NCBI RefSeq assembly: GCF_008831285.2
Contig: NC_045145.1
Coordinates: 21,202,802 to 21,266,801 of the forward strand
Direction of reading: 5' to 3'
Length of the DNA: 64,000 nucleotides
DNA from: Nymphaea colorata
Taxonomy: Eukaryota > Streptophyta > Magnoliopsida > Nymphaeales > Nymphaeaceae
A program made the translations under genes and the position numbers. Every line of letters starts with the position of its first letter. Position 1 is the first letter of the stretch. Shown one piece after another: positions 1-64,000 of this stretch. The notes beneath the pieces are model-generated. The model was given only the letters and a program-made list of their open reading frames with translations. It was not told where the DNA came from and did no database searches.

Positions 1-3000
1 AGATGTATAAATTTATGGGGTCCTCCTTGCAGGTGTAGGATAGGCAATAGTTTTTGCACGGGGATGTTGATCATCTGGTGACACTGTGACAGCTGCTATT
101 TTAAATTCTATATGTATCTTGGAGAACCATGCTGTAGCTTTGCTTGCCAGCTTTGATTCCGCTTCCACTGGTTAAGGGAAGAGTGCAGCTACAAAGCAAA
201 GTAAGAACTGGAAGTTGTCCAGCATTTTTGTGACAGGTATTTGGCCTTATTAATTTGCAGATGGACATAGATTTTTACCATCCAATTGTGCTCATTCAAG
301 CTCTCCTCCCCTTTGTTGTGTCCAGTTTCAAAGGTTTCCTCAAGGATCTGACATGAACAGATTATATGAATAGAAATTCCATTCTTTGATGTTCCTTTTT
401 TTATTTTTAATTTTATTGGAGGCAAGGATTTTTCATATGAAAGAAAGGAAAAAAAGAAAAGGAATCTGGACAGTTACGAAAAAGAGCAAGAAACTGAATG
501 GTAGAAACTTCTGGAAAAAAAGTAGACTTGTGTGATGGGCCACTAGATGTCATGAAGTGAACCTTGGCACCGGATGTATCCTTTAAATGTACACTGGATG
601 TATCCTTTAAATGTCAAAGGATTTTGCTAGATAGAGTTTAAAATTAAATTTAGTAAAAATCCATTTTTATTTGCCAAAACTTGGTGTAGCTTGTGTAGGT
701 TACATGCTTGGAAGGGCAAAAGTTACAACACCTTTTCTGTGTTGTGGTAAGGTATCTCACATTTCTGACAAGTCAGTCTTATTAGAAAAGGTTGATACGT
801 TTAGTTATTTGTTCGATACAAGAACTCGGAATGTATGTGATGTGCATCTTGAGATGGAGAGACGTCAGAATCATAGTCCATCTGCTGTAGTCTAAGGTCA
901 AACTACTGATCTTGTGGCATTTATCCTGTTTATCTTGGTCTTGCCTAATATTACATTCTATGAGTAATAATTTCATGTATGTGGTTTGGCATTCATCTTC
1001 TAGTTGTTAGTTAGTTGTGTTCTGTTTGTCAACGATTGATGATGCTAAAATTATGTGTCCAGTTTTTAATATTTGAATCCAGGCTTGTTCTATTCTGTTA
1101 TGTAATCTTATGAAGGTGTAATTTTGTGTTTTATTTTTATTTTGCTGACATTTTCGTGAATGAAGAGTTAACAAATGGGAATTGTCTGAGAGAATCATTC
1201 TGCAAATTTCATTTATAAATTTTCACTATGCAAAGATCATGACCAACATCAAAATTTCAAACTGTTTTCTGATTCTGCTCTAAGTTATGCAAGAGCACAA
1301 GCCCGTGTGTGTGTGTATCGTCCTGGAATCTGAAAGTAGGCCTAGTTTCTTCTTACACAAGGACTGGTTGAGAAGTGTTATGGTGAACTAAATGTGGATG
1401 AGTATCACAATTTGGGGTTTGGGTTGATGCATTTTCTCCATATTGATTGGACTTATATCCAAAGGTGTTGGCAGACAATGCACATCTGAAAGTATTGTGA
1501 TGGATGTCATGATGCTTCATCATTTCAATCAAAACATGATATCTTTAGCATGGTTTATTTTCTGAGAATTGGACCTTGATTATTTTACAGAATGTGAAAA
1601 ACATGTTTTTTGTTAATGAGTTATGTACTGTTTGACTTCAAAAGTTTTTTGAAATGCGTGCTTGTCTTTCACATGTATATGGTTCACAATCAATATGATG
1701 CCTACTCTACAAAAAATCGTGAACAAAACATGGAAATCATTGGTGTTTTTTTGCTGGGCATTTTTATGCCTTCGTTAGTTATAACTTGAATGGCATAAAG
1801 ATCCCAGGGGACAACTAGATATCTATCATCTAAATGCATGGCAATATCTTTCAAGTGAAGTGGAGTTTCGTGCTTCTAAAATAATTTCCAGAAGTTGTAG
1901 CATGTATAGAATAGCTATACGTAATTTCTGTTTCTTAAGTAACTGATCAATTCCAAGTCGTTGATTCCTTTCTGCTTCACAGTCAGATTATTCTCTTTAT
2001 GCTACCTTTTTCTGTGGTAGATGGTGCATTGAGCATATTTGAGTGGTGGAATAGGTTGTATATTGTTGGAAGAAGTGATTGGTATGGATATGATAGAGAC
2101 ATCGTCTGGCAGATGGATCCATTGATTCTGATTGTGGACGATTTCATGTAAACAACAATAAAAGTGAAATAGCAAATAAAAGTGGTCACCCTCAAGCTGG
2201 ATTCATGATACCCAATTTCAGGCTCATAAATGATTTGCTTAGATCATACCGTTGGTTAGTTCCACTGTAACACTTGTTCCTACAGGATAATGCATGGTTG
2301 GGATCTAGGGCTAATGGGGAAATGCAGTTGACGTAGTAGGTTGTTTATTTATCTTTTTACTTAGAAATTCATAAAATTAGTCCTGTAACATCGACTGGGT
2401 CAGATGTTGACAGAAATGTCAATTGGATACAATCCATTGGATTCCTTATGGCAAATTGTCAGGCATATATGTAAATAGAGCTTGGAGTTTTGTATTGGTG
2501 CAACCAGGGGATATACTCAATCTAAGCTGGTGTCCTGAATTGAACATTTGTCACACAGCCAGAACTCGATGGACGTATGGTTGCTGTTGGGTCTAATTTC
2601 TCAATGCAGTTGAAAGGTGGAAGTATATATGGAATATGCCTTATTTGTACTCAAAACTTGATTTCTATCTCCAACCTGTTTTAAAACTGACAGTTACCCA
2701 AGCCTGAACCTATTTAACTCTACTTGAACCTGGGTCTATTGAAAACTCATCTTGATTTAGACACTAATAACGTATGATGTATAGTTTTCTAGATGTATGT
2801 TGTTATTAGTTTTGAAGAATATCATTGTGGCATGCGTTAGACTGGTGAATCTGATGAAATCTTCATTTTGTAAATGAACATGGTTATTGTTAAACCACAA
2901 GCTGACTTGAACAAAATTTATTGTATCTGATTTACAGTTAATTATTGATCCATGATTGCTACTACTTATGGTTTCTCCCATTGGGCCTGAAGCCTTCACA

Positions 3001-3209
3001 CCCAAATATGTTCTTTCAAAAGTGCAGATCCCACATATTTGACTCTGCATAGGCAGAAACTATAGGAAGAGCACAAAAAGTGGCTTGTACATGAATCGGG
3101 TTGCAAAATTCTTGTTACCTAGAATAAGAAGAGCTGGAGTTCTCAGTGAAACCTAACACTTGGCTTTCCATGCTAAATCTAAGCTTTATGGCTGGTAATA
3201 CTTGATTAA
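1..3209. other. Intergenic sequence downstream of the SULTR3 gene, no recognised gene
   Basis: This stretch is AT-rich and has no exon-intron series that I can assign. The longest open frame of interest, 671-895 on the plus strand (74 codons), resembles no family I know and has no supporting neighbour exons. A short CA/GT run occurs near 1303-1317. The 3' untranslated region of the minus-strand SULTR gene probably lies just left of 3210. Confidence 0.5.
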
Positions 3210-6200
3210 TCATGGCTGTAGCTGTACTTTCAGCGGAATGGACAAAATTGCCTCATCTACAGTTAGGTACAGGCAGTCCGACCCAATTGCTGCCAATGAA
3301 TCTGAATCCTGCAGTTTCTCCATCACTTCTCCAATGGGATTCACTAGCAGTAGCTGTGTAGCACAGAAAATAATTCTTGTCAATGTTTGCCCATGTTTAG
3401 AGTAAACAAGTTTTTTTAACTACTTACAGTTATTGATTGGTTCTCTAGTGTCCTTTTCAGTTCTGTTAGCATGCCAAGGCCGCTAGTGTCCATAGCTGTT
3501 ACGGCTGCAATATAACAAGAAATTCCATTTAATAAAAGTTTTCCAGAAAACACTGTAGCTTTGGAGCCCATAATAACTAAAATGCCCATATAGACCTAAC
3601 CTTGTATCCGTAGTTAGTGAATAAGCGATTATGAACTGTACTTTTAATGGGTGATCTGGATTTACTCTAAAATATACGTCCAAAGTTTAATTACTCTTGG
3701 ATGGGAGGAGGGGAGGGGGAGAGCAAGCCCTATCAGATGATTAACCTTATTGAATTCACCACTTTCAAAGCTTGTCGGTTTCTATCTTTGCTAACTGAAA
3801 CGATATCGCGTAACAGCAGGATGGTTGTACTGATTCGGTGGTGTCCACAATTGGTCAAATTTGGGACTGGAGGACCTGGATTGTGCGTCTACTGCAGTGC
3901 AACGCTGAATTAAGATTGATATTAGGGAGGCGTTGCTACAGAGTGGAATCACAAAATTCAGAGTTGGCAACTGATACGCCCTAGGAGAAATCAATTTCAA
4001 TTTCGAAAGCAACATGATTCCATAGAGGCCTCTAACTCAAACGGTAGCTTTACGGAGAACATACCTGTCATTTCCAAGATCAAGTACTTGAGAATGTTCT
4101 CCCTCCTTGTTTTAATTCGCTCTTGTTCTTCGCGCACCCACCTCAAAACCCTGCAAATTCATCCATAAACACATTAGCACGACAGAGCAAAGACAAGCTT
4201 ATTTGATGAATGACCCAAGAGTTAAAAACTTAACTCACGATGGATCACCAGTTTGATTTGCGGTTTGGTTACTATTAATCGGACAGCTAGAGTCATCTGA
4301 CAGGCATCTACCAACTTGAGCGGATCATGTCATGATCCGGGCTTTTTTCATTTTACTCTACAGAGTGCGGAGCTTATACTGAACTTTTAAAATCTTTTAT
4401 GCTCACCTCTCGTGCAAGTAATTGGCATTAGCAAAATAAATCGGTGATTCGATTCCGACGATCAGGCATGACGGAATTCTCTTAGCGTCAGGGTATTGCA
4501 TGAAGTTGCGGTAGATCTTTGTGCCTGGCACATTCCCTAGAGTGGCTGTGTTGGGTCTCGTTACATGCAACAGGATCTTGAACACTGATATTCCGACCTG
4601 CAAATTCATGCATGAGCAACAGGAGGACGTGACAGAAATAGTCGATTGAACTTTTTAGATGCCAAGTTGATTATCACTAACTGCTAGGCTGAGGCCGCCC
4701 TGAACTGAGAAGAAGAGCACACCAAGAAACGCAGTCATGCAAGCCAAGAAATCAAGCTTGTCGACCTTCCATAGGCGGCCCATTGTCCTGAAGTCGATCA
4801 GTCCAACCACTGCTGTGATTATGATTCCTGCCAAGATCAAGTTTGGTGTGTAGTAAAAGAGTGGCATGAGGAACAGCAGAGTGACCAAGACTGTTGATGC
4901 CAAAACTATATTTGAAACTGCTGTTTTAGATCCGGAATTGTAGTTCACAGCTGAACGAGAAAAGGATCCTGTAAATTAGAAAAGCAGCATGGAGTTCAGA
5001 CCTTTAATCACATAATTTCTTCGGATTATGAAATTTTATGCAGCGAGATTTTGGTAAAATATTTACTGGAAATTCCAAACGAGTGGAGATATCAAAATGC
5101 CAAAATCAAGAATCAACTAGAGGATCACCTGTAGTAACGTAGCATGAACAGCAAGAACCAGCCATGTTCATCAACCCTATAGCCATCATCTCTTTGTTTC
5201 CATCAATCTGATATTTCTTCAAGGAAGCAAAAGTTCTTCCAACAGCAATTCCTTCCTGCAGTATCAGTGAACGTGCACATGACCAACAGAATACATAATA
5301 AAAGGTGCTAGAATGAACTCTTTTGTTTTTTTTTTTTTTTCCTTTCAACAGTTTAAATAATCTTTGGTTTATTTAACTTGGGTGCTGAATTTCATTTGGC
5401 ACTGTAAAAAATTGTTATCTGAAAGATGGCAATAGATTTTTTGGTTGCAAAAATATTGCTTGAAAGCTGTTTCAGGCGCTAGCATAAGATTCTTTAGTTA
5501 TTAATAGGAACTCTGGTTCTGTCTAATATTAATAAATAAAAAGGAACCTTATTATTAGCTGCGTCGTTGGAAGCAACAAAGATGAGATGCTTTATCATGC
5601 TTACAGTGAGAGAGAGTATGCCCGTAACAATGCCTGTTTTTATTGCGAGACCAAGCAGCGGACCCCGGAAGTAAAGCAAATTCGCTGAAGGTGAATTTAA
5701 CCCCTCATCCAAATGTCCTATCTGTTCACAGGGAGAGCAAGGATTAAACGCTAACATTAGCAGCAACAAAAGCAATAATAACTAGCAAAACAGAGTAACT
5801 ATACTTACTATTTGTATTCCATGATTCTGAGCTTTGAAAATGAAAACGAACAAGGTTGATGATATCACAGAGGCTAAAGGGGCTGCTGCTGACACCCAGA
5901 ACAGCTTTGGCTTTCTCAAGCTCTGAGAGAGAAAGAGAGAGAGAGATAAGATGATGCCAATAGGTCAGTTAGAGGACCAGGGTCCAAGAACTACACTCAC
6001 AATATGCCTTGCAGTTAGCAAGAGGAGCAGAAAGCAGGCACCCATAATGATAGTTTGCCATTCCCACTGCATTGAATTAAAAACAAAAGGAAAAAAAGGA
6101 TCACTTAAACGTTAAAAGTGAGTTACACAGTTCCACCAACAAAAAACTCTCTAAGACAGCCAATAAAGAACACGCATTGCATTAGGATATATTCTTCCCC

Positions 6201-6621
6201 TAAAATGTGAAGAAAACAACCTGAAACACTCCCCATAGTATTTTTGGAAAGCATAAACATCCCCCTACAAAATTTCTGATTCTGCCCCTAAGCTCAGTAT
6301 GTTCATGATGGAAAAAAGGAAAAAGTAATGTTGGAAGAGAAAGAGCAGAGTCCAAAACATGGGACATAAAATGCAACCGATGGAACCCATTAATAGTAAA
6401 AAATGAACGGCTTCTTAGACCATCAAAATTTGGATAGTGTAAAGATCAATTATTTTTACATAAATGATTTGAACTAAAGCATGATTTATATTAAATTAGT
6501 GTTTAGAAACACATTAAAAGGTTCACATTTTGTTTAAAATATTTTTTTAACATGAATTTAAAAGGTCTGCTTTTTATCCCTTACCTAAGGGTCTGGTATC
6601 TAGCAATACACACACACACAC

Positions 6622-6702
<81 letters not shown>

Positions 6703-8858
6703 GAATTATAGGGTAGACGATCTTACCTCATCTCTCCGCTTGACGACGGATTGGACGACCGGGACAATGTTCATCTGCGGGGCGAAGTGAACAATTCCAA
6801 GCAGGCCCTTGAGCTGTTGAAGGGAAACGATGATGGCTGCCCCTGCCATGAACCCCACTAGTGTTGGCCTCGACAAGAAATCCACTATGAACCCCAGCCT
6901 GCATCCATTACACCAAAAACTCTTTTCAATTATCTCTCTAAGTTTTTTTTTTCCCTTCAAGATTAAATGTTTCGATGAGGAAAAAAAGCCAAGGCTCCCA
7001 ACCCAGGCTGTTTCTACTTGTGAATAATTAAGTGAAAAGGGCAAAACATTAATGTAATGCAGAACAAATGCAAGTCTAAATTTTTGAAATCTGGATTTAG
7101 ATCCGTATGAACAAATCTATTTCTGAGTTTCCATTGGTAAGAGAGATCCTCAAACTTTACTTATCCAAAATTGTCGGCACTTTCAGCATGATAAAAAAAG
7201 AAGACGAAGAGAAACCGGTGGAAATTTTGAGCTCTTAATCCTAATGCACAGATTCACAATCAAACTCGATTAACTATTCATCCGGGAGGCCCAACACAGG
7301 AGTAGCACAACTTGACCTTTTTAGATTATCTGATGTGCATAGCGCCTTTAATTTTTACATTTTCAGAGAAGAAATAAGAGCTCTTAAGACGTGTTTGTTA
7401 TTTATTGCATAACTATTGACATGTTGGTGTCTGAATATATCTTACAAACTTGAGATACTTTCACAAGTTTTGGTGATCTCTCCAATATACCAATCCAAAA
7501 AAAGATGACATGAATTTGAAAATTCGAAGCATCCCCAGCATCCGACACAAATGCATCTCTCTCTCTTCCCCACCATAACTTGCTCTACGCTGATCTTGGA
7601 ATAAAGTAGTCTTCTGATGTCATGCATGATAATGATAGCCAGATCATGCATCATGAACATGTTCATGGGAAAATTACAGGAAATAGAAGCTGCCACTGTT
7701 AGTCCAAGAAGCAGCAGGAGGAGGAGAATGTGAATATGGAGTATCATGACCTGAGAAAGCCCAAGGATGCCTGGAAGACGCCGGCAAAAAAGGTGGCGGT
7801 GAAGGCCAACTGGAGGAAAAGCAGCGGCTGGTGGGCTGGGGAAACCGCCTCCCTGAGCATGGACCCCATCACCAGTGACGCGATCGACACCGGCCCCACT
7901 GCCAGATCCCTGGAGCTTCCCAGCACTCCGTAAATCAATGGTGGCACGAAGCTCGAATCTGCACGCACCCATAAAAACAACGGTGCCTCATTACTCCAAA
8001 GCTGCAATTCCTCTTCATAAATGCAAGCTTCGCCTGACTCTCTATCCCACTCACACACACAGAGGCAGGCACACACACTCATATTGTCTCGCCTTGGGGT
8101 CCTCCAAACTTTGATTTGGGTGTTCAAGTGGAAGAGTGGATCCTGAAATTTTCCTTTTCCTTTTGAATTTAAGAAAGAGCAGAGGAATGTGTGAGTTTGG
8201 AAGTTTAAATGTATTGGCTCTGTTCTTTTCTTTTCCTTTTTGGCTTTTGTGAAAGCAACAAAGAAAAGAATTTGTAGAGCAGTGTGTAAATGCATGCATG
8301 CACAAGAGGATCTGTGATCTACTTACAGAGTCCAATTATAGGAGGCAAATTTGCAAGCTTCGCATAGCTAATCCCCTGCACAATAAAAGGAACAAAGTGA
8401 TAAATAAACTCAAACGGTCATTGAAAACAAATTTAGAATGGGAAAAGAAGAACGAATGATCGCAGTGAAGTGGGTCGGTTTCAGTATTTGACCTGAGGAA
8501 TTGCTAAGCTAGCAATAGTGAGGCCTGAGACGATATCTGACTTGAAAAGGGAAAGGCTGTAGGTGGGTGCCCATTGAAGGATTGGGAAGAAGTACTGGAG
8601 AGCCAGAACCGAATTCCTCAGCCTGCTCTGGTTCTTGAACTGATGGAAGGGATCATCGGGGAAGAATGTCTCCGAGAAGCCATGCCTCAGCCTCTGGAAG
8701 GCCGTCTGCGAAAGGGGGAGGCACACTTTGTGGGTATCTGTGGAGGGTGAGGAGTCTGGCATCGGTACAGGAAAGGCTGCTGCTGCTGCTGCTGTTACTG
8801 CTCCGTCAAACACAGGAATGGAGGTGAAATCCTCCACTCTATTGGAGTTACCCACCAT
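3210..8858 (-). CDS. SULTR3;4: SULTR3;4/SPDT-like sulfate-transporter-family protein (13 exons, 667 aa)
   Basis: The exons on the minus strand, in coding order, are 8493-8858, 8327-8375, 7751-7958, 6727-6898, 6001-6066, 5809-5922, 5605-5721, 5129-5255, 4682-4968, 4407-4597, 4065-4150, 3428-3504 and 3210-3353. All junctions are GT-AG, and phases join to one open frame of 668 codons including the stop. The N-terminus carries the SULTR3-type [13 protein letters not shown] motif, followed by the SLC26/SulP membrane domain (about residues 90-520, with [16 protein letters not shown] and [11 protein letters not shown] motifs). A cytosolic STAS domain follows (about 540-650), with its conserved DTSG at residues 600-603. 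Residues such as [12 protein letters not shown] resemble SULTR3;4. Known biology: SULTR3;4 members (rice and Arabidopsis SPDT) are plasma-membrane transporters that distribute phosphate rather than sulfate. Assigning the same substrate here is inference. Exons 4-7 are also present as an inverted copy at 10002-12105. Confidence 0.93.
5418..7505 (-). repeat. Inverted-repeat arm 1 (SULTR3 introns 3-7 and exons 4-7)
   Basis: This is the arm within the functional gene. It is mirrored, reverse-complemented and nearly base for base, by 10002-12105. Homology begins inside intron 7 at about 5418 and ends inside intron 3 at about 7505, next to a run of seven A residues. It includes introns and even the compound CA/CT/TA microsatellite at 6607-6695, so the duplication was at the DNA level and not through a processed transcript. 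Confidence 0.93.
6607..6695. repeat. Compound microsatellite (CA)n(CT)n(TA)n in SULTR3 intron 4
   Basis: Consecutive CA, CT and TA dinucleotide runs lie just downstream of exon 4 on the coding strand. The same compound run appears reverse-complemented at about 10810-10915 in the inverted copy. Confidence 0.95.
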
Positions 8859-8972
8859 TCTCTCTCTCCCCCCTTCTCTTTCTGCCTGAATATTCGAGGC
8901 AGAGGCTGAGGAATAGAGAGGGTGAGTGAGAGATGAGAGGCAGGGGTGGAGAAGAAGAGGGTGGCGACGAAG

Positions 8973-8981
8973 TTTTTATAG
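8973..8981 (-). promoter_or_regulatory. TATA box of the SULTR3;4-like gene
   Basis: The minus strand reads CTATAAAAA about 115 bases upstream of the ATG at 8858. A start about 30 bases downstream would give an 80-90 base leader that contains CT-rich runs (near 8865-8885). No other TATA-like word is as well placed. Confidence 0.6.
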
Positions 8982-8989
8982 CGAAGGGG

Positions 8990-10001
8990 TTAAAAAGGCA
9001 GGGGGCGGTCAAGACAAGAGCGCTGCGGTGGTTGAATTTAGTGGGAGGACGTAGTGGCTATAGTTTGAGAATATTTTTTTTTCCCTAATATTTGTATGCC
9101 GATTTATTTTCTTACATCACAATAACAACAACAACAAGACCGACATTATTATTATTATTATTTGAAAAAAAATACCAGTAATAAAATGAACCAATTAATA
9201 GTTGAATATAATATTCATGTTTTAAGTGAATATAATGTGTCATCCTGCCATTTAAATTGAACCATCTTTCCTTGGTTTAGAGATGCTTCCATGCCTGAGT
9301 TGGAGTTGGCACAGGAGGTACATGTCCATGTCAATTGTTATGCATCTCCATGTACTTAACAAATAATCGTTCATAAGGGAAATTGTTAACTATTTCATGA
9401 CTATGAGAAATGAGTATGGTGACATAATCATGGAAAGCGTTAGTGTTGAGGCGATTTAGTTGAATTAATCGTACACGAATCAGCAAAAATATATTATTTA
9501 ATTGAATTTTTTAAAAGAAAAAGAGAATGAAAATTAAATATAATTAAAAATAAAAGTCCTTGAAAATATTTTTAATAGTAAAATAATGAAAAATATGTGA
9601 CATTATAACACGCGGAAATGCCCATTTTAGTCCATGAGTCTAGTTAGTTCATAATTCATGTTGGAAATGGTTCGATCACGCACTTCATTATTTTAGTGTT
9701 TGTGAAGAGAAATTTCTTTTACCTTTTCCTTTTGCCTGAAGAAGCCGACGGAGAAAATCTTTCTGAAAAAAGCAATGAATTACTTTACAGTTTGGAGCCA
9801 TTGGAACTTCGGCTAAAGAAATAAAATAACCAGAGAGATGCCGTCCACGTCCAGATATTCCACTCTCAGCTGGCTCTTTGGCGAGATCAAGAAATTGACA
9901 TGGCTTTTGCTTGGTGCCTCAACTGCCGCTGCTACTTCCACCCCACCTGATAAAGTCATTCCTTTCTTCTCCAATGGCAACGACGTATAGACTTGCACCT
10001 T
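8990..10001. other. Spacer between the SULTR3 promoter and the inverted copy
   Basis: AT-rich non-coding sequence with a short (TTA)n run near 9146-9162. A slightly richer patch at about 9830-9998 is open on both strands (minus-strand frame 9813-9998, 61 codons). It directly abuts the inverted copy and may be a fragment of another gene, but I do not recognise it. Confidence 0.4.
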
Positions 10002-10608
10002 TCTTTTTTTGGATTGGTATATTGGAGATCACCAAAACTTGTGAAAGTATCTCAAGTTTGTAAGATATATTCAGACACCAACATGTCAATAGTTATGCAA
10101 TATATAACAAACACGTCTTAAGAGCTCTTATTTCTTCTCTGAAAATGTAAAAATTAAAGGCGTTATGCACATCAGATAATCTAAAAAGGTCAAGTTGTGC
10201 TACTCCTGTGTTGGGCCTCCCGGATGAATAGTAAATCGAGTTTGATTGTGAATCTGTGCATTAGGATTAAGAGCTCAAAATTTCCACCGGTTTCTCTTCG
10301 TCTTCTTTTTTTATCATGCTGAAAGTGCCCACAATTTTGGAAAAGTAAAGTTTGAGGATCTCTCTTACCAATGGAAACTCAGAAATAGATTTGTTCATAC
10401 GGATCTAAATCCAGATTTCAAAAATTTGGACTTGCATTTGTTCTGCATCACATTAATGTTTTGCCCTTTTCACTTAATTATTCACAAGTAGAAACAGCCT
10501 GGGTTGGGAGCCTTGGCTTTTTTTCCTCATCGAAACATTTAATCTTGAAGGGGGGAAAAAAAAACTTAGAGAGAGAATTGAAAAGAGTTTTTGGTGTAAT
10601 GGATGCAG

Positions 10609-10804
10609 GCTGGGGTTCATAGTAGATTTCTTGTCGAGGCCAACACTAGTGGGGTTCATGGCAGGGGCAGCCATCATCGTTTCCCTTCAACAGCTCAAGG
10701 GCCTGCTTGGAATTGTTCACTTCGCCCCGCAGATGAACATTGTCCCGGTCGTCCAATCCGTCGTCAAGCGGAGAGATGAGGTAAGATAGTCTACCCTATA
10801 ATTC

Positions 10805-10903
<99 letters not shown>

Positions 10904-11918
10904 GTGTGTGTGTGTATTGCTAGATACCAGACCCTTAGGTAAGGGATAAAAAGCAGACCTTTTAAATTCATGTTAAAAAAATATTTTAAACAAAATGTGA
11001 ACCTTTTAATGTGTTTCTAAACACTAATTTAATATAAATCATGCTTTAGTTCAAATCATTTATGTAAAAATAATTGATCTTTACACTATCCAAATTTTGA
11101 TGGTCTAAGAAGCCGTTCATTTTTTACTATTAATGGGTTCCATCGGTTGCATTTTATGTCCCACGTTTTAGACTGTGCTCTTTCTCTTCCAACATTACTT
11201 TTTCCTTTTTTCCATCATGAACATACTGAGCTTAGGGGCAGAATCAGAAATTTTGTAGGGGGATGTTTATGCTTTCCAAAAATACTATGGGGAGTGTTTC
11301 AGGTTGTTTTCTTCACATTTTAGGGGAAGAATATATCCTAATGCAATGCGTGTTCTTTATTGGCTGTCTTAGAGAGTTTTTTGTTGGTGGAACTGTGTAA
11401 CTCACTTTTAACGTTTAAGTGATCCTTTTTTTCCTTTTGTTTTTAATTCAATGCAGTGGGAATGGCAAACTATCATTATGGGTGCCTGCTTTCTGCTCCT
11501 CTTGCTAACTGTAAGGCATATTGTGAGTGTAGTTCTTGGACCCTGGTCCTCTAAGTGACCTATTGGCATCATCTTATCTCTCTCTCTCTTTCTCTCTCAG
11601 AGCTTGAGAAAGCCAAAGCTGTTCTGGGTGTCAGCAGCAGCCCCTTTAGCCTCTGTGATATCATCAACCTTGTTGGTTTTCATTTTCAAAGCTCAGAATC
11701 ATGGAATACAAATAGTAAGTATAGTTACTCTGTTTTGCTAGATATTATTGCTTTTGTTGCTGCTAACGTTAGCATTTAATCCTTGCTCTCCCTGTGAACA
11801 GATAGGACGTTTGGATGAGGGGTTAAATTCACCTTCAGCGAATTTGCTTTACTTCCGGGGTCCGCTACTTGGTCTCGCAATAAAAACAGGCATTGTTACG
11901 GGCATACTGTCTCTCACT
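10609..11918 (+). pseudogene. Truncated SULTR3;4 copy: exons 4-7 only
   Basis: Four exon-like blocks sit at 10609-10780, 11457-11522, 11601-11714 and 11802-11918, with the same lengths (172, 66, 114, 117) and flanking AG and GT sites as source exons 4-7. All four stay open. Visible amino-acid changes are A to V in exon 5 (RHI context), F to L in exon 6 and H to R in exon 7 (IGRLDEG). There is no start codon exon, no exons 1-3, no STAS domain and no obvious promoter, so this cannot encode a full transporter. It would cover only a central group of transmembrane helices. The high similarity including introns points to a recent event. Confidence 0.88.
10810..10915. repeat. Compound microsatellite (TA)n(GA)n(GT)n in the SULTR3 copy
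   Basis: This is the mirror counterpart of 6607-6695 and is slightly longer, which is the main length difference between the two inverted arms. Confidence 0.92.
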
Positions 11919-12105
11919 GTAAGCATGATAAAGCATCTTATCTTTGTTGCTTCCAACGAAGCAGCTAATAATAAGATTCTTTTTTATTTATTACTATTAG
12001 ACAGAACCAGAGTTCCTATTAATAACTAAAGAATCTTATGCTAGCGCCTGAAACAGCTTTCAAGCAATATTTTTGCAACCAAAAAATCCATTGCCATCTT
12101 TCAGA

Positions 12106-13913
<1,808 letters not shown>

Positions 13914-14015
13914 GATATGACTCAAATTGAAGAAATGACATTCGGTTGGATTTGGATTTAGAATTAAAGCAATATCCAAATCGGATACAGATTCATCTTG
14001 AGAATTAATTTTCAG

Positions 14016-15052
14016 GTAGCGTTTGATGGTCAGAAATATGTTTTTGGAAAGAAGTTTCCAGAAATTTATTTCTGGAACTGGTGGATGAGAAGTAAAATTC
14101 CATATTTCCAAAACCATCTTGTGTTTGTTAACTTGAAAATTATTTTTCTAGAAACAAATTTCATCGTAGAATCGATGGAAATGGTGCTTTAAAACCTTTG
14201 CAGAGGAGGGGGAGGAAGAAAGGAGGGAGGAGGAACAAGGGAAGGAGGGAGGAGGAAAGGAGGAGGAGGCGGAAGAAGGGAAGGAGGGAGGAGGAAGGAG
14301 GAAGGAGAAAGAGGGAGGAAGAAGGGAACGAGGGAGGAGGAAGAAGGGAGGATAAAGAGGGAGGAAGAAGGGAGGAGAAACAAGGGAGGCGGCAGAGGGC
14401 TCACCGGTTGCACCTCCAGAAACACCCCAAACCCTTGCAGAGACTGTTTCGCAACACCTGCAGCTTGCCGACCGGTGTCTTTCCTGGTGGTGGTAGCAGA
14501 GTTCCTTTTCTTTTTTAGGTCTCACCGCGACAGAGAGGAGCATCTGCCGGCTGTCTCCCTCACGTTGGTGACAGCTTCTTCCTTGCACCGTAAAACGAGC
14601 CACGCTGGTTCCAGAGGCAGCCGAGTGAGGAGGAAGACGGTTGACCACCCCCCCCCCCACCCACTCACCTCCTTCCCTTCTTTCTCCTCCTTCCTCCTTC
14701 CTCCTCCCTCCTTTCTTCCCTTCTTCCGCCTCCGCCTCTTTCCCTCCTCCCTCCTTCCCTTCTTCCTCATCCTTTCCTTCCCTTCCCTTCCCTTCCCTTC
14801 TTCCTCCTCCCTCCTTTCTTCCTCCTCCCTCCTTCCCTTGCGATGCACGACCGTGTCCTAACGGTCCAAAAAAACAAATTCTGGAAATATGTTTCCACCC
14901 CTCCCAGTATAAATATGTTTCTGGAAACATTTTTCCGGAATTGACCTGAATGGTTGAAAAAATAATTCCGCGTTTGTTACACTAGAAATATTTTGAAAAC
15001 TAGAAAAAATATTTCTGGTTCAACAGAGAAATTCTCGCCTGTCAAACACCCC
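14016..15052. mobile_element. Candidate foldback/TIR element with polypurine and polypyrimidine arms
   Basis: The left end reads GGTAGCGTTTGATGGTC. The right end, reverse-complemented, reads GGGGGTGTTTGACAGGC, an imperfect terminal inverted repeat. Inside, a GGA/GAA-rich arm (about 14197-14395) faces a complementary CCT/CTT-rich arm (about 14650-14840), separated by a GC-rich core of roughly 250 bases. Sub-terminal sequences also pair (AAATATGTTT and TTTCCAGAAA words on both sides). No transposase is encoded. I could not confirm target-site duplications. Confidence 0.5.
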
Positions 15053-17505
15053 CTAAATAAAGGGTTACTCTACCATCTGACCAAAGTTGTATTTCTAAAA
15101 GAGATCGTGGATGATAAAAACAAGAAAAAAAAACATACACCTTTTTTCTTCTTTTTTTCTCTCTTAACTATTTATCATGGTGGATCGGACGATGCTGTTT
15201 ATATGGCTGGGTAACTATAAAAAGTTAGCTTCACCATTCAAATTATATACCATTCATATATGGGCCTCAAACTCCCTCCACCAAGCAACTGGTCTAGTCT
15301 AATTTATATCTAGTGTTCCATAAACATGCCACCTCCCTCATGTGATCTATGGAGACTTCAATTGTCTTCGTTCAAACTATTGAAATTTATAAAATTAAAA
15401 AAGATCAATTAAACTGAATTTATTTATAAAGTTTTTAAGGATTAATGATTTTAGCTTTCCCAAATTAGAAAATCCAACCTAAAAAGTAGGGCTGTCCATA
15501 AGCCAAGTAGAGCTCAAGTTGGGTCAGCTCTAGCTTGAACTCGACTCGTTCTCAATTACCTTATTTAGTTGCTACTCCTTTATCTATTATTTTATTGTAA
15601 CTTCACATTCACTATGTGATCGAGCATAATCGAGTTTAAGCAAGTCGAGCTCTTACAGCTCAAGTACGAGCCAATTAATATTCGAGTGTATATTTGAACT
15701 TGAGCTCTTGAGTCGAGTTTTGGAGAGCAAGTTCAAATCGAGTTCAAGCTGGTTCGACTTGTCATACAACCCTTCTAAATATCAAAATTTCATTTGGCGA
15801 CTATAATTACATATATTATAGGTGACATAGTTGGGTGATAGATTTTACTTGTGTATGGTTTTGCATTTGAATTTAATCTGCGGCCAAAAAAAACCAACTC
15901 TAGGTGGACATTAAACTAGTCTGACAGAATTCAGTTTCAGAAATGTCCTAGTCCAAATCTGAACCATGTTCTACCTGATAGGGACGAGATTGGTAAAGCT
16001 TAAGTCAAAGCTTTTCCTACCTAAAAAGAAAGATGCTTTGTTCCTAAGATGAGTCACTTTTTCTTTTCCTTTTCTTATTTTAAAAGCTCTTGGGGCCAAT
16101 TTCGATTCTTTGAGCCAACAAATAGAAGGGAGAAAAGGAAGTACAACCACTCACTTCCAGCTTAGGTTCCATTGGAGAGATTAAAACTGCGGTCCATGCA
16201 GGATCTTGATCTGAGGCAGGAGGAAGTGAGCATATGCTTTCTTCTTTTCAGCTTCACTCTGGTGTCCAGACATCCCTGACCGATGCTTCACTTTGGAAAA
16301 TTTGACGTCATCACCTTTTCTAGCTTTGTTAGGTTAAGAACAATCAATAATTTTATGTTCTTTATGAGAGATTGCATTTAATGGACCGATTCTTGGCTAG
16401 AATCTTACATGTGGGAGTGACTTTCGCAGTTTTGCTAGTCTGCCGAAGAAGGGAACATTTCTGCCATTGCCCTTTAATTCTATGTAAAGCCAAATTGCTC
16501 AACTGTGGCCAAAGTGTTACTAAGTTCTCATGTATATATTCTTGGTAGTTTGATTGGTGGTAGCCGGTAGGCATGCTATGGTTCATCCATGTGAAGTGAG
16601 AGACCTTTAAGGACTTATAAGAAGGTTATTTAATTGATTAATTGACTTGGTGCCTAACTGTTCTCTTTTTTGTTTTTTTTTTTATTAGTAGAACCAAAAT
16701 TGCTACATGCGGGTTAGGGTATGTTTGCCAGGGTGTTAGGTTGGTGTCAAAGTCGGTTCAACACTCAAACATGAGGTGTAAGCTGGAGGATTCTAACCCA
16801 CTCCTCCATCCTTGACTGTAGCTAGGTTCAATCGAGCTCTAGACCGAGCCCAGTTCGTGTGCAGGCTCAGCCATCATCCGGTGAAGCCTTCATCTCCTAC
16901 CAGCGACTCCATCGGCGACACCGACTGTATCACTCGCCCGCGCCTTCAGCTGGGCGTTTTTTTGCAACAGGAGACGTCGGCACTCTGCTGGACTTCGGAC
17001 AGGTTCTTTTCCGTCACTTGAAAACTGCCGGCAGCAGACACCTTCTGACCTGATCCAGCACTGGATTTCTCACTCTCTGCAACTGAAATACCCGGGAATT
17101 GGTTTTCATTCCGTGGTCATTGTGCTGGAATTCCAAGTTAGTCTTGAGTGGGTACGTCTTCCTTAAGCTTCCTATTGGTTTGATTCAAGGAGAGTTCTTT
17201 TGTTTTTGGTTTAGCATTACACTTGAGTTGCTACGCTCTTGTAGTTTTCCGGTGGCCACTGGCCTAAGATCCGGCTGCAAGACTTTAGCATCTCCATTGC
17301 TCTATTTTTAGTGGTTGTTTTTCTGTATTTAGCCTAGTTTCTTTTAATTGTGTTGTTTGACCTCACATTAGTTAGCATTCCTTGTAGTAGGATTCTTCCT
17401 TGGGTTTGTCTTTCTTTAGGTTTGTCTTAGGCGCCTCAAGAGATCTTGGGTATAGAATCGGCTGTAGGAAAGCGTCTAGACCTATTCCGGAGCGAGGTCC
17501 TATTA
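15053..17505. other. Intergenic DNA with dispersed repeats
   Basis: 15480-15780 is another CTCGAG/GAGCTC-rich repeat. 16800-17460 is more GC-balanced than its surroundings and has short open frames on the plus strand, but no conserved domain that I recognise. It could be a retroelement leader or a gene fragment. Nothing else is supported. Confidence 0.4.
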
Positions 17506-18499
17506 GTTATGCACTTTATTCGGTAATTTTTCTGAAAAATGTGGTCCTTATTAGAAAATTACAAAAAAAGTGATTACTTTTCTAAGGTTTTAGCAAAATT
17601 TACAGCCGAGAAAAGGAGATTTGTGAAAAAAAGAAAACTTGATCTTATCAAAACATAAATGGAACATATAACCATTCCATGTGAACATTGTCCTACATGA
17701 AAATTTTTCAAAGATCTTAACAACCTCATTCACATCCGGTTGTCATACTATCGCTTGCTTTAGTTATATATATATATATATATATATAGCTATGGGATGG
17801 TTTGATGAGATTCACTAGATGAGATTGTGAGGTTAGTGCCACATTTCCATCACTGCATTCAACGAATATCTTTAGAAGAGAAAAATTGGAAAGTGAAGCT
17901 AGAACCAACTTACTGAAGCATTTCAGTAAGGTCTAATCAACAATTTATAAGCTAATTAGCTTCTTTAAGGATTTTAAATAAATTCAGATTTAGGTAATCT
18001 CGCCTGTGAACTTGTGATTTGTGATCCTTGAATTTGGCGAGCTCGGTAGTCGATCCTATAGTTAGGGGCAGATCTAGACATTTTTATTAAGATGATGAAC
18101 CATAGTTTTAAATTTTTCAAGGGGGCTGAAATTTAATTTTTCAAACTTCTTATATAGTTAAATACCTTTTTTACAATTACATGTTTTTTCTTTTTTTTCT
18201 TTTTAATCTGAAGGAAGGCCATGGTTCTATTGCACCCCGCTGGGCTCTGCCCTATGTTGAAAAACCAGCCAATAGCCATAGCATAGGACAAATTGAGTTC
18301 CTGGTGGAGTGAATCCGAGCGATCTGATGCTTGGTTAGGCTGGCACTTGGCAGGCCCGTGCAAGTTCGGTCCTTAGTTGGATTTCGGTAGACAGTATTCC
18401 TATTAACTATAAACAGTAGCATGCACGACACTCGAATAAAAAACATACTGACCAATGTCTTGAAACAATTTCAGACCATAGTTACAGAAAACAAGTTTT

Positions 18500-18800
18500 T
18501 CTCTTAAAATATAATAAATTAACTAGCGGTTTAAAACTAAAAAAAACAAGTTTTTTTTGAAAAAAAATGTTAAAAACAAACAAAACGTGTTTTTTTTTTT
18601 TCAGTTTTTTTAACGTCAAACAGTTTTTTTTTTATTTTTTTTATTTGTTGCAAATTTATTTATATGTGTTACTAGTTTCTCACTTATTTTATTTTTTCTC
18701 TATTTTTGGTTTTTAAAATTTTTAAAAAATTTACCATATTATTTTTAGTTTTTTAAACTCGCCGTTTTATACCCCAAAAAAACCTCACCATTTAAAACTT
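18500..18800. repeat. A/T-rich dispersed repeat, copy 1
   Basis: Runs of T with TTTTTGAAAA and GTTTTTTT words. An inverted relative lies at about 21920-22250. Both are within material present in block A but absent from block C, so they probably inserted after duplication, or were lost from C. Confidence 0.4.
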
Positions 18801-19830
18801 CATGATGCTATTTGTGACTATAGTTTGGACCAGAGGGAAGAGAGAAAGATAGCTTTTGCGTCTCACAAATTGCTGGTGCAGCCGCTAAACCATGATGACC
18901 CTGCCACTGTTCTTGGACGTGAAAGTTTTCGATCAAGCTCTGTAATTTCTTGTGGAGGAGGGAGACTCTGATGGGGAGGATTGGTGATGGGGATCTCATG
19001 GTGGGGCAAACGGAGATTTATACACAAGAAAAGAGAAGAAGAGGAGGAAGGCAAGAAGCATGTGCATTTCTTGATCACGCCAACGATCTGACTGAGAGTG
19101 GAATCTCTGGCCGTGGACGGCATCTCTGGTTATTTCTTTAGTTGAAGTTCCCATGGCCAAAGTAGGAAAGATGGGAAAAAGATGCACAAAAAAAGGAGAA
19201 GTCTCTTTCTTTCAGTTCTCACATTGCCAGCTCTTACTTCCCTGAACTAACAATCTCCACTAAAATTTGGGTTGAATTTGGAAACTTGACTCGATTGGAT
19301 CGATAATTGATTAGACTCATGCCCTTTTATAGGGGTTTCCGCTCGACTTGAACTTGTTCGAAAAAACTTGAAGCGATCTCAAGCTTAATTATATTTAAGC
19401 TATTTTTTATTTTCACAAAACTTCAATTACATAATTTCAATATCTAGCACTACTGGGAAAAACCTGTAAGCTAGACATGACTTGCATAAATCAAACTATT
19501 ATAATATAAACTGCTATAATTAATCTTGCCTACTTTCCGTGTTTCCTAAGCAATTGATAATGGCTTCATCGCTGAGAGCGTAAAGTATTCTTAAAGCAAT
19601 GTAGCTAACAAAAAGTATCACTCGCTCATTTGTCTCTCCTTTCATCATACAATTAAGTTTCGACAACATTCATTCTTGAAAATGGCCTTTAAACATTCGA
19701 TGTTGCAGTAATAAAGCCCAGCTAACTTAATTATTAAGAAACCAAAGGGCAGTAGTTGCACATTCCAATTTCTGTCAAATAATTTAATTTTGAGAACAAC
19801 ACATTTATTTGTATGCCCGCAAAAAAGCTT

Positions 19831-20174
19831 AAGGGGCGTTTGATGAGGCCAGAATTATGGAATTTCAGAATTAAAATATTCATTTTTGATGAAATTAGAA
19901 TTACACTAATTATCAGTAGAATTATGATTGCAGAATTTTAGAAATGTTTATGTCTCTTTAGAGAACACGTCATGAAGGTTTTAATTCGTCCATTTTGGCA
20001 TTTTAATTTGTGTTTCATCAAACACATCATTTTCAATTTGAAATGAAAATCCAAACTGTCAAATATAAAGGGGAACTAAACCTCCAATTTTAATTCTAAT
20101 TCCAGTTTAAGGCGAAATTTTGTTTCTACAATTTTAATTCTAAAATCGAAATTCGAGGCCGTCAAATGCCCCTT
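19831..20174. mobile_element. Small TIR element (MITE-like), block A copy
   Basis: The ends are AAGGGGCGTTTGATGAGGCC and GGCCGTCAAATGCCCCTT, which pair as an imperfect terminal inverted repeat. The interior is AT-rich with repeated GAATT/AATTC words and no coding capacity. Its equivalent in the other block is 46114-46448, so the insertion predates the segmental duplication. Confidence 0.65.
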
Positions 20175-20843
20175 TCAAGTGCAACTAAATCCTTTGTAAA
20201 CAAAACAAATAAACTTCGCTTGATAATCAAATAAAGAAAATGTGCTTTTTGAACTTAAACATGTGACCTAAAGGAGAAGCACTGTTTGGGCTATACTCAA
20301 GGATGTTAGCAATAGATTTTTTTTTTTTGGTGAGGGATAACTTCTTTGTTAAGGAAGGGATTCAGGCTATTGTGGGAGGGGTGTGTATCTCCCTACTAAC
20401 CTGGATTTAGGGATGTCGACAGATCTGATTCGAATCAGATATACTCATAATTGTATCCAGTTTTTTGAACATTCATATACTCGGATTCAAGTACAGATGA
20501 AGAAAAATGATATCTAATCTGAATCTATTTTCAGAATTTGAATCCAATTTTTATATTCATATCTTAATCCTAATCCAAATTTGAACCAGATCTGGCTAAT
20601 TTTCTAAATGCAAGAGCATTGGGTATAAGATATTTGTCTAGAACTAAATTTAATATGAATTTAAATCCGATCAGATATTTATGAATATCTGAATTCAAAT
20701 CCGAACCTCAGATGTTATTTTACAAATCTGAATCAGAATTGATTTTTCAATCAAATCTTATATATATATTCTTAGATTTTTTTAATTGCTTGGTCATATC
20801 ATATGACCAATTCAAATCAGATATATTACCATTCTCACCTAAA

Positions 20844-21125
20844 TTTGGCATCAGGCCGGCCCGGCCCAACCCGATTAAATTAAAAAATATATTTTAATAT
20901 AAACTATTATATAAATATAAATAATTATGATAAAATATTATAAATATATATATATATATATATATGTAAATTAATAAAAAAAATTTAAAACTAACTTATT
21001 AGGCCCGAATCAAGCTTATCGGGCCCACCTGGGCCGGCCCGATAACAAGTCAGGCCGGCCCAAGCCTTAGTTAGGCCAGGTACCGAATTATCGACGGTGG
21101 CCTGACCCAGTGCCCAGTCTTATTT
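20844..21125. repeat. GGCCGG-bounded dispersed element with TA-rich core, block A copy
   Basis: GC-rich ends built of GGCCGGCCC words flank an AT-rich middle with a (TA)n run at about 20946-20965. Relatives lie at 47135-47390, 24085-24330, 50120-50310, 34390-34666 and 35000-35233. Confidence 0.55.
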
Positions 21126-21919
21126 CCCACCATATTTTAAATGTCAGTTGACGCCTTTGTTGGAGAATTTTCAAGAACCCGGTGCTCTCGTGGGCAATTT
21201 TAATATTATGAGAGAAGAGTCGAACAAGACTGGCAGGCCGCGAGATTTGAACAGGTGCAAATTGTTCTTCGGCTTTCTATTGAGCTGCAATCCGCGACGG
21301 CATTAAAAGTTGTGCTATGTAAGATTTTTAATTTAAACAAACAAATGATCTCAATAGCACCAATCTCAAATCAAAAGTTATATAAAAAATCATGGATTTA
21401 AGATCAAACCGGAGGAGATCTAACCTTAAATTCATGAATTTGAGATCCCCGGTGCTCTCAAATTACTATAAATTTGAGAACTGAGAACAACAAAGGCAAC
21501 ACTTGTGCAGTTTCTTCCTTCTTTCTTTGAAGGCAAGCAACAAGAAACAAACGAAAGCGTGTGCATGGATGTTAAATTGCATGTGATCGTCATTTTCCAC
21601 AATGAATTTTTTCCATGGTTTCCAAATTAATACATGGTCAGGATCAAGAAGACTTTGTCTGTGCCCATCAAACACAATAAATTTCGTGAAATTGACCTTA
21701 TCTTATACATACACCTGAACGCTTGTGCCCATCAAACAAAATAAATTTCTTATGTAAGTTTCTTCCTTCTATTTGAAGGCAAGCAACAAGAAACAAACAA
21801 AAGCGTCTGCATGGATGTTAAATTGCATGTGATAGTCATTTTCCACATTGATGTTGCAACCACAAAGAAATTTTCCATAGTTACAAATAAAGTCTCAGGA
21901 GTTTTAAAGGGCAGTGTTT

Positions 21920-22250
21920 TTCTAGTGGCAAGCTTAAAAAAAATGAGAAAAATATAATAAATTTTAAAAAACTAAATATGGGGAAAAAATACAATAAGTG
22001 AAAAACTAATAACACAAACATCACAAAATAAGTAGATTTGTGACAAATAAAAAATATAAAACAAAAAAAAAACTATTTGGCATTAAAAAACTGAAAAAAA
22101 GTGAAAATAGTGAAAAAGGCGTTAAAAAAGCATTAAAACCGTCTTTTTTTCGGTTTTAATGTTTATTCTTCAAAAAACACGTTTTTTGAAGTTTTAAATG
22201 ATCATTTAATTTATGGCATTTTTTTTTTTAAAGAACGCGTTTTGTGTGCC
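21920..22250. repeat. A/T-rich dispersed repeat, copy 2 (inverted relative to copy 1)
   Basis: A-rich counterpart of 18500-18800, ending in CACGTTTTTTGAAG-type words. It sits between two partial copies of a GTGCCCATCAAACA-containing segment (21658-21740 and 22245-22370), suggesting insertion together with a local duplication. Confidence 0.4.
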
Positions 22251-23167
22251 CATCAAACAGAATAAATTTCTTGCGGCCAAGGAATTGACCTCATCTTATA
22301 GATACACCTGCACGCTTTTTCCAAGAGGACTTATCCAACGACACGATGTCCTTCTTATGACCATCAAACACGTAAGGAAGAAAACATCTTGAAGGGAAAA
22401 ATAAGGTGGAACAGTTGGAAGCAATTGACAGCAAACGGGCTAATTATTAAAAGAAAAATGGAGAACCATCGAGACTATCAATTTCCCCATTATTTATTAT
22501 AATTTATTGAAAAATTCCGTTGGACTTCTAAACTTGCAGCGCCTAACGGATTAACATCCTGAAACTTCAAATCCAAGCTTATACATGCAATCTTTATTCT
22601 AGCCTTGTACATGCAATCTTAATTTGAAACTCGTATTTAATTCTTGGATGAGATTATTTGAATATGTAAATAAGATTAACTTATAAGTGCTGGTGGAGTG
22701 GTTGAATATTGTATAGCCATTGATTTAAAATAACCTTTTGCCCCCTCTGAAATTTTAATAAATAAGTAATACACCCTCTAAGTTTCGATAAGATGCAGCA
22801 AGTTTTTGTAATTTGTACCTAACACAAGCTCATAAAAATGTTACAAGTCGCAAGTAGTTAATGTTTGAAGAAGCCATTTGTCAACATCAACATATTTAAG
22901 AACACATTGTTACTGTCTTATAAATCTACTGCCGTTCATAAAACAATGTTCTATTAATTTATTGGATCCATTTTTTTAGCAGGTTGACCGGACAATAACA
23001 GAATATTCCTATTTATAAGGCTAGGCATCGGGCTGTCTTGGGCCAGCCCAAGACTCCACAAAGTCATGTAAGGCCGGACGGAAGTCTTTGCTGACGGTCC
23101 AAACCCAACCTGCTTGAATATATAGATCAGCTGTCATTTTGCGAAATGCAAGTCACAGTTTATGGTT

Positions 23168-23209
<42 letters not shown>
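23168..23209. repeat. (TA)n microsatellite, block A
   Basis: About 21 TA units. The block C counterpart is at about 48990-49040, with a different length. Confidence 0.9.
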
Positions 23210-23210
<1 letters not shown>

Positions 23211-24531
23211 CAAGCCCCTAGTACCCAACTCGGGTTAGTTGGTCTACCAATTTTTTTAATCAGGCAGACCCGAGAGTCAAATAACCAACACACGCGCATT
23301 ACCCAGCTACCATCGAATACTCAGCCCATTGCCCACCCTTAATTATTTAATTAAAATTTCATTTCAGGCCCACTCAGTCAAATATGATAAATAAATTAAA
23401 AATTCAGGTATGACTAGTTAAATTTCCAACGGCTATACCCCTTTGAAGTTATGTATATCTTCTTTCTCCACGAGGAAATTCTTGAGGACCAAGCAAGTCA
23501 ATGGTCTTATAAAATTATCTTCAAATGGATTGGACGTGGAATTGACTCAGCATATATAACTTTTTTTCTAGTTTTGGTCATCAGGACTCAAGGGTAGCTG
23601 GGAACCACACATGTCAATTTAACTGTGTTTAATTATCTCAACGGTAAGATCTACAGTGATATAAGATCTTAAAAGTTAGGCTTTTAGATTTGAAATTAAT
23701 CCTTAATTTCTAAGTTCCAACAAAATTTTGCAATCTTTTGGTTGAAAGCAATGTTGTGAAGTGCATTGAAGCCAAGAGATGCGTTTAGCCTACGAGGGAA
23801 GATGAAGAACAATGTGGCGATATGATGTGCAAATATCATGTTTTGAAATATATAATATCTTTAAAAATATAAAAAAATGGTCAAGTAAAAATGATTTGAC
23901 CAACTAACTTATATGAAAAGCTACTTATGTGTATTCTTCTATAAATTGAAACTAACTATAGAATATGGTTCAAACTTGAAAAACCTAAAACAAAGGAAAA
24001 AGCAAAGTTTGTCAAAAGTGCAATAGTATTTTGTGAAAATTTAAATTTTAAGGCTTCAAAGTTAGTTTTTTTTTTTTTTTTTTGACCTGGTTGGCCCGAT
24101 AATTTATCGGGCCGATCCAAGTGAGCCCGATAATTGGTATTTTAAAATGTTTTATTAATATACATATATATATATTTGTATAATATTTTATTATAATTAA
24201 TTATATTTATATTTTATTTTATATTAACAAAATATTTCTAAATTTAATGGGGCGGAGCTGGAGTTTTCATAGTCGGGTCGGTTCGGGCCCAATTTTTGAA
24301 TGTCGGTCCGGCCCATGCCCAGGCAGCTTGGTAGTGCGCGGGTCCTCGTATTGCTTGCTCTCTCTCTAAGTTTGATTTCTTAAATTTATGGTGCAATTAC
24401 TTCGAAAGCATCGGTGACTTTAATCTGGTCTAAAGCATCGGTGACTTTAATCTGGTCTGACATCCTTTTACCGTCGGAAATTTCTCTCCCTTCTTCTTCC
24501 TTCATTCCTTCCTTCGCAATCTTTTATGTTC

Positions 24532-24539
24532 TATAAACA
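24532..24539 (+). promoter_or_regulatory. Probable TATA element of Nudix-A
   Basis: TATAAACA follows a CT-rich stretch (CTTCTTCCTTCATTCCTTCC) that is conserved at 31684-31709 and 50430-50456. The first coding ATG is about 1.1 kb downstream, so a 5' leader exon and leader intron are expected. Leader-like transcribed sequence probably runs from about 24565 to a possible donor at 24985 (CTCAG then gtggca). Confidence 0.45.
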
Positions 24540-25649
24540 TCAGGCATGAGCAGCTTCGAATTTGTATCTGAAGTTGAAGAATTTCAAAGGTGGTCTTCTA
24601 AGTTTCAACTTTTATGCGTTGGACGTCGATCTTTTCCTGCTCCGGCAACTCGTTAACTCAAGCTTTTCGTTGGTTGATCATTGCCTGCTCTCTGGCGCTT
24701 TTAGGTTTCTCTCCTTCTATCTGTTTCTCTATAATTTCTTTATAACTTTTGACGCTGCCATACGTACCTTCATCTCCTTCACCCGCTCCGTTGCGCTTGA
24801 CGTGCCTCCTCCTCCTGTTTTCCTCATGCTTTTCTTTCAGATCGCCGCATCCTTCCCACCGTTCCTTGTTTGGAATCTGGAAAGAACGCCTCTGATCTTA
24901 AAGGCAATATGTCATTTGCTCGTCCATCTATTAATCTCATCCAAATATCTTCGACGAGCCTCGTCTTTTTGTCGCTAATGCTCAGGTGGCAATTGTTTTT
25001 TTTTTTTATTCACGATAGATGTTTACACACACACATACACAGCCAGGTGTCATACAAATAGTTCGTAAGTTTCGAAAATAGCTAGGCAAAATATATCTGG
25101 AGAGATCAACTAGCTAACATATATAGCAGTTACTAACCATGGTTCACACCGATACACTTCTAAAGAGGTACAACATGCCTACGTTGAGTAAAGACAGATA
25201 CTTACAGAGAGAGAGAGAAAAAGAGAGATTACTTTTTCTTTTTTGTTAATAATACATTAGTGGAATGACATTATTTCTTAATAAGTATGTTTTTTGAACA
25301 TAATCATCAAATTATGTTTTTTAACATAATCATCAAATTACATACGATTATTTCATCAAAAAGGGTTTTAGATATGGTTATGAGACGTTAATATCATAAC
25401 AATGTATCTTCAGATTATATTCGAGTTATTACGATGCTTTGTCAGCTTAATCAACACTAATGAATTATTATTTGGAAAAATCATTAAATGCGTGCAAGTG
25501 TGGACAAATTTTCATTTACATGAAAATTGAAAAGGTGCCATATTGTTTTGGATATAGAAATTCAATTTGGTTATCTTTTTTGTTCTTTTTTTTGTTATCA
25601 TAATCTAGCAAGCGATCCAAGGTCCTTTGAGGTCATATACGGTGGTAGG

Positions 25650-28600
25650 ATGTCGACGTTGGCAAGTTCAGTAGAAGAGGTAATGGAAGTGCTGATTGGG
25701 GAGGAAGATAGGTACGATGGGGTGACAGTGAAGATAAAGGAGCATATGGAGGTTGGGGTGTTTGCCTCCAGACTTAGAGCTTCGATGTCCCGATGGAAAC
25801 AGCAGGTGACTCTCTTCATCATGATTCCCCTTGATGGTATTTTCCACTTTACCTTTGCCGGCTTCTTTAGCTTGATTTTTCATGTTGGTTGGCATTTTAA
25901 TACCGTCAAATCCATTTTGCCTATGCAACCAACATTAATATTCTTTTTCTAAGATTTTCTTTTCAGGCTTTCCTTATTTAAATTTTATAAGTTTTAGCAT
26001 TGCATGCATGAAATTTGCAAAAACAGTCAAGTACAAATGCATGTAGTTTTAGTGTGATACTCACTTTCTTTCTGTTTTTCTGATTTTTCTTATTCAATGT
26101 TAAACGTGTATTCGGCACCACATGCATGGAAAGGAAGCGTTATCGATAGTTAGTTCTTGTGGATTTTCAAATGAATAACTTTTGTTGCGTGGAAAAGGCT
26201 GCACATAACTCAAATGAATAACTTTCTTTCTGTTGTTAGGGAAAGAAAGGAGTTTGGCTCAACATTTCTCTCACATTTGTGGACTTTGTTCCTGTTGCAG
26301 TGCAGGTTAACATTACTCCCTTAGCTATACAATCAGGAACCTTTACTGCACTCTTTTCTGCACAGGACTGGTTATTCTTTTTTTAATACTTGCAGGAAGG
26401 ATTTTGGTACCACCATGCGGAGCCAACTCATTTGATGCTTGTGAATTGGCTCCCCAGCACCCCTCATACTCTGCCAATCTATGCCACACACAGACTTGGA
26501 GTTGGTGCTGTTGTCATAAACAATAACAAAGAGGTACATGGCTTGTATGAAGCAGTAAAAACCTGTGACTTTCAAGGATTTATTTGTTTATGTCCTCTTA
26601 TGGAAGTTCAACCTGTTTCTAATATAATGTTGCACATTTATAATTTAAAATATCTTTTGTGACAAATTATATGATTCAAATTTTTGAATATGACTTTAGG
26701 TGCTGGTGGTTCAAGAGAAGTCTGGCCATTTCAGAGGTTCTGGTGTATGGAAAATTCCTACTGGGGTTGTTGAAGAGGTCATTGTCTTTATAAATGAATT
26801 GCTGATATCTTCACTTTGTTTAGCCCCAAGGGGCACATCTCAAATGGGCAGGCAGGGACATGTTGCGCAGCATGTTTCCAATTCAACCTTTGGGCGGTGG
26901 ACAGTGGCGGAGCCACATGGTGGTTGGTGTGGGCAGTTGGCTGCACCAGCCTCACAAAATTAGTTTAATATATGTGTTAATGTTTTGATATATTTGATTG
27001 TTATACATATACCCTGAACAAATTAAAGTTATTGAATGAGTGCCTCACCAGAAAAAATTTCTGGTTTCGTTAGTGGCGGTGGGGGGTTGGGTTTGCTATG
27101 CTCTTGTGCCAAAAAGGAGGGTAGGTCTCTAGTTGAAGCACATGAACGTGATCTCACCTTTTGGTATTAATCAAGAGGACAAGGAGAAGGGGGATAGGGA
27201 GAGGAGCTTGGGCTCTCATTCAAGCAGTGGGATAAGCCTCCTATTCACCTGAATGTCTTCATTATGTTTCAAGAGTATCAAATAATTGATACTAGTTATG
27301 AAAGTGAAACTTTTCTTTGCAGGGTGAGGATGTGTTTGCTGCAGCTGAAAGAGAAGTGAAGGAGGAAACCGGGGCAAGTTCTTCCATTCTCCTTTCAGCT
27401 TTTATACTAATCTGTTGCATTCATTTTAGCTTGTAAGCCTCAGGTGTTAGTTTCACTTGTACTGACAAAATCTTGCTCTTTTCATTGCATCAGGTTGAAG
27501 TAGAATTTGTAGAAATCATTGGGTTCAGGTATGAACTGTAGGAACATGCACAGTAGGAACATGCACATGCTTGCAACTAAAGCAAGATAACTTGCAAATG
27601 CAAGGAAGTATACTAGTCATTTTTCTGAAAAAGGATTGTCCAATTATCAAACTAACTATTGACAAAAAATCGATGAAACATTAGAGGGAATCTCTAGGAT
27701 GCTTTGGGCAATTATTGGATGCATGGCTGCATTTTAGCTGGTTTTTAAGAAACTTCAAAAAATCTAAGAACAAAGAAATCTTTGATTGAGTTGCTGTATA
27801 CACAGTAATGGTTTCACAGCTCGTGGAGAAGGAAAAGCAGACTGGTCATAACTCAATCATGTTAGCCATCATGGCATCTTCTTGTAGATTGACATAAAGA
27901 AGATTCCTCTGAGATTTGAAAGATTTCTTGACCTGAAAGTTGATTTGTGCAAATGACACAATGTAGTAGTAAAATGGAAGTGCAATGGGAAATTTGGAAT
28001 TCCTTTCTGCAACTTCCCTCCATTGATTCAAGATCTTTTGATCTAAAACCTGCAGGGAAAGTCACAAAGCTCACTTCAACAAGAAATCTGATCTGTTTTT
28101 CATATGTATCTTGGAGCCGAAGTCATCGGATATTCTAAAGCAAGATTCAGAAATTCTGGATGCCCAGGTAAAATTCATCAGTTGTTAGGTATTTCCTAGT
28201 CGGACTCTGAAGCTCACTTACTTTCACACACACCGTATGGCCTTTCAAGTTCTTTGTTCTTCATTCAAGTCTCCTGGCATATATATTACTCGTTCATGGG
28301 AGACAATATTCTCACATGCAAATCTTAAAGCACTTTGCGGGTGATAGAACAAAACAGGAGGCCTTTGCACTACTTTCAGGATTATCTACATAACCAGTCT
28401 TCAAATTTGAGTTTGTCTTCCCTTCTTTTCTTTTGAATGAGGATAAATTTCACGTACATATCTTGTTTGACAATGATTTCTAATCCTTGATTTAATGGGA
28501 AAAGCTTTTCTAAGTCGTGTGGATCAAAGGACTAATACAAGTCGAGAACATGGCCACAGTGGTTAATATTAATACCAACAGTGTTGTAGTTATTTACATT

Positions 28601-28941
28601 AGAACAGTTTCATCTTATTCCCAATATCTTGTCTCTTCCCAAACGGAAAGAAAAAAGATAGTACCATGTCTTTTTGAGTCTTCTTGGATTATCCTGGAAC
28701 TTTACTCCCAACTGCATATCCTTTTTCCTCATCTCCTTGAGTTCTGTGTTTCACTCAGTGGATGCCCGTTGAGGAATACGCTGCACAACCCTTCATCCAG
28801 AAACGTGAATCAATGAAGAAGATTGCTGAAATGATCTTGTCAAAGACTAGCAAAAACTATGCAGGATTTGCTCATACGAGTGTTCGCTCCAGCTCCTCTG
28901 TGCACTCATTATACCTCAATAACAAGGAATTACTAAATTAG
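25650..28941 (+). CDS. Nudix-A: NUDT2/NUDT10-like Nudix hydrolase (8 coding exons, 272 aa)
   Basis: The coding exons are 25650-25805, 26240-26305, 26396-26533, 26700-26777, 27323-27373, 27494-27528, 28056-28167 and 28759-28941. Phases join to an open frame of 272 codons plus TAG. The N-terminal region (residues 1-74) carries the DRYDGVTVKI segment typical of plant Nudix subfamily NUDT2/5/6/7/10. The Nudix box runs from residues 142 to 164, split by the exon 4/5 junction, and matches GX5EX7REUXEEXGU fully (GVVEEGEDVF, then REVKEETGV). The SGVWKIPTG motif precedes it and FRESHKAHFNKKSDLFF follows it. Relatives hydrolyse ADP-ribose and NADH in the cytosol and influence redox and defence signalling. 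The substrate here is inferred. Intron 5 starts with GC instead of GT. The ATG was chosen because it opens the conserved MSTLASSVEE segment shared with copy C. Confidence 0.92.
26903..27077. mobile_element. MITE-like element in intron 4 of Nudix-A
   Basis: The ends read CAGTGGCGGAGCCACATGG and, reverse-complemented, a CCACTAACGAAACCAGA-like sequence. They are better preserved in copy C at 52850-53047 (GGCTCCGCTAGTGG end). The element is absent from the same intron of Nudix-B and Nudix-D, so it inserted in the A/C ancestor. Confidence 0.5.
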
Positions 28942-31089
28942 AAGCCATTTCTTCCATCAATGGCAACCTGTGACTCTGTTCTCATTTATGACCTTATTTA
29001 TGTTATTGTTAGTAACCAAGTGAAAGATGTTCAAAGGGTGTGATTATGTTTTAAGAGTATTGGTTGTAACTATGTGATGACTAAGAATATTGGTTTTAAA
29101 TCTTCCTTTGTAAAGAAAAATGTTATGGGCTTATGATTGTGATGTTCAAATTTATGAATAATTACAAAGTTTGAAATGGTCGCCTTTTGGATTTGTTCTC
29201 TTGAATTGATATGGTGTGGTGAGTCAGCTTTAACTCATAATTAGTTGTTCACATGTGCTTCGTGTACAGAACTTGCGAATAGCCAATAAAAAAATTTTAA
29301 CCATTTTCGGACTGACTTTTTTGCTTATACTTTTAAAAGAGGAACAACTACTTTAATTTTCTTCATAAAGGCTGCAGTTTTTATGAAAGCTATGGAATAC
29401 GGGCTTCAGGTAAACATTCATATAAAAAAATTCGACTGCAGTTTTATTACTAAATTATATACTTAACTTTGTAAGTATTTTTTTGTTCATGTCAAATGAT
29501 AGTTTCTTTGATGTTCTTATTTCAAATGTTGACAAAAATTTAGATCCTTACTAGGAAAATTACAAAAGGTCGTCACTTTTTTTAAATATTGCAAAATTTT
29601 GTTAGAGTCACAGCAAAAGGTAGGCCTCAAAAAAAGAAAATTCTTAAATAGAACTTGTACATATCTAAGCCTTGATGGAACATATAAACCACTCCACGTT
29701 CGTGATAGGACTTGAAACTTGTCCTATATGAAGCATTTTCAAAAACCATCATAAATTTTATTACGACTTTAGTTTTCTCTTTATACGAACCAAAGCTTAG
29801 CTGCCGGATGGTTTGAGATTCACTAGATCATAAAACTAATATTTTGAAATAGATAAATTATAACGTGAAGCTAAAACCAATTTATGAAGCATTCAGTAAA
29901 ATTTCAGTCAACAATCCAAACACTTTACATCAAAGCTCGAGGTAGTACCAAGTGTGAGGCAAATTTACATTAATCTTTTACTTTTCTTTCTTTCAGCACT
30001 GTATGTATGTGAGGAACGTGAATCTTTTTAGTTTCATTGATCCATTAACTCCAACCATTTACGCTTCCCTCGAAAGCTATGACATTTTCACGGTCGCTTA
30101 AGAATCGTCACTTTCCGTCAAAATATTCAAATTGGCAAACAAGTTTCAGACTTTCAGTATACATTCAAAATATTAAGTATGAGAAAACGATAAATGTATA
30201 ATATTCTAATCGACGAATGTACTTTCAAATATTCTCCGTTTCGGTTAGATTTTACAATTCATTCATTTATTTATTTCCTGTGTTTTTTTTTGTTGGTATT
30301 TCGATAATTTTCTTTGGAAACGGGTTTGTGTTGGACACATGCCCATTCAAATTGGTTTAACTCGAATACGGCTGCGGTCTTTGAGGAGATTGAGGCGTTG
30401 GGTGCATGCAATAGATATGCTCTCACAAAAAATGTGACAAAAAATGAAAAAATGTTACCTGAAAAGTGATTGCGCCGCCATATGAGTCTTTCCTGGGGAT
30501 TGGACACAATTAAAGTTTCTAAATTTTTTATTAGAGTTCAAATATCATTTTAAAAAAAAAATTATTTAGAACAAGTGAATTTTTTTAAATTAACACGTAA
30601 TTTTTAAAAAAAAAAATTTAAGGTGAACCTTTGAAGGGAGACTCGTTAAAGGAAAAGGTATTCCTGCCAGATTATTATCTGGACAGTAAAATAGAAAGGC
30701 AAGGACACTGTATTTTCATGTATACACGGAATCGTAGAAAAAGTAATCATTTGTGGATACATCCCATGAGATGTGAAGGCAACCAAAGCGTCATACGTTC
30801 TTAAAACTTCATCAACTTGTAAATATTTTCCAAAGTTCTGACCTTATACACGGAATATTCTTAGTCCAAACTTAATTTAATGGTTATATACGCCAGCGTC
30901 AGTATGATTAACATGCCAGCGTCGGTATGGTGAATAATTAAAACCCTCTTAGTTTCACACTCAAACTTTTTGTAAAGACAAAAATAGAAATAAAAAAATA
31001 AAAAGACTATAGAATTTTTTTTTTTTTAACAAATTACCAAAATGTCATTTCCTCCATTTGGACGCAACTTTCTCTCCTTAATTTGATGC
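28942..31089. other. 3' flank of Nudix-A and intergenic DNA
   Basis: 28942-30180 aligns with the 3' flank of Nudix-C (54897-56215) and, in its first kilobase, with that of Nudix-B (43733-44760). 30181-30440 resumes matching at about 56560-56690. From 30440 to 31089 there is AT-rich sequence with no recognisable gene. Confidence 0.6.
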
Positions 31090-32345
31090 TATTGCCTTTA
31101 TTCTTCACGAGGAATGCTTTCAGACCAAGCAACTTAATGGGTCCTGAAAAACCTAACTACTTCTGATGCAATACTACAGTATGTTTAATCAGACATTGCT
31201 TCATGCAATTAATTTTCCACTGAGTGCTAGCTGGTGTCATGTGGACCATCCTCATATATCCATATCCACCATTTTGTCTTTGCAACGATCTCTAGTAACA
31301 AATTGTTACCATTCAGTGAAACTAGCGCAGATCCATGAAATACTGTAGTATTTTATGAACTTATCCAAAATTTTGGAGCAAAGTCACTATACAGTAACAA
31401 TTTATTAAATGCCAAATGACCCCTTTATTTGAAAAATCTAGCTTCATTGTTATTTATCAAGGTTGAAAATTTTGAATGGTGCTTTTCTCACAAAATTTCT
31501 AACTTCACCACTGCCGATTTAGAGTGTTCCAATGAACCGAACGTCACCTCAGGAGCGGGCGTGCCCAACCAAACTCGTGTATCGACTCGCTTTCCTAGTT
31601 TGACATTTTGGGGTGCAGTTACTTGGAAAGTATCGGTGACTTTAATCTGTCCTGACATCTTTCATCGTCGACACTCTCCTTCCCTTCTTCTTCCTTCATT
31701 CCTTCCTTCGCAATCTTCTATGCTCTATAAATATCAGGCATGAGCAGCTTCGAATTTGTATCTGAAGTTGAAGAATTTAAAAGGTGGTCTTCTAAGTTTC
31801 AACTTTTTCGCGTTGGACGTTGATCCTTTCCTGCTCCAGCAACTCGTTAACTCAAGGCTTTCGTTGGTTGGTTGATCATTGGCTGCTTTCTAGCGTTTTT
31901 GTGTTTCTCTCCTTCTGTCTGTTCCTTTATGATTTGATGACGTTGCCACACGTACCTTCATCTCGTTCACCCGCTCCGTTGCGATTGACTTGCGTTCCTT
32001 GTTTGGAATCTGGAAAGAACGCTCTGATCTTTAAAGGCAATAGGTCATGTGCTCGTCCATCTATTAATCTCATCAAAATTTCTTTGACGAGCCTAGCTTT
32101 TTTGTCGCTAATGCTCATGTGGGATAGATTTTTATTTGTAAGCCACATGATAATATCAAACATATACATATATTTAACTTGTTTAGCTTGTTCATTTTCA
32201 GCCAACTTACGATGTTAATTATGTAGCGAAATGACTTCATGTCTTAATGAGTAGGTTTTTTAACATAATTATCAAATTACATGCGATCATTTCATGAAAA
32301 AGGCTTGCAGATATGGTTTTAAGACGTTAATATCATAACGATGTA
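31090..32345 (+). pseudogene. Orphan copy of the Nudix 5' region (promoter and leader only)
   Basis: Collinear with about 23460-25395 (Nudix-A) and 49240-51360 (Nudix-C), with deletions. Shared words include the CACGAGGAA/ACCAAGCAA region, the CT-rich promoter tract, TATAAATA, ATGAGCAGCTTCGAATTTG and GACGTTAATATCATAAC. Similarity stops at about 32343. There it joins a short piece resembling 22603-22630 and 48190-48240 (GTACATGCAATCTTAATT and CCCACAAATTCTAGCC). No Nudix coding exon follows. The NRAMP gene begins instead. Confidence 0.75.
31726..31733 (+). promoter_or_regulatory. TATA box of the orphan Nudix promoter
   Basis: TATAAATA, the most canonical of the promoter copies (A has TATAAACA and C has TACAAATA). 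It lies about 770 bases upstream of the NRAMP ATG on the same strand. Confidence 0.5.
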
Positions 32346-32439
32346 CATGCAATCTTAATTTGCAAGCGTTTCCCACAAATTCTAGCCAAATGAATGGATT
32401 TGGGGAGGTGTTGAAGCTGTGTGGGGGTTTTGAGAGAGG

Positions 32440-32447
32440 TATAAATA
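32440..32447 (+). promoter_or_regulatory. TATA box of the NRAMP gene
   Basis: TATAAATA lies 52-59 bases upstream of the ATG at 32499, leaving room for a short leader of about 25-30 bases. Confidence 0.6.
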
Positions 32448-34389
32448 CGAAATGGGAATTTACCATGCCTGCATGGTCATCTGCTAGGTCTGTAGAAGAT
32501 GAACGCAAAAGAAGAGCCAGAGATGACAGGAATTAGTCATGGAGGTCAAGTATCGGGTGAGGCTGAAGCGATGAAGACTCTCGAGAGGGAAGCTACTTCC
32601 TCAAAGGGGAAGAGTACCAGCAGAGCTCCTTCGGCGAAAGACGATCTAGAGGCTAACGAGTATCAGAAGCCTGAGCACGGCGACAAACCAGAGCATCTGC
32701 CTGAGGTTGGTCTCTCTCTCTCTCTCTCTCTCCCTCTCTCTGTGCTGAACCTTTGAGTTACTCAAGCAGAAACAGCAACCAGGAGGCGGAAAGCTCCTTT
32801 CCTTCTTTCTCTGATATGTGAGTCCTACATATCTACATAGTTATGGCTATGAGACTACGTGTCTGCATGTGAGAAAATCAAGTTGATTTTCCAAAGTTGA
32901 ATTCATTAAAACTTATTTCAAGATTATAGTTAATGGTAATATACACACAAGTGAAAATGGAAAACCTTCTTTGAAGCAAAGCATGGCCTCTCTTCCTTTT
33001 CATCGTAGCTCATTTCCGCTGTTCAAGATTTGCATGCTTTAACATTTGGGTTTCTGAAACAGAACCACAGGCCAGGATGGAAGAGGCTGATCTCACATAT
33101 CGGACCTGCATTCCTCGTTTGCATGGCTTTTATAGATCCCGGAAGCGGTAAGATAGAAATTTTCTTAGTTGCTGTGTTTAATTTTCATCACCCGAAATAT
33201 TTCATGTGGAAAGTTTTTAATTAAAGATCATGTCAACTGCTGTAATGGACGTGCAGTGGAAACATTGTTCCAAACTGCATCACAAAATCAGTACCAGGTA
33301 TGCTTCAAAAATCTTCAATAGACTATTTAAGAGAAGGGAGACGCCAGATTTCTTAGTTTGATTTCCTTTTGCAGTTGCTATGGGTTATCCTTCTTGGGTT
33401 CATCCTGGTTTTCTTAGTCCAGTCTCTTGCAGCCAATCTTGGAGTAGTAACAGGTACGTGCTTCATCGCTCATTAACCAGTAAACAAGACGATGTTGAGG
33501 TCAAACTCAAAGTGACCAGAAGGTGCTTATATAGCTGCTTGGAATGTGCAGGAATGCATCTTGCAGAGCATTATAGGCTTGAATACCCCAAATATTTGAA
33601 TTATTGCTTCTGGATAATTGCTGAGGCTGCTGTTATAGGAGCTGACATATCAGAAGGTATGAAGGACAAAAGAGATATGACAAAGCAAAACCTCTCTCTC
33701 CAACATGTATTTAAATTGGTTCTTTTCTACTTGAACCAGTCATTGGAACAGCCTTTGCTCTCGACATATTGCTGCATATTCCCGTCGGGGTTGGTATTCT
33801 GCTTACAGGCTTGATTCCATTTATTATTGTTGGACTGCAAAAATATGGGGTAATTAATGGATTTCCCATCATTCTATTAAGTTTAGAGAGAGAGAGAGAG
33901 AGAGAGAGCGGTGGTTCTAATGAGAGGTGATTCTGCATTCATGGCAGTTCCGGAAGGTGGAAATGGCGCTGGCAATGGTGGTGTTCGTGATAGCTGCGTG
34001 CTTCGTTGGGAAGCGTCCATACATGAAGCCCAAGCCTTCGGAGGTGTTTAAAGGCTTCATCCCTGGATTTAAGAATCGAGACACCGTAGCTAATGGCATT
34101 GCCTTCTTAGAGCTCTTATCATGCCGTGAGTTATAAACCCCATCTCCCCTTTGTTTTTTCGTTTTTTGTTCCTTCTGAGGTCGGATGCACAGATATTTGG
34201 TCGTTGAAGCCTCGAACAAGCTTGTTCTAGGAAGCCCACACTGTCCATATCTCCAGTGCAAAAATTGGACAAAAGAACGCTGTGTCCAGTGCGTTTTTGG
34301 GAGTGTTCTCAGTGTTCCATGCTCAACCAACCCCAAGAAGACAGTCACAACACGCTAAAGGCCTGAATATGTAACATGCCATTATGTAT

Positions 34390-34666
34390 AAGGGTGGGTG
34401 CCGGACGGGGCCGCCAAGGGTGGGGCTGGGACCCAGCTCAGGTCTGGCCCGATTCAGCTCGTTAATAATAATAAAAAAATTATTTTTAAATATAATATAT
34501 ATTTTATTACTAAAAATATATTTGATATTAAAAAATATTTTATAATTAAAAAATATTTTTTTATTATGACTGGGCCGGGCCGGGTGAAGCAGGGACCTGA
34601 GTCTCGAGCCCGATAGGCTGACCCTGTTTTACCACGCGAGCCGGGCCGGCCGGATGCCCACCCCTA
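34390..34666. mobile_element. TIR element in NRAMP intron 7 with probable target-site duplication
   Basis: The left end is AAGGGTGGGTGCCGGACGG and the right end is CCGGCCGGATGCCCACCCCT, an imperfect inverted repeat. Flanks are ATTATGTAT on the left and ATTATGCAT on the right, a 9-base near-duplication with one mismatch, which fits a hAT- or Mutator-like non-autonomous element. The interior is TA-rich and non-coding. Confidence 0.6.
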
Positions 34667-34999
34667 ATTATGCATGTTCTTATTAGATTTTGAGGATCGT
34701 TATCAAAAATCCACCCCCAGTCTAGGTACGTACATGAGCCATAACTCGATTCCATATATTGTGCGGCTTCGAGCTTGGTTCGAGGTTAGCTTAAACTCTA
34801 CCCAATAGAGTAGGTCTCAGTTCAAGCTCCACTTGTTTAAACTTGTTTATTTGATTTGATCACTTTTTTTTGTTTTCATTTGAAAATTATAAAAGAAAAC
34901 AGCAAATTAAACGAACTTACTCCAATGCAATCGACCCAAGTTCAGGTAACTCGAATTCAACTCAATTATAAAACTTGACATGGGGACGGGACCTCAACT

Positions 35000-35233
35000 A
35001 GAGGTGTGCATGGGACCAGGTATCCCACGGGTACCCCGCCCGTAAAAGCTAGATTGAGCTGACCTCATAAAATTTTAATATTATTTTTATTTTATTAATA
35101 ATATATATTTTATTATTAAAATATATTTTATATTTAAAAATTTTATATTAAAAATAATTTTTATTTTAGCCGAGCAGGATTCAAACTCAGGTTTCAAACA
35201 TCGAACCGTAGGCCGGGCCGGCCGGATGCCCAT
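35000..35233. mobile_element. Second GGCCGG-ended element in NRAMP intron 7
   Basis: The ends AGAGGTGTGCATGGG and CCGGCCGGATGCCCATGAG resemble those of the element at 34390-34666. The core is AT-rich. Together with a CTCGAG-type repeat at about 34740-34980 between them, this intron is largely repeat-derived. Confidence 0.45.
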
Positions 35234-35461
35234 GAGAACCATTGCATGGGATGCTTGTGGTGTTGATAACAATGGAGATCACTCATATGCAGAAATCGTG
35301 ACAAGGGATCTTGAATTACGTAATTAATTGTGAGATCTATGTATAGCGTTGCATGACTGACAAAGCGAACCCGTTTTATCTCTTTCCTTAGGCATAACCT
35401 GTTTATTCATTCAGCATTGGTTCTCACAAGAAGACCTCCTCAGTCTGTCAAAGGAATAAAT

Positions 35462-35499
<38 letters not shown>

Positions 35500-35625
35500 A
35501 CAAATACACATACATACATGGGGTTTCAGAGATATGGACATTAAAAAAATAATCAAGTTCTTCTAATCAATCTATTTCAAAGTCAAAAGGAATAATTTTT
35601 ATCCCTTCTTAGTTTTTTCGAAAGA

Positions 35626-35642
35626 GAAACATATATATATAT

Positions 35643-35719
<77 letters not shown>
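35626..35719. repeat. (TA)n microsatellite in NRAMP intron 8
   Basis: TA run with a few CA interruptions at its left edge, following a (CT)n run at 35466-35496 in the same intron. Confidence 0.93.
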
Positions 35720-35721
<2 letters not shown>

Positions 35722-37643
35722 AAAAAGCACTCACAACTTTCAAGGAAGAGAACTCTCAACTTTCTTATGGGTTTGATTTTAAAACTTAGTAAACTTGTAT
35801 CTCGTGTGCCTGTAGCGTGGTAGTTTATCTGATTCACTAGTTCACTTCTGCCGGCTTTTCCTTGCGTATGCACCAGGATGCCTGCCGATATTTCGGCATA
35901 GAGAGTGCACCACCAATGGCCCTGGCCCTATTCATCAAAATCGTTGCCGTCGTTGTCGCTGGAAGCATAAGCTTTGCAAGTAGTACCTCGCCGGCATCAG
36001 CAGCTGCACGCAAGGACCTTACTCTATACAATGCGGCCATCTTATTGAAGGTACAAAGTGCCGGTCGAACAACCCATCTTTGTTAAACTTGATTAGAACT
36101 TCACACACACATGCACACACAAACCCTGAGCAAAAAGGAGAGGGGGAATTCAAATATGCTGAATATTGCCGGATGACTAAAAATGAAACATCATTTTTCT
36201 GAAAGCTAAGCTGTAGCAGCTGAAGTACTATATTTTTGGTTTTTAATTACATATCCTGCAACAATGTCTGGCATCCGGATTATTACAATTCTTATATATA
36301 TGTATCCAGATAGTCGGAATTTTTATTAAGATGTAATAAAATTCAAGGTAAATATTAAGACAATAACACAATAATTGCTTTGGCAGGATGTATTAGGAAA
36401 ATGGAGCAGACTAGTCTATGGCATCTCAATATTGGCATCAGCACAACGCTCTGCTCTTACTGTTGGATGTTCTGGGCAATATGTCACGCAAGTAAGTTTG
36501 AGATACGTGGGATGCATACATTTTCATGAAATCTTCAGTTTGATTTATGTTTTAGACCAATCCCGGCATCATGTTTTGGATCCTCAGGGCCATCTATGGA
36601 GATCTCTTGGAACTGTATAGATTCATGGATGCCGCCAACTTGGGTGGTGTTATTTCATCTACAGACAACAGTAGACCTAAGCATGAAGATCCATACGCAT
36701 ATCCAATTAGGATTACATGAAACAAAGTCCTATACATAGCCACCTGTTTCTTGCACTTCTATTGTTTGGACTTGCATCTTTTTTATCATGCTAAGCCGAA
36801 ATGGTAATTTTTTCAGGGCTTCCTTCAAAAGAAGATGAAGAAATGGATCACAACAGTTGTGACAAGAGGAGCTGCAATCCTACCAAGCTTGATAGCTGCT
36901 CTAGTTGGAGGTCCATCAGCTTGCGCTCGACTAATCATCATATCATCAGTATGTATTTCAGATATCCTCCATCTGAATGCCAAGACACAGTTAGTCTATG
37001 AAAATGAAACTTTATACATATATGTTGATGCTATTGATGGATTTCTTGTTGGGATTAACAAGAGTTGCATATTCTGAATGCAGATGATGCTCTCCTTTGA
37101 GCTCCCATTTACCATACTGCCCCTCCTCAGGTTCACCAGCAGCAGGAAGAAGATGCGTTCATACAAGAACCATATAGCTGTAAGCTTCATTCACAACCAA
37201 ATTTCATAATTATAAAGACCATATATAAAAACCATATCCATGTGATTAGTTTCACAAAAAGTGCTGTGGATGCAAAAAAACGTCCTTTGTTCAAATTTGC
37301 CCTTTTTTTTCTGTTGCAGGTGATAATTGCAGCATGGATACTTGGATTATGTGCAGTAGGAATCAATGTTTACTATCTAAGCGTAGGCTTTGTTGAGTGG
37401 CTGGTCAACAACAAGTTGCCAAAGGCTGCGTCAGTGATAATAGGGATCACGGTGTTCCCCATTATGATTGTCTACCTTGTAACAGCCGTCTATGTTATCT
37501 TCAAGAAGGCTGATGTAACCACAGACAAGACGCCGCCGCCACTGCCAATGGCAACCAGAAAGGACTCCATGGGCCAGACCATTGAGGAAGAAGAGGAGAT
37601 ACCACACAGAGAGGATCTTGTAGAGATGGCGGAGAGTCAATAA

Positions 37644-39468
37644 TCTAGAAGACCCAAAAATGGCGAGTTATATGCTGCCCTTATTATTTTTTCCTTTCTT
37701 TTCTGTATAATCAAATTGGGGATACGCCGTGTACCAGTATCAGTGCAATCAAACAAATGAACATAATAGAAAATTATTTCATTACTTTAAAAATATGTAC
37801 CTCTTCCGTGACAGGCGCACACACACACTCACACATATAGAAGGATTCAAATCTGCTGAATTATGGATGCACGGATGACTAAAAACTAAACATTTGCAGC
37901 TGAAAAGCGTCCTATATATATAGTTGTTGCTAAAAGCAAGCGCCATAAAGGATTTCTGCATCACAGACCGTTTTTAATACCCATGTGGTGGTTGTGCATC
38001 ATCTTGCGTAATGACCAGAATGACTCTGGTGATAAACAAACAAACCCTTTTTCATGAAAACAAAAGAAAATATAGAGAAAAGTTAAAAGTCTAAAATGAT
38101 ATTTCTTTTTGAAAAAAAATCCTAAAATAACCCAATTCTCACCTTTTTTGGAGGTGCATATATGTTGTGTGATCATCCCTAAACATGATCATTCATGGAA
38201 TGGAGGGTCCAATGCCAAAACAAATTCAGCACATGGTGTGGAAGTCTTGTAGACTTACCTTCAAAGGCAAGCAATGGAAGGAAGAGGAAGAAACTATATT
38301 ACACGTTTGGTTGTGCAATAGAATCATCTGAAAACTAAGAGGAACACAGGCGATGGTTTCAGCATGATATATATTTTCACGTTCTCCAACCATAATTAGA
38401 AGAAAGCTGTTGATGCGATGTGGAGGAATGGAAGAACTAGTAACCTTCAATTTTGAGAAGCAGGATGCTCAAAAGGAGGATTAGGAAACAAAAGACATCC
38501 AATTATGCAAATGCAATCCACCATAGTTGGCAAACTTGTTGGGATGACTCGAGAATCGCTCGAGTCAGCTCAGCAATTCGGCCACGAGTCAAGGTCTAGG
38601 CTGGCTCGCCCCTGACTTGGCCCTGATTTGCCGAGAATCGCCCGATTTAGCTGCAGTAAAAATACATTATGGCTATTTGAATACTTGACTGAATTGAGGA
38701 ATCGGCCCACGCATCACCCTCCCAAGTAGAGCTGAGGAAGCAACTGCAAACTCTCTCTCCCTCTCTATTTCATGTGTGCAGGCATGGAATATACGTGAGA
38801 GGCATTTAATGGTTGGGGAAAGTAGATTATTGATGTCTTGGGTCTCTGTACGTGACACAGTACACCTGACTGTGGACATCAGGGGCCAGCAGGGGTCATA
38901 GCCCTACTTCATACAAAAATTGTATAGTTATATTTTTGAAAAATTTTAATACGACTCATGTCAATTTTTTGAAAAATATTATTTGGCTCCCCTACAAATT
39001 TTGAAAATATTATTTGGTCTTCTCAATAAAAAACTTTTTTTTGTTCCACCCGTGTGGGGCACCGTGTCATACAAAGGGGTTTGGAGTACTCACTTTTCCA
39101 GATTTTTCTCAACCATGTGCTTTGTAATTGTATGTAATTTCCCCGGTTTTTCTCAACCAAGTGCTTTGTAATTGTGTGCAAGTTTCTTCATCTTCTTCTT
39201 CGTCTGCTCTTTCCAATGCACTGCACTTCCCTCTTCTCGCTTTTGAAGCCGAGGACAAGAATAAATTATGCAGGGACAGTTCCGCGAAAGAGCACCCATC
39301 TGGGCCTGAGGAGCTTCCTTGAATGGCTTGCAGATTCGCCAAAAAATTGCTAGGAATATTATACGATTCACTAACAAAAAGTCGGTCAACGACGCAATTG
39401 GCTGTCTTTTTCCTTTTGAACTCTCTCTCTCCCCCCTCGCTTTCTTTCTACTTTCTTCCTTGCCTTGC
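37644..39468. other. Intergenic DNA between NRAMP and Nudix-B
   Basis: No recognised gene. 38530-38660 is a repeat rich in CTCGAGTC/CGAGTC words. 38880-39040 holds short internally repeated AT-rich segments (ATTATTTGG twice). 39105-39180 has two near-copies of a TCAACCAxGTGCTTTGTAATTG segment in tandem. Confidence 0.45.
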
Positions 39469-39476
39469 TATTTAAA
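39469..39476 (+). promoter_or_regulatory. Possible TATA element of Nudix-B
   Basis: TATTTAAA follows a CT-rich tract, in the position equivalent to the promoter words of copies A, C and the orphan. The sequence after it (GAGGTTGAAGAACTTCAAAAG at 39544) is a diverged match to the leader of the other copies. The coding ATG is about 750 bases downstream. Confidence 0.35.
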
Positions 39477-40226
39477 GAGCAGGCGAGACCCTCATAATTC
39501 ACCAGATCTCAACAATTAGCGGTTTCTCTTCATGTCTCCGCAGAGGTTGAAGAACTTCAAAAGTAGAGTTTCCGTCGGTTGAATTTTCCAAAATATTTCA
39601 TGGCCATCTCCACAAAAGATCCATCCTTGACGGTTTTGTAGTCCTTTGGGTTTCTATCTTTCATCAGTTGCATTACTATGTGGTAATTTAACAACGCTAG
39701 TACTCTCGAGGGGACGTTTGGGCTAACCAACTGGTGAGAAACTGGTTGTCATCAACTGGTGAGAAACTGGTTGTCATTTTGATTATTGTGAGTGCTACTC
39801 TTATGAATTGCAACTATTGATAGCTCGATACTCTAATTGAGGGGTGTATCATGGAGCAACATCCACCTTCGACTCCAAGCGGTGAGCTGGTGAAGGAGAA
39901 TGCTCCATCTACCGCGTCACGTACAAATAGTTCAGCAGAAAGTAACCATAGTATATACATCGCACAGATCAAGTAGACATAGTTTATAGCTTTATATTTA
40001 TGTGCACATCCACGGGTAGTATTAAGTTGTTTATCTAAGTCATCTTAAGATGTAGATTATATATGTTAATGCAATACGATTTTATGACTTGTATAATTAT
40101 TTCATGAACAATTTACGTGCGGATACGAGTTTTAAGACATTCAGGTCACAACTAGTTGCATTTTTTTTGTTCCCTTTCGCAGTTTGGTGTTTAAGATCCT
40201 GTGGGCTGATATCGGGAAGGAAGTCG

Positions 40227-43200
40227 ATGTCGGGGAGTTCAAGCGAGGAGGTAGCGTGGGAAGTGCTCACTGGGGAGGAAGATGAGTACGATGGGATGAC
40301 AGTGAAGATAGAGGAGCGTATGGAGGTTGGGGTGTTTGCCTCCAGACTTAGAGCTTCCATGTCCCTATGGAAACACCAGGTGACTCTCTTCCTCAGTTAT
40401 TCGCTCATCTTTTTATATTGCGACATGCATCATCGTTTCCTTCAACGGCATCGATATTTCACTTTTTACAATTAAACGGCTTCAGTTTTTATTGATCTTG
40501 TCAGTTAGTGGAATTTTAGTAAGGCTGGTCAAATCCATTTCTCTATGCAATTAAAATGCATCTTTTGCTATGGTTTTCAGCATCACAAAATTTTAAAAAC
40601 CATTCGGCCATAAATGTTGATTCAATTCCTATATATATATATATATATAGACACACAATTATTGTATATATATTTTTTGAAAACAAGAAAATTGTGTTGT
40701 AAGTATATATACACTAAATGTGGGACATCATCTTAGTATATAAGTGTTTTTAGAACAACAAAATTGTGTTGTAAGAGCATATATTTCAAGAATATAATCG
40801 TTAAGAGATACATTTCGTTATAAAATTATAATTTCTAAGAGATACCAATATACAATGAAAAAAATTACCTTGAAGTATCAATGCGAAAATAAGCATTTTT
40901 TTGTGGGTCTGTGTGGGCAATTGCCACACCTGCCGCCACTGCTGGGCATTATAAGGATGATATTTTTTCCCAATCCATTTTTCTCAATTAAAAATTGACA
41001 TATATGTGCCTCCTGACCAAAATTTATGGCTCAACACTGGACTTGTTGCATTCACATAAATGGCTATACAAAATTCATATATGTGAACAACATAACTTTC
41101 GTTTTGTTGTTAGGGCAAGAAAGGAGTTTGGCTCAACATTAAGCTCAAGTTTGCTGAGCTTGTTCCCGTTGCAGTGCAGGTTAACAATACTCTCTTAACT
41201 ACAAAATCAGGAATCTTAATGCATTCTTTTCTGCACAAGATTGGTGAATATTCTTTTTCCTTTGATAGCAGGAAGGATTTTGGTACCATCATGCAGAACC
41301 TACCTATCTGATGCTCGTGAATTGGCTCCTCAGCACCCCTCATACTCTGCCTATCTACGCCACACACAGACTTGGTGTTGGTGCTGTTGTCATAAACAGC
41401 AAAAAAAAGGTACATGGCTTGAAATTTTACAATGTAAAATGCTGCCTCTGTACTTCATAAATGTGTAGAAGCTGCTGATCATTGAGCTAAGAAGCAGTAC
41501 AAATCTGCGGGTTTCAAAGATTCTTTTGTTTTTACTCTCTTCTGTTTAGTTCAAAGTACTTCAAACTTTTTAATGTTCCACATTCATAGTCTGATCTATC
41601 ATCTATCATTTGGGTAGTTATATGATTCAAATTTGTGAATAAACATAATTTTAGGTGTTGGTGGTGCAAGAAAAGTCTGGTTATTTCAGAGGTACTGGTG
41701 TATGGAAGCTTCCTACTGGGGTTGTTGAAGAGGTTCGCGGCTTTTATAAATGACTTGCCAATATCTTCAATTTGTTCCAAGATCTTAGCACACCAATGAT
41801 ATTAATTATAGAAATTGAATCACTTCTTGGCAGGGTGAGGATGTGTATAACGCGGCTAAAAGAGAAGTGAAGGAGGAAACCGGGGCAAGTTCTTCTAACT
41901 CTTCCCATTGCAGCTTTTATATGTTGCGTCTCATTCATTTTCTTTTTAAGCCTCAGGTGTTAGTTTCATTTGTATTGACATAATCCTGCTTTCCTCGTTG
42001 CAACAGGTCGAAGTTGAATTCATCGAAATCATTGGGTTCAGGTATGGACAATGTGGTCGGTGTGGGCCGGCGTCCACACCAGGCCTTCAAAAATCTAGTT
42101 GCAGTAAAGCTGGACTTGGTTAGTCCGGTGGCGGAGCTAGAAATTTTTTGTTGTGGGGCACTATTATAAAAATTCTCATTTTTGAAGGGGCACGACATAC
42201 ATAAAGAAGTAAATAATTATAAAAAATCTATGTAAAAATAAATAAAAAAAATTTTGCTGGCGTGAGCAGTCATATGTAGCTCCGCTGCTGGTTCAGTCAC
42301 ATGTCAATGCCAACATCAGACTTAAGTTGGCAACTCAAAGTGCCCCTTGGCCAAAAAATCCTGTCTCCATCACTGCAATAAACACATGCACATTCATTCA
42401 GTTGAAGCAAAGAACAAGAAATAGGAAGAAAAAAAAAGTGATTTATTAAGAAAAAAGTACTGTCCAATTGTAAGACTCAATATGAACCTCTAAGATGCTA
42501 AAAGTCATATGTATACTCCTCGATTGAGTAGCTCTACTAATAACCTGTGATGGTTTTTTCAGCTGTTTGGATGCCATCATGGCATCTTCCTGTGGAATGA
42601 AAAGCAGAAGTTTCCTTTGTGATCACAAATTTTTCTTGACTTAAAGTAGATTTTTGCATATAACACGATGTAGTAGTGCATTGAAGTGCTAGGCGATTCT
42701 GAATTCCTGCCTACAACTTTCCTCCATTGAATATAGATCTTCTGATCTAAAACTTGCAGGGAAAGTCACAAAGCCCACTTCAACAAGATATCCGATCTGT
42801 TCTTTATATGTGTTTTGGAGCCGAAGTCGTTGGCTATTACAAAGCAGGACTCAGAAATTTTAGATGCCTAGGTAAAATTCATTGGTTGGTTGGTAGCCAT
42901 TCCCTAGTTTGATTCAGAAGCTTAACTATTCACTTTTCACAAACAATGTGTTTCAATTTCATTTTCTTTCTTCTTCGTTTCGAGAAGGCTGCGGTCTTCC
43001 TGCTCATTCACCATTTATGGAGACATTCTAATATACAAACCTTAAAGTATCTTGCTTGCCGTGGTAGAACAAAACTAGAAGAGTACTTGGCATTAGTGCC
43101 AAGATCATCTGTATCGCCAGTCGTCGGATTTGAGTTTCCAATCTCTTCATTTTTTTTCCATTTTTTGCTGAAAGTGGATAAGTTTAATGTGCATGTCTTG

Positions 43201-43732
43201 TTTGACATTAATTTCCTAATGTTCGGTAAATGGGAAAAAATGTCTTTAAGTAATGTTTGAAAGAAGCAACTACAACTTGAGACAGCATGGTTGCATTCAC
43301 TAATATGAATATCAATTTTGTTATAATTACTCACATTAAAATAATTTGATCATCTTCCCAGCATCCCTTTGTTACATATTCGAGTCCAAGACCATACTCC
43401 AAAAAAGATAGTATCTTAACATAAAAATATGTATATATATTTAGTAGCCTGTCTTATTGGCTGTTCTTGGATTATCCTGGAACTTGCGATAATATCCTTC
43501 TTTCCTTTCAGAATATCTCTGATCTCCTTGAATTCTATGTTTCACTCAGTGGATGCCTGTTGAGGAATACGCTGCACAACCCTTTGTCCAGAAGCGTGAG
43601 TCAATGAAGAAGATTGCCGATCTGATCCTGTCAAAGACGAACAAAAACTACACAGGATTTGCTCGTGTGGGTGTTCAGTCCAGCACCTCTGTTCATTCCT
43701 TGTACCTAAATAACAGGGAACTAATGAATTAG
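40227..43732 (+). pseudogene. Nudix-B: NUDT2/NUDT10-like paralogue with a stop codon ending exon 7
   Basis: The exons are 40227-40379, 41114-41179, 41272-41409, 41655-41732, 41834-41884, 42007-42041, 42760-42871 and 43550-43732. The family frame is intact, including a full Nudix box (GVVEEGEDVY then REVKEETGV), until the last codon of exon 7. There CAG (Gln in A, C and D) is TAG at 42869-42871, next to an unchanged GT donor. The product would lack the last 60 residues that exon 8 encodes, although exon 8 itself is open and well preserved. The protein would end at about residue 211, after the catalytic box, so a shortened active enzyme cannot be excluded. Exon 7 also has KIS where relatives have KKS. 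Intron 5 begins with GC, as in A and C. This copy is more diverged than A and C are from each other. Confidence 0.85.
42127..42291. mobile_element. MITE-like element in intron 6 of Nudix-B
   Basis: The ends CCGGTGGCGGAGCTAG and TAGCTCCGCTGCTGG are inverted relatives, with the same TGGCGGAGC core as the intron-4 element of copies A and C. The interior is AT-rich and non-coding. Confidence 0.5.
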
Positions 43733-44249
43733 AAGCCAATTCTTCAATTAGTGGTTGCCTGTAGTATTCCTTTGTGGCGTTATTGTTTATATTTATTGCC
43801 TGTAACTAAGTGAAGGTATTCACAGTGTTGACAATGAGACAGATGTTTAAGAATACTGGCTGTTACTCTTCCTATGTAAAGAAAAATGTTTTGGGCAATA
43901 AGCAAGGAAAGGGAAAAAGGGGCCTTGTTTGCAAAGTAAAGCTTGTACTGATTGTATTATTTATAGCAGATTGTTGACGCTGTGATGAATAAATTACAAA
44001 TTTGTTTGATTGATTTTTGGACTTGTTCTGAGTTTCTTATTGAACTGATTAGTGTGGTGAGTCAGCTTATCTAATTTTGAAGTGGGAAACATTTTTTCTG
44101 TTTTCTTCTTGAAGGCGCGTAGTGAACATTTATATAGGAAACTTTAGCTGCAATTTTTCTTTCTTCAAGTTTAGCTTTCTTACTACTTAAATGACGTGCT
44201 TACCTTTGTATGTATTCTTTTTTTCTTTTCGTTTCATGTTAACGAAAGT
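43733..44249. other. 3' flank of Nudix-B
   Basis: Non-coding. It resembles the 3' flanks of Nudix-A (28942 onward) and Nudix-C (54897 onward), for example the GTGTGGTGAGTCAGCTT segment at 44052. It passes into duplication block C. Confidence 0.55.
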
Positions 44250-44525
44250 TTCTTATGCACTTTGTTCGGTAATTTTTCTGAAAAATCTTGTTCTTATTAG
44301 AAATTACAAGAAAAAGTGATTACTTTTCTAAGGTTTTAGCAAAATTTACGGCCGAGAAAAGGAGATTTGTGAAAAAAGAAAACTTGATCATATCAAAACA
44401 TAAATGGAACATGTAACCATTCCATGTATGTGGCAGGCAGGCCTTGAACATAGTCCTGCAAGAAAATTTTTCAAAGATCTTAATAACCTTATTCACATCC
44501 GGTTGTCATACTATCGCTTGCTTTG

Positions 44526-44528
<3 letters not shown>

Positions 44529-44610
<82 letters not shown>

Positions 44611-44612
44611 GA
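44529..44612. repeat. (TA)n(CA)n microsatellite, block C
   Basis: About 35 TA units followed by a few CA units. The block A counterpart at 17765-17788 is much shorter, so this locus has expanded or contracted since the duplication. Confidence 0.93.
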
Positions 44613-46113
44613 ACCAAAGCTAGCTATGGGATGGTTTGATGGGACTCACAATCACATCTTCATCACTGCATTCTATATCTTCAGAAGAGAAAAATTGGAA
44701 CGTGAAGCTAGAACCAATTTACTGAAGCATTTCAGTAAGGTCTAATCAACAATTTGTAAGCTAATTAGCTTCTTTAAGGCTTTTAAATAAATCCAGATTT
44801 AAAGGATCTTGCCTGTGAACTTGTGATTTGTGATCCTGGAATTTGGCATTCCTGTGAATCAATGTCGATCAATGCCTGGGCTCGGTAGTCGATCCTATAG
44901 TTAGGGGCAGAGTTAGGAATTTTTTATTTATAAGATGAACAATAGTTTTAAATTTTTAAGGAGGGCTGAAATTTATTTTTTCAAATTTCTTATATAGTTA
45001 AATACTTCTTTTACAATTACATGGTTTTTTTTTTTTTAATCTGAAGGATGGCCATGGTTCTATTGCACCCGTCTGGGCTCTGCCCCTATGTTGATGAACC
45101 TGCCATAGCATAGAACAAAAAGATGAACAAAAAAGAGAAGTCTCTTTCTTTCAGCTGTCACTTCCCTGAACTAACGATCTCCACTAAAATTTGGGTTGAA
45201 CTTGAAAGATCGATAATTGATTAGACTCATGCACTTTTATGGGGGTTTCCATTCGACTTTGAACTTGTTTGAAGAAACTCGACTGGAGCTCCAGCTTAAA
45301 TTTATACTCGAAATATTAAATGAGTCAAGTTTAAATTATAAGAACTCGACTTGGCTCAACTAAAAGTGGTTCATCGTAATTGAATTAGTTAAACGAGTAA
45401 ACTAGTTAAATCAATGGCCGAGTTAAACGAGTTAGAAGAAATGAGACATGTTAATAGAAATGAGTTAAACTAGTTAATCAAGTTGTTTTCAATACTCCAT
45501 AGTTGAGTTGAGCTCAAGCCCGTTCTATGAAACTCGAACCGAGCTCAAGCTCAACTTTTTTGAATCAAGTCCTACTCTATCTCGACGCTTGGGCACAGCC
45601 CAATCCCTATGTGATCATCATTACCTAACTATTTTTAAATATTAAAAAAAATGTTTCGTTTTATTAATATTTAAGCTATTTTTTATTTTCTCGAAACTTC
45701 AATTACATAATTTCAATATCTAGCAAAAAAACCTGTACGCTAGACATGACTTACATAAATCAAACTATTATAATATAAAGTGCTATAATTAATCTTGCCT
45801 ACTTTCCGTGTTTCCAAAGCAATTGATAATGGCTTCATCGCTGAGAAAGTAAAGTATTCTTAAAGCAATGTAGCTAACAAAAAGTATCACTCGCTCATTT
45901 GTCTCTCCTTTCATCATACAATTAAGTTTCGACAACATTCATTCTTGAAAATGGCCTTTAAACATTTGATGTTGTACTAATAAAATCCAGTACTAACTTA
46001 ATTATTAAGAAACCAAAGGAAAGGAGTTGCACATTCCAATTACTGATAATTTTTCTGTCAAATAATTTAACTTTGAGAACAACACATTTATTTGTATGCC
46101 CGCCAGGAAAGCT

Positions 46114-46448
46114 TGGGGGTGTTTGATGAGGCCATAATTAGAATTAAAATTTTCATTTTTTTATGAAATTAGAATTACACTAATTATCGGTAGAATTATG
46201 ATTGCAGAATTTTAGAAATGTTTATGTCTCTTTAGAGAACACGTCATGAAGGTTTTAATTCATCAATTTTAGAATTTTAATTTATGTTTCATCAAACACA
46301 TTATTTTCAGTTTGAAATGAAAACCCAAACTGTCAAATATAAAGAGAAACTAAAACTCCAATTTTCATTTTAATTCCAGTTTAAGGTGAAATTTTATTTC
46401 TATAATTTTAATTCTAAAATCAAAATTCCAGGCCATCAAATGCCCCTT
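46114..46448. mobile_element. Small TIR element (MITE-like), block C copy
   Basis: The ends GGGGGTGTTTGATGAGGCC and GGCCATCAAATGCCCC correspond to the block A element at 19831-20174. The interior is AT-rich and non-coding. Confidence 0.6.
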
Positions 46449-47134
46449 TCAAGTGCCACTAAATCCTTTGTAAAGAAAACAAATCAACTTCGCTTGATAA
46501 TCAAATAAAGAAAATGTGCTTTTTGAACTTAAACATGTGACGCAAAAGAGATGCACTGTTTGGGCTATACTCAAGGATGTTAGCATTAGATTTTTTTTTT
46601 TTTTTTTTTGGTGGGGGATAACTTATTTGTTAAGGAAGGGATTCAGACTATTGTGGGAGGGGTGTGTATCTCCTTATTAATCTAGATTTTAGGAATGTCG
46701 ACAGATCTGATTCGAATCAATATACATACTCTTAGTTGTATCAAGTTTTTTGAACATTCATATACTCGGATTCAAATACTGTTGAAGAAAAATCATATTC
46801 GAATCTGAATCTATTTTCAGAATTTGAATCTAATTTTTATATTCATATCTTAATCTGAATCCAAATTTGAACCAGATCTGGCTAATTTTCTAAATGCAAG
46901 AGCATTGGGTATAGGATATTTGTCTAGAACTAAATTTAATATGAATTTAAATCCGATCGGATATTTATGCATACCTGAATTCAAATCTGAATCCAGTCAG
47001 ATGTTATTTTTCAAATATGAATCCGAAATGATTTTTTAATCAAATCTTATATATATATATATATATATATAAGATTTTTTTAATTGCTTGGTCATATGAG
47101 CAATTCAATTCAGATATATTAGCATTCTCACCTA

Positions 47135-47390
47135 AGTTTGGGCATTGGGCCGGCCCGGCCCAGCTCGATTAAATTTAAAAATATATTTTAATATAAAATA
47201 ATATATAAATATAAATCGTTATAATAAAATATTATAAATATATATACTTGTAAATTAATAAACAAAATTTAAAACTAACTTATCGAGCCCGAATAGGGCT
47301 TATCAGGCCCACTTGGGCCGGTCCGGGTATGAGTCGGGCCAGGTACCGGATTCTCGGTGGTGGCCCGATCTGGTGCCTAGCCTTAATTTC
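47135..47390. repeat. GGCCGG-bounded dispersed element, block C copy
   Basis: Counterpart of 20844-21125, with the GGGCCGGCCCGGCCC end and an AT-rich core. Confidence 0.5.
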
Positions 47391-48981
47391 CCACCGTATT
47401 CTAAATGTCAGTTGACGCGTTTGTTGCAGAATTTTCAAAAACCCGGTGCTCTCGTGGGCAATTTTAATGTTATGAGAGATGAGTCGAACAAGACTGGCAG
47501 GCCCCGAGATTTGAACAGATGCAAATTGTTCTTCGGCTTCCCATTGAGCTGCATGTTTGCTGCAATCCGCGGCGGTTTTAAAAGTTGTGTTATGTAAGAT
47601 TTTTAATTTAAGCAAACAAATGATCTCGATGGCATGAATTTGAAATCAATGTTATATAAAAAATCATGGCGCTCTCAGATTACTACAAATTTGAGATCCA
47701 AGGTCAACAAACGCAACGTTTGTGTGGTTTCTTCCTTCTTTCTTTGAAGGCAAGCAACAAGAAACCAACGAAAGGGTGTGCATGTGATCGTCATTTTCCA
47801 CAATGAAATTTTCCATGGTTTCAGAATTAATACATGGTCAGGATCAGGAAGACTTTGTCTGTGCCCATCAAACACAATAAATGTCTTGCGGCCATGAAAT
47901 TGACCTTATCTTATACATGCATCTGAACGCTTTTTCCAGCAGGACTTATCCAACGACACGATGTCCTTCTTATGACCATCAAACACGTAAGTAAGAAAAC
48001 ATCTTGAAGAGAAAAAAATAAGGTGGAACAGTTGGAAGCAATTGACAGGAAATGGGCTGAATTATTAATTGAAAAATGGAGAACCATCGAGAGTATCAAT
48101 TTCCTCATTATTTAAAGCAAGAGACTTAATTTCTTAGGGCAGTTCCGTTGGATTTCTAAACTTGGAGCGTGTAACGGATTAACATCCGGAAACTTCAAAT
48201 CCACTTTTCCCACAAATTCTAGCCTTGTACATGCAATCTTAATTCGAAGGGTTTAAAACCCGTATTTAGTTCTTGGATGAGATTATTTGAATATATAAAT
48301 AAGATTATCTTATAAGTGCTGGTGAAGTGGTTGAAGATTGTATAGCGACAGATTTAAAATAACCTTTTGGTCCCTCAGACATTTTAATAAATAAGTAATA
48401 CGCCCCTTAAATTTCGATAAGATGCAGCAAGTTTTTGTAATTTGCACATAAAACAAGCCCAAAAAAAAAATTACAAGTTACAAATGTTTCATGTTTTAAG
48501 GAGCCATTTGCAACACATTGTTACATAATGTTCTATTAATCTACTCGATCCATTTTTTTTAGTAGGTTGATAGGACAGTAACAGAATATTTCTATGATCA
48601 AGATATATATGTTTAGGCTTCACCAAAAAAAAAAATCAAAAGTTACATAAAAATCAGGAAAAAATAAAAAAAAATTACAGATATGCTCTATAAATTCTGA
48701 AAAATAAAAAACCAAAATTACTGGTAGAAGCAGTAAAAACCTAAAATTATAAATCTCTCCCTCTTTCTCATGGACTAGGAATTGGGAAGACCTAATGTTT
48801 AATGTGTTAAAAATTATGCAATGTACCAGTCGACATGGATTATATAGCCTGAAATGGAGCAATACAGCTTCTTATAGTCCATATGCATCGATAATAAAAA
48901 GAGGTGTCATTGGAACATCAATAATAAGATCCGATGACTCAAATCAGCTGTAATTTTGACAAATCAATGGCGGAGTCATGG

Positions 48982-48989
<8 letters not shown>

Positions 48990-49040
<51 letters not shown>
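48990..49040. repeat. (TA)n microsatellite, block C
   Basis: Counterpart of 23168-23209 in block A, followed in both by CCTAGTACCCAA. Confidence 0.9.
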
Positions 49041-49042
<2 letters not shown>

Positions 49043-50471
49043 CTAGTACCCAATTGGGGTTAGGTTGGCCTGCTAATTTTTTTTAATCGGGCCGGCCCGT
49101 GTGTCAAATATCCAACGCAAGTCTGGCTCATCAAGGACTGGACCCATAAAATTTTATTTCAGACCCACTCAGTCAAATCTGATAAAGAAATTAATAATTG
49201 AGGCATGACTGGTAACGGCTATACCCCTTTGAAGTTATGTGTATCTTCATTCTCCATGAGGAAATTCTTCACCACCAAGCAAGTCAATGGACTTCTAAAA
49301 TTATCTTCAAATGGATTGAACGTGGAATTGACTCAGCAGATATAACTTTTTTCTAGTTTTAGTCACCAAGACTCAAGGGTAGCTGGGAACCACACGTCAG
49401 TTTAACTGTGTTTAATTATATCAACTGTAAGTAAGATTTGAAATTACTCCTTAATTTCTAAGTTCCAACAAAGTTTTGCAATCTTTTGGTTGAAAGCAAT
49501 GTTGTGAAGTGCATTGAAGCGTTTAGCCTACGAGGGAAGACGATGCACAATGTGGCGATATGATGTGTAAATATCATGTTTAAAATTTTGAAATATATAA
49601 TATCTTTAAAAATAGAAAAAATAATCAAGTAAAAATTATTTGAGCAACTAACTTATATGAAAAACTACTGATGTATATTCTAACTGTAGACTATGGTTTC
49701 TAACTTGAAAAACCTAAAAACAAAGATAAAAAACAAGTTTCGTGAAAAATGCAATAGGATTTTATGAAAATTTAAATTTGAAGGCTCCAAAGTTTGTTTT
49801 TTTGTCTTTTGTTGGGTTTGTTAGCGCATGAAAGAAAAAAAAAAAAATCTTGACTCTCAATTCACAAAATTTGTGAAATGAAAGCCAAGATATGAGCAGA
49901 TACGACTTGTTTCTTAAAATAATTTCATGTCATATAATATCAAATTCAAATATCGAATACAATAAAAATGAATACAAAAAGTGTTTGATATCTTGAAAAA
50001 GTGGCAAAAAAAGTGTCAAAAAATTGCCATCTGCTAATTTACCATTCTTGAACACCAAAAATCATGCGGTAGACTTGTCTTGCAATTTTCAAAGAACCGG
50101 ATGTCACCTAAAAAAAAAAAGGACCCGGGCTGGCCCGATAATTTATACGGCCGGCCTAGGTTTTTTAAATTTTTTATTAATTTTTATACATATTTATAAT
50201 ATTTTATTACAATTAATTATATTTAACAAATTATTTTTAAATTTAATCAAGCTCCAACACAAGTTTTTTTGAGTCGGAGCATGCACCTTTTAGATGTCAG
50301 GCCGACACAATGCTCAGACGACACGTAAGCATTGTATCGCTTGCTTTCCAAGTTTGATATTTTAGGGTGCAGTGACTTGGAAAGTATCGGTAACTTTCAG
50401 ACATCTGTCACCGTCGACACTCTCTCTCCCTTCTTCTTCCTTCATTGCTTCCTTCGCAATCTTCTATGCTC

Positions 50472-50479
50472 TACAAATA
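50472..50479 (+). promoter_or_regulatory. Degenerate TATA position of Nudix-C
   Basis: TACAAATA stands where the orphan copy has TATAAATA. The CT-rich tract and the following ATGAGCAGCTTCG are conserved, so this is the equivalent promoter with a changed core. Confidence 0.4.
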
Positions 50480-50958
50480 TCAGGCATGAGCAGCTTCGAA
50501 TTTGTATCTGAAGTTGAAGAATTTCAAAGGTGGTCTTCTAAGTTTCAACTTTTTTTGCGTTGGACGTTGGTCCTTTCCTGCTCCAGCAACTCGTTAACTC
50601 AAAGGCTTTCGTTGGTTGGTTGATCATTGGCTGCTTTCTAGCGTTTTTGTGTTTCTCTCCTTCTGTCTGTCTGTTGCTTTATAATTATTTGATAAACGTT
50701 GCCACACGTACCTTCATCTCGTTCACCCGCACCGTTGCGCTTGAATTGCCTCCTTCTCCTGTTTTCCTCATGCTCTTCTTTCAGATCCCGGCGTTCCTTT
50801 TTTGGAATCTGGAAAGAACGCCTCTGATCTTAAAGGCAATAGGTCATTTGCTCGTCCATCTTAATCTCATCAGAATATCTTCCACGAGCCTCGTCTTTTT
50901 GTCGCTAATGCTCATGTGGCAATTGTTTTTTTTTTTTTTATTCACGAGTAGTTTACAA

Positions 50959-50991
<33 letters not shown>

Positions 50992-51592
50992 GCCAGGTGT
51001 CATCCAAATAGTTTGAAAATTTTGAAAATATATATCTGGAGAGATCAACTAGCTAACATATATAGTAGTTACTAACCATGGTTCACACCGATGCACTTCT
51101 AAAGAGGTACAGCATGCCTTCGTTGAGTAAAGACAGATACTGACAGACACGAGAGAGAGAGAGAAGGAGGGATTACTTTTTCTTTTTTGTTTTTAGCAGG
51201 TTCATTTTCAGTCAACTTATGATGTTAATAATACATTAGTGGAATGACTTTATTTCTTAATAAGTATGTTTTTTTAACATAATCATCAAATTACATACGA
51301 TTATTTCATCAAAAAAGGTTGCAGATATGGTTATAAGACGTTAATATCATAACAATGTATCTTCAGATTAGATTCGAGTTATTACGATGCTTTGTCAGCT
51401 TAATCAACACTAACGAATCATTATTTGGAAGAATCATTAAATGCGTGCAAGTGTGGACAAATTTTCATTTACATGAAAATTGAAAAGGTGCCATATTGTT
51501 TTGGATATAGAAATTCAATTTGGTTATCTTTTTTTTGTTATCATAATCTAGCAAGCGATCCAAGGTCCTTTGAGGTCACATACGGTGGTAGG

Positions 51593-54500
51593 ATGTCGAC
51601 GTTGGCAAGTTCAGTAGAAGAAGAGGTTATGGAAGTGCTCAGTGGGGAGGAAGATAGGTACGATGGGGTGACAGTGAAGATCGAGGAGCATATGGAGGTT
51701 GGGGTGTTTGCCTCCAGACTTAGAGCTTCCATGTCCCGATGGAAACAGCAGGTGGCTCTTTAAATCATCATTCCATTCATTGGTATTCTCCACTTTTACA
51801 GTCTTCTTTAGCTTGATTTATCTTGTTGGATTTCATTTTAATACCGTCAAATCCATTTTGCTATGCAACCAATATTAATATTCTTTTTCTAATTTTTTTT
51901 TTCAGGCTTTCGTTATTTAAATTTTATAAATTTCAGCATTGCATGCACGAAAGTTGAAAAATGCATGTAGTTTTAGTGTGATGTTCACTTTCTTTCTGTT
52001 TTTCTTATTTTTTTTATTCAATGTTAAGCGTGTATTCAGCACCACATGCATGGAAAGGAAGCGTTATCGATAGTTAGTTTTTGTGGATTTTCAAATGAAT
52101 AATTTTTGTTGCATGGAAAGGGCTACAGATGACTCAAATGAATAATTTTTGTTGCATGGAAAGGGCTACAGATGACTCAAATGAATAACTGTCTTTCTGT
52201 TGTTAGGGGAAGAAAGGAGTTTGGCTCAACATTCCTCTCACATTTGTGGGCTGTGTTCCTGTTGCAGTGCAGGTTAACATTACTCCCTTAGCTTTACAAT
52301 CAAGAACCTTAATGCACTCTTTTCTGCACATGACTGGTTATTCTTTTTTTAATACTTTCAGGAAGGATTTTGGTATCACCATGCAGAGCCAACTTATTTG
52401 ATGCTTGTGAACTGGCTCCCCAGCACCCCTCATACTCTACCAATTTATGCCACACACAGACTTGGTGTTGGATCTGTTGTCATAAACAGCAAAAAAGAGG
52501 TACATGGCTTGTATGAAGCGACTTTCAAGGATTTATTTGTTTATGTTCTCTTTTGGAAGTTCAACCTGTTTCTGATATAATGTTGCACATTTATAACTAA
52601 AATATCTTTTGTGACAAATTATATGATTCTAATTTTTTAATATGATTTTAGGTGTTGGTGGTCCAAGAGAAGTCTGGCCATTTCAGAGGTTCTGGTGTAT
52701 GGAAGATTCCTACTGGAGTCGTCGAGGAGGTCTTTGTCTTTATAAATGAATTGCTGATATCTTCACTTTGTTAAGCCCCAAGGGGCATATCTCAAATGGG
52801 CAGGCTGGGACATGCTGCGCAGCATGTTTCCAATTCAACCTTTGGGCGGTGGTTGCGGAGCCACATGGTGGCTGGTGTAGGCAGTTGCCCACACCACCCT
52901 CACAAAATTAGTTTAATATACATACATATATATATATATATATTAATGTTTCGATATATTTGAATGTTACACATATAAGTGCCCCGAAGAAATAAAGTTA
53001 TTGAATGAATGCCCCCACCAGAAAAAATTTCTGGCTCCGCTAGTGGCAGTAGGGGGTTGGGTTTGCTATGCTCATGTGCCAAAAAGGAGGGGTAGGTCTC
53101 GAAGTGCAAGTTGAAGCAAGAGAAAGTGATCTTACCTTGTGCTATTAACCAAGAGGACAAGGAGAAGGGGGGTAGGGAGAGGAGCTTCACTTCCCATTCA
53201 GACAGTGGGATAAGCCTCCTGCTCACCCGAATATCTTCATTATGTTTCAAGAGTAGCAAATAATTGATACTAATTATGAAAGTGAAAACTTTTCTTTGCA
53301 GGGTGAGGATGTGTTTGCTGCAGCTGAAAGAGAAGTGAAGGAGGAAACCGGGGCAAGTTCTTCCATTCTCCTTTTCGATTCTATACTAATCTGTCGCATT
53401 CGTTTTAGCTTGTAAGCCTCAGGTGTTAGTTTCACTTGTACTGACAAAATCTTGCTTTTCTCATTGGATCAGGTTGAAGTTGAATTTGTAGAAATCATTG
53501 GGTTCAGGTATGAACTGTAGGAACATGCACATGCTTGCAACTCTAGCAAAATAACTTGACATGCAGGGAATTATACGAGTCATTATTCTGAAAAGATATG
53601 GTCGAATTATCAAACTAAATATTGACAAAAAAAATTATGAAACATTAGAGGGAATCTCTAGGATACTTTGGCAATTATTGGATGCATGGCTGCATTTTAG
53701 CTGGTCCTTAAGAAATTTCAAAAGATCTAAGAACAAAGAAATCTTTGATTGAGCAGCTGTAATACACAGTAATGGTTTCACAGCTCCTGGAGAAGGAAAA
53801 GCAGACTGGTCACTAACCCAATCATGAAGCCATAATGGCATTGACTTGGAGAAGATTCCTCTGAGATTTGAAAGATTTCTTGACTTGAAAGTAGATTTGT
53901 GCAAATAACACAATGTAGTAGTAAAATGAAAGTGCAATGGACAATTTTGAATTCCTTCCTACAACTTCCCTTCATTGATTCAAGATCTTTTGATCTAAAA
54001 CTTGCAGGGAAAGTCACAAAGCCCACTTCAACAAGAAATCTGATCTGTTTTTCATATGTATCTTGAAGCCGAAGTCATCGGATATTCTAAAGCAAGATTC
54101 AGAAATTCTGGATGCCCAGGTAAATTCATCAGTTGTTCGATATTCCCTAGTCTGATTGTGAAGCTCACTTACTTTCACACACACTGTACGGCCTTTCATG
54201 TTCTTTGTTCTTCATTCGAGTCTCCCGGCATATATATTACTCGTTCATGGGAGATAATATTCTCACATGCAAATCTTAAAGCACTTAGCGGGTGACAGAA
54301 CCAAACAAGAGGTCTTTGTACTACTTTCAAGCTTATCTATATACCCAGTCTTCAAATTTGAGTTTGAGTCTTCCCTTCTTTTCTTTTGAATGAGAATAAA
54401 TTTCACCTACATATCTTGTTTGACAATGATTTCCTAATCCTTGGTTTAATGAGAAAAGCTTTTTCTAAGTCGTGTGGATCAAAGGATTAGATACAACTCG

Positions 54501-54896
54501 AGAACATGGCCACAGTCGTTATTATTAATATCAACATTGTTGTAATTATTTACATTAGAACAGTTTCATCTTATTCCCAATATCTTGTCTTTCCCAAACA
54601 AAAAGAAAAAAGATAGTAGCATGTCTTTTTGGGTCTTCTTGGATTATCCTGGAACTTTGCTCCCAACTGCATATCCTTTTTCCTCATCTCCTTGAGTTCT
54701 GTGTTTCACTCAGTGGATGCCCGTTGAGGAATACGCTGCACAATCCTTTGTCCAGAAACGTGAATCAATGAAGAAGATTGCTGAAATGATATTGTCAACG
54801 ACTAGCAAAAACTATGCAGGATTTGCTCATATGAGTGTTCGCTCCAGCTCCTCTGTGCACTCATTATACCTCAATGACAAGGAATTACTGAATTAG
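51593..54896 (+). CDS. Nudix-C: NUDT2/NUDT10-like Nudix hydrolase (8 coding exons, 273 aa)
   Basis: The exons are 51593-51751, 52207-52272, 52362-52499, 52652-52729, 53302-53352, 53473-53507, 54008-54119 and 54714-54896. They give an open frame of 273 codons plus TAG. The protein differs from Nudix-A at few positions: one extra Glu in the N-terminal acidic run, IPLTFVGCVPV in exon 2, SKKE at the end of exon 3, LKPK for LEPK in exon 7, and several changes in exon 8. The Nudix box (GVVEEGEDVF then REVKEETGV) is complete, so hydrolysis of ADP-ribose or NADH-like substrates is plausible. Intron 5 has a GC donor. Its leader region (50480-51592) is collinear with that of Nudix-A. Predicted intact. 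Expression may differ because the TATA word is altered. Confidence 0.92.
52850..53047. mobile_element. MITE-like element in intron 4 of Nudix-C
   Basis: Counterpart of 26903-27077, with better kept ends (TTGCGGAGCCACATGG and TCTGGCTCCGCTAGTGG). A (TA)n run lies inside. Confidence 0.5.
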
Positions 54897-56219
54897 AAGC
54901 CATTTCTTCCATTAATAGCAGCCTGTAACTCTGTTCTCATTTATGGCCTTGTTTATGTTATTGTTTGTAACCAAGTGAAAGATGTTCATATTTAATAGTA
55001 TTGGTTGTAACTATGTGATGATTAAGAATGTTGGTTTTAAGTCTTCCTGTGTAAATAAAAATGTTAGGGTCATGTGATTGTGATGTTAAAATTTATGAAT
55101 AATATCAAATTTTGAATTGGTCGTCTTTTGGATTTGTTCTATGAACTGATGTGGTGTGGTGAGTTAGCTTAACTCATAATTAACTGCTCCCAACTTGCAA
55201 ATAACCAATAAAAAAAATTCCATTTTTGGACTGACTTTTTTGTTTATAGTTTTAAAAATGGAACAACTATTTTTATTTTCTTAATAAAGGCTGCTTTTTT
55301 TATGAAAGCTATGAAATACGGGCTTCAGGTGAACGTTCATATAGAGAAATTCCGCTGCAGTTTTTGTTTTCAATTTTACCTTTTATTACTAAATTACATA
55401 CTTACCTTTGTAAGTAAATTTTCTTCTTTCATGTTAAATGATAGTTTCTTTGATGTTCTTATTTGAAATTTTGATGAAAAGTTCGATCCTTACTAGGATA
55501 ATTACAAATTGTTGTCATTTTTTTTAAATATTGCAAAAATTTGTTAGAGCCACTACAAAAGGTGGGCCTTGAAAAGGAAAATTCTTAAAAAAAAAACTTA
55601 GTACATATCTAAGCCTTGATGGAACATATAAACTACTCCACGTTCGTGATAGGACTTGAAACTTGTCCTATATGAAGCATTTTCAAAAACCATCATAAAT
55701 TTTATTACGACTTTGGTTTTCTCTTTATACGAACCAAAGCTAGATGCCGGATGGCTTGAGATTCACTAGATCATGGTGCCATATTTTCATCAGAGCTATA
55801 AACTAATGTTTTAAAATAGATAAACTACAACGTGAAGCTAAAGCCAATTGATGAAGCATTCAGTAAAATTTCAGTCATCAATCCAAACACTTTACATCAA
55901 AGCTCGAGGTAGTACCAAGTGTGAGGCAAATTTACATTAATCTTTTACTTTTCTTTCTTTCAGCACTGTATGTATGTGAGGAACGTGAATCTTTTTAGTT
56001 TCATTGATCGATTAATTCCAACCATTCAGATTAATCTTTACTTTTCTTTCTTTCAGCACTGTATTTGAGGAACGTGAATCTTTTTAGTTTTATTGATCGA
56101 TGAATTCCAACCATTCACGCTCCCCTCGAACGCTATGACATTTTCATGACTGCTTAAGAGTCGTCACTTTCCGTCAAAATATTGAAATTGGCAATACGCT
56201 TCAGACTTTCAGTCACATT
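54897..56219. other. 3' flank of Nudix-C
   Basis: Non-coding and collinear with the 3' flank of Nudix-A. It includes a short tandem duplication at about 55940-56100 (the segment with TTTCTTTCAGCACTGTAT occurs twice), where block A has it once. Confidence 0.6.
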
Positions 56220-56690
56220 CAATAGGCAGATAAGAAGGTAGGAAAAAGAGGAAGTAAAGGAAGAAGAAGTCGTCGTTTGTGCGACGCGGGTTGTGTATGA
56301 GAAGCCTTCATCGTCCTCCTCTTCTTTGGTTCTCCTCTTTTTCTCTGCAATTTGGTGAGCAGGTACTTTTATTCAGTCAATGAGATTCATGCAGATCTTA
56401 TTCATGGCTCGATAGGTCAAATTTTCTGTTTTTTTTTTCCTCATACATATATACCATTTTCATTGTCTCAATTTTAGTATTTAAGAAGTGTAGTGTAGCC
56501 GGATTGAGGGCCCGAAGATAGTTTGATTCTTACAAATGTTATTTCTGTATTCTGCAAACGATAATGTATAATATTCTAATTGACAAGTTTAGTTTCATGA
56601 AAGCAAACCTAAATCCCCAAAGTAGTCTCATGCAACAAATATGTTCTCACAAAAATGTACGAAAAACGAAGGTGGGGAGCATTTTAATTT

Positions 56691-57559
56691 TTTTTAAGAA
56701 GATATGCTTAATTTTTTAATATTTTATAATTTTCCTTTTGTCGTTTCAAAAGTTCTCCTTTTTTTTACTTCAATGGCGACATTTTAGTTATTATAAATTT
56801 ATACAATAGGGGTGTACTAACCACCGAAGGCGTCCGAGTGTGACAAGAAAGAGGAGGTAAAAAAAGCCAAAACTTCGCGCTTTTAAAGTTTCAACGGCAA
56901 AAGTTTCGATGATGATTTTAACTCCGTGCTGCTTCCGGCCAGCATTTTCGAATAGGGTACTCTCTCTTTCTCTCTTTTCCATTCGATTTTCTGGGTTTCT
57001 TTTTCCTTCAGTGAAATATGCTTTTGGTTCATGTTCGAGGTTCAGCTTTCTTGATTGCAGTCGTGCAGAGGCGATCTCTGTGTGCTCCGTATTACTAATT
57101 CTAGTGGGACTCCAGTTTGTGCCCATGAGTTCCGTCAGATGGAAATGGTTCTGTAATGCGCAGTTGAAATTTTGAGCAAATAGTTTCCCTATTTGCCTCA
57201 AAGTATTGGTTCTTTCTTCTTGTTTTTCGTTGCTTGTCATCTGCCCTCAATTGCATTTTGAAGTTTTTGAAGTGTTTAGAAAAGTGGTTGTTCCGTCTTG
57301 GTTCTCAATTGTTTCCCATTTCATTAAATTTTGGAAGCCTTTAAGGGACCGCCTGATTGCTTCTGATCTAGTCTGGTTTGTCTTTAAGACAGAGATTTAT
57401 GAATTTCAAATCGTTGCTTGTAGAAATGGTCAAAAGAGATTTCCATTTGGAGTGGAGGAGTGAGGTGCGTATTTTTTCTTCTTGAAGTGATTCTTGGTCT
57501 TTATTTGTAAAGAAGCTGTAGATGTTTCACGCTTTCAGTTGGGCAAATAGTGTGCATGC

Positions 57560-57619
<60 letters not shown>

Positions 57620-58682
57620 GAGGAGGAGAGTGTGGCTTAAGCCTGGTGCGGTGGTGGAAAACACACACACACACACACACACAATAGCTCGTACGCAGTT
57701 TGAAAATTTATAAGCCGTTACCCCGTGTGCCCACCCTAATTTGATTATGTTTGTCCAAATCCAACCCGGTTAGCGACTCAAAGCCAGTCACCAGTGAGGC
57801 AGTCCAACTGGATCTGATGTTGGTCATGGGTTTATACCCGGTCCGACTGGAAGGCACTATATGACAGCCTTAGATCCTTGAAGAATTCTGTCTAATTTTG
57901 TCTTACCAGGAGCCCAAGGATATGAGATCTTCAACTGAGATCTCGGTCCGGATGATCCTCACCTCTTACATATGATGCCTTGCGCCGGCGTGGAGTTGCA
58001 AGTGGTAAGCAACCTTGTCAATTTCTGTGTATCAGATGATGCATCCATGCATTTGTCAAAACCCAAGGCCCGCTTGAGTGTGTTGCGGTTCCTCATTTTG
58101 TTTGTGCATTCCCTTCATTTTGGTTTTGAATAAAAGGTTGGGGGGCCTAACCCCCACGCAGTCTTTCTGCGGAAGGCCCACTTGATGTTGTATCTAATCC
58201 AAAATAACCATGTTAGCTTCACATTTGTATATTGGCATCCCCATCGCTAATCAAACGGGAGGGGGGAACTTTTCAAAACTGCAGTTGTCTCCAGACAGTA
58301 TAAATTTCAATCGAACAGTGACTGGCTAGAAGTTCTTGTTTGTTCGTTCGTTCGTTTTTTTCTTTAAGTTATATAAAGGCATGACCTTCGCTGCAAGCCT
58401 GCAATACTATTGGCATTTAAGTAAACCATGTGTTAGAAGAAACTTTATGTTTTCACAAAGAAAGGTATATTTTCGTGTCAATTTTCGGAAAGCAAAACTG
58501 TGGAAAACTTGCTCGTGATTATTGCAGTATTCAAAAGGTGAGCCTCTTCCTCTCTCCCGCCGCTAATATACTACATTTATTTGGGACTGCTAGTGTCGCA
58601 GACGGTCAGCTCGTGACAACTAGAGTGGCTATGCTGCTGAAAGGGTGAAAGTGGTAGGCGCTTTCCTTGGGATTATACGAGT
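56691..58682. other. Upstream region of Nudix-D
   Basis: Contains a (GT)n(GA)n run at about 57560-57616 and a (CA)n run at 57661-57682. A possible short leader exon at 58528-58537 lies between an AG (ATTGCAG) and a GTGAGC. 57720-58260 has balanced base composition but no recognised coding domain. It shows no clear similarity to the promoter-leader region shared by copies A, C and the orphan. Confidence 0.4.
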
Positions 58683-61600
58683 ATGTCGGTCCCAACTACC
58701 TCACAGGAAGAGGTTGAGGTACTAGTTGGGGAGGAGGATCTCTATGATGGAGTCACTGTTACGATCAAGGAGCAGATCGATGTTGGTGTTTTTGTAGCAA
58801 AACTTAGAGCATCGCTAACCAAATGGAAGGAACAGGTGCTCTTTTTTTTTCCCCCCTTTCAACTGCTGTATTTAGAACTTACTTGGTTTTGTCCTCCATT
58901 ATGCATCATTTCTTCTTTTTGATGGTTCTTTTTGGCTTCTCCAGTTTGATCCCATCGGCCATCGTAACGATTCAGTTACTTTTTGTTTTTCGCCATTGCC
59001 TTTTTCTGGTTAATGAATAATAGGTTTCGTTAATTGATAAGCTTCCTTTTGACGTGCGTTCTGGGCAGGGCGCTTCCGAGTGAGATATCCTCTAGTGCAG
59101 GGTGCTTTCGTTGATTTACTTTTTACTTGTTAATGTGAGATATCCTCTAGTGCGTGATGCGATTAGCAACTCTGGGCAGGGCTCTTCCGAGGGCTCTGGT
59201 TACTGCTTAGCTCGATTAGCGAGGAAGGCTTTTGGACTTCACAAATTGGCTGTCAGGACAGGATGATGTAGCCTGTAACCCATGGTTGTATTGTCTTGTG
59301 GAGAAAGGGGAAGCTTGGGTTTATGCCAATGCACTTGGCCAGATAGAACCATTTTCTTTTTCTTCTGGTTGTCTCTTCAATTTGTCGTGGATAGGTTCAC
59401 TAAGTGATGCAAGTCACAGTTCCTAATCCTGCCAATTACAACAATAAGAAGGCCTACTACAATATTGAATCAAGAAAAAAGAGTTTTTAAAGAGAATCAA
59501 AGGTTATGTAAAACATGAGGACAAGCTGCATTTATGATTCAACCAACCGCCAAAAGAAGGTCCACATGCCCTTTTATATAGGGAAAGGAGAATGACCTTG
59601 GGTTGTGACCCAAGCAAAGTAATCTAGATCTAACAGGATCCAATCCAAAACTACAAGCCAAAATGTGGTTCAAGCTGGTGATGGACTATAACCACGCCGT
59701 CGTTGCCCTTTCGTCAGCTTTGACGATCTACATAGAGGTGCTCCATCTCAACTGTGCTCTAAATCTATAGTGGATTCAACTGTCGGGGCCTCATAACCTG
59801 CACTAGAGCTTTGATGTGGGACTCAAGTCGTGGAGCCAGATCCAGGCACATAGCAGGTCTGGTCACACTCTGCATCATTCTCCCTTGGTTGGAGAGAGGT
59901 CACCTCCCATAAATCATTGTAACTAGAGCAGAGAAATAGATCAGAGAGATTGAAGACTAGCGAAATATGCCAAACGAAGGATCTAAAAAGGACCATATAT
60001 TCTTTGGGCTTAGCTTGTTTTAGGTTCCAACAGAACATCATTCAGGACAAAGGTAGACCCAGACAAGTCGACCAACTGCAAAACTACCTTCTCATCGACC
60101 TTGATCAACATAGGACTTGTAGGTTTCATAGCTTTTTGAGGTTTTATTTAACCTGGCTATGAATGTCGCGCATATACTCAATGGTATCTAGTGTTGCAGG
60201 TGTGATATCTCTGACATTTGGGACCAAGGGTAGATCAATAACATGATTTGGGGATCGACCGTATACCACTTAAAAAGGAGTAAATCTGATGTAGCAGAAC
60301 CAAACATAGATCTGTTTAACCAGGATACATCAATTTGTTTGGAGATGTTATAGCAGGCAATATGTTTAGACGTGGTAAACCCATGTTAGATGGCTGCATT
60401 TAACTGAATTTTTGGTGGTACACGTTTTAATTCTGGAGTGTTTCAAAGCTTGAAATGGAAAAAAGGTAAAACAGTTGACATCATTTGCTTATTGGCTTGT
60501 GTGCCAGAGGATCCTTCTTACCCATCCTCCTTCACATATTCTTTTGGTGCTAAATCTTGAAATTGATATTAGGAGATTCACCATTTAGTGCAACCTTAAA
60601 CTTCACATTTATATAATTTTGGAAAGTTGCAGCTTTGTACCTGAATATTTTGTTAGTGGGCTTTTCCATTGTAGCAATAGACTGAGGTTTGTGTAGACCT
60701 GCAGCTTATAATGTATTTGTAAGAGTTCCCTAACGTTATTGGTTTTCAGAGGAAGAAAGGAATCTGGCTTAACATTCCATGCGACTGTGCGAAGCTTGTT
60801 CCTGCAGCCATTGAGGTTAGTGTTGTTCCCTTATTGGTTCAGCGATAAGTTAAACATCCAGGCATTCTTATTTACTGTTATGACATAACTAAAATGCAGC
60901 TAGCCGTTAGTCATCTTTTATTCGTTTTCATTTGCTCATGGAGCTAGCAACATAAGTAATGGATTTTCACGATCAGGGAACAAAACTTACTTTCCTAAGC
61001 ATATATTTTTCAAAGACTTTCAGTATATTTCTTTCATTTGCTACTTCCATGTTGAAACTGATGTAGGAAATCTTATAACTTCTCAAGCAAAAGGCTTTCA
61101 GCAACTGGCTATTCAAGTTTGTCCATTCTCATGAATGTGGAAAATATTTTTAAAAATGTCATGATAATTTTTATAGATTTACAGAACAATAACTTGCAAT
61201 GTATGCCAAATTTGAAAGATAAGAAATTCGACCATTATATAGTTTCTTTGTGTCATCATACTAAATAAATGATTTTGTTATGGTTAAAGTTATTTACAAC
61301 TTTCTGATTTTCTTGTCATTTCAAATTGTACATATGCAAAACATTTTCTTCCTAACAGTAAAACATTCTACTGAAAGAATTTTCATTTGCCAACAAGTTT
61401 GGTGGCAACTGCCAAGATTTTTTTGATATCATTCCAGTTCCTTGTAAGCACTGGTATTATCTGGTTCAGTGTGTGGATTATAACTCATATATGTTGTCTG
61501 TCAAAGATATATCATTCCCTTTCTACTGCTGTTTTGGCTACATTACACTCAGGAGATGATTGAGCGACTCTTCTGTTGTTTTACAGGAAGGATTTCGGTA

Positions 61601-61845
61601 CCACCATGCAGAGCCCACCTATTTAATGCTTGTAAAGTGGCTCCCTGACACTCCAAATGTTCTGCCTATATATGCTACACACCGACTTGGTATCGGCGCT
61701 GTTGTCATTAACAACAAAAAGGAGGTATGGCGTCTAGTTTTTGTTCTGTTAGGTCAAATTTGAACTGTGTTTTTGTTTTACATGTAAAAATAAATTTCAT
61801 ATGTAAGCGATAACAACTCAAATCCTGTGAGTTGCTCTCTCTCTT

Positions 61846-61902
<57 letters not shown>

Positions 61903-63354
61903 TGTTTTGCAAGCAGACCATAGGACAATAAATCAAAATGAGATGAACAAAATAAGTTTGTTGCCTGCAATAGTAACTGCTGTATGGGAATGAAAGTCAC
62001 ATGTTGTGGAAATGCAATTCTAGAACTTTCTTATTTGGCTTTGAACAGCATCTACTTTCCCAATGATTTGGTATTAGTAGATATCATGTTTGGAAGTTGA
62101 TTACTAACGTGGGAAAGTAGACGCTTTCCCATGATAATGAATAGTGCTTATGCTTTCCAATCAGGCTTTATGCTTTTATGTTTTACAATGTAGAACGTAC
62201 CTGTTCACAGTAATTATGCTTCTGTCCTCTTCAATGTAGAACACATACCTCCCTACCTGCCAAGGAAGGAAGCAATAAAAGTATAAAAATTGTGTCTCCT
62301 TTTTAATGATTCTTTCCTACGAACTCCTATGCTGCATATCACAAGGCACTCTAATTTGAGCAAACTATTGTGCCAAATCATCTGACTTGTGTTTGTAATT
62401 TTACATGATTTTAGGTTCTAGTGGTCCAAGAAAAGGCTGGCTATTTCAAGGGTTCTGGTGTTTGGAAACTTCCTACTGGTGTTGTTGAAGAGGTCTCTAT
62501 TTCTTTAGGAGTTTAGGTTTATTTTGTGGAGGATGACACATACTTGGAACCTTTTTATAATGTTATTGTTTGGTAGGGGGAGGATATATCTACTGGGGCT
62601 AAAAGAGAAGTGATGGAAGAAACAGGGGTAAACTATTGAAAATTCGCCTAATTTAGTTTTCACATAGGTCAATCTGTTGCAGTAATTTCAATCAGTATGG
62701 ACACTCCTGTGTTTTCTTAATTGTTGCAGATTGAGGCTGAGTTTGTGGAAATTCTTGGATTCAGGTATGAAGCATGTTAGATTATAAATGTGCATCTTAG
62801 TTGAGCTGTCTTAGTTGAGCTGTTTTATTCCATGTAGCATATCATGCTATTTAAGGTCAAAGATACAGACTGTGCATCGAACTGAGGAATTCCATCACGT
62901 TAGAATGTCATCTGTGATGCTTTTCTCACCAGCATAGGCCAGAGTGTGCTGATGTATCAGCCATGATGTCTTCATGCAGATTAAAATACAGATATTGCTA
63001 TGATTTCTCTCATAATCCCTTATATTCCATGTCATAATCTCTTACATGGGTTCTGGTCATCAGACAGTTATCCAGATGATAATTATATGTGTAGTGTTAG
63101 GATTTATCTGGTTCAGAATATAAAATGTGTAACATGAATATGTAACTCAGTGATGACATGGATTGAAGGGGGGCCATGTACTTAAATCAGTTTTGTAATC
63201 CTGTACAGTTTCCTTTTTTTGACACTCCTTTTCAACTTTTAGAGAAAGTCACAAAGCCCATTTCAACAAAAAGTCTGATCTCTTCTTCGTATGTATGTTG
63301 GAGCCCAAGACATATGCTATCGTGAAGCAAGACTCTGAAATTGCAGATGCTCAG
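58683..63354 (+). CDS. Nudix-D: NUDT2/NUDT10-like Nudix hydrolase, partial (exons 1-7)
   Basis: The exons are 58683-58835, 60750-60815, 61587-61724, 62415-62492, 62577-62627, 62730-62764 and 63243-63354, in the same order and phases as A-C. The last exon (the WMPVEEY segment) is not seen before 64000 and presumably lies beyond the window. The seven exons encode 211 residues with a complete Nudix box (GVVEEGEDIS then REVMEETGI) preceded by SGVWKLPTG. It is the most divergent copy: TKWKEQ at the end of exon 1, IPCDCAKLVPAAIE in exon 2, and GFRYHH in exon 3 instead of GFWYHH. Intron 5 has an ordinary GT donor (GGG then gtaaac). Intron 1 is unusually long (1.9 kb) and holds a retroelement remnant. 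D lacks the MITE of A and C, and is probably closest to the ancestral single-copy gene. Confidence 0.9.
59990..60370 (-). mobile_element. Decayed Ty3/gypsy integrase fragment in Nudix-D intron 1
   Basis: The minus strand encodes a run resembling the end of a plant gypsy-type integrase: a VVYGRSPNHVIDLP motif preceded by TPF and a stop where an acidic residue is usual, then MRDIHSQVK, followed by further stop codons. No reverse transcriptase or paired LTRs are visible nearby. It is a relic with no coding capacity, lying antisense to the host gene. Confidence 0.6.
61834..61902. repeat. (CT)n(GT)n microsatellite in Nudix-D intron 3
   Basis: CT run with few interruptions, followed by about eight GT units. 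Confidence 0.93.
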
Positions 63355-64000
63355 GTAAATTCCACCAATTGGTATAGTTACTTTCAAGTATGTGTGAAAA
63401 GCTTATTTTTACTTCTCGTAACAGGGCAATGTTCCTTCGTGACCTTTTAAGCACCTATCAATATTAAGGGTTAGATGACAACACCAATATTGTTAGTCAT
63501 TATGTTTCAAGGCTCTTATAGTTGGCTTTCCAAATGGGGGACCATATGTTTACAGTTTTATCTCAATTAGAATTCAGACTTTAGATGGCATTTAGATTCT
63601 GATGAGTACATGAAATGGCAGAGTTTTCCTGTACTTATCCTAAGGACAGAACTAGATCCTAGTTAGGATAGTGTCGGTGGACCAAGCCAGCCAGTGGTGC
63701 CATTTTGGCTGTAGGCACCTGGTGCCTTCCACTGAATGTGGATGTGGCAACTGATACATATAATTGTTGTGTTACGTTAGTAATTTTTTAACACATTGTT
63801 TAAAATACTAAAATATTATTAGTTGTTCTGTGCTGATGAGAACATCCATCCTGCATTTCAGATAGGAAAATTGCAAGCAGAATTGATGCCAAATGTCATC
63901 TTATCCATATAACATTGCAACAATGACACATTTTCGAATAACATCTATTCTACCTGGGCAGTTTGACCGTTCTCTTCTGAATAAGTTGTACATTTTTCTT
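63355..64000. other. Start of Nudix-D intron 7
   Basis: Begins with gtaaat directly after exon 7. No exon resembling the WMPVEEY terminal exon is found before the window ends. Confidence 0.7.

Follow-up and report, generated by a model that had tools for sequence, protein, structure and literature searches.

An inverted partial copy of a gene, lying close to the start codon of that same gene, raises the question of whether the pair can give rise to double-stranded RNA and to silencing of the intact gene. Such an arrangement is found at a SULTR3;4 locus in the stretch of 64,000 nucleotides of Nymphaea colorata DNA analysed here (the window), whose own contig is referred to as C8. Judged from its sequence, the locus is a candidate natural inverted-repeat/antisense silencing locus. 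A limited literature search found by title no publication about it, and we make no claim that the locus is unpublished.

An intact SULTR3;4 gene and its inverted partial copy

The thirteen minus-strand exons of the gene (8858 down to 3210) splice via 12 GT-AG introns into an open frame of 667 residues. The encoded protein contains the Pfam domains PF00916 (Sulfate_transp) and PF01740 (STAS), and the solved protein most closely related to it is the rice SULTR-like phosphorus distribution transporter (SPDT) Os06g0143700, with an E value of 1.1e-279. The name SULTR3;4, given without a tree of the other SULTR3 genes, fits these domains and this closest solved relative, and phosphate transport by the C8 protein is putative. 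The gene is constrained, with a dN/dS of 0.225 against a paralogue on a second contig, C1.

Self-BLAST of the window aligned positions 10002-12105 with 7505-5418 on the opposite strand, over 2106 columns, with 97.626% identity and a bit score of 3594. These coordinates are exactly those of the first-pass annotation, which had described two near-identical reverse-complement arms of ~2.1 kb, introns and a microsatellite included, and the score is far beyond chance; therefore, the inverted repeat is real and the observation is confirmed. The copy lies in reverse orientation upstream of the gene, 1.1 kb from the SULTR3;4 start codon (Table 1). Outside the microsatellite, the two arms differ at 29 of 1989 sites, namely, 6 of 469 in exons and 23 of 1520 elsewhere (1.5%), whereas the biggest length difference between them is that of an (AT)n(AG)n(GT)n microsatellite, which is longer in the copy. 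The further claim that exons 4-7 of SULTR3;4 were recently copied in inverted orientation is also supported, and the duplicated block, which includes the microsatellite, runs from intron 3 to intron 7.

Table 1. Features of the SULTR3;4 locus and its right flank, in window positions.
Feature	Position	Strand	Basis
Intact SULTR3;4/SPDT-type gene, 13 coding exons, 667 residues	3210..8858	-	Spliced model, protein and domain matches
Gene arm of inverted repeat: exons 4-7 with parts of introns 3 and 7	5418..7505	-	Self-BLAST, arm alignment
Upstream region still common to C8 gene and C1 paralogue; similarity stops near 9374	8859..9374	-	C1 comparison
Spacer; pieces match C8:21171130-21171859 in opposite orientation	9375..10001	.	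Genome comparison
Copy arm of inverted repeat	10002..12105	+	Self-BLAST, arm alignment
Copy of exon 4	10609..10780	+	Arm alignment
Copy of exon 5	11457..11522	+	Arm alignment
Copy of exon 6	11601..11714	+	Arm alignment
Copy of exon 7	11802..11918	+	Arm alignment
Two bases common to copy and MMP unit at right joint	12104..12105	.	Arm and flank alignments
5' upstream region of matrix-metalloproteinase (MMP)-family unit, piecewise similar to C8:21191524-21195534	12104..16805	-	Genome comparison
Start of MMP reading frame (signal-peptide part), cut at 12104; 8-bp gap common to unit at C8:21191524	12107..12180	-	Alignment
TATA motif CTCTATATAAGAGC, candidate core promoter of antisense RNA	12225..12238	-	Alignment of MMP units

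A paralogue on C1 and the age of the copy

A second intact SULTR3;4 gene, which splices to 666 residues, is present on contig C1 of the same genome, and the two proteins differ in 21 of 667 columns. Most of window 1-9374, together with 3.5 kb leftward, matches C1 piecewise at 83-96% identity, and only ~500 bp of upstream sequence are held in common by the two genes. Within the 30 kb of C1:31361000-31390999 we found a single set of these exons and not the inverted copy; one further match to 174 bases of intron 4 lies upstream of the C1 gene, with 82% identity and in direct orientation. Two smaller features of this comparison may be recorded, namely, that intron 3 holds ~660 bp of other sequence in C1 where C8 has ~160 bp, and that the point on C8 from which similarity to C1 starts is marked by an MMP-like fragment, at C8:21198774-21199284.

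Outside exons, C8 and C1 diverge at 177 of 3034 well-aligned sites (5.8%), and the 3' flank (1-3209) diverges by 3.4%. Since gene and copy differ by much less than the former value, the inverted copy is younger than the C1/C8 duplication. C8-C1 divergence showed no difference between the arm and the other introns (82/1315 versus 95/1719, p 0.43). The rice SPDT, when used to polarize three amino-acid differences, failed by having a third residue at each of them, and C1 was used instead. With C1 as outgroup, all but one of the 29 arm changes could be placed, 16 on the gene and 12 on the copy (p 0.57). By direction, 14 of these 28 are toward G or C, 5 away and 9 neutral, a lean that might stem from biased gene conversion between the arms, though the numbers are small. 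Gene conversion was not detected from the longest difference-free run between the arms (360, permutation p 0.11), a test that says little because the run spans the left-out microsatellite.

Spacer, joints and origin of the rearrangement

The spacer between the two arms, 627 bp in length, is a local duplicate: its positions 9787-9999 match the partner region, C8:21171130-21171859, at 97%, and the rest does so at 77% and 87%. A 50-residue frame in the spacer (9839-9988) was discarded, since the partner, as read from DNA, does not preserve it in frame. At the joints, ~4 bases are in common on the left and 2 on the right, and the two flanks of the copy derive from different places. Microhomology-mediated joining or template switching fits as the mechanism, and the copy may have arisen at very short common sequences after the C1/C8 duplication.

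Capture of the Pack-MULE type was considered and rejected. First, a search for terminal inverted repeats between 8859-10101 and 12001-14000 gave a best inverted match of 12 bases (E 0.24). Second, the longest word common to the two 41-base junction edges measures 5 bases, and the target-site duplication of Pack-MULEs is ~9 bp. The best 25 of 288 inverted pairs, by length, are mostly microsatellite.

The surroundings of the locus, C8:21171000-21266801, that is, the window plus ~32 kb leftward, form a patchwork of local duplications. Large direct duplications of ~80-90% identity occur at window 17507-32345 and 44253-56222, and an example outside the window is C8:21196557-21198317, which matches 21185009-21186742 at 95%. 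The Pfam family Nudix_hydro was matched above cut-off by frames near 25.6 and 40.2 kb, which a frame near 51.6 kb resembles. The open frame at window 37101-37643 (+) may resemble the end of an NRAMP-type metal transporter, a reading for which Pfam gave no support in this frame.

A protease-gene 5' region faces the copy

The right flank of the copy (12106-12480) matches at least 16 places, itself included, all of them on C8. One lies 23 kb leftward, at 97% identity, and at least 14 lie between 22.036 and 22.139 Mb. Eight of these cluster places were examined, five rows of flank matches being left out. In seven of the eight, the query itself included, a near full-length MMP match follows directly after the flank (78.6-100%, E 4.5e-155 to 0), and in the eighth the match is partial, with 49% identity over 130 columns. 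One MMP frame, the only one in which openness was checked, carries the Pfam domains Peptidase_M10 and PG_binding_1. This MMP gene cluster with its common upstream region occupies C8:22036333-22139000.

In each of four regions compared, the leftmost flank match starts at 12104. Of the MMP unit, the window retains the beginning of the reading frame and the upstream region with its TATA motif; from 12104 on, its place is taken by the SULTR fragment, and the MMP coding part is missing. In the orientation of the window, such a gene would have minus-strand orientation and lead into the SULTR copy. The TATA motif is found in all nine aligned sequences, seven of which have it in the exact form, and in the core region the identity of the window to the other eight ranges from 187/194 to 149/188. 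Frames in the flanks gave no Pfam match, and a long perfect (TA)n run is located in the MMP upstream region, at window 13748-13911.

The MMP unit may have been damaged before it met the SULTR fragment. The 8-bp gap in the signal peptide is common to the window and to the truncated unit at C8:21191524, so that both may descend from a damaged gene, and the unit behind the promoter, whose coding part is absent, may already have been a pseudogene.

Predicted antisense RNA and its targets

The transcript of the gene covers one arm, and therefore its own promoter alone cannot give a hairpin or an antisense RNA. Read on the plus strand, the copy would give sense RNA. Antisense RNA needs minus-strand transcription that enters from the right, which is where the MMP 5' region stands. 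That the DNA history is the one told above, and that this region is the likeliest source of any antisense RNA, we regard as probable, a judgement that leaves silencing aside.

If working, the MMP promoter would make a minus-strand RNA that starts at ~12205, by rule of thumb from the position of the TATA motif, and in which an MMP leader precedes antisense SULTR3;4 sequence, from exon 7 back to exon 4. Such an RNA would be able to pair with the C8 SULTR3;4 mRNA and, less perfectly, with that of C1. Of the 449 21-mers in the joined exons of the copy, the C8 mRNA contains 339 and the C1 mRNA 224. The predicted RNA could also fold on itself if reading on into the gene, and dicing of such double-stranded RNA would lower SULTR3;4 output. 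Two features expected of a silencing locus were found here, namely, long near-identical inverted copies (97.6% over 2106 columns) and intact targets in the C8 gene and its C1 paralogue; the MMP 5' region, with a TATA motif and the correct direction, is a candidate for a third, a promoter that would read one arm in antisense or cross both. Antisense transcription in some tissue is possible but less likely than not, and silencing with an effect is unlikely. C>T and G>A together account for only 4 of the 28 placed changes; the arms show no C-to-T excess, and thus no footprint of long methylation. The constraint on the C8 gene, and the like divergence from C1 of the arm and the other introns, also count against silencing.

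The interpretation in the first-pass annotation, that the arrangement could yield antisense or hairpin RNA, is partly supported. The layout stands, with a candidate MMP promoter facing the copy, but the promoter of the gene would be insufficient alone. The term trans-acting siRNA, in its strict sense, names the wrong class; TAS loci produce microRNA-triggered phased siRNAs, and natural inverted-repeat or antisense loci such as soybean I, PAI, VIM4-VIM2 and Mu killer are nearer. The second SULTR3;4 on C1, the fusion to a protease gene and the spacer as a local duplicate are new with respect to that annotation.

Alternative explanations

The alternative that survives best is that the same rearrangement left a fused MMP region that is dead, or whose RNA ends early, and a copy that decays without effect; our opinion on it is evenly divided. 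The truncation of the MMP unit, with its common gap, is consistent with such an outcome, as are the even spread of changes over gene and copy and the many other local duplications in the stretch. So are early AATAAA motifs on the minus strand, at 11992/11988 (before any exon) and 11361 (before exon 4), which could end an antisense RNA early. Against this, the TATA motif and the core are kept: in the 194-bp core, a single change is assigned to the window lineage, as against 6 to the unit at C8:21191524 (p 0.125), and in the distal part each has 6. The comparison of core with distal changes gives p 0.17, the counts include time before the fusion, and the difference is suggestive only.

An effect on SULTR3;4 of a different kind would follow if RNA from the MMP region crossed copy and spacer into the gene, thereby providing an extra, differently regulated SULTR3;4 5' end. 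The MMP region and the gene do point in the same direction, and the upstream sequence that the C8 gene retains in common with C1 is short; however, ~3.4 kb with four AATAAA motifs lie in between, and the RNA would include both arms, which makes this supply of a promoter very unlikely. We consider an assembly artefact, in which the inverted arm was produced by a misjoin, perhaps with a second haplotype, slightly less probable again. Abundant local duplicates are hard to assemble and a difference of 1.5% could be allelic, but the arms differ at 29 sites and in microsatellite length, and a simple fold-back misjoin would not leave the copy bordered by two different sequences. Finally, plus-strand transcription of the copy into a spliced fragment, peptide or decoy hardly merits belief, because the AG acceptors (4/4), GT donors (4/4) and 469 open exon bases retained in the copy could be due to chance at so little divergence, the gene-copy dN/dS of 0.33 rests on 3 and 3 changes, and the right flank read in frame after exon 7 yields no known domain.

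Comparison with known silencing loci

The soybean I locus is the nearest known case. According to one report, the trait there could not be put down to the inverted CHS repeat by itself; an inversion brought the promoter of a subtilisin gene, with four exons, next to the CHS cluster and gave a chimeric subtilisin-anti-CHS1 antisense transcript, which was amplified (PMC6418295), and siRNAs are reported in another paper (PMC3804491). At both loci, a rearrangement has brought the promoter, putative in the present case, and the 5' portion of a protease gene up to an antisense segment of a gene duplicated in inverted orientation, and intact homologues could serve as targets. They differ in that soybean has a CHS cluster, subtilisin and a transcript, whereas the present locus has one four-exon fragment, MMP and a predicted RNA.

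Other systems share parts of this layout. First, Arabidopsis VIM4-VIM2 and PAI1-PAI4 are inverted gene copies with a spacer, and VIM4-VIM2 is head-to-head, as here; siRNAs appeared at VIM4-VIM2 once a deletion had shortened the spacer and transcription crossed it (PMC13213937). There, however, two genes are joined by read-through, whereas here a fragment is backed by a foreign 5' region. Second, maize Mu killer is likewise a partial inverted duplication beside a host gene, but its target is a transposase, and antisense RNA in silencing plants is a feature of Mu killer. Its effective antisense RNA is reported to start inside the locus, read-through from the flanking gene being sense (PMC3440606), which counts against the proposal that MMP is the driver. 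Third, the inverted-duplication model derives microRNAs from target genes that have been copied in inverted orientation and so supply the raw material (PMC3237417). A potential target gene is duplicated in this way here too, although the arms are still 2.1 kb long and near-identical. An Rfam search of window 1-17000 gave no family at gathering score.

Taken as a whole, the claim that a protease promoter captured by chance drives antisense SULTR3;4 RNA, and that in some tissues this RNA silences both loci of a phosphate-distribution transporter, would make the locus an independent instance of the soybean I layout, here on a nutrient transporter and in another plant; we regard it as more doubtful than silencing with an effect as such.

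Implications

If the copy is transcribed, the locus would be a natural silencing locus caught young, and the presence in one genome of the donor gene, a copy-free paralogue and the relatives of the promoter would make promoter gain directly testable. If it is silent, it would be a clear case of a local rearrangement joined at very short common sequence.
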